From a virus: 64,000 nt of DNA. A program made the position numbers and the translations under genes. Below are positions 1 to 64,000 of this stretch, piece by piece (the stretch's first letter is position 1; each line of letters begins with the position of its first letter). Location: positions 1-64,000 of the IMG/VR virus record IMGVR_UViG_3300044859_002163; one strand, 5' to 3'. The notes beneath the pieces were generated by a model. The model did no database searches. It had not been told where the DNA came from and worked only from the letters and a program-made list of their open reading frames with translations.

Positions 1-63
1 ACTGGTGCTACTGGTGCTGAGGGTGCTACTGGTGCTACTGGTGCTACAGGTGCAGCGGGTTTA
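1..63 (+). repeat. Collagen-like Gly-X-Y coding repeat
   Basis: Seven 9-bp units of the form ACT-GGT-GCT encode X-Gly-Ala/Leu triplets with Thr in five of seven X positions. The array is cut by the left edge of the window, so its length is unknown. Thr-rich collagen triplets are O-glycosylated in some bacterial collagens. That is relevant because a glycosyltransferase lies at 20718-21716, but the link is inference. Confidence 0.85.
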
Positions 64-579
64 GGTGTAGCCGTTCCTATGGTTTCAACTTATTATCACA
101 AAACACCGTCAAGCAACTCAACGCAAACTTGGCAAGCAAACAGAACTGCTTATGTACCATTTTTTATTGCAGAGTCCACAACATTAGACCGCATTGCAAT
201 TCGTACTGGTACAACATTTTCAGGAACTGCAACAGTCCGAATCGGTATTTATGACAGCACAAATGGGCAACCCAGCACAGTTGAATTAGATGCTGGAACT
301 GTTAGCGCTACAGCATCATCTACCACTTATGAAATTACAATAAACCACACCCTTTCGCCTGGGTTGTATTTTCTTGCACAAAACTCACAAGTTGCAGCAA
401 CAACCAACAATTACTTTTCGGCGAACAATAGTTATTTACAAATGCCTGTAGGCTTAAACATTTCTGCGACTATTTCAACAGGATGGCGTGAAGATGTGAC
501 AGTAACGGGTGGGTTTGCAACTGCTGCAACGCTTTCTCTAAACGCGAATACGCCTGATGTTTGGATACGCAAAACATGA
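1..579 (+). CDS. Tail fibre / adhesin, C-terminal part (5' end outside window)
   Basis: The reading frame is open from the first base, so the N-terminus lies to the left. It starts with a collagen-like tract of Thr-Gly-Ala type triplets, followed by about 165 residues rich in Thr, Ser, Asn and Ala that look like a beta-structured receptor-binding tip. The first in-frame ATG (79) falls after the collagen tract and is not the true start. No enzymatic motif is visible. The stop overlaps the ATG of the next ORF (ATGA). Collagen-like triple helices are common shafts in phage fibres. The exact family is not recognised, but fibre identity is well supported by the repeat and by the fibre genes downstream. 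Confidence 0.75.
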   Translation, partial: TGATGAEGATGATGATGAAGLGVAVPMVSTYYHKTPSSNSTQTWQANRTAYVPFFIAESTTLDRIAIRTGTTFSGTATVRIGIYDSTNGQPSTVELDAGTVSATASSTTYEITINHTLSPGLYFLAQNSQVAATTNNYFSANNSYLQMPVGLNISATISTGWREDVTVTGGFATAATLSLNANTPDVWIRKT

Positions 580-821
580 ACAAAATAGTTACTTTCGGCT
601 TGGGTGGCTACGACCCGACCAAACCAAACAACAACATCGTTGAAGTTGTTGAGGTTCCAGACATTCAGGTTCCCCTTGATGCAGTCGGTGTTGTCGCAAC
701 TTTGAACGCTGTGCTTGGTGTATGGTCATTATCGGATGCTGCGAATGTTGCAGGGGTTACACCTGATGACCTGATTCGTGAAGCACAAGCATGGTCTGTT
801 GGAGCACAAAATGGCAATTGA
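576..821 (+). CDS. Small fibre-associated protein, unknown function
   Basis: An 81-aa protein beginning MNKIVTFGLGGYDPTKPNNN. The ATG at 576 overlaps the upstream stop (ATGA) and is preferred over the in-frame ATG at 561, which would lie inside the upstream gene. The middle is hydrophobic and Val-rich, and the C-terminal half looks helical. It lies between two fibre genes and overlaps the next one, so translational coupling is likely. A role as a small fibre accessory or attachment protein is a positional guess; no known family is recognised. Confidence 0.6.
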   Translation: MNKIVTFGLGGYDPTKPNNNIVEVVEVPDIQVPLDAVGVVATLNAVLGVWSLSDAANVAGVTPDDLIREAQAWSVGAQNGN

Positions 822-2355
822 TTTTCCTAACTCCCCGACAAACGGTCAAACTCATGTCGTAGGTACTTTTACATGGCAATACGACGGTGAAAAATGGGTT
901 GCCGCAAATGGCATTGCCTTGGATGGCTTGTCGGATGTAACAGCGCCAACACCTACATCTGGCGACTTCCTAAAATGGAACGGCACTGCTTGGGTGAATG
1001 ACCCAATCAATCTTGGGACAGACACTGTCGGTAACTATATGTCAGACCTTACCCAGGGAACTGGCGTTACGATTACCCATACACCAGGAGAAGCGTCTAA
1101 TGCCACTATTGCAATTGGTCAGGCCGTTGGGACATCTTCATCGGTGCAGTTCGCTGCTATAACGGCACCACTCATTGGTAATGCTTCTACAGCAACAACA
1201 CTGCAATCAGCTCGCACGATTGCGGGTCAATCATTTGATGGTTCTGCGAACATATCCATTGCTCCAACAGATTTGACGGGGGTTACATCTACTGCTGCCG
1301 AATTAAATATTCTTGACGGCGCGACGCTTTCGACAACGGAACTCAACTATGTCGACGGAGTAACCTCTGCTATTCAGACACAGTTAAATGATAAGGCTCC
1401 ATCTGCTGGCCCAACCTTTACTGGCACTGTAGTTTTACCATCAACAACTTCTATTGGAACTGTAGATTCAACAGAAATTGGTTATTTGGATGGTGTTACC
1501 TCTGCATTGCAAACCCAGTTAAACGCCAAAGCACCTGTTGCTGGACCCACATTCACTGGAACAGTAGTCCTTCCATCTACTACTTCTATTGGCAACGTAA
1601 CATCAACAGAAATTGGATATGTGGATGGGGTGACATCTGCTATTCAAACCCAGTTAAACGCTAAGGCACCAATTGAGTCACCAACTTTTACTGGCAACGT
1701 AACTCAAGAAATTACCCATGGTCTTAATGCTAAGTTGAGGTTATCGGCTGCCAATAATGGTGCTGCAACTGGTGAATGTAGTTTGTATTTTTGGATTAGT
1801 GAACCAGCCGCAACTTGGACTGGTGCTGGTATTGCAAGAAACAGGGTGAATACCAGTGGTTCATTTCCCCGTGTGAATACTGGTTTAAGTGGTCAGTACA
1901 TAAGATTGGACGAAGGTGGTAACACCTTCTTTTCTTGTATGAACTCTGCTGGTAGTGAGGCAATTTTTGTGTTTGACCCAGGTGGAACAGCATCTAAATC
2001 TGGTGGTGGTTCTTGGGCTGTGTATTCGGATATTCGCCTAAAAGAGAATATTCATGATTATGAAAAAGGAACAGCAGAACTCATGCAGTTGCGTGTTTGC
2101 GAATGGGAACACAACGGCAAAGGTGGGTTACAACAGGGTTCAAAAGGTATCGGTGTTGTTGCTGACGAAGTTGAGTTAATACTTCCTGACACTGTTTCTA
2201 CGTATAATGCAAAATTGAATCCAGAAGATGAAGAAACTACGGACATCAAACGATTTGATTCATCTGAAATTACCTGGTTGCTTGTCAAAACTGTCCAGGA
2301 ACAGCAAGCAAAAATTGAAGCACTTACTGCCCGTCTTGAAGCGTTGGAGTCCTAA
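811..2355 (+). CDS. Tail fibre with C-terminal S74 intramolecular chaperone
   Basis: The N-terminus (MAIDFPNSPTNGQ) is a module reused in the fibre genes at 2355 and 3514. The centre carries three 45-residue repeats containing DGVTSAIQTQLNAKAP. The C-terminal 110 residues form a peptidase S74 chaperone domain with SDIRLKENI (candidate auto-cleavage Ser) and a terminal coiled coil ending in EALTARLEALES. S74 domains fold trimeric fibres and then cut themselves off. The ATG at 811 is chosen over a GTG at 778 because it restores the conserved MAIDFPNSP start and a short overlap with the upstream gene. This is probably a trimeric receptor-binding fibre. Confidence 0.88.
   Translation: MAIDFPNSPTNGQTHVVGTFTWQYDGEKWVAANGIALDGLSDVTAPTPTSGDFLKWNGTAWVNDPINLGTDTVGNYMSDLTQGTGVTITHTPGEASNATIAIGQAVGTSSSVQFAAITAPLIGNASTATTLQSARTIAGQSFDGSANISIAPTDLTGVTSTAAELNILDGATLSTTELNYVDGVTSAIQTQLNDKAPSAGPTFTGTVVLPSTTSIGTVDSTEIGYLDGVTSALQTQLNAKAPVAGPTFTGTVVLPSTTSIGNVTSTEIGYVDGVTSAIQTQLNAKAPIESPTFTGNVTQEITHGLNAKLRLSAANNGAATGECSLYFWISEPAATWTGAGIARNRVNTSGSFPRVNTGLSGQYIRLDEGGNTFFSCMNSAGSEAIFVFDPGGTASKSGGGSWAVYSDIRLKENIHDYEKGTAELMQLRVCEWEHNGKGGLQQGSKGIGVVADEVELILPDTVSTYNAKLNPEDEETTDIKRFDSSEITWLLVKTVQEQQAKIEALTARLEALES
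1336..1700 (+). repeat. Three 135-bp tandem fibre repeats
   Basis: Copies begin at 1336, 1471 and 1606, each encoding T-E-(I/L)-(G/N)-Y-(V/L)-D-G-V-T-S-A and a conserved KAP...PTFTG stretch. The copies have diverged at synonymous positions, so the repeat is not a recent duplication. Related units occur in the giant fibre at 3690-7031. Confidence 0.8.
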
Positions 2356-3168
2356 TGGCAATTGACTTCCCTAACTCCCCTGCGGTAGATGACATCTACA
2401 CAGTAGGTTCGCGTACATGGACGTGGACTGGAACTAATTGGGAACTTAAGAGCAGCGCCTTTGGTGCTGGAACAGTAGGGACTACAGAACTTGCCGACAG
2501 CTCGGTTACCACAGCATGGAAGCACCCCAATACTTGGTGAGTTTATGGTTGTTGGCGGTGGCGGTGGCGGTGCTAACGGCTTCAACAACGGTCAAGTCGG
2601 AGTAACCTGCTTTGGTGGTGGCGGCGGTGGAACTTCAATAAGTTCCAACGTTGTTGTTTCTGCTGGCGTTTACACTATGAATGTTGGTGGTGCTGGGACC
2701 GTAAACGGTGGTACTGGTGGAACATCCAGTGTTGTACTTAGCGGTTCAACTCTCTATTCCGCAGCAGGCGGAAATGGTTCTTTTGCTGACCGTTTTCCAG
2801 TTGGTGGTGCAGGCGGTTCTGGTTCAACATCAAACGGAACAGCTGGGTCACAAACTGGCTATACGGTTGCTGTAGGCGGATATAGCAGTGCTTTTGATGG
2901 AACTACAAGAACATATGGTTCTGGTGGTGGTGCAAACCCCGCTGGTGGTGGTTCTGCAGGAGCTGATGGAGAGGGAGATAGTGGTCAGTCTGGGGGTGGA
3001 GGTAACCCTTCGCCTGGAAACAGAGGCGGAACGGGTATAGCAATGTTGAAGATTTTAACTTCTAATACAGGAAGAATAACCGCAACATCGGGAACAGTCT
3101 CAGCAGTAGTTACTGGTTCTTATACCGTTTATAGATGGACAAGTTCTGGAACGGTGACGGTTTCCTAA
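2355..3168 (+). pseudogene. Glycine-rich tail fibre gene split by a +1 frameshift
   Basis: Frame one starts with the fibre module MAIDFPNSPAVDDIYTVG and stops after 61 aa at 2540. The following frame (open 2491-3168, no ATG near its beginning) encodes a typical glycine-rich fibre tip with runs such as VVGGGGGGAN and GSGGGANPAGGGSAG. Together they would make one fibre of about 270 aa. The switch falls between about 2505 and 2540, where CAC CCC AAT could become +1 read as CCC-A-ATA. It may be a real mutation, a sequencing or assembly indel, or a programmed +1 shift. The stop overlaps the next ATG, which suggests the gene is still part of the operon. Confidence 0.6.
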
Positions 3169-3446
3169 TGAAACAATATGCCTTGATAGAAAACAATATT
3201 GTTATCAACACGCTTGTTGCTGACGACAGTTTTATCTCAGCGCAATCTGGAGAGTGGATTGAATACGATGATTCAAGACCAGCATACATTGGGACTGAAC
3301 TTGTCGGAGGTTTCCTGGTTTCACCACAGCCATTCCCATCTTGGACGCTAGACGGGAACCACGACTGGCAACCACCAGTGGCGCGCCCAGCAGAAGGCAT
3401 GTACGCATGGAACGAAGAGTTGATGCAATGGGCAGAAATGCTGTAA
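3168..3446 (+). CDS. Small fibre-associated protein (tail-fibre-assembly-like)
   Basis: A 92-aa protein starting MKQYALIENNIVINTLVADD, with the pattern P-F-P-S-W-T-L-D-G then W-Q-P-P-V and a Trp-rich end. This arrangement is familiar from small proteins encoded next to fibre genes in marine and freshwater tailed phages. The ATG at 3168 overlaps the preceding stop (TAATG) and replaces the longer reading from 3135. It probably helps fibre assembly or sits at the fibre tip; function is inferred from context only. Confidence 0.65.
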   Translation: MKQYALIENNIVINTLVADDSFISAQSGEWIEYDDSRPAYIGTELVGGFLVSPQPFPSWTLDGNHDWQPPVARPAEGMYAWNEELMQWAEML

Positions 3447-3500
3447 ATCTCTTTTGCTAAGTCAAGCTAAAACCTTGTAAAATATAGGTTCTCTATGTGG

Positions 3501-3506
3501 GATAAT
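3501..3506 (+). promoter_or_regulatory. Candidate -10 box of a leaderless promoter (GATAAT)
   Basis: GATAAT is followed by exactly 7 nt and then the ATG at 3514. There is no Shine-Dalgarno between them. A TTGTAA at 3475-3480 is a poor -35 (20-nt spacer). The layout fits transcription starting at or one base before the start codon. Confidence 0.4.
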
Positions 3507-3513
3507 TGCACCC

Positions 3514-3690
3514 ATGGCAATCACTTTCCCCTCTGCACCGTCAACAAATGATGAATTTGTTGTTGCTGGAAAAGCATGGTCTTGGACCGGTTTGGTCTGG
3601 AGAAAAGTCAGATATGCGATAATTGATGGTGGTTTTTCGACAACGGAAATCCTGGATGAGGCGTCAATAGCTGACGGAGGAAATGCTTAA
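3514..3690 (+). CDS. Short fibre N-terminal-module protein (58 aa)
   Basis: A 58-aa ORF beginning MAITFPSAPSTNDEFVVAGK with WSWTGLVW in the middle. It is the same N-terminal module (M-A-I-x-F-P-x-x-P ... W-x-W-x-G) that starts the fibres at 811 and 2355, here without a shaft. Its stop overlaps the ATG of the giant fibre (TAATG), so the two are probably translated together. It may be a free-standing attachment module or a remnant of fibre recombination. Confidence 0.6.
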   Translation: MAITFPSAPSTNDEFVVAGKAWSWTGLVWRKVRYAIIDGGFSTTEILDEASIADGGNA

Positions 3691-6600
3691 TGGCTTATAA
3701 AAAGATTTTATTCCGTCGTGACCCTGCTGCATCATGGACATCCGAGAACCCTGTTCTCTCGGCTGGCGAGGTTGGACTAGAGACAGATACAGGGAAAATC
3801 AAGATTGGTAACGGCTCCTCGACCTGGACAGCCCTCTCGTACTTTGTTGGCAACCTTCCTGGAGCGACCCTTGATGCTCTCGGCGACGTCACTATCACCA
3901 GTGCCGCAAACGGAGATTTTCTTCGCTGGAACGGCACTGCATGGATTAATGATGCAGTAAACCTTTCTACTGACACTGTTGGCAACTATGTAGAAAGCCT
4001 TGTCGCTGGAACTGGTGTAACCCTTACTAATAACTCTGGGGAAGGTTCAACACCAACTGTTGCTGTCGACACCACAGTAATCCAGGCAAGGGTGTCGGGG
4101 GTTACTGATACAGAAATTGGTTACCTTGATGGGGTCACTTGGGCAATCCAAACACAATTAGATGCAAAAGCTCCTAGCGCAAGTCCAGTATTTACTGGAC
4201 TGGTAATACTTCCTGCAAATACAGTTTCACAAGTCCATTTAAATGATGATTCTGTTGGAACAAACGAAATTATTGGACTATCTGTTACTACCGCCAAACT
4301 CGCAGATGGTTCAGTAACTTCAGGCAAAATCGCAGATGGAGCGATTGTAGATGCAGATATTAATGCTTCAGCCTCAATCGCTATGTCAAAGATTTCTGGT
4401 CTTGATACAGCGCTTAGCGCAAAAGCTCCAATTGCCTCTCCAACCTTTACCGGAACCGTCACTCTTGCTAATGACCCAAGTTCAGCGCTTCATGCAGCAA
4501 CAAAGCAATATGTTGACAATATTTCATCTGGTATCAACTTCCATGAGTCTGTCGTAGCAGCAACAACTGGAAACCTTGCTGGTACATACGATAACGGAAC
4601 AAGCGGTGCCGGTGCAACTATTACAAAAGCAACAAATGGTGCAATTGGAACAATTGATGGAGCATCTGTTGTGGTCGGAAGTAGAATATTGCTCAAGGCA
4701 CAGACTGATTCTAAAGAAAACGGTATCTACACAGTTACGGATGTCGGCAGTGTTAGCGCTCCTTGGGTAGTCACAAGAGCAACAGACGCTGACAATAACC
4801 CTGCAGGAGAAATGAAGACTGGCGACTTCTGCTTCGTAACTGGTGGGTCAACAAATGCTGGTTTTGGATTTGTAAACAATAGCGCTACGAATCCAATTGC
4901 TATTGGGACTGACAACATCACATACACACCGTTTAATGCAGCACAGACACTAACCAATGGAAGTGGAATTAATCTTGTATCAAACGTGCTGTCAGTTGAT
5001 ACAACAGTAATTCAGGCACGAGTTGCTGATGTTTCTGATACAGAAATTGGATATCTAAACGGAACAACTTCTGCAATACAAACACAATTAAATGCAAAAG
5101 CACCATTGAGTTCTCCGGATTTGACCGGCACACCGACGGCCCCAACGGCTACGTCCGGAACCAACACCACGCAAATTGCTACTACGGCATTTGTAAAAAC
5201 AGCTGTTGATGGGGCTGCTATTACTTCACTTGGTGTTATTGGTGACGTAGCAATTACATCAGCAGCATCTGGAGATATTCTCAAGTGGTCTGGTACACAG
5301 TGGGTAAATGATTCGGCTTTACTTGCAGCAAAAGCGAACTCAGCTTCTCCAACTTTTACTGGAGTAGTAACGCTCCCGGACAACACGGTTGCCCTGGGCA
5401 CAAAAACCACTGGTGACTATGTTGCGTCGCTCGTTGCTGGAACAGGCGTAACCCTTACCAATAACTCCGGAGAAACAGCTACCCCAACAATCGCTATTGG
5501 TCAGGCTGTAGGGACATCGTCGTCAGTGCAATTTGCTGCCGTTACAGCGCCGCTGATTGGCAATGCCTCGACTGCAACAACTCTTCAAACCGCCCGCAAC
5601 ATTGCTGGTCAACCATTTAATGGTTCAGCAGACATTTCTATTGCTCCTACAGACCTTACTGGAGTAACTGCTACTGCAACAGAATTAAATTATGTTGACG
5701 GAGTAACATCTTCAATCCAAACACAGTTGGACAACAAAGCAAGTGCAACTGCGTCTCCAGTAATAACCCTTGGCGGCGACCTTAGCGGCTCTGCAACATT
5801 TACTAATCTCGGAAATGCAACACTAACCGCAACCATTGCTTCGAACTCTGTTGCACTTGGTGCTGATACGAGTGGCGACTATGTGAGCGTAATAACCGCC
5901 GGAACCGGAGTGACGGTTACTGGTGGGACTGGGGAGACCTCAACGCCAACAATAGCGATTGGACAATCAGTAGCAACAAGCGCTTCTGTAACTTTTTCTC
6001 AAGTTGAAACGACTGGCAACTTGATTGTTGGTGGAGACCTTAGTGTTCACGGAACTCTCACAACCATCAATGAAACAAACCTTGCAATTGAAGACACGTT
6101 TATTTATCTTAACGATGGCTCAACAATCACAAACCCAGACCTTGGTTGGGTGGGTAATTACAATGACGGAACGTATCGTCATGCTGGTCTTTTCAGAGAT
6201 GCAACTGACGGAAAGTTTAAGTTCTTTGATTCCTACGAGATAGAACCAGCTGACCCAATCAATACTGCTCATGCCAGTTATTCAGCAGCACCAGTTGTTG
6301 CAGAAGTGTTTGAGAGTACGGTGGCAACAGGAACAGCCCCATTAAGTGTTTCTTCAAGCACAGTAGTAACAAACCTCAATGCCGACCTTCTAGATGGGCA
6401 GAGCGGTTCTTTCTACGCTCCAGTAAATAATGCATCCTTCACTGGAACATTTAGTGCCCCGTCTGGAACCATAACAAGCACAATGATTGCTGATGGAACC
6501 ATCGTTAATGCTGATATCGATTCTTCTGCAGCGATTGCCTTAAGCAAGCTTGCGACAAGCACTGCTGGAAACATCATCGTTTACAACTCTTCTGGAGTTC

Positions 6601-7031
6601 CTACATCTGTCGCGGAGACTGGCGATGTGACAATTTCCGATACGGGTGTAACATCTATCGCTTCTGGCGTCATCGTAAATGCTGATATAAGCGCTTCTGC
6701 CGAAATTGACCTAGGAAAGCTCGCCGACGTATCAACGAATGCTCAACCGAGCTATTACACGCTTGTGTTGGCTGACAAGAATAAGATTGTTGAAATGGGT
6801 GACAGCGGTGCCCATACACTGACAGTGCCGCCAAACTCATCAGTAGCTTTCCCGGTTGGTTCGCAGATAAACATCCTGCAAACAGGAGTTGGTCGAACAA
6901 CGGTTACTGCTGGGGCTGGAGTAACAATCAATGCATCACCAGGGCTTAAACTACGAGCACAGTGGTCATATGCTACGCTCATCAAGAGAGCAACCGATAC
7001 ATGGGTATTGGTGGGAGACGTTTCGGCATAA
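3690..7031 (+). CDS. Giant tail fibre (1113 aa)
   Basis: The N-terminus MAYKKILFRRDPAASW with LSAGEVGLETDTGKIKIGNG is the head-binding-type module found at the start of many phage fibres. The rest is a mosaic of degenerate repeats: the DTEIGYLDGV...QTQL.AKAP type (three copies), the ADGSVTSGKIADG type, and blocks shared with the fibres at 811 and 23229. The C-terminus has a compact domain ending TWVLVGDVSA. No enzymatic motif is seen. It is most likely a long trimeric side or tail fibre. Its mosaic structure suggests module exchange with the other fibres. Confidence 0.85.
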   Translation: MAYKKILFRRDPAASWTSENPVLSAGEVGLETDTGKIKIGNGSSTWTALSYFVGNLPGATLDALGDVTITSAANGDFLRWNGTAWINDAVNLSTDTVGNYVESLVAGTGVTLTNNSGEGSTPTVAVDTTVIQARVSGVTDTEIGYLDGVTWAIQTQLDAKAPSASPVFTGLVILPANTVSQVHLNDDSVGTNEIIGLSVTTAKLADGSVTSGKIADGAIVDADINASASIAMSKISGLDTALSAKAPIASPTFTGTVTLANDPSSALHAATKQYVDNISSGINFHESVVAATTGNLAGTYDNGTSGAGATITKATNGAIGTIDGASVVVGSRILLKAQTDSKENGIYTVTDVGSVSAPWVVTRATDADNNPAGEMKTGDFCFVTGGSTNAGFGFVNNSATNPIAIGTDNITYTPFNAAQTLTNGSGINLVSNVLSVDTTVIQARVADVSDTEIGYLNGTTSAIQTQLNAKAPLSSPDLTGTPTAPTATSGTNTTQIATTAFVKTAVDGAAITSLGVIGDVAITSAASGDILKWSGTQWVNDSALLAAKANSASPTFTGVVTLPDNTVALGTKTTGDYVASLVAGTGVTLTNNSGETATPTIAIGQAVGTSSSVQFAAVTAPLIGNASTATTLQTARNIAGQPFNGSADISIAPTDLTGVTATATELNYVDGVTSSIQTQLDNKASATASPVITLGGDLSGSATFTNLGNATLTATIASNSVALGADTSGDYVSVITAGTGVTVTGGTGETSTPTIAIGQSVATSASVTFSQVETTGNLIVGGDLSVHGTLTTINETNLAIEDTFIYLNDGSTITNPDLGWVGNYNDGTYRHAGLFRDATDGKFKFFDSYEIEPADPINTAHASYSAAPVVAEVFESTVATGTAPLSVSSSTVVTNLNADLLDGQSGSFYAPVNNASFTGTFSAPSGTITSTMIADGTIVNADIDSSAAIALSKLATSTAGNIIVYNSSGVPTSVAETGDVTISDTGVTSIASGVIVNADISASAEIDLGKLADVSTNAQPSYYTLVLADKNKIVEMGDSGAHTLTVPPNSSVAFPVGSQINILQTGVGRTTVTAGAGVTINASPGLKLRAQWSYATLIKRATDTWVLVGDVSA

Positions 7032-7034
7032 CTT

Positions 7035-7661
7035 ATGGCAACAAAAGATTCAGGCGGTAAAATTCCAGGAGTACCAACGATTGGTACGCCATCATTTGAC
7101 AGCGGAACTGGTATCTCCTCGGTTCCATTTACTGGCCCAACATATACTGGAAAAGGTACGATTAGTTATCGCATAAACGCTAGCACTGGTGAAACCGCAA
7201 CTGGGGGAAGTTCACCAATTGCAATAACCACAACTGCTGGAACTGCTGTTACTTTTACTGTCACATCCATCTCATCAAATGGCGTCGAGTCAAATGCGTC
7301 GTCATCATCAACATCCATAACACCTGGAATCAAACCTGCAACCCCAACAATTGGTGTTTCAGCTGCGGGCAACGCCGCAGCCACCGTAAACTGGACAAAG
7401 GGCAGCAACGGAACGGCCGCAGCTACCGCTGTTACTTTTAGGGTTCAATCGTCTCCATTCACTAGTGAGAAAACTGTAGTAAACGCTAGCAGCATAAGTT
7501 TTACTGGTCTTACAAATGGAGTTGCATACCAATTTAGAGTCAGGGCGGAAAGCGTATATGGCGTCAGTGACTTTTCGGCATATTCAACCGCAGTAACCCC
7601 AGTTGCCCCCCCGTACTTCCCGCCATACTTTCCGCCGTACTTTCCTCCAAGATTTAAGTGA
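7035..7661 (+). CDS. FN3-domain fibre/adhesin with C-terminal PPYF repeats
   Basis: A 208-aa protein with an N-terminal Thr/Ser-rich region and a fibronectin type III-like domain at about 105-190 (motif VNWTKGSNG, then GLTNGVAYQFRVRAES). The last 17 residues are a proline-rich tail of three tandem PPYF units closed by PPRFK. The ATG at 7035 follows the giant fibre by 3 nt. Neighbouring genes immediately downstream encode 2-oxoglutarate oxygenases, several of the prolyl-hydroxylase type, which makes the tail a candidate substrate. FN3 and fibre association are well supported; the modification idea is inference. Confidence 0.8.
   Translation: MATKDSGGKIPGVPTIGTPSFDSGTGISSVPFTGPTYTGKGTISYRINASTGETATGGSSPIAITTTAGTAVTFTVTSISSNGVESNASSSSTSITPGIKPATPTIGVSAAGNAAATVNWTKGSNGTAAATAVTFRVQSSPFTSEKTVVNASSISFTGLTNGVAYQFRVRAESVYGVSDFSAYSTAVTPVAPPYFPPYFPPYFPPRFK
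7609..7652 (+). repeat. 12-bp repeat encoding (PPYF)3-PPRF
   Basis: The unit CC(G/C)CC(G/A)TACTT(C/T) is repeated three times with synonymous variation, then degenerates into PPRF before the stop. The tract encodes the extreme C-terminus of the FN3 protein. Confidence 0.8.
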
Positions 7662-7662
7662 T

Positions 7663-7668
7663 TATAAT
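7663..7668 (+). promoter_or_regulatory. Candidate -10 box (TATAAT) of a leaderless promoter for the oxygenase island
   Basis: A perfect TATAAT lies 7 nt before the GTG at 7676, leaving no room for a ribosome-binding site. No convincing -35 is visible 17 nt upstream. This would place the transcription start at the start codon and is the best candidate promoter for the island. Confidence 0.5.
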
Positions 7669-7675
7669 CTGACAT

Positions 7676-8422
7676 GTGAATGCTGACCAATATTCAATCA
7701 GTCAATATTGGGAAAATGGATTCGCCGTAATTAATGGGTTGATTCCTGAAAATAAAATAGATGCATTCATGGGTAAATATAAACCAAAACATGTAGTTCT
7801 TGGAAAAGAAAAAACATCATACGAAACATACATTGAGCGCAACGAATACCTCAGAAGTCAAGAAATACTAGAGATGCTTTGCGGGGATGAAGTAAGTTCG
7901 GTAGTCTCACATTTAAACAAATATTTTGCCCTACACATATCAGAGGCAAGAATAGGTACATCAGGAACAGACTGGCACACCGACTATTTAGAAAAAAATG
8001 CAATTGGTGCAAATGGTTACATCGGTGTGCACATAGCCATGAGCGACGTTGATGAAGGTTGCGGTCCATTTCAGTTGATACCAAAGTCTCATAAGTGGCT
8101 AAAAAATTCAGAAATTATAAACTGGGAAAATTGCAAAAGCAATCCACAACAGTGCTGCGAGTACAATAATGAATTAATTAAGACAAAAGGAATTGAGCCA
8201 TTTGTTTTTATTCCACACAAAGGAGATGTTTTGATTTGGCATGGGAACCTAATGCATAGGGGAAGCCCTGCTGATGAATGGGCCAAAGGCAGGGATGTGT
8301 TGTTCGGTCATTACAGGGCAATGGAAAAAAATGAAATTGAAGCAATAGAGAAAAATAAACCTAGCAGTAGACTCGGGAAGCATAAATCCATGTTTTACGT
8401 AATTAGTGGTAATAATGGGTAA
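7676..8422 (+). CDS. PhyH-family Fe(II)/2-oxoglutarate dioxygenase
   Basis: A 248-aa protein matching the phytanoyl-CoA dioxygenase-like fold: iron ligands His101-x-Asp103 (WHTDYL), distal His194 (NLMHRGS), the PhyH-typical GPFQLIPKSHKW at 130-141, and a C-terminal Arg-rich strand. Such enzymes hydroxylate a substrate carbon, coupled to decarboxylation of 2-oxoglutarate; the substrate here is unknown. The start is GTG: an ATG two bases upstream is followed directly by TGA in its own frame. This is the first gene of the oxygenase island and overlaps the next gene by 8 nt. Confidence 0.85.
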   Translation: MNADQYSISQYWENGFAVINGLIPENKIDAFMGKYKPKHVVLGKEKTSYETYIERNEYLRSQEILEMLCGDEVSSVVSHLNKYFALHISEARIGTSGTDWHTDYLEKNAIGANGYIGVHIAMSDVDEGCGPFQLIPKSHKWLKNSEIINWENCKSNPQQCCEYNNELIKTKGIEPFVFIPHKGDVLIWHGNLMHRGSPADEWAKGRDVLFGHYRAMEKNEIEAIEKNKPSSRLGKHKSMFYVISGNNG

Positions 8423-9236
8423 CATCTCTTACTTGGAGCAGCCTCATTACGAGTTGGGCGACATTGCATTGTTCGACGCGACTACGGGACAAAATGCAGA
8501 TTCTATAAAACTAAATAAAAACTTTTACTTTGAAAAATTCAAGATAGAAGGTTTTATTGGTTTTAAAGAAGCGAGTGTAAGCGAAGAAGAACAAAAAGAA
8601 ATATTTAAATTATTCTGTAAAAATTTTGACATCGTTCCGAACCTTGGTGGATATAGAGAAAACCACAATCTCTCAATAAGTAGAGAGTCTGGCAAGGTTT
8701 CAAGACATAATATTCTCGTGAGCTGGCACTACGAGCACATTGAGAACAACATTGAAACAGCAGCATCATGTTGGAATATGACTAAGTTTGATTGCGATAA
8801 ATCAAATGGAATAACGTTGTTCTGTGATGGGCAGGAGACAATGCATGCATTCAATGAAGAGGAAATTGATTTTTTAAAAAAATGTTTAGTGATTACTAAT
8901 CACAAAAATGAAGAAGATAAAAACTATCGTTCCCCGATAAGAATAAATAAAACAAACAATTCAGAGCTGATAAGGATTGACCCAGCATATATCGTTGAGA
9001 AATTAGTGTCGTTTGATGGAAGAAAGCCAAGCATCACCGAAATATCTAGATATATACAAATTCAAAAGAAATTTGAAAATCTTCTTCTCCCGGGCAGTGG
9101 CTACATTAAGGGTTGGGCATGGTCCCCAGGGGACCTCTTGATAATAGACCTGTTTAGAATGTGTCATGCTGTACTTGGTGGGTTTGAGCCACACGAACGT
9201 GAATTTATTGGGATATTTGGTAAAGTACCTCAATGA
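8415..9236 (+). CDS. TauD/TfdA-like 2-oxoglutarate dioxygenase (HxE type)
   Basis: A 273-aa protein with the signature SWHYEHIEN (His105-x-Glu107; Glu replaces the usual Asp) and distal His251 in MCHAVLGGF, followed by an Arg in HEREFIG. This resembles the TauD/CAS-like superfamily, where HxE occurs in some members. It is clearly paralogous to the minus-strand gene at 18288-19142, which has HWHLEHIEN and MAHAVKTGF. The ATG at 8415 is preferred to the GTG at 8406 because it gives the shorter overlap with the upstream stop. The substrate is unknown. Confidence 0.8.
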   Translation: MGNISYLEQPHYELGDIALFDATTGQNADSIKLNKNFYFEKFKIEGFIGFKEASVSEEEQKEIFKLFCKNFDIVPNLGGYRENHNLSISRESGKVSRHNILVSWHYEHIENNIETAASCWNMTKFDCDKSNGITLFCDGQETMHAFNEEEIDFLKKCLVITNHKNEEDKNYRSPIRINKTNNSELIRIDPAYIVEKLVSFDGRKPSITEISRYIQIQKKFENLLLPGSGYIKGWAWSPGDLLIIDLFRMCHAVLGGFEPHEREFIGIFGKVPQ

Positions 9237-9868
9237 ACAGCGACACATCTCCATGGGGAGTTAAACCTGGATTTTTTGGTTCAAGTAAAGAAAATATCCA
9301 CGTAATAGAAGATTTTATAGACCCTGAAGATGTTTCTAAAATAAATTTATTTGCAAGGTCTATAAAGGAATGGTCAAACCAAGAACCAACAAGCATATAC
9401 GCAGAGGACGGAACATGTCTGTACGATGCAAATTATTGGAACGACCGTCAATGCGGTTATGACATTCTACAGAAAATAAACCCAGAAATATATGAATTGA
9501 TTGATTCCTATATCGAGAAGATGGGCAAGGTAATAAACGAGACGTTTAATTGTGTTGTGTCCACTAGGCCCCCATGCATAATTAGATGGTTTACCGGCAT
9601 ACAACAGGAGCCCCACGCCGACAAACAACTCCCCGATGGTTCGCCCAACCCTTTTACTGATTACGATATAAATGCATTGTTTTATTATAATGAAGATTTT
9701 ACTGGTGGTGAACTTTACTACCCCCAACACGATATGGTGATTAAACCAAAACCTGGTCTTGCCGTTTTTCACCCAGGAGACATAAACTACCTCCATGGAG
9801 TTAGTATGGTTACATCTGGAGAAAGATTTACCACTCCAGCTTTTTATACGATAGAGGAGTTTCTGTGA
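9233..9868 (+). CDS. Prolyl 4-hydroxylase-like Fe(II)/2OG oxygenase
   Basis: A 211-aa protein with the P4Hc layout: IRWF strand, iron ligands His128-Ala-Asp130, FYYNEDFTGGEL at 150-161, distal His188 (NYLHGV) and 2-oxoglutarate-binding Arg198 in SGERF. A Thr follows where the last strand begins. P4Hc enzymes hydroxylate peptidyl proline or, in phages, other targets. The ATGA overlap with the upstream gene implies translational coupling. Confidence 0.88.
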   Translation: MNSDTSPWGVKPGFFGSSKENIHVIEDFIDPEDVSKINLFARSIKEWSNQEPTSIYAEDGTCLYDANYWNDRQCGYDILQKINPEIYELIDSYIEKMGKVINETFNCVVSTRPPCIIRWFTGIQQEPHADKQLPDGSPNPFTDYDINALFYYNEDFTGGELYYPQHDMVIKPKPGLAVFHPGDINYLHGVSMVTSGERFTTPAFYTIEEFL

Positions 9869-10512
9869 TGCACTCACTACATGTAGGCGACCCTAAGTTG
9901 GGCATTATTATTTACAAAAATGCATTACCTAAAGAACTCAATTTGGTTGAACGCTTGGAAAACACAATTGGGACTAGCTCTTTACCGCCGTATATGTGGA
10001 TGGACGCATTGGTGGGTGACGCTGTAAAAATGCCAGAGTACAGGGATTGTGTGGACTGCAAAATGGGAATTGAACATTTGCAAGATTGCCCCCCGCAGTT
10101 TTTGGAAATAAAAAGTATTTACGATGACACAAATCACGGACTCCGTGAATGTTTGGCTGACTATCAAAGCAGATACAACATAAATATGGAATTCATGGAA
10201 TCTATTAATTATGTTCGTTACGGCGTTGGACAGCATTTTGGAATCCACACCGACCATGGTTTTTCTTATAATTGCACTGTTTCCTCAGTTATGTATTTGA
10301 ACGATGAGTATGAAGGTGGGGAGCTTTGGTTTCCTTATTTGGATATTAAGATTAAACCCGAATACGGAGACATCGTTTTTTTCCCTTCAACTTTTATTTA
10401 CGCTCATTCATCCTTGCCAATCATAAGTGGGAAAAAGTATGTAGCAGTAACAATGTTTGACTACAACGATAGAACCCACAAGCCAGAGCACTATATGTAT
10501 GGTCAAGGGTGA
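9868..10512 (+). CDS. Prolyl 4-hydroxylase-like Fe(II)/2OG oxygenase
   Basis: A 214-aa protein with HTD (His127, Asp129), MYLNDEYEGGELWFP, distal His180 (IYAHSS) and SGKKY in place of SGxRY, so a Lys probably takes the 2OG-binding role. The ATG at 9868 has a GAGGAG ribosome-binding site upstream and a TGATG overlap with the preceding gene, which favours it over GTG 9865. An N-terminal Cys pair (DCVDCKMG) is unusual for the family. It is probably a virion- or host-directed hydroxylase. Confidence 0.86.
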   Translation: MHSLHVGDPKLGIIIYKNALPKELNLVERLENTIGTSSLPPYMWMDALVGDAVKMPEYRDCVDCKMGIEHLQDCPPQFLEIKSIYDDTNHGLRECLADYQSRYNINMEFMESINYVRYGVGQHFGIHTDHGFSYNCTVSSVMYLNDEYEGGELWFPYLDIKIKPEYGDIVFFPSTFIYAHSSLPIISGKKYVAVTMFDYNDRTHKPEHYMYGQG

Positions 10513-10536
10513 GCATGTTTTCCTATTTCCGAATGA

Positions 10537-10542
10537 TAGTCT
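10537..10542 (+). promoter_or_regulatory. Candidate leaderless -10 box (TAGTCT)
   Basis: TAGTCT fits TANNNT and lies 6 nt before the GTG at 10549. There is no ribosome-binding site between them. It falls in the 36-nt gap between two island genes. Confidence 0.35.
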
Positions 10543-10548
10543 TCTAGC

Positions 10549-11256
10549 GTGCCAAAGTTTACCCTTACAAGAACAACGCAGAATCCACCTGAAATAAAAC
10601 AATCTCGTATTAAGCGAGAGTGGATGGATAATACACACAACAAACACGCCTATCAATGTTTGCCAATGACATTCGCAAATGTCTACGGATGGGAACTTGT
10701 ACTTCAACAAGATGTAGTCGTCCAATGGGATGGCGGGCATACTGTTCCGACGATTCTTTCTGGCGGTGAATATGAGGGTCGTCAAATCGCCTACGGCGGA
10801 ATAGTTGGAATGGTTTCGTTTTCTACGGGGTGGGCATTTGGAACACCAGATGGGTACGAAACATGGATTGGAGGTTCTCCGAATTACGTGGTTGATGGAG
10901 CATCCGCACTCAGTGCAATAATTCCAAGTAGTTGGTGGCCAGATGAGTTTCAAATGAATTGGATGGTTACCAAGGTCGGAGAGCCTGTTACTTTTAGTGC
11001 TGGAATGCCATTTATGTTCTTTTCAATATTCGATAGCTCTATTCATGAAAATACTGAATTCATCGTGGAAAACTTATGGGATAAACCAGAACTAATGGAT
11101 GCCAGGCAGAAATATGGACAACTAAAAATGACCAACAATAGGGATAACCCATGGACATGGACGAAAGGAATTAGGACAGGATTGGACGCTGATGGCAATA
11201 AGATTGGTCCATCTTTTGTTGGGTTACCGAAACTAAATGAGCCAAACCTGGAGTGA
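10549..11256 (+). CDS. DUF6065-like protein
   Basis: A 235-aa protein with the arrangement of the DUF6065 family: CLPMTFANVYGWELVL near residue 38, a V.W.GG strand, and an aromatic C-terminal half ending NPWTWTKGIRTGLD. The family function is unknown, but it is repeatedly encoded near oxygenase or tail modules in phages and bacteria. The start is GTG. Its position within the oxygenase island suggests involvement in the same modification pathway. Confidence 0.7.
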   Translation: MPKFTLTRTTQNPPEIKQSRIKREWMDNTHNKHAYQCLPMTFANVYGWELVLQQDVVVQWDGGHTVPTILSGGEYEGRQIAYGGIVGMVSFSTGWAFGTPDGYETWIGGSPNYVVDGASALSAIIPSSWWPDEFQMNWMVTKVGEPVTFSAGMPFMFFSIFDSSIHENTEFIVENLWDKPELMDARQKYGQLKMTNNRDNPWTWTKGIRTGLDADGNKIGPSFVGLPKLNEPNLE

Positions 11257-11257
11257 C

Positions 11258-11482
11258 ATGAAACTTGGACAATACGACGAAAAAATTGCAATCAATGAAG
11301 CAGTTGCTTTTTTGTCTAAATCAATAGCAACGCTTTCAATGATTATGGGTATTGACGTTTCTTCATTTAACCCAGAGGAAAAGAATCCGCACAACGAAGG
11401 CGATTCAATGTTCGATTCATACAACGTCCTATGCCAAGAAGTAATTGCCCTAAATAAACTATTGGGTAATCATGATGAATAA
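11258..11482 (+). CDS. Small helical protein, unknown function
   Basis: A 74-aa protein from the ATG at 11258, which has GGAG 4 nt upstream and begins one base after the upstream stop. A longer reading from 11237 would overlap the upstream gene and lacks a ribosome-binding site. The sequence is helical (INEAVAFLSKSIATLSMIMG) with an acidic tail. No family recognised. Confidence 0.55.
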   Translation: MKLGQYDEKIAINEAVAFLSKSIATLSMIMGIDVSSFNPEEKNPHNEGDSMFDSYNVLCQEVIALNKLLGNHDE

Positions 11483-11669
11483 CGAAGAGGACATCAAGAA
11501 TCCTGATATGAGCAGGCGCAAGGGTGAATCAATCACCGATTTACCTGATTGGGATAATGAAGTGATTGAGCTGGACTCTGCTACGGGGATATATTATGTT
11601 GCTGGAAATCCAGTAATCATGTGTCAACTTGTGGCAATGTTTAAAGACGAAGACAAAGAAAATGAATAG
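11472..11669 (+). CDS. Small acidic protein, unknown function
   Basis: A 65-aa protein starting MMNNEEDIKNPDMSRRKGES, with a short beta-like stretch IYYVAGNPVIM and an acidic tail. It overlaps both neighbours by a few bases, as expected for a coupled operon. No family recognised. Confidence 0.5.
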   Translation: MMNNEEDIKNPDMSRRKGESITDLPDWDNEVIELDSATGIYYVAGNPVIMCQLVAMFKDEDKENE

Positions 11670-11955
11670 TCAAAAACTTGAAAAATACTTAAGTGATGAA
11701 GATTTTGAAATTTCATCCAGGAACCTTGCATCACTCCTGTACATACTCGGCTACGGCAAAGAAGAATTCGACGATTTAACCATCGACAACCTTGTGAACC
11801 TAATACGCGATAGATATGTATACAAACACTCATTCACAGAGAACTCAGCTTCGCAGGCATACATCAAAAAACAGAACATAGTATTGGCTAGAGCAGTTAG
11901 ACGTTCGTGGTTTGATGTTCAGTTCGCTTCTCACGAGGCTCTAGAAAATGGCTGA
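11662..11955 (+). CDS. Small helical protein, unknown function
   Basis: A 97-aa protein from the ATG at 11662, which overlaps the upstream stop; the longer GTG start at 11629 lies deep in the upstream gene. It is mainly helical, with LYILGYGKEEFDDL and IKKQNIVLARAVRRSW. It overlaps the next gene by 8 nt. No family recognised. Confidence 0.5.
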   Translation: MNSQKLEKYLSDEDFEISSRNLASLLYILGYGKEEFDDLTIDNLVNLIRDRYVYKHSFTENSASQAYIKKQNIVLARAVRRSWFDVQFASHEALENG

Positions 11956-12694
11956 TAATCAATTTGCACCATACCGAGCGTTTGACTACACAAAGTGGTA
12001 TGGAGATTGGCGTGGTTTTGCAGAAACATCAACGCTTGTAGACGGTCCTGAGTCTGTAGAGATTTCAAAATACTTATTTGAAACTATTGGCGTAGATAGA
12101 AGAAACATCGCTACTGGCGGAGCTTCTGATTTCGAATTTGTCATCCATTATCCGAGGCCAAATTTGGCTCAATCGTATGGCCAGTCTCAGTGGATGCCCA
12201 TTCTTGTGGTGATGATGCTCATGGACATATCTCCAAAGCACAAAGTCTTAGCACTTTCGGGTGGTCCTGATAGGTTTAAATTGAAACAGTTTCAAGATGT
12301 TTTTAAATCTAAAATATATTTTTTAAATAACAAAAAATTAGCACTCTATGAAAAATTTCAAAAAGTTAATACTCCAATTGATTACGAGGTTGTAACGACG
12401 AGCGGTCTCGAAAGTAATAAGGACATTAAGTTTGACATGATTCTGGGTTGGTCTCAGGATATGGAAAACCCATTTACAGGACCAAATTTTTACATTGATA
12501 GATTGAACGACAACGGTATTTTAATTGTGCAAAATTCTTCTGACAGCGCGTTTTTGTACCAAAACGAAACGCATGCATCCCCGGTTTGGTCGTATCATGA
12601 GGAAATGAAGTCCAGAACTGACTGTCGGACTTATCACATCCCGATTTTCTATGGCCTGACAATAGTCATAAAGGGTGGTGAGTATGCTGATTAA
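11948..12694 (+). CDS. Methyltransferase-like Rossmann protein (tentative)
   Basis: A 248-aa protein. A beta strand KVLALSGGPDRF at about 98-109 and FDMILGWSQDM at about 161 followed by FYIDRLNDNGILIVQ resemble motifs I, IV and the post-IV helix of class I SAM-dependent methyltransferases. The glycine-rich GxGxG is absent, so cofactor binding is uncertain. It lies between small ORFs and an oxygenase gene, all overlapping. A catalytically altered methyltransferase or another Rossmann enzyme are both possible. Confidence 0.45.
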   Translation: MADNQFAPYRAFDYTKWYGDWRGFAETSTLVDGPESVEISKYLFETIGVDRRNIATGGASDFEFVIHYPRPNLAQSYGQSQWMPILVVMMLMDISPKHKVLALSGGPDRFKLKQFQDVFKSKIYFLNNKKLALYEKFQKVNTPIDYEVVTTSGLESNKDIKFDMILGWSQDMENPFTGPNFYIDRLNDNGILIVQNSSDSAFLYQNETHASPVWSYHEEMKSRTDCRTYHIPIFYGLTIVIKGGEYAD

Positions 12695-13358
12695 AGATAA
12701 CGCAATAGACGCAAAAACTTACCAGGAAATGCTCGAGGATAAGGATTTTTATCCAGAATCAATGGGCAGTGAAGACAGGATTGCATCAGAGTTAAATTCA
12801 TATCACTACGAGCAAGCGAGCTGCTTTGCGCCATATATGTTCTGGGATGGTTGGTGGAGGTCTCCAGCAAACACACCAAGGAAAAGGGTGGTTCAAGGTA
12901 TTTGGGAGAATAATCTTCCTTGCGATAAAGAAGAGATACTTGGAATCGAATACTGGACAAGAACCTACCTCCCAGGCCAGTACCTAGATGTCCATGTTGA
13001 CGAAGACACTTTTTTATATGCCGACTCAAAAGTATTTAGTGGACCGCTTATGGGTTCAATTTATTATGGATTAGACAACAGTGAAGGAGGATTTGTTGAA
13101 ATTTACAACAAAGCCATTCTTGTTGACGGAACTCCAATGGCGATTGAGGCGGAGAATATCAATGCATTACTGGTACCGATAGAAGAAAGGGAACGAATCG
13201 CCTATCGTGGGAATCGGTTAATAATATTCGATGCTGGACATGTTGTACATGGCACTACGCCAGCAAAAAGTGGGATTAGACAAGTTATGGTTACCAATGT
13301 TTGGCATAGGAACAACCCGCCAACAGCACTAAAACTTGGTGAATTCTTTTATGAGTAA
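12684..13358 (+). CDS. Fe(II)/2OG oxygenase
   Basis: A 224-aa protein with His104-Val-Asp106 in LDVHVDEDTF, YYGLDNSEGGFVEIY, distal His186 or His189 in GHVVHGTTP, and Arg199 in SGIRQVMV. The layout fits the P4H/2OG-FeII_Oxy fold, with an insertion of about 25 residues between the strands that carry the GG turn and the distal His. The ATG at 12684 overlaps the upstream stop and is preferred to the GTG at 12675. Confidence 0.8.
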   Translation: MLIKDNAIDAKTYQEMLEDKDFYPESMGSEDRIASELNSYHYEQASCFAPYMFWDGWWRSPANTPRKRVVQGIWENNLPCDKEEILGIEYWTRTYLPGQYLDVHVDEDTFLYADSKVFSGPLMGSIYYGLDNSEGGFVEIYNKAILVDGTPMAIEAENINALLVPIEERERIAYRGNRLIIFDAGHVVHGTTPAKSGIRQVMVTNVWHRNNPPTALKLGEFFYE

Positions 13359-13950
13359 TGCTGAAATAGTAAACTTACTAACAGTCAATGTTTTTAAAAC
13401 AAAAATAAAAAATGTGAATAACAACAAACTTGTAGAAGAAATAAAAGATTGCTCTGGAGAAATAGGGCAGCAATTCTTAAGCAAAGAAAACCACACATAT
13501 TACGAGGATAAAAGATATCCATTTGGACAGCCAGAATCAGAAAAGTTGATAAACACACTCAGCGAAGCAGTTAATTCAATAGTTGGTGTAAAAATGGTTC
13601 TTTCTGAGATATGGACTTTGACTTTAAATTACGGTCAATCCGTAGCTGCTCATTCGCACAAGTCGAACACGCACATGCATGATGAGGAGTTTTTCTCAAT
13701 AGCGTATTATCCAAGTGCTCCAGAAGGGAGCGCTGACCTTATATTCATGGTTGATGCATGCAATACTTTAGAAAAAAGTGTTTCAATAAAACCAGAGACA
13801 GGTGGGCTTGTGGTGTTTAATTCTTACTTAATGCACATGACTAATAGACATCAAAACAAAAACACAGAAAGAATAGTCGTTAGTGCTAACTTTAAGCCCG
13901 AAAAACCATCAAGCATGGAAACCCAGGACTGGAGCGCTTACTCAAGATGA
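13351..13950 (+). CDS. 2OG-Fe(II) oxygenase, PF13759-like
   Basis: A 199-aa protein. W-T-L-x-L-N-Y-G-Q followed by HSH at 101-103, an MHD at 109-111, then SIAYYPSAPEGSADLIF and distal His162 in SYLMHMT with Arg174 in TERIVVSANF. This is the pattern of the putative 2OG-FeII_Oxy_5 family seen in many cyanophages. Which of the two proximal His sites binds iron cannot be decided by eye. The ATG at 13351 overlaps the upstream stop; an upstream TTG is rejected. Confidence 0.75.
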   Translation: MSNAEIVNLLTVNVFKTKIKNVNNNKLVEEIKDCSGEIGQQFLSKENHTYYEDKRYPFGQPESEKLINTLSEAVNSIVGVKMVLSEIWTLTLNYGQSVAAHSHKSNTHMHDEEFFSIAYYPSAPEGSADLIFMVDACNTLEKSVSIKPETGGLVVFNSYLMHMTNRHQNKNTERIVVSANFKPEKPSSMETQDWSAYSR

Positions 13951-14801
13951 GCAAAATCAATGCAGAACACCTGGGTGGCGGAACTGTGCTCTTCAAAAAT
14001 GTACTTGATGTGCCAAAAGCTGAATTAATAGAGCATCTAAGCGAGATTAAAGAAAATTGGAGAAAAGAAAATTTTACAATTATTTATGATGACAGCGGAA
14101 ATGCATCACATGCAGTGAACAAGGGTGATTTTATTTACGACCTAGAGTCAATGAGAACTGCACCAGTTAGAATACAAAGCCTTACTCACCCATTTTTTCG
14201 GGAATGCGACGATGCCGTTTACCAGTGCCTTCTTGAATACATAGAGTTATTCCCAGCAGTTCTGCAGTGTCTGTGGTGGCGCTCAACCGGTCATGTCCTA
14301 TGTTACGACGAGGGGGCGAGTCTTGGCCTGCATTGTGACAACGATGTTAACTATAGGTACGGAGCAATACCAAAAACAGAACATGCAACAAGAAACGTCC
14401 TTTCTGCGCTTGTGTATATAAACGACTCAACGGATGATGAATCTGTAGAGCATTCATTTTCTGGTGGTCATATGTCAATCCCGTATTTTGGGATAGATAT
14501 TACTCCTGCTTCTGGTGACATATTGCTGATGCCAGCCGGATATCTTGGCGCTCATGAAATACATGAGATAACGCGCGGTACTAGATATTCATATCTGAGC
14601 TGGTTCGCGCAGGGTTCAGAGGACAAAGAAAAAGGCGTATCCCCGATTGTCCCGGACGAGTATTACAAGAACGAGGGTCAGTGGTGGTTAACCTCAATAA
14701 TCGAGGATTACGATAGGCACATATCTTCTAAACATGAGCACATTAATGGAGTAAATGAAAAGCTTTTTAACTTTAGGACCAGAGAAAAAGACCACATATA
14801 A
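13947..14801 (+). CDS. Prolyl-hydroxylase-like Fe(II)/2OG oxygenase
   Basis: A 284-aa protein with His129-Cys-Asp131 (GLHCDNDV), distal His203 (GAHEIHE), and Arg213 in RGTRYSYLSWF. The N-terminal HLGGGTVLFKN is shared with the genes at 16654 and 17517, and all three have W-x-x-x-G-H-(V/I) before the iron site. They form a tandem paralogous trio within the island. ATGA overlap with the upstream gene. The C-terminal 60 residues are helical and specific to this copy. Confidence 0.85.
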   Translation: MSKINAEHLGGGTVLFKNVLDVPKAELIEHLSEIKENWRKENFTIIYDDSGNASHAVNKGDFIYDLESMRTAPVRIQSLTHPFFRECDDAVYQCLLEYIELFPAVLQCLWWRSTGHVLCYDEGASLGLHCDNDVNYRYGAIPKTEHATRNVLSALVYINDSTDDESVEHSFSGGHMSIPYFGIDITPASGDILLMPAGYLGAHEIHEITRGTRYSYLSWFAQGSEDKEKGVSPIVPDEYYKNEGQWWLTSIIEDYDRHISSKHEHINGVNEKLFNFRTREKDHI

Positions 14802-14831
14802 ATCGGGTTACTAAGCCCCATGGTGGTGTAG

Positions 14832-14837
14832 TACCAT
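14832..14837 (+). promoter_or_regulatory. Candidate leaderless -10 box (TACCAT)
   Basis: TACCAT fits TANNNT and ends 6 nt before the ATG at 14844. The 42-nt gap contains no ribosome-binding site. Confidence 0.35.
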
Positions 14838-14843
14838 TGTTTC

Positions 14844-15953
14844 ATGACGGTAACAAAGGATACTTTTGGCCATTTAAAGGGAAATGTAAAAATTTATAAT
14901 TTTGATGCAATTGTTGACGCCCCATCTTCGGACCCAAATGAAATTCATCACATAGTTCAAAGCAATATTGATTCAATATTCACATGGGACTACTCGCGCC
15001 AAAGAGAAGGATTAAAAAAGATTTACGAAAAGGCAAAGTCAAGTCAGTGGGATGGTGCAACCGCCCTTGACTGGTCTACGGACGTGGATGTTGAAAAATC
15101 CGTAGCCGAAGATTACATGAACTTCGGAACAAGTAGGGATATGTCTGTTTATAAGGGTAGCCCTGTTGAGCACTGGGGGCAATCCGAGTGGCTTGAATTC
15201 GGCGTTCAAAGTAGAAGATGGATGATTTCACAGTTTATACATGGAGAGCAGGCTGCTCTTATGTGCTCTGCAAAAATATCAATGACATGTCCTTGGTACG
15301 ACGGAAAGTTGTATGCATCAACGCAGGTGATGGACGAGGCCAGGCATACAGAAGTTTTTTCAAGGTACGCAAGTGAAAAACTCGGTGGGGTGCTTCCATT
15401 CAACTGGCATATTCAAAGTCTGGTTGATGACACTATTTCGGACAGCCGCTGGGACATGACATATCTCGGGATGCAGATTATGGTTGAAGGTTTAGGGTTG
15501 GCATCAATGGCCTACATGCGTGAGTTAACAGCCGAGCCACTTCTAAAACAACTCCTAAGGAATGTAATGTCCGACGAAGCAAGACACATATCTTTTGGGG
15601 TTCTTACACTAAGGGAAGTATATTCAGAAATGACAGATTCAGAAATAATGGAGAGACAGGAATTTGCATTTGAGGCTACGCTTAAGCTCGGTGAAAGAAT
15701 GCTTCAGCAGGAAGTGTTTGAGAAGATGGGTGTAAAAACCAAGGACATAGCCCCATACCTACTCAACGACCCAGCCCAAGCGTGGATTAGAAGGATGCTT
15801 TCAGCTAAGATAGTCCCAAATGTTTCAAAGTTAGGTTTATTGGATAGAAATGGGAAATGGTTGAGGAGAAAGTACGAAGAAATGGGAATTATAGAATTTG
15901 AAAATATAGGCGAATCCGAAGAGGACTTCGTGGAATTCATCCATAAATTTTAA
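14844..15953 (+). CDS. Ferritin-like di-iron oxygenase
   Basis: A 369-aa protein with a complete ferritin-superfamily di-iron set: Glu135 (HGEQAAL), Glu165-x-x-His168 (MDEARHTEV), Glu215 (VEGLGLA) and Glu245-x-x-His248 (SDEARHISF). Such proteins act as oxygenases, oxidases or ribonucleotide-reductase-like enzymes. Length and helix pattern are closer to the R2/AurF-like oxygenases than to storage ferritins. The gene stands between two prolyl-hydroxylase-like genes and a methyltransferase, so an oxidative tailoring role is likely. The substrate is unknown. Confidence 0.82.
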   Translation: MTVTKDTFGHLKGNVKIYNFDAIVDAPSSDPNEIHHIVQSNIDSIFTWDYSRQREGLKKIYEKAKSSQWDGATALDWSTDVDVEKSVAEDYMNFGTSRDMSVYKGSPVEHWGQSEWLEFGVQSRRWMISQFIHGEQAALMCSAKISMTCPWYDGKLYASTQVMDEARHTEVFSRYASEKLGGVLPFNWHIQSLVDDTISDSRWDMTYLGMQIMVEGLGLASMAYMRELTAEPLLKQLLRNVMSDEARHISFGVLTLREVYSEMTDSEIMERQEFAFEATLKLGERMLQQEVFEKMGVKTKDIAPYLLNDPAQAWIRRMLSAKIVPNVSKLGLLDRNGKWLRRKYEEMGIIEFENIGESEEDFVEFIHKF

Positions 15954-15958
15954 TTACC

Positions 15959-16657
15959 ATGAAAATACCGGACGAAGTTGAGAGTCTATACATTGCCCTG
16001 GAAATGTATCAGGAAGACGGAGATGAATTCGTTGCAGCATTTTACGATAGTCAAGCTTCATCGTATGATGCTTTTATTGATAAAACAAATTATGCCCTAG
16101 CGGAAAATGTAGTAAAAATAGCTATTCAAAAATTAAAACATTTGAATTCATCCAACTGTATTGATATTGGATGCGGAACTGGAGCAATTGGAATCAATCT
16201 GCTAAAAAATCAATCCAACATCGGCCTTGATGGAATTGATATTTCTGAAGAAATGATTAAGACGACAAGCGAAAAATTCGAACAAATTAAAAAATTATCA
16301 AGACAGTCTCTTAGGCCAACGAATGAATCCATTTATGAAAATTTGTTTATTGGAAACATAAAAGAAGAAAATAAAGAGCTTTACAATAAATATGATGCAG
16401 CTCTGAGCTCAGGTGTTTTTACTAAACTCCATCTTGGGCCAGAGAATATAATAAACGTACTTTCCACGCTGAGGTCCGGGGGCTTGGCGATTATTAGTGT
16501 GAATTCCTCGGCTTACTCTGAACAGGGATACGAAGAAGAGGTGCGTAATATGTCCAATAAAAATATTATAAAAAATGTTGAGATTATAACCGTCAGGCAA
16601 TGGGGAGATGACAGGTATACGGAGACAGCAGAGGTTATTGTTATGGAAAAGGTATGA
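15959..16657 (+). CDS. Class I SAM-dependent methyltransferase
   Basis: A 232-aa protein. Motif I is CIDIGCGTGAIGINLL at 67-82, the acidic end of strand beta2 is GLDGIDIS near 94, and strand beta4 is KYDAALSSGVF. These are the hallmarks of a Methyltransf_25-type fold. The substrate cannot be inferred. Located 5 nt after the di-iron enzyme and overlapping the next oxygenase by 4 nt, it probably works in the same tailoring pathway. Confidence 0.85.
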   Translation: MKIPDEVESLYIALEMYQEDGDEFVAAFYDSQASSYDAFIDKTNYALAENVVKIAIQKLKHLNSSNCIDIGCGTGAIGINLLKNQSNIGLDGIDISEEMIKTTSEKFEQIKKLSRQSLRPTNESIYENLFIGNIKEENKELYNKYDAALSSGVFTKLHLGPENIINVLSTLRSGGLAIISVNSSAYSEQGYEEEVRNMSNKNIIKNVEIITVRQWGDDRYTETAEVIVMEKV

Positions 16658-17520
16658 ACTATTTGTTCAATGATGTCGATGCAAAACATCTTGGTGGTGG
16701 TGTGGTCTTATTCGAGAATGCAATAACATTTGATTCTGAATGGGCTTGTTCATTTGCTGAAAAACAAGTTAGTCGTGAACGTTCAGAAATGTACACAGAG
16801 GCAATTGACCCGGAGACAGGGGCAATTTTATTCCTGAACAGGAGCGGATACTATTTTGACGCAGATGGGGTCAACGAGATGCCAAGACGTGCATCTAGAA
16901 TACATGGAGTAGAGGATGAAGAAATTAAAACTTTCCTACACTTCATTGAAAAATCGAAAGATTTATATCTATTAAAGTATTTCGTTCTTTTTCCACTTGC
17001 CTACAAGAATGTCTGGTGGAAGGTAAAAGGCCATATTGTTTCATACTCGGTAGAACATGGTGGAACTTTTCTTGGACAACACTCCGATACTAGTGCCGAT
17101 TACACGTATGGCATGCCTGAACCATCCGACCAGATTGCTACAAGGAATACAATTTCTTGTATCGTATATTTAAACGAAGATTTCAGTGGTGGAGAGCATT
17201 ATTTTAACTACTTGGACATCGAATATAAACCAAAAACCGGAGACATAATGATGTTTCCTTCAAATTACATTGCTGCTCATGAAGTGAAACCGGTTACCAG
17301 CGGGAATAGGTACACCTATCTTGGTTGGTACTCCCACGGTAGCCCAAATGTTGAACTAAACGAAGTAATAATAGACCCTATAGAAAATCCTCAAATTGCC
17401 AATCTTTCAACAAACGTTTATATGCCGAATTTACGAAAAGATTTTAAAAATTATTTGGAAACACTTGGTGCAAAGGCACCGGCCCTTGCCCTGTCTTTGG
17501 TCGAAAGCATGCATTCGTGA
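16654..17520 (+). CDS. Prolyl-hydroxylase-like Fe(II)/2OG oxygenase
   Basis: A 288-aa protein with His143-Ser-Asp145 (GQHSDTS), VYLNEDFSGGEHYF, distal His209 (AAHEVKP) and Arg219 (SGNRYTY). The N-terminal KHLGGGVVLFEN and the WWKVKGHIV strand identify it as a paralogue of the genes at 13947 and 17517. The C-terminal extension is helical. ATGA overlap with the methyltransferase gene. Confidence 0.88.
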   Translation: MNYLFNDVDAKHLGGGVVLFENAITFDSEWACSFAEKQVSRERSEMYTEAIDPETGAILFLNRSGYYFDADGVNEMPRRASRIHGVEDEEIKTFLHFIEKSKDLYLLKYFVLFPLAYKNVWWKVKGHIVSYSVEHGGTFLGQHSDTSADYTYGMPEPSDQIATRNTISCIVYLNEDFSGGEHYFNYLDIEYKPKTGDIMMFPSNYIAAHEVKPVTSGNRYTYLGWYSHGSPNVELNEVIIDPIENPQIANLSTNVYMPNLRKDFKNYLETLGAKAPALALSLVESMHS

Positions 17521-18299
17521 ATGTTCGTCATCTTGGAAATGGAATTTTAGCTATTGACGGATTGCTGGATTTGGATAACAAGAGGAGTCTTGCGTGGTTG
17601 GAAAGAATTGAGGCAGGTTCTAGTCCGCAGGCCTACATTGAGGTGGACGATTCAGTAGAGCTAAATCAGGGTGGGTACGAATTTTCAAAAAATTCAGTTG
17701 ATACCAGACCTACACGCTTTGATAACTTTCAATACGATGGCAAGACAGAAGAGGATGATTTAATAAGAAAATTAATTGACGATGCCATATACTCTGCCGT
17801 TGTCCTGTACGCAAGAGTTTTTCCTGTTTCTATTTCTGAATTAACATGGAGAACAAATGGGCATATTGCAAGGTATGAACCCGGGCAGTACATAGGTTCA
17901 CATTCTGATTGTGGGCTTCCATATGATGGGGATACCTATAACCCGCTTCACATTTTCCCGCTATACAACACACTCACGACGACGGTTGCACTAAACGATA
18001 ACTACGATGGCGGGGAGTTAAAGTTTAAAACATGGGGGATTACGCACAAGGGTAAAGTTGGTTCGGTGACAGTATACCCTTCATCGTACATTGGTGCACA
18101 CGAGATACTTCCAGTTACCTCTGGAGTCAGGTATTCGTATCTGTCATGGTTTTGTCATGGATTAGAGCACTTTGATTACGACTCAATGAGAAAAGAAGAT
18201 GCAGATTTTAAATGGCTTGTTAATTTAAAAAAAGATGTTGAAAAAGTTGAAGGTCTTGATTTCGGGTACGTACCAGTTGGAACACTGTTAGGTATTTAG
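17517..18299 (+). CDS. Prolyl-hydroxylase-like Fe(II)/2OG oxygenase
   Basis: A 260-aa protein with His129-Ser-Asp131 (GSHSDCG), LNDNYDGGELKF, distal His195 (GAHEILP) and Arg205 (SGVRYSY). It begins with GTG overlapping the upstream stop; the nearby ATG is out of frame. Last plus-strand gene of the island. Its 3' end overlaps the convergent minus-strand gene by 12 nt, with no terminator visible between them. Confidence 0.88.
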   Translation: MNVRHLGNGILAIDGLLDLDNKRSLAWLERIEAGSSPQAYIEVDDSVELNQGGYEFSKNSVDTRPTRFDNFQYDGKTEEDDLIRKLIDDAIYSAVVLYARVFPVSISELTWRTNGHIARYEPGQYIGSHSDCGLPYDGDTYNPLHIFPLYNTLTTTVALNDNYDGGELKFKTWGITHKGKVGSVTVYPSSYIGAHEILPVTSGVRYSYLSWFCHGLEHFDYDSMRKEDADFKWLVNLKKDVEKVEGLDFGYVPVGTLLGI

Positions 18300-19142
18300 T
18301 GGATTTTTTATTCTTTTTTCATATCCATCACCGAAGGCCCAGTACCCAACAAAATTTCGTTGATTATGTTTAAAACCTGTTTTTACAGCATGAGCCATTT
18401 GTGTTAAATCTGGAATTACAAGGTCACCAACAGACCATTCCCACCAAAACTGAATTGACTTATCTTTCCATATTTTTTCAAGAAACCACCAATTAATTTT
18501 GTTCATCATTTCTTGATGCTCACGGGTTGGTTCTGTACTGTCAAATGACACAACCGTCTGAACGTGTCCAAGCGGGCAGATGCGAATTATTTTCTTTCCT
18601 GTCACCTCGTGAGTAATCACGGCCCTTCTATCCGAGGAATCCCATCCCATCTCCCACCCGGTATTTTCGGTGCATTTTATTTCCACCCGATTCAAGAAGT
18701 CAATATATTCATCTGGTGTGGAGAGATTCTCGGAGGAACAACTCACAAAACCAGTAGAGCCATTATTTGGGCTTGAGACATTATTCTTCAACATATTCCA
18801 AGCAGCAGCAACCTGTGGAACATCGTTTTCTATGTGCTCTAAGTGCCAATGTATTAATATTTCATCATCAAGTGGGTGAGGTCCAAATTGATTTCTCAGC
18901 TCAAGAGACTTGGAATGATTTTCTTCATAACGAAGCCAGATTTTAAGTTCGTTTTTATTTGATGAATTTGGATTAAATCCAAGATTGTCTCCAAGAAGCG
19001 AGAGTATTTCATATTGTTCTTCTTCCGATGCGTTGAGCTTTTCAAATACAAGAATTCCATTTTTTCTATAAAATTCTGCAAAGTAATCTATATTCTTTAC
19101 TATTTCTGCGAATGTGGTTGAAAATATGGAATCGCTATACAC
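18288..19142 (-). CDS. TauD/TfdA-like 2-oxoglutarate dioxygenase (HxE type)
   Basis: A 284-aa protein with His100-Leu-Glu102 in IHWHLEHIEN, AAAWNMLKNN shortly after, distal His251 in MAHAVKTGF and an Arg in QRNFVGYW. It is a paralogue of the plus-strand protein at 8415 and shares the rare HxE facial triad. The overlap of 8 nt with the upstream radical SAM gene suggests one operon running 21716 to 18288. The substrate is unknown. Confidence 0.8.
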   Translation of the reverse strand: MYSDSIFSTTFAEIVKNIDYFAEFYRKNGILVFEKLNASEEEQYEILSLLGDNLGFNPNSSNKNELKIWLRYEENHSKSLELRNQFGPHPLDDEILIHWHLEHIENDVPQVAAAWNMLKNNVSSPNNGSTGFVSCSSENLSTPDEYIDFLNRVEIKCTENTGWEMGWDSSDRRAVITHEVTGKKIIRICPLGHVQTVVSFDSTEPTREHQEMMNKINWWFLEKIWKDKSIQFWWEWSVGDLVIPDLTQMAHAVKTGFKHNQRNFVGYWAFGDGYEKRIKNPLNT

Positions 19143-20175
19143 GCTGGTCCGCCCATACAGAATGTATGCACCTAGTACATATCTCGCTGAATGATGAATT
19201 AATGGTGTTTACATGTTTGTCGCTAAACCAAATCTCACTTAATTTAGAATCGCGCATATTCCCAAATACATATTCATATTTAAAATCATTACAGCATAAG
19301 AATGTTTCTGCTTTGCTGTTTATGTTTAGCCATCCGAAAGTTCGACCTTTTGGACCATAACTGCAATCGGTTACGTATTTTTTATTGTTTTTATTAATTA
19401 AGTGCAAATTTGAAATAATCGAAGACTCTTGCAACAGTCCTGCCCTATCGTACAAATCTGTTTCTGGATGAAACCTTAAGGACGGGAATAAAAGTTTTGC
19501 TTGTTTTATTTGCACATCCAGTTCCCCATCAGTTGTACGTAAATCAATATTTGGGAAATTGCTTAAGCTCGATATAATTCCTCCGTTTTCAGAAAGAGAA
19601 TCATAGGTAGGGCAATTCACACCGATAGAGAAAGAATTTTTCTGTGTGAAATATACGAGGTTGGCTTCAGCATATTTCAGGTTTGATATTAGTGAATCAA
19701 AAAGAAACTCGTTCATTCCGGTTCTTTCCGACCACAGGCTTCTTTCAAAAGCTGGAATGTTTAAATATATTCCACTGATTGAATCCTTATACTTATTTAT
19801 AATGTCTATTTTTTCTGGGGTTAAATTTACCCCATTTGAAAGTATGAGCATTTTAAGTTTAAATTTTGAAAGAATAATTAAAAATTCCTCAAAATGCTTA
19901 TAGAGTAAAATTTCATTATAGTGAGCAGTGTGTATCTGCCTTAATCTTTTCGAAATAATTCCGTTATCTTTTGATTTTTCAGAGTCAATATCAAAAAGTA
20001 TATTTTCCAAAACGTCAACATCCATATGCCTGGAGTAGTCAAGCATATTCCCATGAGTACTAACAGGGCAAAACCAGCACTTTGCATTGCAATACCCAAA
20101 TGGGTCTATTTGAACATCTGATATTTGTGTGTTTTTTAATTTATCTAATATTGAATTATGTAAATCACTATTCAC
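19135..20175 (-). CDS. Radical SAM protein with SPASM-like C-terminus
   Basis: A 346-aa protein. The CxxxCxxC cluster motif is Cys29, Cys33, Cys36 in GYCNAKCWFCP, binding the 4Fe-4S cluster that cleaves S-adenosylmethionine. The C-terminus has FLCCNDF and ICTRCIHSVW, a reduced SPASM-like set for an auxiliary cluster. SPASM enzymes often modify peptides or proteins. Encoded between a 2OG oxygenase and a TauD-like enzyme, both overlapping by 8 nt. A peptide- or sugar-tailoring role is possible; the exact reaction is not inferable. Confidence 0.85.
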   Translation of the reverse strand: MNSDLHNSILDKLKNTQISDVQIDPFGYCNAKCWFCPVSTHGNMLDYSRHMDVDVLENILFDIDSEKSKDNGIISKRLRQIHTAHYNEILLYKHFEEFLIILSKFKLKMLILSNGVNLTPEKIDIINKYKDSISGIYLNIPAFERSLWSERTGMNEFLFDSLISNLKYAEANLVYFTQKNSFSIGVNCPTYDSLSENGGIISSLSNFPNIDLRTTDGELDVQIKQAKLLFPSLRFHPETDLYDRAGLLQESSIISNLHLINKNNKKYVTDCSYGPKGRTFGWLNINSKAETFLCCNDFKYEYVFGNMRDSKLSEIWFSDKHVNTINSSFSEICTRCIHSVWADQRV

Positions 20176-20725
20176 AATTTTCCCAAAATGTCAAGAATGT
20201 AAATCTTTTTCCAGAATCAACCATTTCTACTTGGTGAATATGTTTTTGTGATGGGAAAAAAATTGCATCGCCAGCACCCAGCCTTGCAAAAGCTTTGTCT
20301 CCAGGAAAGTTAACCTCGCCTCCCGTGTAGTCATCGGACATTGATAAAATTCCTGAATAGGCAAGATTCTCTCCATAGTTATACCCGGAATGAGTTGTCT
20401 TTGAGGAGTCGCTATGTAATGGATGTCTCTGTCCGGTTGACTGAATTTTTATAGAAGTCCTCTTGTCGGGCAGAGATATTGGGGAAAATGTATTTCTAAA
20501 AATATTAAACAAACATTTTTCAAGCTTTGAAATTACGTATTTAGAAATATCTATATTGCTTTCAGATATCTGTATAGTCTGAAATTCACCAGATATTTTT
20601 CCATCGTTATGAATTTCACCAGAATTCAAGATGTAGAAATCAAGTATTTCTCTTATTTCTTCTTTATCAAACAAGCCACTACAAAGGAATATGTCAGAGC
20701 CGTCTCTTCCAATCATTTCAGTCAT
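20168..20725 (-). CDS. Fe(II)/2OG oxygenase, P4H-like
   Basis: A 185-aa protein with His104-Ser-Asp106 (PLHSDSS), LSMSDDYTGGEVNFP, distal His164 (KHIHQV) and Arg174 (SGKRFTF). The start at 20725 makes an ATGACTGA overlap with the upstream glycosyltransferase stop and is preferred to the more upstream ATG at 20740. Its coupling to a GT60-like enzyme is notable: in Dictyostelium a prolyl hydroxylase and a GT60 enzyme act in sequence on Skp1. Confidence 0.86.
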   Translation of the reverse strand: MTEMIGRDGSDIFLCSGLFDKEEIREILDFYILNSGEIHNDGKISGEFQTIQISESNIDISKYVISKLEKCLFNIFRNTFSPISLPDKRTSIKIQSTGQRHPLHSDSSKTTHSGYNYGENLAYSGILSMSDDYTGGEVNFPGDKAFARLGAGDAIFFPSQKHIHQVEMVDSGKRFTFLTFWENCE

Positions 20726-21716
20726 AAAACTCAATTCCACTTATATTCCTATAATCAAATCCCAGTTTATCTACATATTCATTGTATGTTTCCATATCAG
20801 TGGCCCCATAATAGCCTAGCTCGCCTGCTGTAAGTATGTTCTTATAATAGTCAATAAAGTGTAGATAGGTAGTGCATGCAATATCTGCATTGAAGATGTT
20901 ATGCCAAACATCCCGTGCAATATCGGAATCCAGGTATTCATCTGTTTTTTCAAGGGTGTGGATAATAATATCGTTTATTGCATAGATTGAATATCCGCGT
21001 GAAAAAGCTCTCATCGGGATAGTGTGCTCTTCTCCGAAAAATTGTATTCTCGGGTCCGGCATGACTTCTGTAAAGAATTTCCATGTTGAAAATATAAATC
21101 CACCAGCAACAAGATAATGCTCTATGAAATCTTCACTTATAAAATTATGCTCTATTTTTGATGAAATTGAAGTTCGATATTCATTTGAAAATTTTGTATT
21201 TGTAAATTTTTCTATTGCATCAATAATTTGAAATTCTCTTAACTTTTCAACGCTTGGAAGATTCGTATCATAACTAATAACCCCATTTTTATTTTTTGTG
21301 AAAGCAGATGGGCGTTGAGAAATAATTATATTCTTGTTTATGCATTCAAGTTTTTTATACCAGCTGATAAGTTTTGAATCCCAAGATTCGACAAATCGGC
21401 TGTGTGCATCAACCTGAAGGATGTATTTCTCACCGCCCCACAACCATAGTGATTCACATCTAGCAATTCCAATCCCACGAATTAGTGGGTGGCTTATATT
21501 TATAGTTTTTACATTTTTAAAATTTGAAAAATCTTCAAAACTTCCAATTGTTTTTTGATTGCAAATTCCGATTCTTACACCATCTGGATTATCTGCTTTT
21601 TCATAAATATTTTTTACTGTATTTAGCAGGTCTTCTTCATTTAAAGAAGCTATTGATACAAATATTCTATTATTGCTATTTAGTTGATTTTTCCAATTTG
21701 TAGAATAAGTGTCCAT
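20718..21716 (-). CDS. GT60-like protein N-acetylglucosaminyltransferase
   Basis: A 332-aa protein resembling the GlcNAc family (PF11397, CAZy GT60). An N-terminal RIFVSIASLNE strand is followed by RGIGIARCESLWLWGGEKY and then LQVDAHSRFVESWD at 100-113, where D-A-H corresponds to the metal-binding DxH. The eukaryotic member attaches GlcNAc to hydroxyproline of Skp1. Here it heads an operon with a P4H-like oxygenase, a radical SAM protein and a TauD-like enzyme. The acceptor is unknown; fibre proteins or host surface molecules are candidates. Confidence 0.75.
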   Translation of the reverse strand: MDTYSTNWKNQLNSNNRIFVSIASLNEEDLLNTVKNIYEKADNPDGVRIGICNQKTIGSFEDFSNFKNVKTINISHPLIRGIGIARCESLWLWGGEKYILQVDAHSRFVESWDSKLISWYKKLECINKNIIISQRPSAFTKNKNGVISYDTNLPSVEKLREFQIIDAIEKFTNTKFSNEYRTSISSKIEHNFISEDFIEHYLVAGGFIFSTWKFFTEVMPDPRIQFFGEEHTIPMRAFSRGYSIYAINDIIIHTLEKTDEYLDSDIARDVWHNIFNADIACTTYLHFIDYYKNILTAGELGYYGATDMETYNEYVDKLGFDYRNISGIEFYD

Positions 21717-21760
21717 GACAATTCATTTTTATTTAGATTATTTTGTCTAAAAATTAAATA

Positions 21761-21985
21761 TCACCACTTACCTAGTGGGCATGTTGCGGCTTTCAATTTA
21801 ACTTTGATTTTCATAAAGCAACCACACTCTTTGCATTGGTGGGTGAGTTTTAACAGGCTTGGACATACTTCGCATACAGCAAGTCGAGAATTTGCTTCTT
21901 CTTCTGTTGTATGGTTTTTTAGATTAACTACATCCCAGGGACGTGTTTCTCCAAGTTTCTTCTTATACTCCTGCCAAGGTGTCAT
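21761..21985 (-). CDS. Small zinc-ribbon protein (DUF6171-like)
   Basis: A 74-aa protein with CEVCP, then CKECGCF, and a final CPLGKW, i.e. Cys pairs spaced to bind zinc. The same small protein type is frequent beside fibre and oxygenase genes in marine phages. The start overlaps the upstream stop (TAATG). Function unknown; nucleic-acid or protein binding is possible. Confidence 0.7.
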   Translation of the reverse strand: MTPWQEYKKKLGETRPWDVVNLKNHTTEEEANSRLAVCEVCPSLLKLTHQCKECGCFMKIKVKLKAATCPLGKW

Positions 21986-22197
21986 TATTCTGTTGGAGGG
22001 CTAAAGTTTTCTCCATCCCACCTATAACCTTTTCCAAATTCTTCAAGGCTTGCGGGAACTTCAATGATTGTCGGCCTTGACGAATATAGTTCATTAAAGT
22101 TATTCCACTCTGGACTAGATGCAATTGACATTATCTCAACAACTACTCCATCAACCACAAAAGCAAAATGTTTAAATTCCTGCTTGCTATCGCTCAT
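21985..22197 (-). CDS. Small fibre-associated protein
   Basis: A 70-aa protein ending YRWDGENFSPPTE, preceded by FAFVVDGVVVEIM. The ending (W-D-G-x-x-F-x-P-P) is typical of short proteins encoded next to tail fibres. It has AAGGAG upstream of its ATG. Role inferred from context only. Confidence 0.6.
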   Translation of the reverse strand: MSDSKQEFKHFAFVVDGVVVEIMSIASSPEWNNFNELYSSRPTIIEVPASLEEFGKGYRWDGENFSPPTE

Positions 22198-22228
22198 AAT
22201 TTCTCCTTAATCAAAAGCATACTATCTT

Positions 22229-23227
22229 CTAGTATGCTGGGGAGCATCCACTACAGTAGTCTCCACCGCTCAATGTTGCGCATGGACCACTGACGAACGA
22301 TAGAACAATGCCATAGTTCCCATCGCATACATCGTTATAGGCACAACCATTAACCACACCACCGAATGTATTAAAGTACTTAGGCCCAGATAAGAAGGTT
22401 CCAGCAGTACATGGAGTTCCTGGTGCGGAAAATGCTTCTGAAGCCTGAGTGCTGGTTGCAAACCCAGAACGACTTGCGGTTACAAATACAGTAGAAGATT
22501 GACTATCCGACAATCCGGTAACAGTGATTGCCGCAGCAGAACGAGTAAAGGAGCCAGCACTTACGCTAACAGTGTATGTGTTTAGCGCATCATAGTTTGC
22601 TATAGAAACTCTAAACTTAAATCTTCCTGGGTCTGCTCCAATGGCATAACTACCATATGTTGGCGTTGCAAGCTGAGAGAATGATGTTCCTGTTGTGTTG
22701 GCTGAGTTTGCAACAAATCCGATTCTACTTACATTCACCGTACATGTTGCAGTTGTTGCGTTGGCAAGTCCTGTAACAGTAACCGTCCCTGATGACTGTG
22801 TAGCGCTTCCTCCATTCGTTACAGAGAATGCATATGTATTAAGAGCGCTGTAGTTTGAAATAGAGAACGTGTAGCCGCCTGAAGTTCCGGTTGACGCACC
22901 AAATGTCGGAGTTGCTAGCTGGGAGAAAGAAGTGCCAGTTGTGCTGGATGAGTTTGTTAACCAGCCATTTTTGTTGACGGTAACAGTACATGTTGCAGTG
23001 ACGTTATTGCCAAGACCAGTTACCGTAACAGCTCCACCGACCTGCGATGCGCTACCACCGTTTGATACGGAAAATGAATATGTTATTGTCGCGTCGTAAT
23101 TTGATATGGAGAACGTGTAGCCGCCTGAAGTTCCGGTTGACGCACCAAATGTCGGGGCAGGAAGCTTCGCAGCATTGGCGAGCAAAAAACCGCCTTGTCT
23201 AGCTGAAACAGAAGCCAAAAACGGCAT
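22229..23227 (-). CDS. Ig-like repeat adhesin with Cys-rich C-terminus
   Basis: A 332-aa protein with three beta-sandwich repeats of about 75 residues, each with ATPTFGASTGTSGGYTFS or a variant and a TVTVTGL strand. The C-terminal 60 residues contain seven Cys (for example CAYNDVCDG and CSGCSPAY), probably a disulfide-stabilised or metal-binding receptor-binding tip. The first two repeats are nearly identical, suggesting recent duplication. Placed between a fibre and small accessory genes, it is likely a tail-tip or fibre adhesin. Confidence 0.7.
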   Translation of the reverse strand: MPFLASVSARQGGFLLANAAKLPAPTFGASTGTSGGYTFSISNYDATITYSFSVSNGGSASQVGGAVTVTGLGNNVTATCTVTVNKNGWLTNSSSTTGTSFSQLATPTFGASTGTSGGYTFSISNYSALNTYAFSVTNGGSATQSSGTVTVTGLANATTATCTVNVSRIGFVANSANTTGTSFSQLATPTYGSYAIGADPGRFKFRVSIANYDALNTYTVSVSAGSFTRSAAAITVTGLSDSQSSTVFVTASRSGFATSTQASEAFSAPGTPCTAGTFLSGPKYFNTFGGVVNGCAYNDVCDGNYGIVLSFVSGPCATLSGGDYCSGCSPAY

Positions 23228-23228
23228 A

Positions 23229-24371
23229 TTAGTAACCTAGGTTTGAGCTACCAAATACGGTCCACGCAGAACTACGACGTATGAACGTAAATGAAAAGAT
23301 GTCTATCTTTCCGGCAGAAGATGTTGGTACAGGTGCGGCACTATTTGCCCACTTTATTGTCTGACCAGCTCCAGCAACTTGAACAGCATTCGGTATGTAG
23401 CCAGTTGCACCCTGTGTTACGAAAATAACGACCGTAATTGCTTTTCCATTGTCTGTTGGTGCATTAGTCAGGTTCACCGTAAAGTTACTTGAAGGTGCTG
23501 TACCAACATAGAAGATATCACCAGTTGAGTAGTCTGCTGTAACAACGCTTGCAGAAACCGAAGCATCTAAGACAACTTCTCTAATTGATGTTCCATCAAA
23601 TCTTCCTGATACTGATGCACTGGTTGCTGATACGGCCCCAGCAGAAAAGTTTCCACTGGCGTCACGAGCGACAATCGCTGAGTTCGTATTCGCGCTTGTT
23701 GCTGTTGTCGCAGAGTTTGAAACTTTTCCTGCCGTCGAAATTGTCGCTAGTTTGGTATCGGCAATAGCTGCTGAGGAATTGATGTCGGCATCAACAATGA
23801 CACCAGATGCGATTGCGGTAACTCCAGTATCCGAGATTGTTACGTCTCCAGTTTCAGCTACTGCGGTTGGTACACCTGAAGAGTTATAGACAATTATGTT
23901 CCCAGCTGTGCTTGTGGCTAGTTTTGATAATGCAATTGCAGCAGAAGCATTTATATCTGCATTGACAATAGTTCCGTCAAGAATCTTTCCTGACGTGACA
24001 GCGCCATCTGCTAGTTCCGTTGCCGTAATCGTTCCAGCAGCAATATCGGCTGCAATGACTGTTCCTGGAGCGATTTTGTCAGATGTTACGGAGTTCGCAG
24101 CTAATTTTGCTTCTGTAATTGTTCCATCGCCCACGGTAAACTGGGAGGAGCTGACCCATGAAGCTCCGTCATAAAATTGAATTAAGTTGACATCATCGAG
24201 GTAACAAATACGGCCCTCTGTCAGGACCGGCTGGCCAGCACCGCCAAATGAGGCGTCACGCGTACCGGCGTCAGCAAAACGGGCAACAGCCTGGTCCATG
24301 AGGTAGCCATTAACTTGTGCTGCGGTGAGTATTTCTCCAGAAGCGAATACTCTGATTCCTGAGCCAGCCAT
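23229..24371 (-). CDS. Tail fibre sharing modules with the giant fibre
   Basis: A 380-aa protein. The middle (GTIVNADINASAAIALSKLA, then NIIVYNSSGVPTAVAETGDV) is nearly the same as part of the giant fibre at 6500-6720 on the opposite strand. The C-terminus is a compact domain with TVNLTNAPTDNGKAITVV. A good ribosome-binding site (AAGGAG) precedes the ATG. Fibre identity is clear; the receptor is unknown. Confidence 0.82.
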   Translation of the reverse strand: MAGSGIRVFASGEILTAAQVNGYLMDQAVARFADAGTRDASFGGAGQPVLTEGRICYLDDVNLIQFYDGASWVSSSQFTVGDGTITEAKLAANSVTSDKIAPGTVIAADIAAGTITATELADGAVTSGKILDGTIVNADINASAAIALSKLATSTAGNIIVYNSSGVPTAVAETGDVTISDTGVTAIASGVIVDADINSSAAIADTKLATISTAGKVSNSATTATSANTNSAIVARDASGNFSAGAVSATSASVSGRFDGTSIREVVLDASVSASVVTADYSTGDIFYVGTAPSSNFTVNLTNAPTDNGKAITVVIFVTQGATGYIPNAVQVAGAGQTIKWANSAAPVPTSSAGKIDIFSFTFIRRSSAWTVFGSSNLGY

Positions 24372-24415
24372 TTTTAAATCTCCTTATTATTAAGTGAAAA
24401 GTTTATCATTTTTAT

Positions 24416-25942
24416 TTATGCTGAAGTCGTGAAGGTCACTGGTGTAGATTCAACAGCACTGACACCAGCCTCGTTAACTGCCTTGAGCTTGACGTAGTAG
24501 TTTGTCGAACTGCTTAGACCGGTTATGGTTATTGGCGGGCTACCCTTTGGGGGAGACAGGGCAACGTATGGGTCATATGTTGTCCCATCTGTTGACAGCG
24601 CATATTGGTAGTTGGAGATAATTCCGCCGCCGTCTCCGCCCCCAGGAACAGATAGGGGCAAGAATCTTAGGGTTGCAGTTGTTGACGTCACAGAGGGCAC
24701 CGTAATGCTGTCTGGGGCGTCTGTGGGGGCGACAACTACACCAAGTCTTATCTCTGAAAGACGTCCAAACGCAATATCGTCAAGAGTTAAGTAAAACTCA
24801 TCAATCGTCTCGTGGAAAATCTTGTAACCCATCGGTCTTGCTGGTTCCATGGCGGCAAGAACTAAAAAGCTTGACTCGCCATTAGACGCGTCTGGTGTTT
24901 CGTTCTCTAAGGTTCTAACGAGAAAGCTCCAATTATCTCCATCGTAATTTGGGGTTATAGAAACGCTTTTGGTTGGTTCAGTGTCGTCCTTGGTGGAAAT
25001 CAAAACCTGTCTGGCTGAATTAATCAGCGCGCTCCTGGTCCCAGCGCTTCGTCCGTAATAAGAAGTAAGCAGCTGCCATTCGATAAAAGCTCGTTCTTCT
25101 GCGTAGTTTGAAAAGAATCGTGACCCATCTGCTTTTGATATGTTCTTCCGAACGGTAGAACCTGTAAATTGTGAAAGCCAGTTAACGTATTTATCTTTTA
25201 CGAATGCAGGGTTCACAAGAGCGCTGTTCACCACTGGTTCAGCAAGTTCTACTGCATTTGTAATTTCATCACGTTCAAATGGGTAGATTTCCTTATATTC
25301 ATTCATAACTTCGTTAGAAGCTGATGTGAGTATGTCTAGTAGTTTGTGGAATGGGGCGGTTGGATGCTGCTGTGCGCTATCTATTTCCCAATAGAAATCT
25401 GGCATAAAGTTTCTTGCTAGAGAAATATATTGATTATTGTAAAAAGCTCTGTCATCAATAAGGTTTGGGTATGTGAGGAATATGTTTCCACCACCGTGTC
25501 CCGATACTGTTATTGACGCAGATACACTGTGCGCTTCTTCGCCATCAGGAACCACAACCGTATTGGACTGAATCGAGCCATATAGCCCACCTGACAAAGT
25601 CTGCTGGTAAGGTTCGGCAGCTGTTTCGCCATCTACAACGAGCTGAGCTGTCACGGTGCACTCTGATGACGGTCTTACTTTTGCGTTAAAGGATAGTGTT
25701 TTTCCGTTCTCGGAAAGTCTCAAAAGCTGCTCGTCAAGAATGATTGTTACGTCGCCGGACCCGGATGGTGCAACACGCAATACGTATCTCAGGTTCGTAA
25801 TGAACTCTGTTGGGATAATGCTAAGCGTGCTGTTGGTGGTTACCCATTCTGTTCCAGAAGAAGAAATGGGGATGCTAACGCTTGCTGATGTAGACCTAAG
25901 TAGTGCGCTATTGGCCGATAAAAGATTTACTGTTGTAGCCAT
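24416..25942 (-). CDS. Baseplate gpI-like protein with C-terminal FN3 domain
   Basis: A 508-aa protein. The central region (ARNFMPDFYWEIDSAQ, then PFHKLLDILTSASNEVMNEY and the later GTRSALINSARQVL) fits the P2 gpI-type tail protein that connects baseplate wedge and fibres. Residues about 410-508 form an FN3 domain (GLSSSTNYYVKLKAVNEAG). It directly follows the gpJ-like gene with a 1-nt gap, as in many myophages. Confidence 0.75.
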   Translation of the reverse strand: MATTVNLLSANSALLRSTSASVSIPISSSGTEWVTTNSTLSIIPTEFITNLRYVLRVAPSGSGDVTIILDEQLLRLSENGKTLSFNAKVRPSSECTVTAQLVVDGETAAEPYQQTLSGGLYGSIQSNTVVVPDGEEAHSVSASITVSGHGGGNIFLTYPNLIDDRAFYNNQYISLARNFMPDFYWEIDSAQQHPTAPFHKLLDILTSASNEVMNEYKEIYPFERDEITNAVELAEPVVNSALVNPAFVKDKYVNWLSQFTGSTVRKNISKADGSRFFSNYAEERAFIEWQLLTSYYGRSAGTRSALINSARQVLISTKDDTEPTKSVSITPNYDGDNWSFLVRTLENETPDASNGESSFLVLAAMEPARPMGYKIFHETIDEFYLTLDDIAFGRLSEIRLGVVVAPTDAPDSITVPSVTSTTATLRFLPLSVPGGGDGGGIISNYQYALSTDGTTYDPYVALSPPKGSPPITITGLSSSTNYYVKLKAVNEAGVSAVESTPVTFTTSA

Positions 25943-25943
25943 G

Positions 25944-27392
25944 TTATTCGGGAGCCAATGTGTATGTTATGGTCAAATCTTCTGCTGAAATTAGTGGAAG
26001 CGACCCTTTGTCCAAGAACAAAATATCGTCTCCGAACTGCGGCAACCATCCGTCGTTTGTCCCAGTTATTGACAGGGACTCAACGTAAACAACGCCAGGA
26101 ATATTGCTAATCAGGGAGATAAGGCGTGTTTTTCTTACTCTGTCATCCGTATAAGGAAATTCAGCAGGCGACAGGTATGAAATTATATTATTTTCAATAT
26201 TCTCCTGCAATGTTTCTTGCACGAACGCAGGGTCGAGGACTATTGACGCAACCAGCTCCATTGTTAACAAATTTGCGTCAAGTATATTGAAAGAAAGACC
26301 AGCAACAGACCTATCTGTAATGTCTAGAAGTATTGTTTCTTTTTCTGTTTGTGTCAAAAACGTATTCAGACCATAAGTAAATACGGCTACGTTGCCAGGA
26401 TTTTCAATCCCGGCAGATGCTGTTCCGGTAACGGATGTGCTCCCAGAGTTCGAGAATGCGCTTACAAATGAAAATGTTGTATCCGATGTTCCAGTAACTG
26501 TTTTTTGACCGTTAAAAGAAGCTCCACAGCCTTCCAAATAAACAACATCTCCGATGACGAACAAATGATTTTCATCAGTTTCAACTGTGGCCAGCTCGGT
26601 ATTAAGAAATGTTGTTACGATATTTGCTGTTCTTGGAACAGAGATATCGCCGAGTCCTGTGTCCCCGTCAGTCAGGTCGTATGATTTGACTCGGCTGACG
26701 ACGCTTGGGTAGCTAGATAGTATGTACGAATCTAGCTGTGAGGATTTATTTATCGCCGAGCTCAATGAGCGCAGATATGTTGCAGATTTGGAGAGATAGT
26801 CAGAATCCTCATCTGCGTTAATTCCATTGGCAAAGTTTGCAAAAGTTTCAACAGACAGAATGTTTGTTCCAGCACTAATTACGCTAAGCTCGGTACCTGG
26901 GGTTGTTATCGGTGGGATTACTCCAGGGCTGAGGCATGATACAGTCACAGAAGCGCTAGGTAGCTCATCCTCTTCACCAGGGTTTTCAATTCCCTCAATG
27001 ACGAGTGTCTCAACAGTCTGAAAAGCAAATTCTGTTACTTCATCTTCGAACAATGTCTCATAGCTAAATATCGTTCCAGCAGGTACGGTTCCACCGGAAT
27101 AAGAATCGAGAGTTATTGTTACATCGACCTCAGCGGCAACTGCCTGCTGCTTTGAGTAGCCAAGAATATTAATTATCCCTTCCATCAATCTGTCCGGAAG
27201 TCGATTAACTGATGCAATATTCAATGAACTTATATATGCTGCTGCTTGGAATATTGCGTCTTCTGGTGTTCCAACACGCAGGTTAAACTCGGGCAGGGTT
27301 AATCTTGCAATTTCTATTGCATCGAAGTAAATATCACCAGGTTCAGCATCGAAAATACTTAGGTCGATATATCTAGAAAAATCTGCGGCCAT
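25944..27392 (-). CDS. Baseplate J-like wedge protein
   Basis: A 482-aa protein with the Baseplate_J pattern: GTPEDAIFQAAAYISSLN near residue 42, LPDRLMEGIINILGY, and a beta-rich VTITLDSYSGGTVPAGTIF. This corresponds to P2 gpJ or T4 gp6, which form the wedge ring of the baseplate. The downstream gpI-like and upstream gp25-like genes complete the usual order. Confidence 0.88.
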   Translation of the reverse strand: MAADFSRYIDLSIFDAEPGDIYFDAIEIARLTLPEFNLRVGTPEDAIFQAAAYISSLNIASVNRLPDRLMEGIINILGYSKQQAVAAEVDVTITLDSYSGGTVPAGTIFSYETLFEDEVTEFAFQTVETLVIEGIENPGEEDELPSASVTVSCLSPGVIPPITTPGTELSVISAGTNILSVETFANFANGINADEDSDYLSKSATYLRSLSSAINKSSQLDSYILSSYPSVVSRVKSYDLTDGDTGLGDISVPRTANIVTTFLNTELATVETDENHLFVIGDVVYLEGCGASFNGQKTVTGTSDTTFSFVSAFSNSGSTSVTGTASAGIENPGNVAVFTYGLNTFLTQTEKETILLDITDRSVAGLSFNILDANLLTMELVASIVLDPAFVQETLQENIENNIISYLSPAEFPYTDDRVRKTRLISLISNIPGVVYVESLSITGTNDGWLPQFGDDILFLDKGSLPLISAEDLTITYTLAPE

Positions 27393-27700
27393 TAGCCAAC
27401 CTCGCCTTTTACCCTAAACGAAAACTCAACTTTCATTTCATTTCCATTTGTGTTTATGTTTGTGTTTAGATTTGTTATTTGTACTTCAGGCACGAATCTT
27501 GCCGCATTCAAAATAAATACACCTTTGTCGATTCCGCGGAACGATGGGTCAAGTACTCCAAAACGAGGAGAGAAGACATGTGTTCTTGGCTCTGTAAGAA
27601 TTGATATGGTCAGAAGCTGGGCGTAGTAGTCTTCGCTTCCGTCGCTGTGCTTCTGGAAACCGCTTCTGTCAAACTTTACTGGGAATTTAATCATGTCCAT
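27392..27700 (-). CDS. gp25-like baseplate wedge protein
   Basis: A 102-aa protein with the W/gp25 layout: IRSG-like start, LLTISILTEP, then FSPRFGVLDPSFRG and a beta C-terminus (EVQITNLNT...). gp25 nucleates sheath assembly at the baseplate. Overlaps both neighbours by one base. Confidence 0.85.
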   Translation of the reverse strand: MDMIKFPVKFDRSGFQKHSDGSEDYYAQLLTISILTEPRTHVFSPRFGVLDPSFRGIDKGVFILNAARFVPEVQITNLNTNINTNGNEMKVEFSFRVKGEVG

Positions 27701-28077
27701 TACGCGTTCTCCAATGCTGTTACGCGCTGATTCAAGACGATGATTTGATTTTGAAGGCTAGTTATTGTCGACAGTAGATTTTCTACAACTGTCTTAGAAG
27801 CAAATACATCAGCTTTTATCTTTGATGAGCCAAAAACTATTAGGTCAGTAAAAAACTCATCTGTAAACGTGCAGGTTACAATGTCGCCTTTTATCATCTT
27901 GTTAAGAGTTGTTACACCAACCGGAGTTACCGGACCAAATGTGGCGCCAAGCGCCTTGACATTTACCGTGACACGGCCAGATGCGTCCACATACGTGACT
28001 GTTCCGCTATAAAACTTCCCAGGCCTAAGCGGGTGAGATGAGCCTTTTTCTCTGTTTACAATATCTGGGGAACCCAT
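27700..28077 (-). CDS. Baseplate spike OB-fold protein (gpV/gp45-like)
   Basis: A 125-aa protein. The N-terminus reads FYSGTVTYVDASGRVTVNVK and KGDIVTCTFTDEFFTDLIVFG, a typical spike OB fold. The last 35 residues form a coiled coil (LQNQIIVLNQRVTALENA) that would trimerise. It lacks a long beta-helix, so it is a short spike or hub adaptor. Confidence 0.75.
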   Translation of the reverse strand: MGSPDIVNREKGSSHPLRPGKFYSGTVTYVDASGRVTVNVKALGATFGPVTPVGVTTLNKMIKGDIVTCTFTDEFFTDLIVFGSSKIKADVFASKTVVENLLSTITSLQNQIIVLNQRVTALENA

Positions 28078-28161
28078 GTTAAACCTTGTTTCTTCGAGTT
28101 TGACAAGTAAAGTTTACATTAAAGTGCATAAATGAATGAAGGTTCATAATTTTCAAATTAC

Positions 28162-29790
28162 TCATGTCAAACCAGCCGTGTTTGGGTAGACGCCACCGTT
28201 GTGGTAGTCGATTTCAGGGAACCTGACTCGCAATATCTCTATCTGCTGCCTATGAATAAAGTCTGCATATTTTTTTGCATTAGCAGGACTGTCTAGTTTT
28301 GCTAAAAATAATCCATCAGAAAGGTATTTAGCAATTGCTTCTGCCTCTGTTAGCTCAACAGCAAAACCACCAACGGTCCATATTGGTGTTATGAGGACAG
28401 CCGTATTCCCAGGCTTCCATCCATTTGGATTGATTGTCAAATCCGGTTTTTGAAATATTGTGATTGAGAATGTTGTTTTTGGTTCTCCGTTAAAAGTTAG
28501 TACTGGCCTTGAGTAAAGAGGGATATTGCCTATTGAAATCAAACCGCTCTTCATTCGCGGATACGTGGATGCAAAATTATTTTCTGTTGCTTGTGTCGGA
28601 AGGGGGAAGTAAGCGCCGTTTGGGGCTGATTGCACCGTGCTCGGTGTGACTCTTGTGGCTATAGGTCTTTCGGCGTTTGTCTGCAAGAACCTAACGCCAA
28701 CTGGGAGTTCTTTTTCTTCTTTTGGCTCAAGTGTTGGCTTTCTAAAGCTAACCGTAACTGGGTCTGGAGTCCTGTCGGAAAAACTTACAGAATCAATAAG
28801 GTAGTATCCGTTAAGGCTTGGCACATTTCCTACATACGCCGTCATCCCTGGTCGTATTTGTGTTCCATTTTGTCTATCTACTGTTATTGAGCCATCACCG
28901 TATCTAGGGTCGTTTGTAGAAACATTTATTGTTGGGTATGACATGGCAAAGAAATATCCAGGTGCGCCCTTTCCAACAGCAGGGTATTGAAGGGGTATGT
29001 ATTTTGTCCCTTTTGGTTCAAACCTTGTTTTTTTCTTGTTCCAAATTCGAACAGTGTCTCCACTGTCCATCCCCCATTTATGCAGAAGATATTTTTCTGA
29101 AGCAAATACTAAAAACCCATCAACTTCGTAAACTACGAATTTTGCATCTTTAGCAAGTCGGTCCAGAACGTCCCACAAAGAGTCAGCTTGTTTGTCTCCA
29201 GTTGCTTTTGTTACCACCTGCTTCTTTGAAGTCTCTTCTCCAAAGTATTTCAATCCGTACTTTTTTGCTGCATTTTTTACGAATGCGCTTCCAGTTCCTT
29301 TTACTGTTCCTGGATTTCTGTCACGTTTCATTTGCTGTATTGCTTTTGAATAACACTTGACCTGCCAAGTCGGGCTTCCACCAGGACCCTGCGCAAATGT
29401 TAGTGAAGCTATCTCAAAAAGTTGTTTTTGTTTTATTAAGTTTATGCCAGAATTATTTGTGTTGTCTATTTCGTTTAAAGTTGTTGTTTCGTAAATAACA
29501 TCTCTACCAATTTGAAAATAGTTATTTTCCGCAAACTCAAGAACTCTTGGATATGTTTTTTCAGCCTCTGCAATTTGAGAATAATCAGTATTCATAGTTT
29601 CTACAACCTCAAAACTAAGTTGTGATGATTGATTCATGGTGTATTCGACGCTGACCGAAATTATTGAATGGTCAATGTTGGTCATAACTCCATCGGATAA
29701 TGAGCCAATTGAAATTTTGCCAGCAGTATTTGGCACGTTTCCAGAATAAGCACCAATATCAGGACTTGTATACTGAAAATTTGTAGCCAT
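28162..29790 (-). CDS. Baseplate hub protein (gpD/gp27-like)
   Basis: A 542-aa protein starting with a beta-rich domain (SVSVEYTMNQSSQLSFEVVE), then AAKKYGLKYFGEE and DVLDRLAKDAKFVVYEVDGFLVF. These are hallmarks of the phage late-control-D/gp27 hub fold that sits below the tube. The C-terminal 170 residues are extra and include a predicted periphery domain with a WTVGGFAVELTEAEAIAKYL segment. The neighbour spike gene follows, as expected. Confidence 0.78.
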   Translation of the reverse strand: MATNFQYTSPDIGAYSGNVPNTAGKISIGSLSDGVMTNIDHSIISVSVEYTMNQSSQLSFEVVETMNTDYSQIAEAEKTYPRVLEFAENNYFQIGRDVIYETTTLNEIDNTNNSGINLIKQKQLFEIASLTFAQGPGGSPTWQVKCYSKAIQQMKRDRNPGTVKGTGSAFVKNAAKKYGLKYFGEETSKKQVVTKATGDKQADSLWDVLDRLAKDAKFVVYEVDGFLVFASEKYLLHKWGMDSGDTVRIWNKKKTRFEPKGTKYIPLQYPAVGKGAPGYFFAMSYPTINVSTNDPRYGDGSITVDRQNGTQIRPGMTAYVGNVPSLNGYYLIDSVSFSDRTPDPVTVSFRKPTLEPKEEKELPVGVRFLQTNAERPIATRVTPSTVQSAPNGAYFPLPTQATENNFASTYPRMKSGLISIGNIPLYSRPVLTFNGEPKTTFSITIFQKPDLTINPNGWKPGNTAVLITPIWTVGGFAVELTEAEAIAKYLSDGLFLAKLDSPANAKKYADFIHRQQIEILRVRFPEIDYHNGGVYPNTAGLT

Positions 29791-31346
29791 TACCCATACT
29801 TCTTTGTTCTATCTACAAATGAATCTCGCTCGCCAAATCCTGGTGTCGCGATAGTTGGTGCAGGAGGAATTATCTGCCCTGGAACAAGTTTTGGCAGTGA
29901 AATAATGTTTATGTATTCAATTGGTACTTCTTGCAGTGTTATGTCGCACGTAGCCCTATTTATAGAACCAGTTTCAGTTCTTATTAAAGAGGATATTGTT
30001 AAATCGTTTATTACGAATTGCACACCTGCCCCAGTTGACATAGAAAATGGGTTTGCATTTATTAGCAGGTCGTCGAATCCGTAAAGTATTACCGGGTAAG
30101 GCCTAGCCGCCATATTCCTAAGATTCTCCAGCTTTTCGTCAATCGAGAATGTTATTCCATCGTCTGCGGTTTCTCCGAATGCTCCAGTTCTGTAGGTATT
30201 GTCTGGAATAACCAAAAACTGAAAGGAGACTTTCATCAACCTATAGTTCTTCCAGTCAACCAACGGTATTCTTCCAACTCTTTCTATCTCCGTCCATTCT
30301 GAACCAAGGTTTTGATAATTGACCTGATTGGGTTTTGGAAGGAAATAATGTCTAGCAGTTGTTTGTAGTTGGCTGTCTCCAGACTTGTAGTACTGAACCA
30401 TTTGCGGCTCTCCACCCTCTGGCTCACCTGGTGCGACAAATCCGAAGTTGCCGCGAACGCGAACAGTAGCTTTTATTGCAGCTTTCGGGGCAGACGACTG
30501 CTCTGACTGACTGCCATTTTGATTCCCGCCAGTGCCCCCAGACCCAGCTCCTCCATTACCTCCAGCACCAGCACCACCTCCTGCGCCGGGAGAACCTGGC
30601 GTTGGGGGAGGTGATTCAATAAGAGCAATTGCTTGTGCCCTGGTGTTTCCTTGAGCAATTAATGCAAGTATTTTACCCTCTTGCAGTGAGTCTTTAGTCG
30701 TATTGCCAACAGCCCCAATCAAATATGGGACGCTAGATGGTATTACAAAGAACTTTTGAAACAATGGGTGATACCAGTATGTAGCACCACTGTCTGCGGT
30801 TGCTCCATCCCCAGTTACCTTGACCCACACTTGAACCGAGTTCCCACCGTATGGATTTATTCCTTTTGCATTTGAAGAAACGCCACCCTTGCTGAGCTCC
30901 GACCACTGAACGTACTGAAATGTTGCCCTATATATTGAAGATTGAAACAATCTTGATGTGCCAACATCAACAAAAGTATATCCAGGTCTGCTTTGCGTGT
31001 TTGTTATTGCGAGATTAGAAACACTCACCCCACTTGGGTCATTGGTGTTTGCGCTAGTTGACCTAAGTTCGTATACCTGTTGAACCATTTCGTCGCCAAC
31101 ATTGTATTCTTCAATGTATTTTGAGTAAAGTGGAAATGGATTCCAGTATTGCTTGTTGTTCAATCTAAGCCAACCAGCCCCTGTTGGTTCGTCCGGTTTC
31201 GCGAGCCTGGAGTCAGTGACTTTAAATAAACCCTTTATTTGATATCCCTTATAAAAGCTACCCACCGTCTCAAGGCTGAGCCGTCTTATTTGCAGATAGT
31301 GAATAGAGCCTGTGTAATATGGCCCAACTGTATCTCCTGTTGTCAT
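29790..31346 (-). CDS. Tail/baseplate protein with Gly-rich linker
   Basis: A 518-aa protein. The N-terminal 230 residues are beta-rich, residues about 245-285 form a Gly/Ser/Pro linker (PPPTPGSPGAGGGAGAGGNG), and the C-terminal 220 residues contain ILYGFDDLLINANPF and ATCDITLQEVPIEYI. The C-terminal block resembles proteins that sit between the tape measure and hub in contractile tails. Position between the tape measure and hub gene supports a distal-tail or baseplate role. Exact family not recognised. Confidence 0.6.
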   Translation of the reverse strand: MTTGDTVGPYYTGSIHYLQIRRLSLETVGSFYKGYQIKGLFKVTDSRLAKPDEPTGAGWLRLNNKQYWNPFPLYSKYIEEYNVGDEMVQQVYELRSTSANTNDPSGVSVSNLAITNTQSRPGYTFVDVGTSRLFQSSIYRATFQYVQWSELSKGGVSSNAKGINPYGGNSVQVWVKVTGDGATADSGATYWYHPLFQKFFVIPSSVPYLIGAVGNTTKDSLQEGKILALIAQGNTRAQAIALIESPPPTPGSPGAGGGAGAGGNGGAGSGGTGGNQNGSQSEQSSAPKAAIKATVRVRGNFGFVAPGEPEGGEPQMVQYYKSGDSQLQTTARHYFLPKPNQVNYQNLGSEWTEIERVGRIPLVDWKNYRLMKVSFQFLVIPDNTYRTGAFGETADDGITFSIDEKLENLRNMAARPYPVILYGFDDLLINANPFSMSTGAGVQFVINDLTISSLIRTETGSINRATCDITLQEVPIEYINIISLPKLVPGQIIPPAPTIATPGFGERDSFVDRTKKYG

Positions 31347-34300
31347 TATCTACGCTCCCTGATATTTCTCTCTCGCGCTTCAATTTTCTGGATTACTGCA
31401 GCAGCGATTGCGTCAGGAGATTGGCCAGGAGCACCATTTACGGTGATGTTGTTTGTAACACTTGAGCCGCTTCTGGCTGGCGTTGATTGTGGCATCTTTC
31501 CAAACGATGGAACTGTAGTGTCACCCATTCCGCCAGGACCCGGAACGACGTGGAGATGCCTATTTGCATTATTCCCGTGGAATTCAGCAAAACCACCGTT
31601 TGCATGAACAAGCTTTGAATATGCACCAAGGTTCTGTCCGACAAGGTCATATGCGCGACCAGTCACATGGTCTGAACTCGGAGAGCCAAGACCCATTGTC
31701 CTGTATGCAGAAGTTATTGTTCTAGTTCCAGTGAGTTGGCCATTCATTGCAGCATGACGACCCATCGTCTGCGCGAGGCGAGAAGATGTAGTGTCGCCGA
31801 TTCCTTTTCCTCTTGGAGAAGATGTATCTCCACCCATAATCTCACTCATTGCTTCTTTTGACCACCAATCTGGTTTTGCTGCATCAGGGCCGAAGAACTT
31901 TGCGGTGTTGTCAACGTACTGCTGAACGGCATCTTTAAATGCAGTACTAGCCTCATCCATTTTTGTTGCTGCGTCTAGCTGCTCGGTTGGAATCTTTTCA
32001 AGTGTTGCTGGGTCCATTCCAAGCTGAGCAAGAACTGCTGTTATTCCACCGCCAGACTGTTTTCTTCCTGCGGCGTCGGTCTTATCAGAGAACATTCCTG
32101 GGAGTGTTCCGTTCTGTAGTGCAGTCAAGAATGCTTCTTGTTTTCCAGGTTCTAGTCCTGAAATTGCAGACGTGATTGCTCCCTTGTCTGCTGCATATCC
32201 AGACTTAGCTAGAAGTGCTCCAACTTGTTCTGAGCCAGTATTGATTAATGCTGTTTCAGATTGTTTTAGGTAATCCTGGAATATTGGATTCTTCAAGAAA
32301 ACATCGGCCATACCCTCGAGCGCGCCACCGGTCTGGAATTGGCTTCCTTCAGCGGTCCCAACAGACCTTCTTGTTTCATAGAATGCCTTTACGGCATCTC
32401 CCTTGTAGAGGGCGGCTAAGTCGGAAGGTAGCGACTGCATGTACTGAAGAACGCCTTTTTCCGTTAGGCTCCCAGCATCAAATTGGTCCTTAAGGGTTCT
32501 TGACTTTGCATCAATCGCGTATGTTGCTTCCATCTGCTTGATTGCCGCATCAAAGACATTCGTTGAATCAAGAAGCGCGTTCATGTTCGCCGCTTTCATC
32601 TCATCGGCTGAACGCAACATATTTATCTTCAACTTTGTAACCATCTCGTCGAACTTTATTGTTGCGTCGTAAAGATTTACACCTAAGTCTTTTGCCAGTG
32701 CTTCAAGTTCTGGTCTTGTTTTTCCACTCATTTTTTCAAGCATGTCAAGACGTTGAGTATTTACATCGTCAAGCATCGTAAATGCTTTGCCACGCTCTTC
32801 TATTTGTTTTGTGAACTCACGTATCGAGCTGCTTGGGTCCTTAAGTGCCTTCTTCAGCTCGTCTTCGGTCATTTTGATTCCGTATTGAGCTTGGTTTTTA
32901 AAAATATCTTGTAGAAAATCTCTTGAGCCGCGAATATCTCCTGGTCTTATTTGCTTGGCTTTTTCTCCTAGCGGTTTTGTTTTTGAAACAAATTCTGCTC
33001 CGATGCCTTCAAGAGAGCCACGGCGTCCTTTAGTAATTCCACCACGATTTACGGCATTCAAATTATCTTCAAACTCAACTGAACGTTCTGTCATTATTCC
33101 AGTCAGAACGCTTCCTACCGTGCTCTTTATCGACTCTTTCGCTTCTTTTGCTTGCTGTCTGAGCTTATTTATTCCACCCATAATTCCGCCAGCAAGCAGT
33201 CCTATTCCTGCTCCGATGGCAATACCGGCCGGTCCAAAGAATGCACCCATTGCAGCGCCACCCATTGCACCGGACAAAGCACCCTTACCGGCGCCCTGAG
33301 CCTGGGTGGCACCGCCGATTCCTGCAACGGCAAGTCCTGCTAGTGGGTTGAATGCACCAACGGCACCACCGAGAGCCATTGCTCCACGCATTTCTTCCGG
33401 TGCGAATTGACTCATAGTACTGAGAGCCATTGCGGTCCCCATTTTTGCAGTCATACTGTTATTTATGCCTTTTTGACCTGTTTGTTCATTGCCAAAAAGT
33501 TTTCCACCGTACTGCGAGCTGCTTCGCACATATCTTTGCTTATTTGCAAAGTCGCTATATTTTCCGCGAGCTTGGTTCAATCTTGTGAATCTTCCTCCTT
33601 TCTTTTTTGCATCATCATAAGCAGTTCCGGGAACAAATGGATTCATTGTTCCGAGCGGACCGGATGCTGGAGTCATGGCAATTCCTGGATAAGGTGTGGC
33701 AGTAGAGTTGTATTGTGTATTCGTATTTGTCAACTGACTTGCAATTAAAGAATTTTGTTGTTGCATATACTGTCTTGGAGACAACCCGCCGCGCTGAGCA
33801 GAGCTCATCTTCGCTGCTTGCGAGGCGGTTACTCTTCCTGAAGACGGACCTGGAGCCGCGCCACCAGGGGCCCTTGGTCCGCCAACACCAGGGCCTGCGC
33901 CATTTATATTCACGTTTGCAGCTTGGACGTTCATATTCTGAAGACCCATGCTCCCAGCGGTCATAAACCCGCCCTTTGTGGCGGACATTTTTCTCCCGCC
34001 AAGGAACATTGTCAAAATTGGAAGGAGACTCAAGAACGAACCCTTACCACTAAACATCGTCATAAATCCAGCAGCTTGCTTAAACATCATAGTTAGACCA
34101 CCAACTACGTCATTGATTATTGGCAATATATCGAAGAATGCATTCTTCAGACCTTGAGCAAAATCTGAAATGCCAGATATAAGGTCGCCTACTCTGTTTC
34201 CAAACTCAATAACTTCGGTCTCGTTTTCAAGTAATCCTTCTCTGAAGTTGTTTAGGTTGTCGATTCCGCCCTGTTTTATCGCTGCCCAAATTGGAGAAAA

Positions 34301-35563
34301 TGCCTTCTCTAGAACTCTGGCTCCATCAATCAATGGACGCATGGAATCGACCATTCTCTTCCAGCCGCCGGTAAATGAATCCCACCAATTGCTTATCCTG
34401 CTAAAGAATCCTTGCGTTTTAGGTAGCCATTTTTCAATAACATTCACCATGAATGAACTGACCTTATCGACACCAGAAACCAGCGAGTCCATAAATGTTC
34501 CGGTGCCGAATGCTGATGTTGTAGCCATCAACTTTCTAATATCGCGAGAGATGATATTAAATATTTTTTGCATTGCTACTTTTGCCGGTTCTAGAAATCC
34601 TTGTCCGAAGTCAGCAAATTGACCCTTTATTAAATTAAAGAATGTTTTAACTTTGCCAATAAGAGTATTATTTACAGCATCAAACTGTCCTGCAACACCG
34701 CCAAATTCTGCAAGCTTTCCAGACATAATCAATTGCTTGAGTTGGTCTTTTGTTTTTACGTTTGCTTTCTTTAGTGCTTCTGCCATTTCTGGACCAACGG
34801 CGTTTGCAGCAGCTTTAACATCAGAAAGACTCTTCTTCGAGTTTGACAGAGATTCAATTACTGCTGCAACTTTTTCTGCTGCGGCTGCTGGGTCCTGACC
34901 GGCGGAGCCGAAGTCCATAAGGCCCTTAAACAAACCAGTACTTGCATTGATTTGTGGTGTGCTCATTGTTTTCGACATGACGGCATATGATTTATTCAGT
35001 GCAGCAACACCTAGACCGGCTAGGTCTGCATCCATTTGCAAGGCGCGCATTCCTGCTCGTGCCTGGTCTAACCCAGAACCAAGCTCTTTAGCGCCCTTCC
35101 CACGGTATGCGTACATTGCTGCCTGCTGTTCGCGTATTGCAGCGGCAGCCGTCGCTATTGCCACTGTTGCGGCCGCGGCACCGCCAGCAAGTATTTGCAT
35201 TGCCCCTGAATATGCCTTGGCTAGAAATTTGCCAGCAACAAATAAGGCATGAACTCCAAGCATTGCTGCGCCAAGAGCAGCCATTTCTAAGATTATTCCC
35301 TTTAAAGCTACAGATACAAACTTCTTTAGCACGCCACCAAAAGCTTTGACACCTTTATCCACAAAGTCAAAGTGCCTTTTAAGCTTATTGGTACTTTTAG
35401 TTAAACCCTTATCCATTTTGTCTAGATAGGTGTTTACGTCACTACGGCCAGAAGAGAATTTGCCTGACTCACGCTTAAGGCGTTTGATTGCCTGCGTTGT
35501 TTTTTCAATCGAAGTAGTCCTTGCGTCTACATCAATTTTTATGACGATTTTTTCGTCTGCCAT
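31346..35563 (-). CDS. Tape measure protein with C-terminal M15-like peptidase domain
   Basis: A 1405-aa protein. It is helical and Ala/Lys-rich with hydrophobic segments at about 85-145 (including AAAATVAIATAAAAI) and about 770-810, and coiled coils in between. Near the end (about 1300-1365) it carries SAYRTMG, SSDHVTGRAYDLVG and NANRHLHVVPG. This is the His-x6-Asp ... His-x-His set of M15-like D-Ala-D-Ala peptidases, suggesting that the tail tip cuts peptidoglycan during entry. Residues 36-40 are FSSGR, the motif that punctuates the polyprotein at 51671. The length sets the tail length. Confidence 0.9.
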   Translation of the reverse strand: MADEKIVIKIDVDARTTSIEKTTQAIKRLKRESGKFSSGRSDVNTYLDKMDKGLTKSTNKLKRHFDFVDKGVKAFGGVLKKFVSVALKGIILEMAALGAAMLGVHALFVAGKFLAKAYSGAMQILAGGAAAATVAIATAAAAIREQQAAMYAYRGKGAKELGSGLDQARAGMRALQMDADLAGLGVAALNKSYAVMSKTMSTPQINASTGLFKGLMDFGSAGQDPAAAAEKVAAVIESLSNSKKSLSDVKAAANAVGPEMAEALKKANVKTKDQLKQLIMSGKLAEFGGVAGQFDAVNNTLIGKVKTFFNLIKGQFADFGQGFLEPAKVAMQKIFNIISRDIRKLMATTSAFGTGTFMDSLVSGVDKVSSFMVNVIEKWLPKTQGFFSRISNWWDSFTGGWKRMVDSMRPLIDGARVLEKAFSPIWAAIKQGGIDNLNNFREGLLENETEVIEFGNRVGDLISGISDFAQGLKNAFFDILPIINDVVGGLTMMFKQAAGFMTMFSGKGSFLSLLPILTMFLGGRKMSATKGGFMTAGSMGLQNMNVQAANVNINGAGPGVGGPRAPGGAAPGPSSGRVTASQAAKMSSAQRGGLSPRQYMQQQNSLIASQLTNTNTQYNSTATPYPGIAMTPASGPLGTMNPFVPGTAYDDAKKKGGRFTRLNQARGKYSDFANKQRYVRSSSQYGGKLFGNEQTGQKGINNSMTAKMGTAMALSTMSQFAPEEMRGAMALGGAVGAFNPLAGLAVAGIGGATQAQGAGKGALSGAMGGAAMGAFFGPAGIAIGAGIGLLAGGIMGGINKLRQQAKEAKESIKSTVGSVLTGIMTERSVEFEDNLNAVNRGGITKGRRGSLEGIGAEFVSKTKPLGEKAKQIRPGDIRGSRDFLQDIFKNQAQYGIKMTEDELKKALKDPSSSIREFTKQIEERGKAFTMLDDVNTQRLDMLEKMSGKTRPELEALAKDLGVNLYDATIKFDEMVTKLKINMLRSADEMKAANMNALLDSTNVFDAAIKQMEATYAIDAKSRTLKDQFDAGSLTEKGVLQYMQSLPSDLAALYKGDAVKAFYETRRSVGTAEGSQFQTGGALEGMADVFLKNPIFQDYLKQSETALINTGSEQVGALLAKSGYAADKGAITSAISGLEPGKQEAFLTALQNGTLPGMFSDKTDAAGRKQSGGGITAVLAQLGMDPATLEKIPTEQLDAATKMDEASTAFKDAVQQYVDNTAKFFGPDAAKPDWWSKEAMSEIMGGDTSSPRGKGIGDTTSSRLAQTMGRHAAMNGQLTGTRTITSAYRTMGLGSPSSDHVTGRAYDLVGQNLGAYSKLVHANGGFAEFHGNNANRHLHVVPGPGGMGDTTVPSFGKMPQSTPARSGSSVTNNITVNGAPGQSPDAIAAAVIQKIEARERNIRERR

Positions 35564-35626
35564 ACCTTTACTGCTCCATGTGAGTTTTTAAGTCACGTGA
35601 GTGTAAAAGCGGCCGAGCTATGCAGT

Positions 35627-35825
35627 CTAAGCCTGCTGAGTCTTCGACTTTCGCTCTTGCTCTTCGCGGTCGTTAGATATAACTTTAGCACAGGCGAGCC
35701 TAATCATCCAGTCAATGTCGTCTGATTGAAGGATTTTTACGGGGTCTGTCCCGAACAGTTCTCCAAGTCGAGCAGCTGTTTTAATTTCTGCTGAATCGAC
35801 TAGTTCGTCGAAGACCCCTTCGAGG
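35627..35825 (-). CDS. Frameshift extension of the tail assembly chaperone (gpGT-like)
   Basis: This is the -1 frame continuation of the chaperone gene at 35800-36345. Read from the hairpin at 35813-35829 it encodes E-G-V-F-D-E-L-V-D-S-A-E-I-K and then RLGELFGTDPVKILQSDD with DWMIRLACAKVI, ending at the TAG at 35627. There is no start codon of its own in a plausible place. Tailed phages commonly make a shorter and a longer chaperone by frameshifting just before the tape measure gene, which is the arrangement here. The exact slip codon is not proven. Confidence 0.7.
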
Positions 35826-36345
35826 GGTCCACGGCATCAACCGTATCCGAGTAGCCAGAGGCATCAAGAATTGCTAATGCAGCAGCTTCGACGTGTGGGT
35901 CTACACCAAAGAATGCTCTAACACAATCTGGAAGTGGACGTGATGTTTCGGTCATTTCAAGAAGAAGCGGTGAAGCAAATGTGATTTCATTTCCGTTTTC
36001 ATCAAACACTTCTTCGCCATCAATCTCGATACCAACAGTCGTGTGTCCGATAACCATGCATGCGAACTTCGTTGCATCAAGACCATTTCGTGAATCTTCA
36101 CCAGATGCTTTGCGCCAGTTGCGCATTTGATTCTGGGTGATGTTCGGACTAATGCGAACATGAACACCAGGACGTTCTGGGACTTCAAGCAAAACAACCG
36201 TGCGTTCTACCTTCTTGGTAATAACTTCACGAAGTCGGTCTAATGCAGTATCGCCCTTCGGGGCAGCTTCTGCTTTAGCCTGCTTTGCTTTTGCTGGTGA
36301 AACTGGAACTTCTACTTCTGTGCTGTAAAGGCTGTTGTCGCTCAT
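35800..36345 (-). CDS. Tail assembly chaperone, short form
   Basis: A 181-aa protein between the tube and tape measure genes. The N-terminus is Lys/Ala-rich and followed by RLREVITKKVERTVVLLEVPERPGV in two parts. The middle is acidic (DGEEVFDENGNEITFASP), with a helical C-terminus. Position and the overlapping -1 frame ORF at its 3' end identify it as the gpG-like chaperone that binds the tape measure. A TAGTTT box 7 nt before the ATG again suggests a leaderless start. Confidence 0.75.
   Translation of the reverse strand: MSDNSLYSTEVEVPVSPAKAKQAKAEAAPKGDTALDRLREVITKKVERTVVLLEVPERPGVHVRISPNITQNQMRNWRKASGEDSRNGLDATKFACMVIGHTTVGIEIDGEEVFDENGNEITFASPLLLEMTETSRPLPDCVRAFFGVDPHVEAAALAILDASGYSDTVDAVDPSKGSSTN
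35813..35829 (-). other. Programmed frameshift signal candidate (hairpin)
   Basis: GACCCC-TCGAA-GGGGTC (minus strand) forms a perfect 6-bp stem. It lies 13 bases before the zero-frame stop and contains homopolymeric CCCC and GGGG that could serve as slip sites. The -1 frame is open across it and continues for about 60 codons. Confidence 0.6.
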
Positions 36346-36411
36346 GGGGCAAAAACTACCACATGGATAGTGAGAGCTAGTGCAACTACTTTTTGTCTAG
36401 TTTTAAATAAA

Positions 36412-36885
36412 CTAGGCTGTTGGCGATTCAACGTCCTGGATTGCAAATGTCAGAGCAAATGTTGCTGGTGCGCCTGATGATGAGTCGCCATCTGGTTCTG
36501 TGATTCCAACAAGAAGGGCTTTGTAGTAAACGCGGTCAGTACCAGGAACTGCAAGGTCGCAGTCAAAAACCTGAACTGTTACGTCGTACTCTGCGCGACC
36601 AACGAGTGGGCGGAGACGAGCAATCTTCTCTGCGATTCCAGTTCCAAGCTCTGATGCGACTCTGTCTGAATCGTAGTGAGCTGTCAGTGTGATGTCACCA
36701 ATTTCTGATGGAGCACAAAGAACTGTCGGGCGAAGCTTTCCGCCTTCATAAATCTTCTCAACGGAGGCAGTTATTTCACCACCAGAGACCTGAGCGAACT
36801 TAAAGTTTGTCCACTTAGGGTGTGTCTGGTTAATTGGCACAATACTTCCAAGTACTTGCCTTTGCGAAACTTTTGTATTTGGCAT
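36412..36885 (-). CDS. Tail tube protein
   Basis: A 157-aa protein: KWTNFKFAQVSGGEITASVE, ITLTAHYDSDRVASELG, DVTVQVFDCDLAVPG and a C-terminal beta strand TFALTFAIQDVESPTA. Size, beta-rich pattern and position immediately after the sheath gene fit the inner tube protein of contractile tails. Confidence 0.82.
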   Translation of the reverse strand: MPNTKVSQRQVLGSIVPINQTHPKWTNFKFAQVSGGEITASVEKIYEGGKLRPTVLCAPSEIGDITLTAHYDSDRVASELGTGIAEKIARLRPLVGRAEYDVTVQVFDCDLAVPGTDRVYYKALLVGITEPDGDSSSGAPATFALTFAIQDVESPTA

Positions 36886-36899
36886 GCTTTATTCCTCCG

Positions 36900-38360
36900 T
36901 TAGACGACTGACGCCGTAAGGTTTGACTTGATAATGTCGACTTCGATTTTGTCGCCGACGCTGCTCACACGAAGACCAACTTTTGCCTTCACAGTGCCAC
37001 CGGCAAGCTGTGAAACTGGGTTGAGCTTTGCATCGCATCGAACGGTGAAACCTGAGTCAATCTTTCTTCCGTTTGCATCAAATGCCTCAAACAAGGCTCC
37101 GATGTCGCGAAGCGGGGAAAGAATTGCAATGAGTCGTGACTCGATTGCGCTGAAGATTGTGTTTCTTCCGTCAATCGTGCTGAAGACGAGGTCTTCAAGG
37201 CTTCTGCCAGCCTCAATAACAACATGGTTCACGGTGTCTTGAGCTGTGATGTATCTGAAGTTCTCGTCATCGGCTGACAATGAGCGTGCACCGTAGATTC
37301 GAACAGAGTTCTGAATGATTCTAATTGCATTGACGCAATTGTCATCAAGCGAGTCTCCGTTTGTCTTATCGATGTCGGTCTTCACGCCAGCAACGAATCG
37401 TGATGCTGAGAGCAAACCAGCAGCTGGAACATGTGAGCCAGTCTGGTTATGAGCAGTTGCTCTCTTTGCTGCAACGTAGCCAACTGGTGGGATAAAGCGT
37501 GTTACGCCATTAACTGTGGTCGGAACCTCAATCCATGGGTAGTACAGGGCTGCATGCTCTGCGTTGTCGCCTGCCTGCAAGCCAAGTGCTGTTGCTTTAA
37601 CAGCGGCGATGCTTGCATTTTCTACGTCATGAAGAATTGCAATTCTGCTGTTTGTATTTGCATGAGCGATAAGCGCGTCGTGCATTGTTGAGTTTGAGAT
37701 TTCAGGACAAGTAACAGCTCCAGAACCAAGTGCTCCGTTGAACAAGTCGAGTGAGCTGACATAATCACCGACAACAACTGAGTTACCAGCGGCTCCAGTT
37801 GAAAGCGCTGTTGCGGCAATTGCTACAGGAAGAGTTGTTGCTCCGTCTGTTGCTGATGCTGAAACGTACTGAGCTGCTACTGCGCTGAGGTTAATCCTTC
37901 CAGCTGCTTGTGCTGCTGACGTTACGGTTCCAGTTGAGTAGACAAGAACATCTTGGTAGTAAATATTGACTCTGAATGATGTGCCTGCAACAACTTCAAC
38001 CACTTCAACGTCTACATCGGCGCTCCATACTCCAGGACCGTTTGCGTCGATTGTCAAAACAGGAGCTGCGGATGAGTTATCGAGCTCAAGTGTTCCTGAT
38101 GTTGCTGATGCGCCTACGGTGCGAGCAACATAGCACTGTGTGCCACCTTCTTCAAAAAATGTTTCAACTGTTGGGTGCAGGTATGAACTTGAAAGGTAAC
38201 CACCGAACTTTGCTTCAAAGTCTGCAATGCTCTCAATGAGTACTGCTTCATCGGCTGGTCCGCGCTGTGCTTTACCAACGACAAAGAGCTGCGATGATTC
38301 GCGAACCGTTGTTGCTGATGGACCTGTTCTTACTGCTGTTGAAATGACTACACCGGGCAT
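36900..38360 (-). CDS. Contractile tail sheath protein
   Basis: A 486-aa protein with the sheath signature: MPGVVIS start, FVVGKAQRGPADEAVLIES, FEAKFGGYLSSSYLHPTVETFFEEGGTQ (read in parts), VARTVGA, then a C-terminal domain with YGARSLSADDENFRYI and VFSTIDGRNTIFSAIE. Sheath monomers contract to drive the tube into the cell. A strong ribosome-binding site (CAGGAGTG) precedes the ATG. Confidence 0.93.
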   Translation of the reverse strand: MPGVVISTAVRTGPSATTVRESSQLFVVGKAQRGPADEAVLIESIADFEAKFGGYLSSSYLHPTVETFFEEGGTQCYVARTVGASATSGTLELDNSSAAPVLTIDANGPGVWSADVDVEVVEVVAGTSFRVNIYYQDVLVYSTGTVTSAAQAAGRINLSAVAAQYVSASATDGATTLPVAIAATALSTGAAGNSVVVGDYVSSLDLFNGALGSGAVTCPEISNSTMHDALIAHANTNSRIAILHDVENASIAAVKATALGLQAGDNAEHAALYYPWIEVPTTVNGVTRFIPPVGYVAAKRATAHNQTGSHVPAAGLLSASRFVAGVKTDIDKTNGDSLDDNCVNAIRIIQNSVRIYGARSLSADDENFRYITAQDTVNHVVIEAGRSLEDLVFSTIDGRNTIFSAIESRLIAILSPLRDIGALFEAFDANGRKIDSGFTVRCDAKLNPVSQLAGGTVKAKVGLRVSSVGDKIEVDIIKSNLTASVV

Positions 38361-38411
38361 TGGACACTCCTGTTGCTCGTTTTAGGATTGGAATCCCGCT
38401 TATTAGTTTCA

Positions 38412-38417
38412 ATTGTA
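38412..38417 (-). promoter_or_regulatory. Candidate late promoter -10 (TACAAT) upstream of the sheath gene
   Basis: On the minus strand, TGTACAATTGAAACT precedes the sheath gene by about 50 nt. A very similar TACAATTGGACT lies upstream of the neck operon at 40293-40298. The shared sequence beyond the -10 suggests a phage late promoter motif. Confidence 0.35.
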
Positions 38418-38500
38418 CAGATGCAAAACGTTTTTCTAATGCAACTGTTAAAAAGATTTGATGTAAACGGTTTTATGTTTTAAACCTTTTTTATTGTACT

Positions 38501-39133
38501 TCACGCGGGCTCAAATGTTGGTAGCTCTTTTATGTCGCCTGTATCTGGGTCTATCTGGACACCGGTCTGAGTGACTTCGAGGTCAAATTCTTGAACCGTA
38601 CCGATTGGCTCTCGTGTGACAATTTCATCGATTTGCAGGGTGTAAGAAATGTAAGAACCCGCAAGGAATCTGTCGCCTTTTAACAGGGTCAAGTCAGAAA
38701 ATTCTTCGCGAAGGGTTGACTCGTCAATCATTGCACGAAAAGAGTTTCTATCGTCGTACGCCTTTAGGCATGGGTAGTCAAGAAGCGAGGCTCTAAGGAC
38801 CGTAGTCAACCGGTCTCTCATGGTTGTTACGGCCTCTGCGCCATCTGCTCTTGCCCAAACATAGGTGCGCATTGCATAGTCAACCCGGTAAAGCGGGTCC
38901 GTTCCGTCGTGGCCGATTCTTTCAAATTTACTCGTAGATATTGCAGCTGTAATTATTGTTGGCCACGTATCCATTGCAATTGGTTCGTGGATAAAGAAGT
39001 CAACAGGTGTTGGGAGTGTGATGTCGTCAACATTCCAACCATTGCGGTATCTAATTATTCTGATTGGAACATCTAATTTAAGATATTCATTGACATAAGA
39101 CTTGGCGAACTGTGGGCCATGCATCAGGCTCAT
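38501..39133 (-). CDS. Neck / tail terminator-like protein
   Basis: A 210-aa protein containing FIHEPIAMDTWPTIITAAIS and a beta-rich C-terminus (ISYTLQIDEIVTREPIG). Position between a gpG-like morphogenesis protein and the sheath gene fits a tail terminator or neck protein. The family is not recognised with certainty. ATGA-type overlap with the upstream gene. Confidence 0.55.
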   Translation of the reverse strand: MSLMHGPQFAKSYVNEYLKLDVPIRIIRYRNGWNVDDITLPTPVDFFIHEPIAMDTWPTIITAAISTSKFERIGHDGTDPLYRVDYAMRTYVWARADGAEAVTTMRDRLTTVLRASLLDYPCLKAYDDRNSFRAMIDESTLREEFSDLTLLKGDRFLAGSYISYTLQIDEIVTREPIGTVQEFDLEVTQTGVQIDPDTGDIKELPTFEPA

Positions 39134-39615
39134 GCGATTCCGTCCTCACCTAGAGTTATGTATTTAACCATAGAGATTCCAAGTTCTCGTGGGAACTCTC
39201 TTGGAGTAAACACGATTTTTCTTGCAGGCATTTTTGTGGTTCCGTACTGATGGAACTTTGCGTACTCTACATTTGTTCCGAATGTGGCCGTATCTTTTTC
39301 TATGACATTAACTGCAGAATCGTTCATGTTAATAAGACTTCTAAAAAGGTTTCCAGTCTGAACCATCGTTCCGCGTCCGGGGAAGCGTGCCGATTTCCAG
39401 GTTCCGTAGTCTTTATCAAGAGGCGCCCATGGCTTGCCGCTTGGAAGACCGTTCGCCATGAAGTTTGCTGCATTGGCTAGTTCGAGCTGACCCTTTGCCC
39501 ACCTGAATACGGGTCGCATATCATTCGCCCTGTCCTTCATGTCGTCTAAAAGTTCAAGGACGTCGTCCGCCTTAACATCGACCTCAATCGTTATCCTGCC
39601 AGTTGTCCTAGCCAT
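39130..39615 (-). CDS. Phage virion morphogenesis protein (tail completion, Mu gpG / HK97 gp10-like)
   Basis: A 161-aa protein: LPSGKPWAPLDKDY, a MVQTGNLFRSLI stretch and EYAKFHQYGTTKMPARKI. The Y-A-x-x-H-Q-x-G-T motif and PAR(K/P) are diagnostic of the gpG/gp10 tail-completion family. It joins the tail to the head. Overlaps the upstream gene by one base. Confidence 0.85.
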   Translation of the reverse strand: MARTTGRITIEVDVKADDVLELLDDMKDRANDMRPVFRWAKGQLELANAANFMANGLPSGKPWAPLDKDYGTWKSARFPGRGTMVQTGNLFRSLINMNDSAVNVIEKDTATFGTNVEYAKFHQYGTTKMPARKIVFTPREFPRELGISMVKYITLGEDGIA

Positions 39616-40259
39616 TACGCAACTCTAACTCTTCTGTACTTTCTGACAGAGGCAAGCTCGCGGTCGCTAAATCCTGTTTCCAGTGGGGCGACGTTTCTTG
39701 TGTTGAGGTCCTTAACACCAACAACGTCGTCGTGCATGTTTTGCATTTCACGAGTCGCCGCACGAAGAATCATCAACTTGAACATCTTTATGTTCTCACC
39801 ATCAAGTCCAGCCGTGTAGTTAACCGTCACTATGTCATTGGAGAATCCGAAGAAGTAATCAATTCCAAATCGCCTAACGACATAGTCGCTTTCTGGAACG
39901 AGCACCCGTTCAGCGCCGAACTGTGGCTTGACGGTAACCTCAATCACGGAGACAACTGGTGAATTGCGCAAATATATAGTCTGCGGTGGCTCTGTATAAA
40001 CAGTATTTTCTACAGGACTTGTGGTGCTGAATGAGTCTCCAACTGGTCTGTTCACGGACAGAAAAGTTCCCATTGGAACGCCGAGATGGCCTGAGTCAAG
40101 AACGTATTCTTCGGTGAACTCTGTCGGTTCAACAGGTCTTCTCAGGTATGCCTCTAGCTCGCTTTGAAGACCTTCGAGAACCATCTCTGCAGCATCTTGC
40201 TGACGCAAGGATAGAGAGATGTCCATATATATGATTAGGTCCTGAACTGACACGAGCAT
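39615..40259 (-). CDS. Head-tail connector protein (gp6-like)
   Basis: A 214-aa protein with helical N-terminus (DISLSLRQQDAAEMVLEGLQ), a middle beta region (PQTIYLRNSPVVSVIEVTVK) and C-terminal helices (FKLMILRAATREMQNM). The pattern and location fit the adaptor that sits under the portal. The ATG has AGAGG upstream. TACAATTG at 40293-40298 is a candidate promoter. Confidence 0.7.
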   Translation of the reverse strand: MLVSVQDLIIYMDISLSLRQQDAAEMVLEGLQSELEAYLRRPVEPTEFTEEYVLDSGHLGVPMGTFLSVNRPVGDSFSTTSPVENTVYTEPPQTIYLRNSPVVSVIEVTVKPQFGAERVLVPESDYVVRRFGIDYFFGFSNDIVTVNYTAGLDGENIKMFKLMILRAATREMQNMHDDVVGVKDLNTRNVAPLETGFSDRELASVRKYRRVRVA

Positions 40260-40292
40260 GGCTTACCTCTGAGGTTGCAACTTTTCAGTCCA

Positions 40293-40298
40293 ATTGTA
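40293..40298 (-). promoter_or_regulatory. Candidate late promoter -10 (TACAAT) upstream of neck genes
   Basis: Minus-strand CTACAATTGGACT, matching the box upstream of the sheath gene (TACAATTGAAACT). It lies about 35 nt before the connector start codon. Confidence 0.35.
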
Positions 40299-40345
40299 GC
40301 ACTTTAAATAAAAGCACTAATTATTTACAGCTCAATAATTAAGTT

Positions 40346-40798
40346 CTAACGACTTTTCTTGGCTGCTTTTTTAACTGGTCGTGCGGCCTTCTTGGCAGTC
40401 TTCTTTGCCGTTTTCTTGGCAGCCCTCTTCTTAGCGGCCTTCTTTCTAGAAACGGCTTTCTGGGCGACCTTTTTCTTGTCGGCTGCAGCCTTTAGTTCTG
40501 CCGTTCTTTTTCTTGCTCTTGCGGCAATTCTTCCAGACTCATTGAAAAGCGCATTGGCTTTTCGGGTGGATATGGAGCCCTTTTTCCCGTCCCTGTAAGC
40601 GTATAACTGTCTGGCTATTTGCCTCTGTCTAGCTAAATCTTTTTTAGTTGCCCCAGCACCCTTCAATGCTTCCGCAAGCTTCTTGAGTTCTGCTGCCCCA
40701 CGACGTGAAACCTGCCCTCTTTTTCTGATTTCTTTTTGTCTACGGTCAACATTGAGTGCAACTTCGGCAAGTGTTGGACCTTGAATTGGCTGTGGCAT
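40346..40798 (-). CDS. Histone H1-like basic DNA-binding protein
   Basis: A 150-aa protein with a helical N-terminal half and a C-terminal tail of Lys/Ala repeats (KKAAKKRAAKKTAKKTAKK and similar) typical of bacterial H1/HU-tail proteins. It probably binds DNA or nucleoid and may condense phage DNA or interfere with host chromatin. The C-terminal 45 residues contain 21 Lys and no acidic residue. No zinc or catalytic motif. Confidence 0.7.
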   Translation of the reverse strand: MPQPIQGPTLAEVALNVDRRQKEIRKRGQVSRRGAAELKKLAEALKGAGATKKDLARQRQIARQLYAYRDGKKGSISTRKANALFNESGRIAARARKRTAELKAAADKKKVAQKAVSRKKAAKKRAAKKTAKKTAKKAARPVKKAAKKSR

Positions 40799-40848
40799 AT
40801 TAATTATTCCTTATTTTCGGACGGATTAATAAAGTAATTATATCACCG

Positions 40849-41406
40849 TCACCTATCTGGATTCGGTGGTCTTTCTACAACTGGTTCGCTGTCCACTGTT
40901 CCGGCAGGGGCCTCAATTGGGACCCAGGCACGAGAGTATGTGTGTTCAGCTATGTTTCTTGTCTTTATGATTGACGCCTCCAACATTACCTCAAGCTCGT
41001 CAGTCTTCATGCACAAAAGAGAATCAAAATCGTGGCGATTGTATTTGCCAGACTGTTTTAGCTTTCGTACGATGTTTGAAATCTTCTTTGACACAAGATT
41101 GCCGCGACCCCTATTCAGGCGTAGGTGCATCATCATTGCCGTAAGACCGTCGCAATCGTGTTCGATTACTGGAATCATGTCCCCGTGAGCATCAATAATT
41201 CTGGAAACGTTTAGGGCTAGTCTCAGTCTTTCGCTGCCATCAATGACCTCTTTGGTTGAAGCACGAATATGGATTGGTTCGATAAACCCAAACTCCATTA
41301 AAGACGCAGAAAGCACTAGAAGGTCAGGGCGAAGTATGTACGTTGCTTTCCACTCTGGGATTTTCAAATCACTTGCCTTAACGTAATTAATATTCAAATG
41401 TTTCAC
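40849..41406 (-). CDS. ParB/sulfiredoxin-like protein (IbrB-like)
   Basis: A 185-aa protein. INYVKASDLKIPEWKATY, then LSASLMEFGFIEPIHIRAST, EVIDGSERLRLAL and a TAMMMHLRLNRGRG helix follow the ParB N-terminal domain order (parts I and II). The GTG at 41406 has AGAGGA upstream and is preferred to the ATG at 41427. It overlaps the PAPS-reductase-like gene by 20 nt. Confidence 0.72.
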   Translation of the reverse strand: MKHLNINYVKASDLKIPEWKATYILRPDLLVLSASLMEFGFIEPIHIRASTKEVIDGSERLRLALNVSRIIDAHGDMIPVIEHDCDGLTAMMMHLRLNRGRGNLVSKKISNIVRKLKQSGKYNRHDFDSLLCMKTDELEVMLEASIIKTRNIAEHTYSRAWVPIEAPAGTVDSEPVVERPPNPDR

Positions 41407-42532
41407 TTTGTTCCTCTGTTTGTTCAATAGTTCTTACAGCATGTGCCTTTGTCTTAGGGCCGACTGGTGTTGGAGAGTTTGAGTCAAACTGATTTAGAAG
41501 AAGCGTTCTAATCAAGTAATTGAGCGGATACCCGCCTGGGTCTGTTGCTTGCTTCTGTCTAAACTTTGCAACGAAGGTTCTTGCAGAACGCGCTGCTTCT
41601 TCGCCGATAATAAAATCATTAATGAAGTTGGACGCACCAGTAAAACCATCCTTGGCATACTTGGAAATCAACTTTTCAACATCGAAGTCTTTCCATATTC
41701 TTCTTTGAGCGTCAATGTGCGGGAAACACTCAACAAGTCTGTCGTAGAACTCTGGCTCAGTAGCAACGACATCTCCAATTCTTCTGATAGCAATCGAGTG
41801 GAGTGGGATGCCAACTCGCGTATTGCTTCCAGTCAAAGCAGCAAGGTCGTAGTACTCGCAATAATCAGAACCATGCTCTTCGACTATAAACTTGAAAACA
41901 TCGTCCGTATTCCAGTCGTAAATCACCTTTGCAAACTTAAGAGGTATCCCTCTTTTCAGCTTGTATGGGGTAACGATGTAATTCTCATGAAGCTTCTGAA
42001 CGATTGAGCGATAACGAACCATCGACTCACTTGCACGAACGCCAGTAATAAAAGCAACGTTTCCGACCTTTCCTTGCATTGTGTAATAGTCGGTTTGCTC
42101 CGGGAGTGACATGGCTGGGTTTAGTCCAAGCGTTTCAGCATTGATTGCCCATGGTGGCATATCCCTAACCCACCTGCCCTCGCTACCGCGAAGAGCACCC
42201 CATAGAAGGATTCGTTCACGCTTTCCAAGAACCCACACCTCGGCAATAAATGGAAGGCAATACCATTCCATGTCTACCCAGTCGTAGTTTCTTACTCTTT
42301 CAACATATTCAATGGTCTTTGGGCTAACCATCTCTTCGTCTCTAAAGATGACTTTTACCGGGCCGAGTCCGCGTTCCTCATGGACTTCTTTCGCTAATAG
42401 CAGGGCAGCCGTTGAGTCTTTGCCCCCAGAGAACTGCACGCATACAGTGTCGAACTGGTCGTAGACATGTCTGATTCTTTGACGCGCAGCTTCCACGCAC
42501 GAAATGTTCAAGAACATTCTCTGTCTGGTCAT
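41387..42532 (-). CDS. PAPS reductase-like PP-loop protein (IbrA/DndC-like)
   Basis: A 381-aa protein. The PP-loop SGGKDSTAALLL at about 35-46 binds ATP; later motifs include VKVIFRDEEMVSP, FITGVRASESMVRYRS and KVIYDWNTDDVFKF. This superfamily includes IbrA and DndC. IbrA is encoded next to the ParB-like IbrB, and the same pair is present here, with ParB-like genes on both sides (overlaps 4 and 20 nt). Possible roles are DNA modification or regulation; the reaction is unknown. Confidence 0.8.
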   Translation of the reverse strand: MTRQRMFLNISCVEAARQRIRHVYDQFDTVCVQFSGGKDSTAALLLAKEVHEERGLGPVKVIFRDEEMVSPKTIEYVERVRNYDWVDMEWYCLPFIAEVWVLGKRERILLWGALRGSEGRWVRDMPPWAINAETLGLNPAMSLPEQTDYYTMQGKVGNVAFITGVRASESMVRYRSIVQKLHENYIVTPYKLKRGIPLKFAKVIYDWNTDDVFKFIVEEHGSDYCEYYDLAALTGSNTRVGIPLHSIAIRRIGDVVATEPEFYDRLVECFPHIDAQRRIWKDFDVEKLISKYAKDGFTGASNFINDFIIGEEAARSARTFVAKFRQKQATDPGGYPLNYLIRTLLLNQFDSNSPTPVGPKTKAHAVRTIEQTEEQSETFEY

Positions 42533-43323
42533 GGCATGTGTGGGTCTATGAAGTTAATCAGTTTTTCTGCCGTGGTGTCTCCGTCAACAGCTGGGTCAGA
42601 ACGCAGCCACTTGATGAATTTGTACCACTGAGCCTGTTGGTCGGCATTATCGAAAACAATCGTGTATTGAACAGCTGCTTGTGGAGCCGAGCCCGGTACC
42701 GCAACAGTGGAGCCACGAGTAGCAATATCAGAATGGTCTAGGTTTGAATTAGCAACAATTCTGTTTTCTCCAGAATCATCTTTTTGAACCATTCCTTTTA
42801 TTGAGTCAACAGCATCGTCGTAAACTTTTTGCTCTGCTATTTGTTCTCTAGTGTGTGGAATCTCTTCTTCGGAGTTATCCATTCTTGCTTGCTCAATTAT
42901 CATGTCGCTTTCCATTGACGCAAGTTCAAATTCGTCCCAACCTAATCCATCAAGAAGGTCTGGGTAGTACTCGCTAATTTCAAGAAGCATGTCCGTAAGG
43001 AGTTCTGGTTCTGTATAGCCAAGCTCCATCGTTCTGTTGTCGGCAAGCGCAAAAGCAATTGCTTTCTTATCGTCGGCGTCTAAAAAAATAACCGCAATCT
43101 GTTCCCACCCGAGATTAATAGCCGCTTCAAGTTGGTGATTACCTGCGATAACAGTTGCTGTTCCGTCTTCATTTTTCTTAGCGACGATTGGCTTTACCTG
43201 GCCAAACTCCGAGTATGAAGCCATGATTGCTTCAACATTTCCGATTCGCGGATTTCCCTCAAGGTAGTCAAGACTTTCAATGTCGACAGCGAGAGATTTT
43301 AAGGAAGGATGTATTCCGCTCAT
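42529..43323 (-). CDS. ParB-like nuclease-domain protein (IbrB-like)
   Basis: A 264-aa protein. VDIESLDYLEGNPRIGN, MASYSEFGQVKPIVAK, ATVIAGNHQLEAAINLG and ALADNRTMELGYTEPELL match the ParB/Srx N-terminal domain with the G-N-H-Q box in place of GxHR. The C-terminal 130 residues are specific. It is coupled (ATGA) to the PAPS reductase-like gene. Confidence 0.82.
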   Translation of the reverse strand: MSGIHPSLKSLAVDIESLDYLEGNPRIGNVEAIMASYSEFGQVKPIVAKKNEDGTATVIAGNHQLEAAINLGWEQIAVIFLDADDKKAIAFALADNRTMELGYTEPELLTDMLLEISEYYPDLLDGLGWDEFELASMESDMIIEQARMDNSEEEIPHTREQIAEQKVYDDAVDSIKGMVQKDDSGENRIVANSNLDHSDIATRGSTVAVPGSAPQAAVQYTIVFDNADQQAQWYKFIKWLRSDPAVDGDTTAEKLINFIDPHMP

Positions 43324-43655
43324 ACCTGTATTCTCACGTTCGCGTTAAGTGTACGCATTGCATCTATCGATGTTCGTATAGATAGTAGTGCTTCTCGCTT
43401 TGTTTTAACAAGAGCCTCTGCAATTTTGTATTCGTAGTTAACATCATCAAGCTTGTAGTCTGCCCAAGCCTCACGCTCTTTGATTGAGCCAGAGCGAGCA
43501 AGATATTCCTTTGCCCAGTTCGACTTGTACCTTGCTTCTTTCTTAGCCGCTTCAACGGCGAGGACTTCAAATGCTTCAGTTTCTTTTTCTAGTTCCCCAA
43601 CGAGCCTGAGCATCTCTTGTTCAATTTCAACCTGACTAATAGGTGCGCTTCTCAT
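43320..43655 (-). CDS. Small coiled-coil protein
   Basis: A 111-aa protein of heptad-rich helices (LVGELEKETEAFEVLAVEAA). The ATG at 43655 overlaps the RuvC stop (ATGA) with AAAGGCAG upstream; the longer reading to 43724 would lie in the RuvC gene. It overlaps the ParB-like gene too. Function unknown. Confidence 0.55.
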   Translation of the reverse strand: MRSAPISQVEIEQEMLRLVGELEKETEAFEVLAVEAAKKEARYKSNWAKEYLARSGSIKEREAWADYKLDDVNYEYKIAEALVKTKREALLSIRTSIDAMRTLNANVRIQV

Positions 43656-44182
43656 GTACTGCCTTTCACTTGTAGTGGGCTCCAATCTACTTTGTCTAAG
43701 GCTGACATATTCGTTGCTGGCCAAGAAAACCTGGGTTTTTCCATAAAAGCGAGAGCCATCTCTTCAAGAATCCAAGCATCGCATTTGTCGTCTGCCCCAG
43801 GGTTCCCCCATACGATTCCGGTCTTGGCGGAAATAGAAGAAATGACTTCGTTCTTTGAAGCGTTGCCTTTTCCGGTGGCGAACTTGGCTCTACATGTTGG
43901 CGGTATTTCCACGAATGGCACGCCTAGTTCAAACAGGCAAAGTCTGACGACTCCACCAAGTTCCCCAATAGAAAACGCCTGTCCGCTGCGAGATGCGAAG
44001 GAATAACCCTCAACGATGACTACGTCTATATCATTTTCCAAAACTATTTTTTTAATTGTTTCAGAAATTGTCTTTAGCCTTTGGACGCCTTTTTCACTGG
44101 TTGAGATGACGCCCGTATCACCGTTATGAGAATACCCAGTGGACGTTAAGGAAAGGTCAAGCCCAAGTAGATTGATATTCAC
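43652..44182 (-). CDS. RuvC-like Holliday junction resolvase
   Basis: A 176-aa protein with the RNase H-fold nuclease residues: LLGLDLSLTSTGY (Asp8), VVIVEGYSF (Glu), and DDKCDAWILEEMAL (two Asp). It is likely used to resolve branched DNA before packaging. Start codon GTG. The candidate RNA region lies directly upstream. Confidence 0.85.
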   Translation of the reverse strand: MNINLLGLDLSLTSTGYSHNGDTGVISTSEKGVQRLKTISETIKKIVLENDIDVVIVEGYSFASRSGQAFSIGELGGVVRLCLFELGVPFVEIPPTCRAKFATGKGNASKNEVISSISAKTGIVWGNPGADDKCDAWILEEMALAFMEKPRFSWPATNMSALDKVDWSPLQVKGST

Positions 44183-44200
44183 GGACAGATACTAATCCAT

Positions 44201-44243
44201 AAAAGCAAAAACCCGCCGAACACCTAGCCGGTTCAGCGGGTTT
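44201..44243 (-). terminator. Intrinsic terminator (minus strand)
   Basis: On the minus strand AACCCGC-x-GAAC pairs with GTTC-x-GCGGGTT across a 9-nt loop, with a single mismatch, followed by TTTTTGCTTTT. It lies downstream of the candidate structured RNA at 44244-44330 and just before the RuvC start. Confidence 0.7.
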
Positions 44244-44330
44244 GTCGAGTGACACAGGTGGCGTGCAGTCGAGTCTTCGATTTGCCATAGCTTTCGCTAC
44301 TAGACCTTTTGACCACCTGCCCTTCTTCCA
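44244..44330 (-). ncRNA. Candidate structured RNA with a three-way junction
   Basis: An outer stem CAGGTGG (44255-44261) / CCACCTG (44313-44319) encloses a TCGA-loop-TCGA hairpin (44269-44280) and a TAGC-GAAA-GCTA hairpin with a GNRA tetraloop on the minus strand (44288-44299). An intrinsic terminator follows. No clear promoter is seen. An overlapping 70-codon ORF (44157-44369) is an alternative, but it runs through the terminator. No known RNA family recognised. Confidence 0.4.
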
Positions 44331-44429
44331 CTCGGAGTAGATATTGGCTAGATGGAAAAAGAGTAACACTATTTATTAAAGCTAAATAGTAAAGCATTTA
44401 TTATTAAAAATTAAGCAGATGGGGACAAA

Positions 44430-44520
44430 CATGCAAAAGCCGAGTGAGTCTCCCCACCCGACTTTCGCACCTATAACGGTCCTAAGGATTACTACAGTAC
44501 ACCCGGAATAAATACTGAAA
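44430..44520 (-). ncRNA. Candidate small RNA antisense to 23S rRNA helix 69-71
   Basis: A minus-strand transcript from the TATAAT at 44527-44532 would end after the hairpin at 44437-44464 (perfect 10-bp stem, 8-nt loop, two G-U pairs) followed by TTTT. It would contain the reverse complement of CTATAACGGTCCTAAGG (44471-44487), which is identical to the core of the 23S rRNA helix 69-71 region and of the I-CeuI recognition site. The match is exact over 17 nt. Whether the RNA is made and whether it acts as antisense or decoy is not known. Confidence 0.4.
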
Positions 44521-44526
44521 GTGTTA

Positions 44527-44532
44527 ATTATA
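44527..44532 (-). promoter_or_regulatory. Candidate -10 box (TATAAT, minus strand)
   Basis: Perfect TATAAT on the minus strand in an AT-rich setting, no good -35. It would drive the candidate small RNA. Confidence 0.4.
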
Positions 44533-44574
44533 AAAAAATTTTTTAAAGTTATTTTTAAATAAAACTTAGAGATG

Positions 44575-44580
44575 TATACT
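44575..44580 (+). promoter_or_regulatory. Candidate promoter -10 (TATACT)
   Basis: TATACT preceded by TG and a strongly AT-rich upstream stretch, with a 5' leader of about 27 nt and AGGAG before the ATG at 44613. The same TATACTTT occurs at 62418 upstream of the 485-aa protein gene. Confidence 0.5.
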
Positions 44581-44612
44581 TTCTTCGTACCCAATTCAAT
44601 ATAGGAGAAAAA

Positions 44613-44969
44613 ATGTCAACAGCAGCACTCGCCCCAACAACCATCACAATGAACATTGCTGGTGGACTATCAACATCCAGCATCGTTACAATGGCTATGC
44701 CGTTTGCTGGTTCTGTCACCGGCGCTTACGTAGCCGTAACCACAGCCCCAGTTGGTTCAGCTCTTACAGCAGACTTGAAAATTGGTTCTAACGTCGCAGC
44801 AGCGTTCTCGATTGCTGCTGCTGGAACATCGGACGAAGGAACACTTTCGGCTCAAGCATCAAACCTTTACTTCACAAAAGGTGCACTCGTCAGCCTCGAC
44901 GTATCGGCTGTCGGTTCCAGCACTGCTGGTTCGAACATGACAGTTGCTTTCACTGTAGTTGAAGGCTAA
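44613..44969 (+). CDS. Monocistronic small structural-type protein (118 aa)
   Basis: Ala, Thr, Ser and Gly make up most of this beta-rich protein (GSVTGAYVAVTTAPVGS, then FTKGALVSLDVSAVG). No Cys, Trp or Arg. It has its own promoter box, a strong ribosome-binding site and a strong terminator, and stands alone on the plus strand between minus-strand operons. This looks like a highly expressed virion protein such as a capsid decoration or head fibre. Family not recognised. Confidence 0.7.
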   Translation: MSTAALAPTTITMNIAGGLSTSSIVTMAMPFAGSVTGAYVAVTTAPVGSALTADLKIGSNVAAAFSIAAAGTSDEGTLSAQASNLYFTKGALVSLDVSAVGSSTAGSNMTVAFTVVEG

Positions 44970-44990
44970 TTAGACTTTCTAGTAAATAAA

Positions 44991-45025
44991 GCACCCCATT
45001 CATTTTGGATGGGGTGCTTTTTTTT
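44991..45025 (+). terminator. Strong intrinsic terminator
   Basis: GCACCCCAT (44991-44999) pairs perfectly with ATGGGGTGC (45009-45017) and is followed by eight T residues. It ends the 118-aa gene; an A/T-rich flank on the left means it may also stop the convergent HNH transcript. Confidence 0.92.
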
Positions 45026-45035
45026 ATGTCAAAAA

Positions 45036-45410
45036 CTAACGTTCCCAACCATGTTTTGCTAAACCCAAATCAAAAGCAAGTTGTGGGTAGTTGCCAATCC
45101 TGGTGTGACACGGCCTGCAAACTGCAAGAACATTATCCTCATCAAGTATCGAACCACCCTGTGAGCGACGAATTATTTCGTGAACATCCGTACTATTTTT
45201 TTGGATAAAAGTTACTTTTTCATCATGCTGTGCGAAAACTTTGCAAGCCTGACAGAACGGTCGTTCGCTAAGAATCTTCTCCACAAATGGACGCCGTAGT
45301 TCATAAAGCTCAGATTGTTTTTTGCTTCTTTTCTTTATGGAACCAGTCCTCTTTGGGGGAGCGCCTCTTTTGGGCGGTTTACCCCTCTTGAGTGGCTTTC
45401 TAGGTTTCAC
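45036..45410 (-). CDS. HNH endonuclease
   Basis: A 124-aa protein with a basic N-terminus (KPLKRGKPPKRGAPPKR) and an HNH core: FCQACK, DVHEIIRRSQGG and NVLAVCRPCHTRIG with two CxxC zinc pairs. HNH genes near TerL are common and often contribute to packaging; it could also be a free-standing homing nuclease. Confidence 0.85.
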   Translation of the reverse strand: MKPRKPLKRGKPPKRGAPPKRTGSIKKRSKKQSELYELRRPFVEKILSERPFCQACKVFAQHDEKVTFIQKNSTDVHEIIRRSQGGSILDEDNVLAVCRPCHTRIGNYPQLAFDLGLAKHGWER

Positions 45411-45415
45411 CTTAG

Positions 45416-45925
45416 TTAGAGATTCTCAACGTCAATCTGGTCAAACTCCCACTTGCTTTCAAGAGTCGCCCAGAGAGCCCTGTCAATTGATGTCTCTTCT
45501 AGGTCGTAGTCTCTCAACATTGCACGATGAGTAGCAATTGCTCTCTTGTAAAAATCAACCTGTTCCCACCCATCTGAAGATATTTCATCGCCAGTTTCAA
45601 TCATTGCAGCAACTTCATCAAGTCGCTTATCAACGTGGAACTTAAACCTACTGACTTTCTTCAGCTTTGAGTCATACGCGGCTTTTGCCTCAATTGCAAG
45701 CCGTTTGCCATCTCTGCCGAGCGCCGTATACCTGGCATCATCTGCCTGAGCATCATACTCAATCTCGTCAATCTGTTCTTTTAGGTTCTCGGAAAGAAAT
45801 AGGAGCGCGTCTCTCCATCTGTCCCAGTTATCCTTCTCCATCAATTGTTTTTTGTGAAGCGGAGAAAGCTTGTTCTTAACTTCCTCTGCAACCATTCTTG
45901 CGAATGCGTCATCATTAAGCATCAT
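45416..45925 (-). CDS. Helical protein, unknown function
   Basis: A 169-aa protein from the ATG at 45925, which has GGAG upstream and starts just after the upstream stop; the ATG at 45964 would overlap the nuclease. Coiled-coil prediction is strong in KLKKVSRFKFHVDKRLDEVAAMIE. It lies between a Cas4-like nuclease and HNH gene; function unknown. Confidence 0.55.
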   Translation of the reverse strand: MMLNDDAFARMVAEEVKNKLSPLHKKQLMEKDNWDRWRDALLFLSENLKEQIDEIEYDAQADDARYTALGRDGKRLAIEAKAAYDSKLKKVSRFKFHVDKRLDEVAAMIETGDEISSDGWEQVDFYKRAIATHRAMLRDYDLEETSIDRALWATLESKWEFDQIDVENL

Positions 45926-45927
45926 CT

Positions 45928-46731
45928 TTATCTCCACGCCGGACATATGCGTTTGTAACTGCAAAAATTACACAGAAACGAAGTCTTTGCTTCAAACTCA
46001 CCGGTCCTGCATTTTTCATCTATTTGCGACTTTGTCTCTTGAATCATTTCTTCAAGTTTTACTATTTCAGAGTGAGTTACTTCTCGCGTAAGTTTCACTC
46101 CGTCCTTAAGGTACAAAAGCTCAACTTTGTCGACATCGCCAACACCAAGGTTGATTAGAAGTTTTGCATAAATTAAAAGCTGAGAAAACTTTTCGTCCAG
46201 GTCGTACTTTGGTGTCTTTCCTGTTTTGTAGTCACTTACGGTCAGAGACATTTTGCCTTCCGTCTGGCTGTATCTGTCTATGAATCCACGAAGCCTTACT
46301 CCAGCTATCTCTCCGTTTAGTTCGTACTCAAGGCCGGTTGGTTCAAGTTTTTGTGGGTCCTCAAGATTCCAGAGATTCTCAACACAAAACCATGCAGCCC
46401 AACGAAACTTGTTCAACGCCTCAGCATCGCTGAGAGAGACTATTTTGTAAGTGACCTTAAAGCCGTCAACAACTTTCATTGCTTCTTCTGCCCACTTCTC
46501 GTCCCATATCTGTTTCGCTAATGGGCGACAGTTTGCAAGTGTCCTCAATTCTGCTGGGAGCTTATACATCTCTTCAAGAATGTCGTGGACAAAATTACCC
46601 AATACCGCCCAGTGGTTAGATGGGTCTGGGATTAGGTCAATTTTGTTGAACTTGAACTTCTGTGGGCACTGTTTAAATGTCCCAATGGAAGATGGTGACA
46701 AGTAGTCAGGAGCCTTTAGCTCACTTGTCAT
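45928..46731 (-). CDS. Cas4/RecB-like exonuclease
   Basis: A 267-aa protein of the PD-(D/E)XK type: LSPSSIGTFKQCPQKFKF at the N-terminus, His in GNFVHDILEEM, and a catalytic SDYKTGK motif at about 166. A Cys near the N-terminus and the C-terminal CNFCSYKRIC give four Cys for an iron-sulfur cluster as in Cas4 or AddB. It probably forms a recombination pair with the Rad52-like protein upstream. Confidence 0.85.
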   Translation of the reverse strand: MTSELKAPDYLSPSSIGTFKQCPQKFKFNKIDLIPDPSNHWAVLGNFVHDILEEMYKLPAELRTLANCRPLAKQIWDEKWAEEAMKVVDGFKVTYKIVSLSDAEALNKFRWAAWFCVENLWNLEDPQKLEPTGLEYELNGEIAGVRLRGFIDRYSQTEGKMSLTVSDYKTGKTPKYDLDEKFSQLLIYAKLLINLGVGDVDKVELLYLKDGVKLTREVTHSEIVKLEEMIQETKSQIDEKCRTGEFEAKTSFLCNFCSYKRICPAWR

Positions 46732-47383
46732 CTACAACCACATAGTCTCCGCCGAATGAAAGACGAGTTGCTTCTGCAATCAACTTATCAAGAGCATCTT
46801 CGGTCACTGTTTCACGCTTTGGTTTTGGTTGTCCATTACTGTAAGTGCTCCAGTACTCATTGAGCTTTTCTCTATTCTCTGGAGAAAGACTCTTTGCAAT
46901 ACCCATGAAACCATCCCACTTAGTTGAAACTCCAGGTGTCACACGTGCCTCTGCTTCTAGTTCGCTGTCCATGACTTGTTCAATTTCAATTGCTTCTTCA
47001 CTTCGTGCAAGGTAAAGACCAACGCCGAGTGTTTGGACTGCTTTCTTCAAAGCGTCAGAAACTGCACCTTTAACTTCGTCGCCAATATCAACTGGTTCAC
47101 CCTGTTTGTTCAGTTTGATTTTTTGCCCACCAACACCATCGCGATGAACAGTTTCGCCATTAATTTTTGCCTGGAGTTGTATATGCGCAACAATCGAAGT
47201 CCCAAGTTGTTGCCAGCTATGAACAGTGAACGACCAGTTCTCAACGCCAAGAACCTTGTTCATTCTGTTGATTACTTCGCTGACAGGAATGTAGATGAGA
47301 TTTGCCCCACCCTTGTTAAGCCTCTTCTCCATCTCCGCTGGGAATGGTTCGGACAGAGTCTGATAGATGTTGTTATTTGTCAT
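46721..47383 (-). CDS. Rad52-like single-strand annealing protein
   Basis: A 220-aa protein with LIYIPVSEVINRMNKVLGVE, SFTVHSW and GAVSDALKKAVQTLGVGLYL, the Rad52/Rad22 annealase signature. It overlaps the Cas4-like gene by 11 nt and the upstream gene by 11 nt. The pair probably carries out phage recombination and repair. Confidence 0.85.
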   Translation of the reverse strand: MTNNNIYQTLSEPFPAEMEKRLNKGGANLIYIPVSEVINRMNKVLGVENWSFTVHSWQQLGTSIVAHIQLQAKINGETVHRDGVGGQKIKLNKQGEPVDIGDEVKGAVSDALKKAVQTLGVGLYLARSEEAIEIEQVMDSELEAEARVTPGVSTKWDGFMGIAKSLSPENREKLNEYWSTYSNGQPKPKRETVTEDALDKLIAEATRLSFGGDYVVVDDK

Positions 47384-47876
47384 TTGCGTCGCCCTTTCTG
47401 ACGATAATGCTTGTTTTTAGTACACCTGTTTCGCAGTAATTGTCCACATTGATTCCAAGACTAGAAAGTTCTTTTACTCTCCAGTACGAAGGTTGAACGT
47501 AATCGAGAACCTGCATTGCAATCTCTTCAGGGGATTTGATTATTTCCCCAGTATCAATGTCGACAGACATTCTTACGAGTTTCTGAGCAACAACACTTGC
47601 GAGGTCTTTGTGTTGCCATGCACGGCGCTCATAAGAACTTTTCTTTTCAATCACACCGCCGTTGCCTAATTGGATGTTCTTTCCATCAGCGATTAGTTGT
47701 CCAACGGATACTGAGAAAGAATCGTAAACGGTTGAGATATCTCGTTTGACCATGTTCATTTCGTAGAGAATGTCGCAAGCGTCTTGCGTCTCTGGGTTTG
47801 AGTTGATGTATTCATCAAGCTCTTGACCAAGGGCAAGCAGGTATTGACGAACTTCAAGTATTCTTTCTGGTTTCAT
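47373..47876 (-). CDS. Conserved-type protein linked to recombination genes
   Basis: A 167-aa helical protein with LIADGKNIQLGNGGVIEKK in the middle and VQPSYWRVKELSSLGINVD near the end. It is the first gene before the annealase and is frequently located there in phages by layout, but the function is unknown to me. No catalytic motif. Confidence 0.5.
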   Translation of the reverse strand: MKPERILEVRQYLLALGQELDEYINSNPETQDACDILYEMNMVKRDISTVYDSFSVSVGQLIADGKNIQLGNGGVIEKKSSYERRAWQHKDLASVVAQKLVRMSVDIDTGEIIKSPEEIAMQVLDYVQPSYWRVKELSSLGINVDNYCETGVLKTSIIVRKGDANDK

Positions 47877-47911
47877 GTTAGTAGTTTCCTTATTAGGTTT
47901 GGATAGTTATC

Positions 47912-49219
47912 TCACACGACTATAGCGATTCTTCCTCGCTGTGGCAACCCGAGCCCTGTTAAATGCGTAAAAGCTCCAACCGCAGAGTCAACTTGGTCGT
48001 CGTGGTCGCAAGCCTCTGGAAATGAGGAAAATTCGTCAAGCCAGTCCGACAGCCATGTTCCTCGGACCACACGAACGTTGCCGTTGGCTGCCGCAGCGGC
48101 AAATGGTCTTGCTCTGGTCACCTTGTCGCCAGTTGACCGAATTGCCCCAAAATCGTAGCCTGGAACAACATATCTAGCGTATTGGTCCATGAGCGCCTTG
48201 CCCGATGAACCAGGCTCTTGTTCCATCCGAATCGGCACACCCTTGCCGTCCTCGTAGGCCGTTCTGGCTATAAGTTCTTCTACCTTTTCCCCTCTTACCC
48301 GAGCCTTCTTCACATCCAAAACGTAGGCGATTCCTTGGTCAAAAAGCATCAGCGTTCCAACCGTCCAGTCCGGGTTGGGGTTGGAGTGATTTGGCTCCGT
48401 GGCTGCAAGGTCCCAAAACCTCACGGCTCTGGCAGACGATGTTATTTGAGGGATTTCATTATCGTCAACGATGACTATTGAGGTCCTATCGAACAGGGTT
48501 CCCAAAGTCGTGCTCCACCAGTCTCCTTCTTCCAATCTGCGTCTTTCAATTGGGTCAAGAGCCTGAAGGGCTTGGCGGTATGAAACGGCGTCAATTCCCG
48601 GGTTATCTGTCAATTTTGAAGGGACGAAGATTCTGCCCTCGGTTTTTCCTTCAACGATGAAACGCTGTCTAACCCAATTGGGGGCAGGGTTTGAGGCCGA
48701 ACGCATTCGCAAGGGGACCGAAGAAAGAGGTCCAGATGCCGGTCGACGCAGACGGGAGAACATGTACCTGTAATCGCTTTCACGGATTTCAGTTACTTCG
48801 TCCATGCCGATAAATTGGAATTCCGAACCCTTGTAGCGAAGATAGTCGCCGGTGTTGTTCAAGTAACCGAACGAGACTCTTGCCCCTGACGGGAACGTTG
48901 CTTGGAAGCTGTTGTTGTTCCAGTGGATGTCGTCATAAAGAGCCGCCCATGACTTAAAACGGTCCATCAAAGCTCCAGGGAGTGACAAGTCGGCAAATGT
49001 TCGTCTGAAGAGAATCGCGGAATAATTGGGGACATCTACATACTGCAAAGCAGACATAAGAAGCGCAGAAGACTTTCCACCGCCAGCCGCACCACCGAAT
49101 AAAGCCTCAATGGAGTTGGTCCGCAAAAAAACTTTCTGATTTATTGACGGCTCTTCTGGGCAGAAAGGCGGCATCTTCGGCTGAAGGTACTCCAGAACCT
49201 GATTCCAATTTGTTGTCAT
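47912..49219 (-). CDS. terL: Terminase large subunit
   Basis: A 435-aa protein with Walker A GGAAGGGKSSAL (about 42-53), Walker B FQFIGMDEVTE (about 134-144), and the RNase H-like nuclease residues RFWDLAATEP, EQEPGSSGKA and HDDQVDSAVGA. It packages DNA into the prohead. No small terminase is recognised nearby. It is divergently placed from the portal module. Confidence 0.95.
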   Translation of the reverse strand: MTTNWNQVLEYLQPKMPPFCPEEPSINQKVFLRTNSIEALFGGAAGGGKSSALLMSALQYVDVPNYSAILFRRTFADLSLPGALMDRFKSWAALYDDIHWNNNSFQATFPSGARVSFGYLNNTGDYLRYKGSEFQFIGMDEVTEIRESDYRYMFSRLRRPASGPLSSVPLRMRSASNPAPNWVRQRFIVEGKTEGRIFVPSKLTDNPGIDAVSYRQALQALDPIERRRLEEGDWWSTTLGTLFDRTSIVIVDDNEIPQITSSARAVRFWDLAATEPNHSNPNPDWTVGTLMLFDQGIAYVLDVKKARVRGEKVEELIARTAYEDGKGVPIRMEQEPGSSGKALMDQYARYVVPGYDFGAIRSTGDKVTRARPFAAAAANGNVRVVRGTWLSDWLDEFSSFPEACDHDDQVDSAVGAFTHLTGLGLPQRGRIAIVV

Positions 49220-49272
49220 ATTTAATTTGCCTCTTGATACAGTTAAGCACGGAATGCGCTACTGTAGGTGAT

Positions 49273-49473
49273 ATGTCAAAATTACTGTCTAAATTAAAAA
49301 ACCTACCAGCAAGCATCAAATCCTTATTTAAACGCACTACGTTCGCCAACTTGCTTATGATTTCATTTATACTGTTTACCAGTATTGGTGCGGCACTTAT
49401 TTTCTTACCTGCCGGATTGATAGTGGCAGGCATAACTTGTGGTTTTTTCGGCTTCCTATTAGGTCTTGAGTAA
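49273..49473 (+). CDS. Small membrane protein (two TM helices)
   Basis: A 66-aa protein with a basic N-terminus (KLLSKLKNLPASIKSLFKR) and two hydrophobic helices (LLMISFILFTSIGAALIFL and LIVAGITCGFFGFLLGL). It could be a holin-like protein, but no lysis partner lies nearby. The ATG at 49273 has AGGTG upstream; the longer ORF to 49144 would run into the divergent terminase gene. Confidence 0.6.
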   Translation: MSKLLSKLKNLPASIKSLFKRTTFANLLMISFILFTSIGAALIFLPAGLIVAGITCGFFGFLLGLE

Positions 49474-49475
49474 AT

Positions 49476-51551
49476 ATGGCATGGAATCAATCGAGCAATA
49501 AGTCGCTCTCAAACGCACAATCCAAGGAACTAGGCCCTGGCGCGCCTATAGCGCAGAACCCAAGCTATGCAGGAAGACCGTATAGAGACTCATGGGATGT
49601 CGAGCGTGCATACCGCGAAGGAATGCAGAAGGTCACTTGGGTTGCACGATGCATCGATGCGATTGCAGGAAATCAAGCACGACTACCAATTATTCTTCGC
49701 AAGGACAACTCTCCAGATGGAGAAATTCTTGTTGGGAATAGAGCAAAAAACAACTCTTTGCTTGAAGTTCTGAACACCAAATCAAACGTTGGTGAAAACT
49801 CTTTTATCTTCAGATACAGAATGTCCGCTCAACTTTTGCTTGGTACACGCGGTGTATTCATTGAAAAGGTTCGTGGAAGAGACGGAAGAATAATTGGTCT
49901 CAACCTTTTGCCTCCTCAATCAACAGCACCAATCCCAGATGCAAAGAAGTTTGTGTCTGGGTACGAAGTGCAAATGCCTTACGGTCAAAAAATCATAATG
50001 AAACCAGAGGATGTTTGCTGGATTAGAAGACCTCACCCTCTTGACCCATATTTGTCACTCACCCCTCTTGAGTCGGCTGGCGTTGCAATTGAAATTGAAA
50101 ATCTTGCAAAGCTATACAACAGAAACTATCTACTCAACGACGGAAGACCTGGTGGCCTGCTCGTTTTGCGTGGAGAAATCGAAGACGATGACAAGGAAGA
50201 ATTAAAGAGCAGATTCCGTGGGAACATCGGAAGAGCGGGTCATACGACGGTTATCTCTGCTGACGATGGTGTTGACTATGTAGACACATCTGCTTCGCCG
50301 AGAGACGTTGCTTACGCACAAATGAGACAGATTACAAAAGAAGAAATTCTTGCATCATTCGGCGTCCCAGAGTCTGTAATCGGAAACGCTGCAGGAAGAA
50401 CATTCAGTAACGCAAGCGAAGAAATCCGCGTGTTCTGGATGGAAACCATGCTTCCACACCTTGAACCACTAGCGCGTTCTCTAGACGAACTAGACGATGA
50501 GTACTACATCGACTTCGATACAAGCGAAGTTCCAATTCTTCAGCTCTACAAGCAAGAGCGTGAAAGATACCTGATGCAGGAATTTCAAACTGGCCTTATC
50601 AGCAATAACGAGTACAGAATGGGTTCTGGAAGAAAAGAAGTTGAAGCAGACCTTGCGGACTCTCTGCTCATGAACCCTAACCTTATTCCAATCGCGAATA
50701 CAAAGAAAAAGATGGAAACTGCTCCATCGGCAGAAATGGGTGGACCACCAATGCCGGGAGCGCCAATGCCGGGAGAGCCTATGCCAGGCGCACCAGCACC
50801 AGACGCCCCAGTTCCTGGGGTGGATGGACAACCACCGCTTGACCCGAACACCATGCAGGGAGCATTGGCTCAAGTCGAAACCCCAGCCCCAGACCAGCTG
50901 GCACAAAGCACAATCCCACCAGAGGCGCTTGCTGCTGTTGCTACCACCGCCGAGCCGATACCGGCTGGAGCGGCATCTGTGCCATCTGGAGAGATGATGT
51001 ATAAGTCAATCGAGAGTGAGCTACAGGTAAAAAGCACAGAGTCACTGACTAGGTGGAACGAGATACTCAACAGAAGTATCGAACGGGTTATTGAGAGACA
51101 ACAAAGAGTGGTTCTTGAAAAGGCAAGCGGCTCAAAGGCAAAGAAGTCACTGTTTGCTGGGACCCTAGAAATCGACTCCATACTCTCCCCCGAGGTATGG
51201 GACAAGCAGATGGACGAGGATATAAGGCCTGTCATTTCTGCAATTATCCAGGACTCGTTCAATATGTATAACGATGGGTACGGTCAGAAGTCGGAAAAGA
51301 GTATAAATCAGTCGGACCTCAACGCTCAGATTGATTCGCAAATGTCGCGCATAAAGAGTATGAATCTTGAAAACTTTAACCAGGTTTCCTCAATGATGTT
51401 TAACTCATTGGCTGTCATGGGCGAAGAGGAGAGAGCAGCATCTTTCCGTGGTGCGCTTGTAAGCATGTATGCGAACCTCATGGCTAAGCAAAGATTTGAA
51501 ATTGCAGAAGACGAATCGCGAAGAGCGTGGAAGTTTGGCCAGTTCATTTAG
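49476..51551 (+). CDS. HK97-type portal protein with long C-terminal extension
   Basis: A 691-aa protein. The core (to about 360) has VARCIDAIAGNQARLPIIL, WIRRPHPLDPYLSLTPLES, NDGRPGGLLVL and SFGVPESVIGNAAGRTFSN, diagnostic of HK97-type portals. From about 410 there is a Met/Pro/Gly/Ala linker (PMPGAPMPGEPMPGAP) and then a helical domain with coiled-coil pattern, so the protein is about 200-250 residues longer than a typical portal. The extension may act as scaffold or a contact for the polyprotein. It follows the membrane gene by 2 nt. Confidence 0.9.
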   Translation: MAWNQSSNKSLSNAQSKELGPGAPIAQNPSYAGRPYRDSWDVERAYREGMQKVTWVARCIDAIAGNQARLPIILRKDNSPDGEILVGNRAKNNSLLEVLNTKSNVGENSFIFRYRMSAQLLLGTRGVFIEKVRGRDGRIIGLNLLPPQSTAPIPDAKKFVSGYEVQMPYGQKIIMKPEDVCWIRRPHPLDPYLSLTPLESAGVAIEIENLAKLYNRNYLLNDGRPGGLLVLRGEIEDDDKEELKSRFRGNIGRAGHTTVISADDGVDYVDTSASPRDVAYAQMRQITKEEILASFGVPESVIGNAAGRTFSNASEEIRVFWMETMLPHLEPLARSLDELDDEYYIDFDTSEVPILQLYKQERERYLMQEFQTGLISNNEYRMGSGRKEVEADLADSLLMNPNLIPIANTKKKMETAPSAEMGGPPMPGAPMPGEPMPGAPAPDAPVPGVDGQPPLDPNTMQGALAQVETPAPDQLAQSTIPPEALAAVATTAEPIPAGAASVPSGEMMYKSIESELQVKSTESLTRWNEILNRSIERVIERQQRVVLEKASGSKAKKSLFAGTLEIDSILSPEVWDKQMDEDIRPVISAIIQDSFNMYNDGYGQKSEKSINQSDLNAQIDSQMSRIKSMNLENFNQVSSMMFNSLAVMGEEERAASFRGALVSMYANLMAKQRFEIAEDESRRAWKFGQFI

Positions 51552-51555
51552 GGAC

Positions 51556-51594
51556 TTTCAGTAAAACAACAGATTTCCAAATCGTTTACTGAAA
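51556..51594 (+). terminator. Long hairpin between portal and polyprotein
   Basis: TTTCAGTAAA (51556-51565) pairs perfectly with TTTACTGAAA (51585-51594). Inside, GATTT/AAATC (51572-51576 / 51579-51583) can pair again. It is followed by a T-rich stretch. It may be a weak terminator or an RNase processing site that separates portal and polyprotein transcripts. Confidence 0.55.
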
Positions 51595-51670
51595 CTATTT
51601 GATTTTGTACCAATACTTGCTGTGAGCGCGCTCGTTGTTACTCTAATATCGTTTGTAACCAAGGAGCGCT

Positions 51671-54600
51671 ATGCCAAACTCTAACTTCGGAAACATTCAA
51701 TACAAGGCCTCGAATGGTCTCATCAAGCTAGATGAGCTTGAAGGAATTGTTGAATGTTTTGTTTCCGGAATAGGCAACAAAGACTCTGTTGGTGACATTT
51801 GCGCTACTGGTGCATTTGCTAAGAGCCTTCAGCGTCGTAAGCCACGTGTTGTATGGGGCCACAACTGGAACGACCCAATTGGTAAGGTCCTTGAAATATA
51901 CGAAGTCCCTGCTTCCGACCCACGCCTTCCTATGAAGATGAAAATGGCTGGAATTGGCGGATTGTACGCAAAGGTTCAATTCAACCTGCAGTCAGAAAAG
52001 GGCAAAGAAGCATTTGCGAACGTGGCTTTCTTTGGCGAAGAGCAAGAGTGGTCAATCGGCTACAAGACTCTTAGAGCGCAGTACGACGACAACCTGCAAG
52101 CAAACGTTCTCTACGAAGTAGAACTCTACGAGGTTTCCCCTGTTCTTCACGGCGCGAACCAACTAACTGGAACAATTTCCGTAAAGAGCGATGAAGAGAA
52201 GATGCATGGGATGATGCCTATGTCAATAAGCGCTCCATCATCAGAGCCACGACGAGACGGACTGTTTGACGAAGGTGTTTCACAAAGAATAAGTGGACCA
52301 CAGCTTGCAGGAGTGGTTGCCGAACTTTCACGCCGCGCCGCAGGACCAGTCATGGTTGTTGAAGCGACTGAGAACTCTGTGGTTTTTGTGAAGCCAGGAA
52401 AAGGAAAATTCAGAATTGGTTACCACTTCACTGGAAGCGAGTACATGTTTGGCAAGCCAGAATTAATTCACGCAGAACAGGCAAAACCGCCAGTCCAGTC
52501 TGGCCCTTCGCCAATGCCTGGGATTATGGGCAAACCGAATAAGCCGTCGACAAATAACCCTGCAATGGCAATGCCTGTAGCAATGAAGCCAGTTAATGGC
52601 GGAATGGTCATGGTTCCATTGGCGCCTGTTGAGTACGAAGGTTCTGACAAGAACAAAAAGCCAGAGCTTGGTGCAGAAGAGAGCGAGCTTGCCGAATCGC
52701 TTGTTCGTATCGCTCGCAAGTACGGAAAGTTTGACGAAGATGGTGATGGAATTTGGGCTGGATATTACCCGCCTGCCGAGAACAAAGTAAAAGACATCGG
52801 CGTAAAGTGCTCAAATTGCGTCCTCTACCAAGGCGAAGGCAAGTGCAAGATTCTTGGCCTTAAAGTCGAAGACGAGGGCAAGTGCCGATTTGCAATCATC
52901 CCAGATGGAGTTGTTGTCGGATTTGGCAAGAAGGAATACAACGACATTCTTGATGACGAAGAAATCAAGATGGTTGAGGACATCGAAGCGAAGTACCCTG
53001 GAGAATTCATTCTTGGGGTTTTGCGTAACACGGTGAAGAAGCGCCGTAGAAAGCGTCGCTCTTATAAGACTCTTGAGGAGTGGGGCGTAGAGGAGCAAGA
53101 GCTTGAGGAAAAGGGTCTCGACCCATTCTTGGCTCAAGACTCGTCATACGTCATTCCAGTAAATCTTGAAGACGCCTTTGAATTCAAGTCGGTAATTGAC
53201 CCAGTTCTTGATTACCACAGAATTGACACAACCGTCAACGAGTACGGAATCGTGATTAACTCACCGCTCAGCGAAGAGTCGAAGGACGCTATAACTAGAG
53301 CTGCATCTTCTGCTTATGAATTTCTAAAAAAAAAAATAGCTTCTGAGCAAATAGAAGAAAAAGCACTTGGCCGCCGTATCGGTCGTGCGATTGCAAGCCG
53401 AGGAATTGACCGACCAAATCTTGGCGGTAAAAGGGGTCGTCGCTCTCGTGGTTCCGGTATAAATCCGCCTCCAGGCTGGGACCCAAGAACAGTCGAAGAC
53501 GCAAACCTAAATAGCATGGTCGGCGACGGCACGCCATGGGAACAACCCGACCCAACGCCTTCTGGTCCTGGCTCCATCAATTCACCGAAGCCATCAAAGA
53601 GGCAGATGAGTCAGCGAGCCGAACTTGCTGATACAGAAAAACTCTCTTCTGGCAAGCGTAATGAGCGTCGCCATGCAGACCGTTCTGCCGACATGGAAAA
53701 GCAATTCCCAAATGCTGAAGAAAATCAGAAGCGCGTAGACCACGAAGCAATCGCTAAAGCATGGGATGAGCAGGGTCTTGGCTGGGAAGAAGTTCCACGC
53801 TACAACGCAGATAACAATTTAAGTTCTGACTATCTCCGTGGTCGCGAAATCGGAGTCAACCAAGCACGTGTTATGTGGAATGGCGATTCCGTAAGAAAGC
53901 GTCCTGAAAAGTTCAACGAGAAGCAAAAAGCTTCGCAAGAATACAGCAACTGGTATTCAAGCTATGCAAAATCGGTTAGCGCCTATCTTGATGCGCACAG
54001 CAGGGATGACTCAGACAACTGGGACGGAATTGAATCGGCCCTTAGAGCAGACGTCAAGTCTAAGTACCCAGACACGCAGGACTGGGCAAAAGAAGACATC
54101 GCCACCCTCAACGAATACCTGAACGACATTGGTCTTTTGGATGCAGACACACTAAAGAAAAAGAAAAAGAAAAAGAAAAAAGCTGGTGCTGGTGCAGCAA
54201 AAGGACCAGACCTTCAGGAACTTCGCAAGCTTAATTCAGAAGGCAAACTTTCTTCTGGTAATCAATTTGGTAGTGAGACAGAGAGACTTGCCGCTTGGAA
54301 GCCGGTACTAGCGGACCTTCGCGCGTTAAAATCCCGAGTCAACGGAGACGAAATCAATGATGGCCCGATTAATGGTCGGGCACGCGCATACCTGGGCCTC
54401 ATGGGTGAACTTGACGAAATTATCGCCAACGCACTAGAAGAGAGAAACCTTGACTTAGAGGGTCCAACAGATAAGTCGCGAGCAAGATTTGAGAGGCTTG
54501 TTAATGCGGGAGATTGGGCGCAGGCTCGGTTCCACATGGAGGGAGAAATTGCCTCTGTCAACGAAAAACGTTCCAAGCCTGTTGATGACGGAAAACTTTC

Positions 54601-57600
54601 TTCTGGTGCGATTCCTGATTCAGCTAAACAAAAAAGATTGATAGAAGCTGCTGAATCAGCCTCGGCTCGCAAGCCTGACGGAACAGAGACTTTCGCCGCA
54701 AGCGTTGCTCGTCAGTACCGCAGAAACGGAAAGCTTTCTGAAAAACAATGGTCGACATTGGACAGAATGTTCGGTGGGGCAAAACCAGATAGTACTCCAA
54801 AAACTTCTACATCAAAATCACCAAGCGCTCCATTCTCTGGAAAGAGAAGAGAAATTATTGACCTGGCAGACGTACCTGAATACGACTACCCAAATGCACC
54901 TGGTGGCAGAAAGCCAACTCCGGAGCAGTCGAATGCAATAGACGCAATGATGACTGGAGATGATGTAAAGATTTCAGCTCTTGCAGCAACCGGAAAAACT
55001 ACTACGGTAATAAATTTTGCAGAACGACTCAAAGATACAGAACCTTCAGCTAGAGCTCTGTATTTGGTCTTCAACGCAAATGCAAAAGACGATGCTGGCA
55101 AGAGAGGGATGCCGGACAATGTCAAGGTAATGACGATGGACGGCGTTTCATACAACGCAATGCGTACAATCAATCCGGAAATGACGGCAAAGAGTTTCTC
55201 CAAAGACAGCGCATATATAAAACCAATAATGAGATTCGTAGACAGAGCAACCTACCTGGGCACAAGAGGGACTGTTGACGAAGGTAAAGAATTAACAGCA
55301 GTAGATGTGTACAAGAGAGTCGCAAAAGCTGTAGATGCCTTTGCAATTAGTGGTGATACAGAAATTGGCTCACAGCACTTCGCGGGAAAGTACAACGGCA
55401 AAATGGCCGTAGAAAATCCTGAAATTATCGCAGAACTTCTCCCATTTGCTAAAAAGATGTGGGAAGACATGAATACTCCGCGAGTTGCTCCAAAAGGCAG
55501 CGACTCGGGTAAGGGCATGCTTCCGATGACGAACATGCATGTAACAAAGATGTGGGCTTTAACGAATCCTGACATTGGTGACTCCGAGGGAGTAAACGTG
55601 GCAATGGTCGACGAGGCCCAGGATATGAATCCTGTTTTTGCCGGAATATTGCGTAACTCAAATGGTATTCAGCGAATTTACATCGGAGATACGAACCAGG
55701 CTATTAACGCGTGGCGTGGGGCTGACGGGAAAACCCTTGCTGATGCATATGCAAAATACGACATGCCAATTACCGACTCCTTCAGATTTGGAAAAGAAAT
55801 AGCCGATAGGGGAAATAGGTTCTTGAATTTGCTCGGAAGAACCGAGCGAATGAACGGTAGAAAAACAGACAAGTCCGGACGACCTGTAGATGGAAGAGTT
55901 GGCTCAATCAGTAATCCAACAATGATTTTGACAAGGTCTAACGGCGGAGGAATAGCAGCAACGCTGGATAGCTTTGAAAAAGGTAGAACTGTCTATGGCA
56001 GCAAAAACTTCAAAGACGACCTTAGTGCGTTCATTGACAACATTGAGTACATGACAACTTCAGCAACTGGAACGGGTTACTTCACGGATGTTGATGGCAA
56101 GCAAAATTTTGGCAAGCCGAAGGAGAGCCAAGACCTAGACGGTATAACAACCCTAGATGAATTCAATAAAGCGATTGAGAAAAAAGATAACAATCGACTG
56201 AACATGCTTGGAAAGATACTTGACAAGTATTCGTTTGAAGAACTTCGCGACGCCTTGGACAGAGTTATCACGGATAAGGCTAAATTGCCTAAAAACAGAG
56301 ATGAGTACGTGCACATACAGACTGCACATACATCTAAGGGCCTAGAGTCGCCAAGGGTGTTGATTTGGTCTGACTTTAGAGGACCGAAAAAAGACGATTT
56401 GGGCAACGTTGTATTCCCTGATGAGCAAGAACTCAGGCTGTCTTATGTCGCTGTAACTCGAGCCGAAGAGGAACTAGACCTTGGCTCACTTGGCTGGATT
56501 GAAAAATACGACAGTGATGCTGAAGTCTCATTGTCAGGTCTTTCTTCTGGACGAACAGACAGCGACCGACCAGTGCCGATGGATGACCGCGAAAGAGAGA
56601 TGTTCAACAGAAATGCGGCATTTATCGACATTCTTGATGACATGCTTCCAGAAGGTGAGTCCTGGGACGATTGGGTGTTTAATGAATTCGTAGACGCAGA
56701 TGGAACCGACGAAGAAAAATATGAATCAGTTTATGGTCCAACAACCGAACAAGAGCTAATTGACTACGCCAAACCAGAACGACGCAGTGATGCATCCGAC
56801 CAAGAGTACTTCGAGAGTATCTACGAAGAAGCAGCCCCAATTGACAAGCTGCAATACGTAGCGGAGAACTACAAACCAGCCGGAGCTGAATACGGAAGCG
56901 CAGAGCACCAAGAAGCATTTAAACAAAAACTCAGCGACAGTGGGCTGACTTCACGCTTCTCTTCAGGGATGCGCAAATTTGACGAACTTGACGAAATCGA
57001 CAAGCAACAGGCAGCCAAAAATCTTGCAGATGAAATAGGCCGCGTAATTGGTGGTGCAGATTCAGACCCAGATTTTGATTATGGTTTTAGAAAATTCATT
57101 GATGATTCAGGTGACTACGAACGTGGTGACAATGTTGATGCAATTAGAGACAATTATGCCAGCTTCCTCGTAGACGCAGCAAGGGATGGAGATTGGCAGA
57201 CCCTTGAAGACCATGATGTGGATTTGTCGAGCCTATTGGAGTACACGCCAGAAGCTCACCCGGACCGTGAAATGATGCTCGAGCTCGACAAGGACGACAG
57301 AGAATGGGCTGACATGATGTCGGAGATGCGGAGAGACCTCTCCTCAGATGGCTCAAGCGAAGATGAAGTAGAAAGAATTCTTGACCACTGGCTTTACAGC
57401 AGTGATTCACCGAAGCAGGAAGAATATCTAGACGAGTACAGAGAACAAGGCGATAACTACAGCGACAACTTCAACAGAGCCGCAAAGGCGATGTACCAGG
57501 ATTATCTGGAAAGGCTCTACGACAACCGTCAAGACAGAAACCTTTCTTCAGGAAGAATAAGCGAAGAACAGGAATCGCGAATCTCTGACAGAGAAGTATT

Positions 57601-60600
57601 TGAACGCCGCATGGCTGGAGAGTCTCTTGCAGAAACAGCAAAAGCTCTTGGTATGAAGCGCGAGGAAGTTAGACAAGCAGAAATGCGCCATATGGCCCGC
57701 GAGCGCGGAACATTGCAAACTCCAGACTTTGATGACATTGAGGCTTATCGTGAAGACCAGGCACGCATGGCTGCAGAAGAAGCAGCAGAGCTTGCTCTGA
57801 ATGAATCAATTTATCTTCGCCGCATGGGCGGGGAGTCTCTTGCCGCAACGGCAGAAGCCCTTGGAATGAGCAGAGAAGATATTAGAACTCGCGAGCAAAA
57901 GCATATGCAACTCATGCGCAGCATGGATAAAGAAGCAAAACGCTGGCTTGACCGCGATGGAGCATTCTCTTCTGGAAGAAAAGATTACGTAAGTCCTCTT
58001 GATGACCTTGAAGTTGGTCAAAGGCTTTCATCAGGAAAGTTGGACGAGGTTTACAGAAGCGTTCAATCAAACCTGATAGAGCAAATAGAAAAGATTCAAG
58101 AATCAGGTGATGGCAAGTGGGAGTTCCCTTGGCACAAGACATCTCTGCCGAAGAACGTAACGAACAACAACCGTCCTTACAGCGGAATCAACAGCGTAAT
58201 GCTGATGTTCAAGCAGGACGCAATGGGTTACGACATGCCTCTATGGGCTGGGTTTAATCAGTGGAAAAAAGAGGGCGGAACAGTACGCAAGGGCGAAAAA
58301 GGCACCTTGATATTGATTCCTACAATTATTCCTAAAAAGAAGGATGCAGACGGAAATGAAATTCGCGGGTCCGGAGGAGTGTTCTTTAAGACTGGACATG
58401 TTTTCAACATCGACCAAATTGACGGAATCGATAAGGAGAAGTTCAGAGTCCCAGAACTCCCAGAAGAAGAGCGCGTAGCCGAACTTGAACAAGCCTTGTC
58501 AGAAGTTGGTGCGGTTGTTAATACTGGTGGAGATAGAGCATTCTATAGACCATCAACAGACGAAATACATCTTCCTCCATTCTCTGCATTCAAGAGCAGA
58601 GAAGGTTATTACGCGGTATTCGCTCACGAGTTAATGCACTGGACAGGACATCCATCACGTCTGAACAGAGACCATCTTGGAGAGTTTGGAAGCCCTGAGT
58701 ATGCACAAGAAGAACTTGTTGCAGAAATAGCTTCTGCATTCTTTATGGCTGCACATGGTCTAACCCCAGAGCCAAGAGAGGACCATGCGCAGTATCTTGC
58801 TGGCTGGTTGAAGAAACTTAAGTCTGACCCTGATGCAATGAAGAAGGCTTTTGGCGAAGCTCAAAAAGCACATGATTACGCAATATCAAAGTCTCCATCA
58901 ATGAGCGCAAAGCTCGGCAAAAAAGTTGCAGAGTCAGGAGTACTCCCAGGCAACAACGACGGAGGATATGGCGACATCGGTCCTTCACTTTCTTCTGGCA
59001 AACGTGAAAAATACGTAAGGAATCCAGAAGGAACAATAAGAACCCTTGCTGACGAAATGGGCGCATTCGGAGATGAACTCTTAACCAGATTTGATATGGC
59101 AAGAGGTGGTCGCATTAACGACAGGCACTACTTTGTTGGCCGTGCAGATTTTGAAGAATCAAGGGCTTCAGACAATGAATGGGACATCACCGAGGGCGAA
59201 AACGGCCTTTGGAGTGCAGCACTGCTGCGACTTGAATTCAATGAGGACTCCGACCGTGATTGGGCTGGAGTCGTCAGCGATGAATACGACAGTCCTGAAG
59301 ATGTGGCTAGGTGGATTAGCGATTACGAAGACACCCGTAAAGCATGGGCTAAAAAATTCAAAGAAGAAACAGATTTTGAAAAAATATCAAGCATGCTTGA
59401 CGAAGAAACAGCCCGCAGAGACGCAGAGTATCAAGATTCCATAAGGATTGTGAACGAACGTTACGACAGGCAGCAATACACGCGGATGATTGCGGAGATT
59501 GATGAATCACGTCTTGAATGGAGCGCAGAAGACTGGGCAGATGAGGCCAGCGATATTCGGATGGAGCTTGCAAGAGAAAATGGCAGGCTTTCATCTGGCG
59601 TTCGCTCAAGATACGACGAAACTCCAGTAGAAACAATTGGCACAGTATCGAATGCTCTTAAGAGAACGGATGAAGCTGGTTCAAACTCAAGATACATCGC
59701 TTCTCGATTAGCCCCTGTGCCTGCTGATAAGTACGATTTTGACTCGATACGCAGGAACGGTGAAAGCGTTTCATTCACGTACGGCGGAAAGCCAAGAACC
59801 ATCTACCCAACTGGAATGATGGCCAAAAAAGGCGGCGGCATATATGTCGTAGGTCTTGACGATGACCAAGGTCAGTACAGAAGTTACAGTCTCCACAAGA
59901 TTGAGGGACTAGTTGACGGCGCGGATGCTCCATACAACCCGACACAACCAGGTGTTCCACGTGGCACCCCTGGTGCCAGGGCGCAAAGAACAAGAAATGT
60001 CACTTCAGGCAGATTGAGTTCTGGGAGAATCAGACCACTTGATGAAGTGCGTGCGGAGATTGAGGACGACGCTCGATACGAGAGCATGGTTGTACAAAAT
60101 GCTTTTGGCGGAAGGCTTGGAACAGAGAAAAAAGGTGAGTTCCGCGTAACAATCCCTCTTGAAGACCACGCCGAAGCAGTTCAATCTCTCGACCGACTTG
60201 TCGCTCTAAGAAATGATTTGCTCCGTTCCTTGCTTGATGGCAAGAGAATGCCTGCCGGTTCGTCTATTTTCGAAATTGACAAATATGCGCCAGTTGCAGA
60301 AGATGAGATGGATTTGCTGGTGGACATCGACGATGCGATAGACAGAATTCACGATGAATTGAGACGTACAGAAGAGACCCTCTCTGGACTAAATGACGAG
60401 ATTGAGGACATGAAGGGCAGCATTTCTGAACTAGAAGATGCCTTCAGAACCACAACTCGCATGGGGGCAAGGGACATTCCAGGCCCAGTTGATTTCGAAT
60501 CAGCGATGGAGAGAAATATAGACCTTGCCGATGGGGACAACGAAAGAGCTATTGACCTAATCAAATCTGACGCAGACTCCATTATCTATGCACTCGAGGA

Positions 60601-62362
60601 AATTGACGACGTAGAAGACAGATTCTCCACGGTTACCCACGAAGAGCAAATTGCCGAAATAAAAGAACTCATCGATTCTGCAGACCGTGGAGATTTGACT
60701 CCACAAGAGTTTGCATCAAAGCTTGGAGATTTGTACGTCAAGAACGTAAATGGTCTTGAAGACGAGCTGAGCGACCTTTTTAGCACTCAGACGTTCTTTG
60801 AAGACAATGGAGTGGCCATAGACAGAGAAGATATTACGGGAACTCCTGATGATGTTTTTTCTCCTAGGAACCTCTCTAACTTCGATATGGTTGAAGGCGA
60901 TGCAGCAGAGTTTTCTTCTGGTAGAAGAAATAGAACTCAAGGCTCAAAGCGTCGCCCAATGGCGGATGCCGATAGACAGGCATTCGCTGACGGAGTAAGA
61001 CAAAGAGCAGCAACTATCCCAAGCAAGAGGCGACCAGGACCAAGCAAAGATGAATTTGGTACCGACCGACTCAGCTCTGGAAGACTCAGATTCCCTAACA
61101 GCGAGACCAGAAACAGTGTCGGCAATTACCTTCAGGACAAAGTCAAAATAAAATTTGGCAAAATGTCAGGGAATAACGACAGGTCACCAGATGGTAAGTG
61201 GATGCTTGACGCTAAAAAACTCGAGCAAATTCTTAGGGACGAAGACGGGAACCCACTAGACAGGGAGCAGAGTGCAAAATTCCTTGGCGTAAGCGAGATA
61301 GAACTTGAAAAGATGTTCCAAGATGGGGCGGGTATTTCTGAAATAGACGCTTACGAATTTATCGACAGGGCATTCTTTAACGGCAGAGACCCAGGCAGGT
61401 CATACGAGACGCTTGAGGCAGTTTGGGGCTTCGATGCAGCTCCTTACTGGTATGACCGTCGTAGAGGTAATCAGCTAAGCAGAGCAGAATACGAGGACTA
61501 CAAAGAAGAGGGTATAGCGATGTACCCCCTCTACGCACCAATAGATTTCGAGCTTCCTGAGGAGTTTGTTGCTAGAGAAGTTTCAAAGAGCGCCTTCCCC
61601 GTTTCTGCCCTTGCAGAATCATTCGGAGTTGAGTCTGATGACGACCTAGCAGAAGCCATTACGTTTGAGGTTGACGGTGAAGAGATTAAGCCAACTGCAA
61701 TACAGCTTAAAAAATGGAAAAAAGAAGGAGTTCCGACATCCATTATTGAGCAACTTGTCGACAAGGGCATAATCCCAAGCGCTGGAGACGTATTCGGTGA
61801 AGAGGGAGTTAAGTTTGACAACTCAATTAGACAATTCGACCTTTGGAAAAACATCACCGACACTCTTGCCAGAAGAGGCAAAAGAGTAAAAGGTAGAGAA
61901 CTTGACGAAGTGATTGGAGCAACCAAGGTCCAAACAAGACTCAAGGCTTTCGAAGAAGGAAAAGAAGGAAAATTCAGTAAAAACACTGGAAAAGCACTTC
62001 GTTATTCCGATGACGAAGTTCAGGTAATAGTTGACAGACTTAACACAATGTTCGACACCGACGAGACGGTTGAGTCAATTAAGAGTGGTGGTTCGTTGAG
62101 TAGCGGAAGAAGAGCTGCTCGCAGAATATCCAACACCGGACAGGAAGCAGTTGAAAAGCTTGCATCTGGACGCAAGAACAACGGAGCCCCAGAGAACATA
62201 ACCCCAAGAATGCAAAATGAAATAATGGGCTGGGCAGAAAATGCCACGTGGAGCAATTTCGCTCAAAGCCTTGTTTCGCAATTCAAGGCACAAGGGTTCC
62301 TGTCTCCAACTCAATGGACAAGTCTTCTCCGACTTCACGACAACTCGAAAAGTAGACGTTAA
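51671..62362 (+). CDS. Prohead protease fused to a multi-domain cargo polyprotein (3563 aa)
   Basis: The N-terminus is an S78 (HK97 gp4-like) prohead protease: His64 in WGHNWNDPIG, Ser128 in EWSIGYK, then YEVSPVLHGAN. Residues about 375-405 hold four Cys (CSNCVLYQGEGKC and a later C). After residue 657 the chain is punctuated by [LF]SSG at 658, 860, 976, 1624, 1763, 1958, 2099, 2119, 2440, 2640, 2782, 3081, 3134 and 3476, plus LASG at 3497. Between them lie a helicase, an ArdC-like enzyme, a WYL-like domain, HTH repeats and acidic segments. Typical prohead proteases have only about 200 residues. The ATG has AGGAG 4 nt upstream. An A11 run occurs at 53326-53336. Self-processing is inferred, not shown. 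Confidence 0.9.
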   Translation: MPNSNFGNIQYKASNGLIKLDELEGIVECFVSGIGNKDSVGDICATGAFAKSLQRRKPRVVWGHNWNDPIGKVLEIYEVPASDPRLPMKMKMAGIGGLYAKVQFNLQSEKGKEAFANVAFFGEEQEWSIGYKTLRAQYDDNLQANVLYEVELYEVSPVLHGANQLTGTISVKSDEEKMHGMMPMSISAPSSEPRRDGLFDEGVSQRISGPQLAGVVAELSRRAAGPVMVVEATENSVVFVKPGKGKFRIGYHFTGSEYMFGKPELIHAEQAKPPVQSGPSPMPGIMGKPNKPSTNNPAMAMPVAMKPVNGGMVMVPLAPVEYEGSDKNKKPELGAEESELAESLVRIARKYGKFDEDGDGIWAGYYPPAENKVKDIGVKCSNCVLYQGEGKCKILGLKVEDEGKCRFAIIPDGVVVGFGKKEYNDILDDEEIKMVEDIEAKYPGEFILGVLRNTVKKRRRKRRSYKTLEEWGVEEQELEEKGLDPFLAQDSSYVIPVNLEDAFEFKSVIDPVLDYHRIDTTVNEYGIVINSPLSEESKDAITRAASSAYEFLKKKIASEQIEEKALGRRIGRAIASRGIDRPNLGGKRGRRSRGSGINPPPGWDPRTVEDANLNSMVGDGTPWEQPDPTPSGPGSINSPKPSKRQMSQRAELADTEKLSSGKRNERRHADRSADMEKQFPNAEENQKRVDHEAIAKAWDEQGLGWEEVPRYNADNNLSSDYLRGREIGVNQARVMWNGDSVRKRPEKFNEKQKASQEYSNWYSSYAKSVSAYLDAHSRDDSDNWDGIESALRADVKSKYPDTQDWAKEDIATLNEYLNDIGLLDADTLKKKKKKKKKAGAGAAKGPDLQELRKLNSEGKLSSGNQFGSETERLAAWKPVLADLRALKSRVNGDEINDGPINGRARAYLGLMGELDEIIANALEERNLDLEGPTDKSRARFERLVNAGDWAQARFHMEGEIASVNEKRSKPVDDGKLSSGAIPDSAKQKRLIEAAESASARKPDGTETFAASVARQYRRNGKLSEKQWSTLDRMFGGAKPDSTPKTSTSKSPSAPFSGKRREIIDLADVPEYDYPNAPGGRKPTPEQSNAIDAMMTGDDVKISALAATGKTTTVINFAERLKDTEPSARALYLVFNANAKDDAGKRGMPDNVKVMTMDGVSYNAMRTINPEMTAKSFSKDSAYIKPIMRFVDRATYLGTRGTVDEGKELTAVDVYKRVAKAVDAFAISGDTEIGSQHFAGKYNGKMAVENPEIIAELLPFAKKMWEDMNTPRVAPKGSDSGKGMLPMTNMHVTKMWALTNPDIGDSEGVNVAMVDEAQDMNPVFAGILRNSNGIQRIYIGDTNQAINAWRGADGKTLADAYAKYDMPITDSFRFGKEIADRGNRFLNLLGRTERMNGRKTDKSGRPVDGRVGSISNPTMILTRSNGGGIAATLDSFEKGRTVYGSKNFKDDLSAFIDNIEYMTTSATGTGYFTDVDGKQNFGKPKESQDLDGITTLDEFNKAIEKKDNNRLNMLGKILDKYSFEELRDALDRVITDKAKLPKNRDEYVHIQTAHTSKGLESPRVLIWSDFRGPKKDDLGNVVFPDEQELRLSYVAVTRAEEELDLGSLGWIEKYDSDAEVSLSGLSSGRTDSDRPVPMDDREREMFNRNAAFIDILDDMLPEGESWDDWVFNEFVDADGTDEEKYESVYGPTTEQELIDYAKPERRSDASDQEYFESIYEEAAPIDKLQYVAENYKPAGAEYGSAEHQEAFKQKLSDSGLTSRFSSGMRKFDELDEIDKQQAAKNLADEIGRVIGGADSDPDFDYGFRKFIDDSGDYERGDNVDAIRDNYASFLVDAARDGDWQTLEDHDVDLSSLLEYTPEAHPDREMMLELDKDDREWADMMSEMRRDLSSDGSSEDEVERILDHWLYSSDSPKQEEYLDEYREQGDNYSDNFNRAAKAMYQDYLERLYDNRQDRNLSSGRISEEQESRISDREVFERRMAGESLAETAKALGMKREEVRQAEMRHMARERGTLQTPDFDDIEAYREDQARMAAEEAAELALNESIYLRRMGGESLAATAEALGMSREDIRTREQKHMQLMRSMDKEAKRWLDRDGAFSSGRKDYVSPLDDLEVGQRLSSGKLDEVYRSVQSNLIEQIEKIQESGDGKWEFPWHKTSLPKNVTNNNRPYSGINSVMLMFKQDAMGYDMPLWAGFNQWKKEGGTVRKGEKGTLILIPTIIPKKKDADGNEIRGSGGVFFKTGHVFNIDQIDGIDKEKFRVPELPEEERVAELEQALSEVGAVVNTGGDRAFYRPSTDEIHLPPFSAFKSREGYYAVFAHELMHWTGHPSRLNRDHLGEFGSPEYAQEELVAEIASAFFMAAHGLTPEPREDHAQYLAGWLKKLKSDPDAMKKAFGEAQKAHDYAISKSPSMSAKLGKKVAESGVLPGNNDGGYGDIGPSLSSGKREKYVRNPEGTIRTLADEMGAFGDELLTRFDMARGGRINDRHYFVGRADFEESRASDNEWDITEGENGLWSAALLRLEFNEDSDRDWAGVVSDEYDSPEDVARWISDYEDTRKAWAKKFKEETDFEKISSMLDEETARRDAEYQDSIRIVNERYDRQQYTRMIAEIDESRLEWSAEDWADEASDIRMELARENGRLSSGVRSRYDETPVETIGTVSNALKRTDEAGSNSRYIASRLAPVPADKYDFDSIRRNGESVSFTYGGKPRTIYPTGMMAKKGGGIYVVGLDDDQGQYRSYSLHKIEGLVDGADAPYNPTQPGVPRGTPGARAQRTRNVTSGRLSSGRIRPLDEVRAEIEDDARYESMVVQNAFGGRLGTEKKGEFRVTIPLEDHAEAVQSLDRLVALRNDLLRSLLDGKRMPAGSSIFEIDKYAPVAEDEMDLLVDIDDAIDRIHDELRRTEETLSGLNDEIEDMKGSISELEDAFRTTTRMGARDIPGPVDFESAMERNIDLADGDNERAIDLIKSDADSIIYALEEIDDVEDRFSTVTHEEQIAEIKELIDSADRGDLTPQEFASKLGDLYVKNVNGLEDELSDLFSTQTFFEDNGVAIDREDITGTPDDVFSPRNLSNFDMVEGDAAEFSSGRRNRTQGSKRRPMADADRQAFADGVRQRAATIPSKRRPGPSKDEFGTDRLSSGRLRFPNSETRNSVGNYLQDKVKIKFGKMSGNNDRSPDGKWMLDAKKLEQILRDEDGNPLDREQSAKFLGVSEIELEKMFQDGAGISEIDAYEFIDRAFFNGRDPGRSYETLEAVWGFDAAPYWYDRRRGNQLSRAEYEDYKEEGIAMYPLYAPIDFELPEEFVAREVSKSAFPVSALAESFGVESDDDLAEAITFEVDGEEIKPTAIQLKKWKKEGVPTSIIEQLVDKGIIPSAGDVFGEEGVKFDNSIRQFDLWKNITDTLARRGKRVKGRELDEVIGATKVQTRLKAFEEGKEGKFSKNTGKALRYSDDEVQVIVDRLNTMFDTDETVESIKSGGSLSSGRRAARRISNTGQEAVEKLASGRKNNGAPENITPRMQNEIMGWAENATWSNFAQSLVSQFKAQGFLSPTQWTSLLRLHDNSKSRR
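52799..52880 (+). other. Four-Cys cluster in protease C-terminal region
   Basis: VKCSNCVLYQGEGKC and the later GKCRFAI form C-x2-C-x8-C-x12-C, a zinc or iron-sulfur pattern sometimes seen behind phage protease or portal domains. Confidence 0.6.
53326..53336 (+). other. A11 homopolymer, candidate slippage site
   Basis: Eleven A residues encode part of L552-KKK-I556. Loss of one A turns the next codon into TAG at once; gain of one gives N-S-F then TGA. Either slip ends the protein after 555 or 558 residues, that is protease without the downstream cargo. Confidence 0.55.
53642..53653 (+). other. First [LF]SSG candidate processing site (L658-SSG-KR)
   Basis: First of 14 exact copies. Later ones start at nt 54248, 54596, 56540, 56957, 57542, 57965, 58025, 58988, 59588, 60014, 60911, 61070 and 62096, with the LASG variant at 62159. 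Ten of 14 are followed by Arg or Lys. Confidence 0.7.
54608..56539 (+). other. Polyprotein segment: SF1 (UvrD/FBH1-like) helicase
   Basis: Between the sites at residues 976 and 1624. Motifs in order: TPEQSNAIDAM (Q), ALAATGKTTT (Walker A), VDEAQDM (II), GDTNQAINAWRGA (III), TAHTSKGLE (V) and SYVAVTRAEEEL (VI). The order and motif III resemble FBH1-type UvrD helicases. It unwinds DNA, probably early in infection if delivered with the virion. An FSGKRR at 54833-54850 could be an extra, divergent cut site releasing a short N-terminal piece. Confidence 0.88.
57554..57964 (+). other. Polyprotein segment: duplicated HTH-like module
   Basis: Two repeats: RMAGESLAETAKALGMKREE and RRMGGESLAATAEALGMSRE. 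Each reads as helix-turn-helix (A-x-x-L-G-M turn) followed by a R-x-x-E-x-(R/K)-H-M helix. The segment lies between sites 1958 and 2099. It could bind nucleic acid. Confidence 0.65.
58037..58987 (+). other. Polyprotein segment: ArdC-like antirestriction metallopeptidase
   Basis: Between sites 2119 and 2440. The N-terminal domain (KWEFPWHKTSLPKN, RPYSGINSVML, LWAGFNQWKKEGG, RKGEKGTLI) is the ArdC single-strand-DNA-binding domain, and FAHELMHWTGHPSRLNR is the HExxH zinc site of the zincin-like C-terminal domain. ArdC-type proteins protect incoming DNA from restriction, so delivery from the virion would be useful. Confidence 0.88.
59600..60013 (+). other. Polyprotein segment: WYL-like domain
   Basis: Between sites 2640 and 2782. 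SFTYGGKPRTIYPTGMMAKK then IYVVGLDDDQGQYRSYSLHK resembles the WYL beta-sandwich that binds nucleic acid or nucleotide ligands in regulators. No HTH is attached in this segment. Confidence 0.6.
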
Positions 62363-62417
62363 CAGATAATTAGAAAAGCGTTTTATCAATACTTCCCATA
62401 GCGGCGCTGTGGTAGGT

Positions 62418-62423
62418 TATACT
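62418..62423 (+). promoter_or_regulatory. Candidate promoter -10 (TATACT)
   Basis: TATACT with a leader of about 70 nt containing an AACAG/CTGTT hairpin and an AAGGAG ribosome-binding site before the ATG at 62500. It matches the box at 44575. Confidence 0.4.
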
Positions 62424-62499
62424 TTTACAAACAAATAATTTAATAAACAGTTGGCTGTTTAGCCTTCTGCATACCATTAGGCGCAAGGAGCTCTATTTT

Positions 62500-63957
62500 A
62501 TGGCTTACGACGACAAGGCAACAGTGAGTATTGACAGCGAAGGAGCTGTGCTCAAGTGCGCCAAGGGGCTTGAGGCTTCTGCATGCGGTTTTACACCAGG
62601 CGCAAAGGTGTGTGGCAAATGCGGTGCAATGCCAGTAGAGATGAAGATGGTACCAGCAACAGACCTTGATGTTGCTGATGAAGACATGACCGAAGAGGAC
62701 ATGCAAAAGATGTACGGCATGATGCCAAAGAAGAAGCCAATGAAGGCCATGGGCATGGAAGAGGACATGGAAGAAGGCGCGGAAGAAGACATGGAGTCCG
62801 AAGAGGAAGACATGGAAGATGACGAAGACATGATGGATGATGAAGAAAAAGTCAACACCGCTATGCACAAGTTCAAGAAAAAAGGTGCCGGTGAAGAAGA
62901 CGAATTTGAAGCTGAATACCCAGACGAAGAAGACTTCACTGAAGAAGAAAAAGGCTCGATGGAAGACGACATGGACTCCGAAGATGAAGAGGACATGGCG
63001 GAAGCTGAGAAGCAAAATATCATGATGGAAAAATTCCGCAAGCGCCGCATGGCGACAATGGGAATGAAGTCAGATGAGCTTGGCGACCATGATTACATCT
63101 GCGCAATTGAGCGTAAGTCCTACTCAGCCGTAACTTCTGTCTGCGACAACTGCCCAGGTGGATGTATCGCAGAAAAAGGAATGCCAGGCCTCTTGAGTGT
63201 TGAGGGAATGGCTGAAGAAATGTTCGATGGAAAAGTAATCGATTCAGGTTACTCACCAGATGCCGACATGTTCGTCATTGATGTTCAGGGCAAGGATGGC
63301 AAGGCAGTCGAAGTGTTCATTGATGGAACTTCGGCAGAAGTCATGGGCTGGCACAAGCTTGATGAAAGCGTGTTTGAGCAGAAGGCAGCAATTGATGAAC
63401 TCAATTTGATTAGCTTCACTGACGCAGCTGAAATCGCAGTCAAGTCAATTGACGGTCATGTGGTTGCTGTTGAGCCAGACAACTTCGAAGGCATCGACTC
63501 ATACGCTGTTGAAATCGAAGGATTTGACGGAAAGTCATACGATGTATTCGTTGCTCTTGATGGCGAAGTTCTTGGTTACGACAAGTACGAACCAGAAGAA
63601 GCAGAAGAGATTGAAGCCGAAGCAGCAGAAATTGCTCTGAAGCGCGCATTCACCGAAGAGCAGCGTAATTCAATGGCCAAGGAAGGAAACGCGCTTCCAG
63701 ATGGCTCATACCCAATTGCAAGCGAGTCCGACCTGAGAAATGCGATTCAAGCATTCGGTCGAGCAAAAGACAAGGAAGCCGCAAAGCGACACATCCTTAA
63801 GCGCGCTCGTGAACTCGGCAAAGAAAATCTAATCCCAGCAGGCTGGGTTGCAGGTGGCGAAGGAATGAGCAAGAAAGAAGATGAAACCCTTGATGGAGAT
63901 TTCATGAAGTCGCTTGTTGAATTCCAGCTGCTCGAAGCAGAAACTGACACAATCTAA
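62500..63957 (+). CDS. Acidic zinc-ribbon / PepSY-like protein (485 aa), capsid-module
   Basis: N-terminal Cys20, Cys29, Cys38 and Cys41 form a zinc ribbon. Residues about 55-190 are extremely acidic and Met-rich (repeats of EEDM). A second Cys group lies in DHDYICAIERK and CDNCPGGC. Two PepSY-like repeats follow (MFVIDVQGKDGKAVEVFIDG and SYAVEIEGFDGKSYDVFVAL), then a C-terminal helical block (NAIQAFGRAKDKEAAKRHIL, LIPAGW) seen after proteases or capsid proteins in other phages. It may be a scaffold or a head-maturation protein. No [LF]SSG site. Confidence 0.6.
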   Translation: MAYDDKATVSIDSEGAVLKCAKGLEASACGFTPGAKVCGKCGAMPVEMKMVPATDLDVADEDMTEEDMQKMYGMMPKKKPMKAMGMEEDMEEGAEEDMESEEEDMEDDEDMMDDEEKVNTAMHKFKKKGAGEEDEFEAEYPDEEDFTEEEKGSMEDDMDSEDEEDMAEAEKQNIMMEKFRKRRMATMGMKSDELGDHDYICAIERKSYSAVTSVCDNCPGGCIAEKGMPGLLSVEGMAEEMFDGKVIDSGYSPDADMFVIDVQGKDGKAVEVFIDGTSAEVMGWHKLDESVFEQKAAIDELNLISFTDAAEIAVKSIDGHVVAVEPDNFEGIDSYAVEIEGFDGKSYDVFVALDGEVLGYDKYEPEEAEEIEAEAAEIALKRAFTEEQRNSMAKEGNALPDGSYPIASESDLRNAIQAFGRAKDKEAAKRHILKRARELGKENLIPAGWVAGGEGMSKKEDETLDGDFMKSLVEFQLLEAETDTI

Positions 63958-63973
63958 GAAAGGGCGGCCCGCC

Positions 63974-64000
63974 ATGACGGGTAAGCCGTTCTATAAAACA
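63974..64000 (+). CDS. Possible start of the next gene (partial)
   Basis: An ATG at 63974 opens a frame reading MTGKPFYKT to the window edge. The upstream GGGCGGCCCGCC is GC-rich and not a clear ribosome-binding site. A major capsid protein would be expected hereabouts, but too little is visible to tell. Confidence 0.2.

Follow-up and report, generated by a model that had tools for sequence, protein, structure and literature searches.

Although 2OG oxygenases have long been tallied in viral genomes, no substrate has been assigned to them; the locus studied here carries eleven. The window, a stretch of 64,000 nucleotides (IMG/VR record IMGVR_UViG_3300044859_002163, positions 1 to 64,000), derives from an uncultivated ~160-kb lake myovirus whose host is probably an actinobacterium. 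An initial annotation had placed eleven Fe(II)/2OG oxygenases at positions 7676–20740, with complete or near-complete motifs and overlaps of a few bases, and had read them as a biosynthetic or modification pathway rather than isolated auxiliary genes. All eleven were found to be present, with uninterrupted open reading frames and the ends previously given, organized in two convergent, translationally overlapping operons with overlaps mostly of 4 bp (9233/9236, 9865/9868, 13947/13950, 16654/16657 and 17517/17520). Three start codons lie a few codons away from those of the initial annotation (8406/8415, 12675/12684 and 13336/13351), which is of no consequence.

Pfam searches on the plus strand matched g01 (7676..8422) to PhyH, g02 (8406..9236) to TauD and g11 (13336..13950) to 2OG-FeII_Oxy_5, and on the minus strand g17 (18288..19142) to TauD, both TauD-type enzymes carrying HxE. 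The others matched 2OG-FeII_Oxy_3, namely g03 (9233..9868), g04 (9865..10512), g10 (12675..13358), g12 (13947..14801), g15 (16654..17520) and g16 (17517..18299) on the plus strand, and g19 (20168..20740) on the minus strand. Eight of the eleven exceeded the Pfam cut-off, with g03, g10 and g19 falling just under it; g03 passed in a genome-level search, while g19 stayed slightly under. Read directly from the sequence, the HxD/E...H...R/K set is complete in ten of them, g11 being near-complete only, since H-S-H replaces HxD in its atypical first metal motif. This corresponds to 8.4 oxygenase genes per 10 kb, versus 0.10 per 10 kb flanking a control proline repeat and none in 911 kb flanking the tail sheath of related phages. 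Catalytic residues were invariant among aligned relatives in the families of g03, g04, g10 and g12/g15/g16, and dN/dS ranged from 0.06 to 0.075 for three genes, indicating purifying selection (values are given for these three because dS was saturated in most genes). Together with the intact frames, these results rule out gene decay, which the initial annotation had named as a finding that would count against it.

Directly upstream of the island, and overlooked by the initial annotation, lies a likely substrate. This gene (7035..7661, +) encodes a tail-fibre-like protein with a fibronectin-III (FN3) domain (PHROG tail fibre J / minor tail) and a C-terminal (Y-F-P-P)3-RFK; it is preceded by a tail fibre of 1113 aa with an N-terminal Mtd_N domain (3690..7031, +). 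The aromatic-proline repeats of the gene read YFPPYFPPYFPP, and the repeat with its RFK C-terminus (7610..7660, +) reads PPYFPPYFPPYFPPRFK. Among relatives, the consensus is [Y/F]-F-P-P or FF[A/G/S]PP, usually closed by xFK, and synonymous codons differ between units, so that the peptide rather than the DNA appears to be conserved. The repeat occurs on two non-homologous carriers, an FN3 type (70) and a type of about 60 residues (49), oxygenases being associated with both. It is almost missing from cellular genomes (13 stretches in 257 Gb), and three of the repeat-bearing cellular genomes have contigs that combine it with DUF6065 and oxygenases. Literature searches on FFPP/YFPP repeats and DUF6065 returned no description of either. 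A collagen-like fibre was also considered as substrate and not favoured, as the GAT repeats at the start of the window contain no proline.

Comparative genomics, proposed by the initial annotation as a check of co-conservation, recovered the same gene set in many diverged phages, the hydroxylase cassette being common to hundreds of related viral contigs. Its marker is g05 (10549..11256, +), a DUF6065 protein (PF19541; 145.6 bits against a cut-off of 26.6). In 39 of 41 DUF6065 loci, each with at least 4.5 kb of upstream DNA and found without reference to repeats, a repeat gene of 3–20 units precedes the cassette on the same strand, 1.2–7.7 kb upstream, and each of the 32 full loci holds 6–13 oxygenases. 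Among 31 phage records picked by sheath, di-iron or cyanophage homology and not by repeat, the repeat was present in 12/12 with DUF6065 and in 0/19 without it. Oxygenases accompanied 89 of 120 repeat-bearing loci versus 10 of 120 control (PT)n loci (Fisher p = 5e-27), and the nearest one lay downstream of the repeat gene at 62 of 64 loci. Its distance from the repeat did not differ significantly from that of random genes (p about 0.18); as oxygenases are spread throughout, distance is uninformative and the side (62:2) alone informs. Two observations count against tail hydroxylation: about 26% of repeat loci have no oxygenase in the available DNA (partly incomplete loci), and the repeat in the window is short, with three units for eleven oxygenases. 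Such recurrence under purifying selection gives good support to the view that the genes form a coordinated modification module and are not auxiliary genes acting in isolation.

Orthologs of g03 and g04 occur in 32/32 full loci, those of g15 in 31/32 and of g10 in 24/32, and the g12 type in 32/32. Profile matches of g03 and g04 comprise prolyl 3-hydroxylase 1, Bacillus and PBCV-1 prolyl 4-hydroxylases and the lysyl hydroxylase LH3, prolyl 3-/4-hydroxylases lying nearest to g03 and the bacterial and PBCV-1 enzymes nearest to g04. The AF2 model of g10, of high confidence (pLDDT 91), predicts a prolyl-hydroxylase-like fold, with Foldseek matches in the PDB to Pseudomonas P4H, PHD2 and an algal P4H with a Ser-Pro peptide. 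The Bacillus, PBCV-1 and algal enzymes and human prolyl 3-hydroxylase 1 are profile or fold neighbours of g03, g04 and g10 and share with them the residues H, D, H and R/K. The conserved oxygenases are closest to prolyl 3-/4-hydroxylases, catalysis and substrate being inferred; the paralogues g12, g15 and g16 have PKHD/PiuC as nearest relatives instead. Prolyl hydroxylases otherwise occur alone or a few at a time, and are not known to form islands of 6–13 beside one phage tail gene. Enzyme family is a poor predictor of substrate, the PKHD/PiuC and TauD/PhyH types including small-molecule enzymes, and this was counted against tail hydroxylation.

The other genes of the island are more heterogeneous. 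DUF6065 is predicted to adopt a dUTPase-like beta-clip fold (E = 2.5e-4, TM about 0.65 to target), which is uninformative on hydroxylation and was likewise counted against it. No DUF6065 or di-iron homologue was detected among isolated phages at E 1e-5. A tie between bacterial DUF6065 and oxygenases was rejected, the surrounding 8 kb being free of 2OG genes at 13 of 14 alphaproteobacterial loci, with a PhyH match at the remaining one; this too was counted against tail hydroxylation. Bacterial DUF6065 fusions hinted at by long open frames were dropped once the loci were read. Downstream of g05, three small ORFs (g06–g08, 11237..11955, +) recur among relatives, and g09 (11948..12694, +), of no known family, has best-hit homologues in 20/32 full loci (median identity 28%) and is possibly Rossmann/methyltransferase-like by inspection. 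The di-iron, radical SAM and methyltransferase genes reported amid the oxygenases are indeed there, but their patchiness among relatives makes them accessories. The ferritin-like di-iron oxygenase g13 (14844..15953, +), whose six metal ligands are all invariant, and the class I methyltransferase g14 (15959..16657, +), which adjoins g13 in most g14-bearing loci, are present in only 3/32 full cassettes and turn up, besides, in phage records that have neither PF13640 oxygenases nor DUF6065, forming a separable module. The radical SAM-SPASM enzyme g18 (19135..20175, -) and the GlcNAc-type glycosyltransferase g20 (PF11397; 20718..21716, -) are found in some relatives only; g20 could possibly transfer sugar onto hydroxylated residues.

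Because the cassette adjoins the repeat gene and recurs in hundreds of contigs, we propose that the tail protein of these phages is probably hydroxylated by enzymes that they themselves encode. The reading we favour, with moderate confidence, is that the cassette is a system hydroxylating a virion protein post-translationally, with the repeat tail as its target. Once the protein has been translated, and either before the virion assembles or as it does so, g03, g04 and g10, followed by the PKHD-like trio g12/g15/g16, would consume O2 and 2OG, with Fe(II), in hydroxylating the repeat prolines and perhaps its aromatic residues, with DUF6065 as a putative substrate-holding or assembly factor. The PhyH, TauD, radical SAM, methyltransferase and GlcNAc-transferase enzymes would further decorate the hydroxylated residues, in sets varying between phages. 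Such modification would yield a tail tip for attachment to the host surface that is soluble, extended, chemically variable and rich in hydroxyproline, similar in principle to the hydroxyproline-rich proteins of plants and algae or to the adhesive repeats of mussels.

Proximity to a tail gene is by itself a weak argument, the tail-fibre region being a cargo hot spot. Instead of a tail protein, the host surface or small molecules might be modified, the oxygenases acting together with the glycosyltransferase, methyltransferase and radical SAM enzyme on glycans, lipids or amino acids, with the tail-fibre location as a mere cargo site, a reading we regard as unlikely but worth weighing. TauD and PhyH types have mostly small-molecule substrates, the cassette is rearranged in relatives and mixed with sugar-type enzymes, and the 2OG genes of cyanophage S-SCSM2R sit among glycosyltransferases. 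This reading leaves unexplained the co-occurrence of DUF6065 with the repeat (12/12, 39/41), the downstream oxygenases (62/64) and the likeness of g03, g04 and g10 to peptidyl prolyl hydroxylases. Of the pathway initially annotated, the coordinated module stands, and protein modification is favoured over small-molecule biosynthesis because the likely substrate lies directly upstream.

Chemistry other than proline hydroxylation, with the repeat tail modified mainly by crosslinking or aromatic hydroxylation and the oxygenases supplying precursors or guarding against oxidation, seems improbable: the repeat contains as many aromatic residues as prolines and glutathione-peroxidase-like genes recur among related cassettes, but the conserved core consists of prolyl-hydroxylase-like enzymes and the window yielded no peroxidase gene. 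It is very improbable that the numerous copies merely reprogram host metabolism by turning 2OG into succinate with no specific substrate, as proposed for T4-like cyanophages (PMC3037559), since bulk turnover needs neither eleven diverged, order-conserved enzymes under purifying selection nor a conserved repeat protein. We give equally little credence to base hypermodification or nucleotide metabolism, in which the oxygenases would hydroxylate bases; the dUTPase match of DUF6065 and the PHROG annotation of three oxygenases as "DNA endonuclease" or "DNA endonuclease V" point that way, but these labels fall on the same 2OG domain and look like annotation carry-over, while no oxygenase matched a base-hydroxylase family and the nearest solved proteins are protein hydroxylases.

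A high 2OG count alone is not new: the statement that phages commonly carry one to a few is not the whole picture, as cyanophage S-SCSM1 has 24, whose functions, its authors state, await specific investigation (PMC9602691), whereas a candidate substrate is linked here. Like the island phage, S-SCSM1 and its relative S-SCSM2R are myoviruses with many diverse PF13640, PF13759 and PhyH genes, but neither DUF6065 nor the aromatic-proline repeat occurs in S-SCSM2R, whose 2OG genes lie dispersed between genes for photosynthesis and sugar metabolism. In the Dictyostelium Skp1 pathway, a prolyl hydroxylase acts before GlcNAc transfer to hydroxyproline (PMC3515798), recalling the PF11397 transferase adjoining our oxygenases; Skp1 is, however, a cytosolic protein modified on a single proline, whereas here the tail is repetitive and the transferase restricted to some relatives. 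The hydroxyproline-rich Chlamydomonas mastigoneme (PMC11015965) shares repetitive, extended, proline-rich segments as hydroxylase substrates (proposed ones in the phage), but differs from the aromatic-aromatic-Pro-Pro unit and its many enzymes per substrate, without homology. The repeat tail with adjacent oxygenases and radical SAM-SPASM enzyme also resembles a RiPP cluster, in which maturases neighbour a short precursor peptide made of leader and core, but the repeat carriers are folded tail domains and not short leader peptides.

Whether these loci define a widespread, previously undescribed system, in which a dedicated island of at least six hydroxylases and DUF6065 yields a heavily hydroxylated, possibly glycosylated adhesive repeat tip, so that a receptor-binding structure of the virion matures in an oxygen-dependent way, appears to us evenly balanced. 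As the candidate substrate is specific and physically linked, a peptide of about twelve residues would suffice to test the question directly. If true, phages would hydroxylate their own tail proteins using many enzymes together, the phages of lake actinobacteria would have virion maturation tied to oxygen, 2OG and iron, and the unknown family DUF6065 would gain its first context.

All eleven Fe(II)/2-oxoglutarate (2OG) oxygenase ORFs listed by the initial annotation between 7676 and 20740 were found in the sequence. Ten carried the full set of metal and 2OG residues; the ORF at 13351, lacking the usual HxD, was near-complete. Eight exceeded the Pfam cut-off and three fell slightly below it, including 9233, which passed in a genome-level search, and 12684, whose confident AF2 model matched prolyl hydroxylases. 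The island forms two convergent operons of overlapping genes, on the plus (7676-18299) and minus (21716-18288) strands, that join at 18288-18299, and the small overlaps previously reported were recovered, many neighbours sharing 4-23 bases. Gene decay, named beforehand as one observation that would overturn the pathway reading, was ruled out by dN/dS values of 0.06-0.075 (only genes with unsaturated dS) and by invariant catalytic residues among relatives.

Profile searches placed the product of 9233-9868 nearest to human prolyl 3-hydroxylase 1 (9e-10), a Bacillus prolyl 4-hydroxylase (P4H; 4e-8) and LH3, that of 9865-10512 nearest to the P4Hs of Bacillus and PBCV-1, and the three paralogues at 13947-14801, 16654-17520 and 17517-18299 closest to PKHD/PiuC. 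The 12675-13358 product gave no match by sequence search, and its predicted structure most resembled those of Pseudomonas P4H, PHD2 and algal P4H.

Directly upstream of the first oxygenase lies the gene for a tail-fibre-like FN3 protein (7035-7661), whose C-terminus reads PPYFPPYFPPYFPPRFK. Its equivalents in relatives end with 3 to ~20 [Y/F]FPP units, replaced in some by FF[A/G/S]PP[A/G], with xFK as the usual closing. The repeat is borne by two non-homologous carriers; the non-FN3 one (~60 aa; L011, L012, L014, L015 and other viral loci) appeared PASTA-like by eye and had no Pfam match. Some relatives (L145, L193, L218, L219, L225) have an intein/Hint-like domain after the repeat, which could release or attach the repeat end via self-cleavage. 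The three-unit DNA pattern occurred in at least 120 stretches of viral contigs versus 13 in 257 Gb of genomes; these 13 came from 12 genomes, three of which encoded DUF6065, and the contigs read from these three combined this gene, oxygenases and the repeat.

Comparative genomics confirmed the anticipated co-conservation, most of the 39 relatives retrieved with the di-iron protein sharing large, rearranged parts of the cassette. Its best marker is DUF6065 (10549-11256), a dUTPase-like beta-clip fold encoded in at least 580 viral stretches. Among the 32 DUF6065 loci with sufficient flank on both sides, each with 6-13 oxygenases, best-hit orthologues of 9233-9868, 9865-10512, DUF6065 and the 13947-14801 type were present in all, that of 16654-17520 in 31 and that of 12675-13358 in 24. 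A second DUF6065 clade, ~25% identical to the window's (L141, L151, L154, L161, L135:9934-10635), was also accompanied by repeats and oxygenases, and both clades occurred in the related records G003 and G004. Glutathione-peroxidase-like genes recurred within related cassettes (L019, L135, L137, L138 and numerous loci with DUF6065), but no such gene turned up in the window. The initial annotation rightly described a di-iron enzyme and a methyltransferase mixed with the oxygenases here. The di-iron gene, adjoined by the methyltransferase in most loci having it, is a passenger module and does not belong to the core, since it was present in only 3/32 full loci and the pair also occurred in records lacking both PF13640 oxygenases and DUF6065.

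Among the repeat matches listed, oxygenases were found in 89/120 repeat loci (3.2 per 10 kb) versus 10/120 control (PT)n loci (0.10 per 10 kb; Fisher 5e-27). In 62 of 64 cases the oxygenase closest to the repeat gene was downstream of it, and no oxygenase occurred near 80 sheath loci of related phages. All these tests are limited by the shared ancestry of loci from a single collection. The full set of DUF6065 proteins formed 16 groups at 60% identity, 15 with the repeat; because many came from the repeat scan, the weight rests on two other sets. In DUF6065 loci chosen without regard to the repeat and with at least 4.5 kb upstream, it was present in 39 of 41, always on the same strand, and in whole records picked via other genes it occurred in 12/12 DUF6065-positive versus 0/19 DUF6065-negative ones. 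As a negative control, 13 of 14 alphaproteobacterial chromosomal DUF6065 loci had no 2OG gene within 8 kb, the remaining one having a single PhyH-type match. DUF6065 was observed in 29/240 sampled alphaproteobacterial genomes, generally without oxygenase neighbours.

The window, part of a 68,955-bp IMG/VR virus record, comes from a phage with a contractile tail (genes for the sheath, large terminase and portal), whose closest isolate sheaths are those of Gordonia, Brevibacterium and Arthrobacter phages (33-37%). A same-species contig of 160,449 bp, with 100% identical di-iron and sheath proteins, carries three WhiB genes. The host is likely an actinobacterium, because WhiB, restricted to actinobacteria in controls, was present in this contig and in 15/26 related records. 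The structural gene region also contains a PAPS reductase-like gene (41387-42532, minus strand), and a single 3563-aa ORF (51671-62362, plus strand) encodes a giant polyvalent protein that matches prohead protease S78, UvrD-like helicase, sigma-70 region 4, ArdC N-terminal, zincin polyvalent metallopeptidase and WYL domains.

In the mechanism that we propose, the tail protein would be produced with its aromatic-proline tail, as encoded by its gene, and this tail would probably be hydroxylated by the prolyl-hydroxylase-like enzymes, perhaps with some assistance from DUF6065. Accessory enzymes might, speculatively, decorate it further in some phages. A GlcNAc-type transferase gene adjoins the minus operon and belongs to PF11397, which includes the enzyme family of Dictyostelium Gnt1. 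On Dictyostelium Skp1, a prolyl hydroxylase acts first, then glycosylation begins with Gnt1 (PMC3515798). The modified tail would then work at the virion surface in host binding, as suggested by the FN3/tail-fibre context and the adjacent Mtd_N fibre.

The genomes of T4-like cyanophages contain as many as five 2OG genes (PMC3037559), and that of S-SCSM1 has 24, without assigned function (PMC9602691); its relative S-SCSM2R has neither DUF6065 nor the repeat. No description of DUF6065 or of FFPP repeats in phages turned up in the literature, an absence that is not proof since the works searched were mostly open-access. Viral 2OG hydroxylases are of a known kind, and the cassette may represent a virion maturation system of a new class.

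Follow-up and report, generated by a model that had tools for sequence, protein, structure and literature searches.

The minus strand of the window, by which we mean the whole 64,000-nucleotide stretch of virus DNA analysed here, carries a 17-nt segment that complements 23S rRNA 1914-1930 (E. coli numbering) without a mismatch, and at least eight phage groups with differing neighbour genes and differing extensions carry complements to one and the same rRNA patch (23S ~1906-1937, sometimes 1961-1976). Sequence comparison across phage groups shows the element itself, how it is conserved and oriented, and that it complements this single patch. We consider it likely that the RNA has been selected to pair with helix 69 (H69) of 23S rRNA. 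The overall explanation that we favour, on balance and by a modest margin, is an H69-pairing phage RNA that hinders 50S joining or maturation.

On the plus strand, the segment reads CTATAACGGTCCTAAGG (44471-44487). It is present in single copy in the window and in the complete 68,955-base virus record, and the chance expectation for the window 17-mer is 0.05 when up to 3 mismatches are allowed. The exact 17-mer occurs in 117 IMG/VR contigs, among which reading of the flanks identified L092 as the sole true 23S gene, leaving 116 non-rRNA contigs. An equally conserved control 17-mer of 23S rRNA, from the sarcin-ricin loop, had no match in IMG/VR. Scans with 15 one- or two-base variants of the 17-mer (two positions) returned ~11 chance-like matches in total by our own reading of the listed matches, or ~0.7 each, suggesting a background below one match per 17-mer; the remaining matches of these scans all came from a single phage family whose hairpin covaries (the capsid class, below). 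The flanks of the window locus are unrelated to rRNA, and no Rfam covariance model, for rRNA or otherwise, reached its gathering cut-off in the window (nine relative loci gave tRNAs only). We therefore rejected a 23S rRNA gene or gene fragment, since the rRNA sequence does not continue on either side of the 17-mer. In summary, the preliminary description was correct that the 17-mer is identical to conserved 23S sequence, that a random identity is very unlikely and that this is not a piece of an rRNA gene. The conservation in related phages that it proposed as a check was found, in many groups, and its small RNA antisense to 23S is supported by the comparison, with transcription, ribosome binding and effect remaining inferences.

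Table 1 Features of the window locus (positions are those of the window).
Feature	Position	Strand	Remark
RuvC-like resolvase gene	43652..44182	-	Downstream; syntenic anchor of class 1
Predicted anti-23S small RNA, ~60 nt	44427..44487	-	Predicted start to end of hairpin tail; inferred from the -10-like element and the hairpin
Hairpin, 18 bp with 4-nt loop	44431..44470	-	Immediately follows the antisense segment on its 3' side; terminator or stability hairpin
Anti-23S segment 5'-CCTTAGGACCGTTATAG-3'	44471..44487	-	Complements the 3' half of H69 and the single-stranded CCUAAGG; invariant or wobble-changed in relatives
-10-like hexamer TACTGT	44494..44499	-	12 nt ahead of the first C of the antisense 17-mer
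Upstream stretch TTAACACTTTCAGTATTTA	44509..44527	-	Probable promoter part; once in window; common to nearest relatives only
118-aa ORF	44613..44969	+	Unknown family, without PHROG or Pfam match; separates the HNH gene from the site
HNH endonuclease gene	45036..45410	-	In relatives, stop codon 12-62 nt ahead of the antisense segment

The window shares its layout (HNH gene, site, RuvC-like gene) with the relatives that we designate class 1 (Table 1). When 25 non-redundant class-1 representatives were aligned on the motif, 20 of them had the -10-box pattern TAnnnT at a distance of exactly 12 nt upstream of the first C in CCTTAGG, and no other offset was found in more than 5; their upstream regions contain no consistently placed -35 box. 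The minus-strand TATAAT that the preliminary description took for the promoter is present (44532-44527) but is not conserved in relatives, and the conserved element is the TACTGT hexamer, so this claim is not supported. The predicted hairpin with a TTTT downstream held as far as the hairpin is concerned; the TTTT sits within the 3' arm and the tail consists of no more than GUUUG, the U-tract being weak. A terminator scan of the window left the hairpin unscored and gave no match. Strong U-tracts do occur in some relatives, namely L007 (TTTTTT) and the capsid class. The 64-nt window RNA folds far better than shuffled sequences (z = -5.4), and its predicted energy of interaction with 23S is -57.9 versus a shuffle mean of -41.3. 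Our best guess for the window class, inferred from sequence without any expression data, is a stand-alone RNA of ~60 nt that starts near 44487 and has the antisense segment at its 5' end; the likely RNA runs from 44487 to about 44427, and the ~90-nt transcript proposed at the outset is not supported. The preliminary description also held that relatives keeping the hairpin and losing the 17-mer would refute the small RNA. We observed the opposite, as the hairpin sequence shifts between relatives and the 17-mer stays.

Complements to the same patch recur next to HNH and RuvC genes, major capsid protein genes, ribonucleotide reductase genes, terminase/portal genes and tRNA clusters, and in Vibrio phages, and in many phage groups the complementary stretch measures 17-26 nt. 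In class 1, the 17 nt are followed by a hairpin whose sequence differs between groups, and the 5' half of H69 is not represented. In the capsid class, CCTTAGG is followed by a hairpin with the loop GTTATAGTTAC (the complement of the H69 loop) and then by a terminator, and the stop codon of the major capsid protein gene lies 0-15 nt before the site in every lineage seen. Three further loci (L014, L034 and L060) have an upstream TATACT, a short hairpin and then the 17-mer. For this class we noted (L034:5400-5500, minus strand) that the anti-23S segment is paired by a tail, GUAGCGGUCUUUU, which would make the antisense part of an extended terminator stem, possibly a self-inhibited form.

Other groups extend the complement. 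L022, and L433 with three like loci, carry the element downstream of a ribonucleotide reductase gene, where the anti-H69 segment is accompanied by (T)TCGCTAC in the terminator loop, complementary to 1930-1937; a second segment antisense to 1930-1937 is found in L022, L433, L431 and the Vibrio phages. Loci adjoining tRNA genes (L430, L435 and L438) contain GTGCAGG+GCTACCTTgGGACCGTTATAGTTACGGC, the antisense of 1907-1934 joined to that of 1961-1967, and the complement in L430 and L435 omits exactly the H71 hairpin. The Vibrio phages qdvp001, R16F, 10AMN, PWH3a-P1 and P018-4 share a 24-nt complement with two differences, both G-U compatible, and have TCGCTACC downstream; VnaP and IBT_VpB-34 harbour more diverged copies of this element. 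The terminase/portal locus L431 carries TTCGCTACC. The complement reaches further upstream into 1931-1936 in L107 (23 nt) and L001 (25 nt), and L006 has an additional ACGCCATTCGT complementary to 1966-1976. As a separate observation, Staphylococcus phage SpP (L163 ~1501-1517) and L437:3692-3708 contain an H69-only complement, GACCGTTATAGTTACGG, followed by a hairpin. These loci could represent a further class in staphylococcal phages, a possibility we raise only tentatively given that the 17-nt match in SpP could be due to chance.

Several observations bear on which strand is the RNA. In class 1, the HNH and RuvC-like genes are both on the minus strand, the direction of the antisense, and the neighbour genes of the Vibrio-phage, ribonucleotide reductase, terminase and tRNA-cluster loci likewise run the same way as the antisense strand; only at a few loci is this not so (L001, and part of the neighbours of L107 and L034). 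Since the neighbour genes mostly run in this direction, the antisense strand is the likely RNA. A hairpin or terminator is found on the 3' side of the antisense segment. The arms of the capsid-class hairpin differ in sequence and length yet covary: the mean folding energy is -9.0 kcal/mol for the real hairpins versus -7.0 +/- 0.28 kcal/mol after swapping of 3' arms, and the real value was not attained in any of 300 permutations. Of 35 capsid-class and related hairpins, 22 are more stable when folded as the antisense strand (Wilcoxon p = 0.01, uncorrected for relatedness). A tally by eye of the transitions seen in class 1, in Vibrio phages, in L060 and in L430, without correction for phylogeny, gives nine that are G-U compatible in the antisense direction and one that is not. 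Changes that do not fit wobble pairing are a G to A in VnaP, the transversions C1 to A in class 1 and G to T in L330, and some capsid-class loop changes (L218, L211). The middle of the capsid-class element follows its own hairpin and not 23S, suggesting that pairing with 23S in this class would be split or loop-loop.

We did not detect any DNA relative of the window locus among 50,697 phage records, nor a class-1 site across 84,980 prokaryote genomes. The only RuvC-like relative found in these prokaryote genomes is on an Acidimicrobiia MAG contig, where the HNH gene is followed immediately by the RuvC-like gene and the site is missing. The 23S rRNA of Acidimicrobiia matches the 17-mer (GGTCC) in 20 of the 22 genomes with a match, and the phylum of this MAG overall also has CCATCC and CCGTCC. 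An actinobacterial host is thus possible and consistent with the data, though not proven, and the exact 23S sequence of the host is likewise undetermined.

Two features of the surrounding locus are reported in their own right. At the spot of the 118-aa ORF, other relatives have different plus-strand ORFs or none, and the position therefore has the look of an exchange site. The RuvC-like gene is preceded, at window ~44345-44200 on the minus strand, by a second conserved structured RNA with the layout GGCRGGUGGUC...UCUAGUAG-loop-CUACGGCAAA...ACCC[G/A]CC...GG[C/T]GGGU-UUUU. ACCC[G/A]CC has two possible partners, the upstream GGYRGGUGG and a stretch within the terminator, so that this RNA resembles a transcription attenuator or a riboswitch-like leader. 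It is also present in relatives without the anti-23S site (L272, L304 and L311) and has no Rfam match. A likeness of this RNA (44345-44205) to 23S H71 was considered and dropped, because the alignment shows an attenuator-like leader.

In the mechanism that we propose, the phage would transcribe a small RNA leftwards from ~44487 on the minus strand, with the 5' end CCUUAGGACCGUUAUAG followed by a stable hairpin. Its 17 nt would pair with host 23S 1914-1930, a stretch in H69 and in the strand that runs on to H71. Once bound to a free or immature 50S subunit, the RNA would impede either 30S joining at bridge B2a or late 50S maturation, and host ribosome activity or production would be dampened during infection. 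H69 forms intersubunit bridge B2a. With DMS modification at A1912 or A1918, 70S particles no longer form (PMC1190176), ObgE displaces H69 and acts as an anti-association factor (PMC4028186), and a PNA targeted to H69 is inhibitory to E. coli growth (PMC7038079). Given the role of H69 in the bridge and these data, an RNA on 1906-1937 would be expected to keep 50S from 70S. Transcription, pairing with rRNA in the cell and an inhibitory effect are inferred, and that the effect is specifically a block of subunit joining or maturation is, taken alone, slightly more doubtful than probable. Against the mechanism stand the burial of the H69 site in the 70S of the mature ribosome, the harm that ribosome blocking would do to the phage itself, and the expectation that the capsid-gene version appears late.

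Other readings of the data deserve consideration. A chance match or rRNA contamination has in its favour only that one of the 117 contigs, L092, is a genuine 23S gene, and is all but excluded by the 116 non-rRNA contexts, the recurring architecture and the empty control. It is possible that the RNA pairs with H69 and protects or retunes ribosomes, either by masking the patch from abortive-infection nucleases or modifying enzymes or by biasing ribosomes toward phage mRNA. The same complementarity data fit this alternative, the phage itself depends on functioning ribosomes, and high amounts of the capsid-gene version are expected late in infection; on the other hand, no host nuclease is known to act exactly at 1906-1937, and the H69 site is buried in 70S, which points to free or immature 50S as the target. 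A less likely alternative is action in cis, in which an antisense in the 3' UTR would tether or recycle 50S on the phage mRNA after termination and boost translation or stability. The capsid-class position just past the stop codon in every lineage seen, and the position of the element after an HNH or ribonucleotide reductase gene in other classes, would suit this. However, the window class has its own promoter-like element at a fixed distance, and other elements lie in tRNA clusters or between non-coding stretches. Blocking, masking and cis tethering cannot be separated by sequence.

Two alternatives that dispense with an antisense RNA appear very unlikely. In the first, a plus-strand RNA would copy the H69 loop and titrate an rRNA-binding protein, a modifying enzyme (RluD, RlmH) or a toxin. 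The capsid-class plus strand would indeed fold into an H69-like hairpin with the exact loop GUAACUAUAAC; however, the neighbour genes, promoter-like elements and terminators mostly oppose the plus strand, the G-U pairs favour the antisense strand, and class 1 lacks the 5' half of H69. The other places function in the DNA itself, as the target of an I-CeuI-like homing endonuclease or as an attachment or recombination site matching the 23S gene. The I-CeuI site has this 17-mer at its core, and in class 1 an HNH gene adjoins the segment. Yet in the capsid class the middle of the site is remodelled, in length as well as in sequence, through arms that covary, other classes have no adjacent HNH gene or integrase, no element interrupts the site, and the version that skips H71 would be senseless as a DNA site. 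A shared DNA site would thus not explain the groups, given the H71-skipping form and the covariation of the arms.

The proposed RNA has partial parallels among known systems. Synthetic PNA against H69 (Kulik et al. 2017; reviewed in PMC7038079) addresses the same helix by base pairing and inhibits growth, but it is a man-made oligomer, with no natural counterpart described in the papers that we found. ObgE and ribosome recycling factor (PMC4028186) likewise act on H69 and bridge B2a and keep the subunits apart; they are cellular proteins and not base-pairing RNAs. With trans-acting bacterial and phage sRNAs the predicted RNA shares its shortness, an accessible complementary segment, a terminator-like hairpin and a promoter-like element or 3' UTR origin, whereas those sRNAs target mRNA and the predicted target here is the functional core of 23S rRNA. 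The I-CeuI site, the insertion site of a 23S group I intron, shares the 17-bp sequence but differs in that the phage sites show no intron or LAGLIDADG gene and the capsid class varies the site by covarying arms; most groups have no adjacent homing endonuclease gene.

The rnaC and rnaD of phage T4 (species 1 and 2 RNA) are stable phage RNAs in a tRNA cluster, the setting also of the L438 and Vibrio-phage elements, and differ in having no anti-H69 segment. T4 rnaD (L439:1554-1672; T-even relatives L440-L446) contains an invariant TCGCTACC, complementary to 23S 1929-1936, the segment also found in the Vibrio phages and L431. This 8-nt match may be due to chance because the whole 5' domain is conserved, and we set rnaC and rnaD aside as class members, treating the single match merely as a weak lead. 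The literature searched, which did not extend to most subscription papers, yielded no phage RNA antisense to rRNA, and Rfam has no matching family. We rate the element as categorically new in target and strategy, assembled from ordinary sRNA parts.

Since it occurs in numerous unrelated phages, among them culturable Vibrio phages, the element would be open to a direct test with cultured phages. The bolder reading, to which we lean slightly, is that widespread and repeatedly evolved phage RNAs base-pair with the 23S core (1906-1937 and 1961-1976) and attack or retune it in the course of host takeover. If true, H69/H71 would be a natural antisense target as well as an already drug-like PNA target, and phages would possess a new mode of host takeover that uses RNA instead of protein to block or redirect host protein synthesis. 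Phages would, in that case, control ribosomes by a short, evolvable antisense RNA directed at a spot that ranks among the most conserved in biology.
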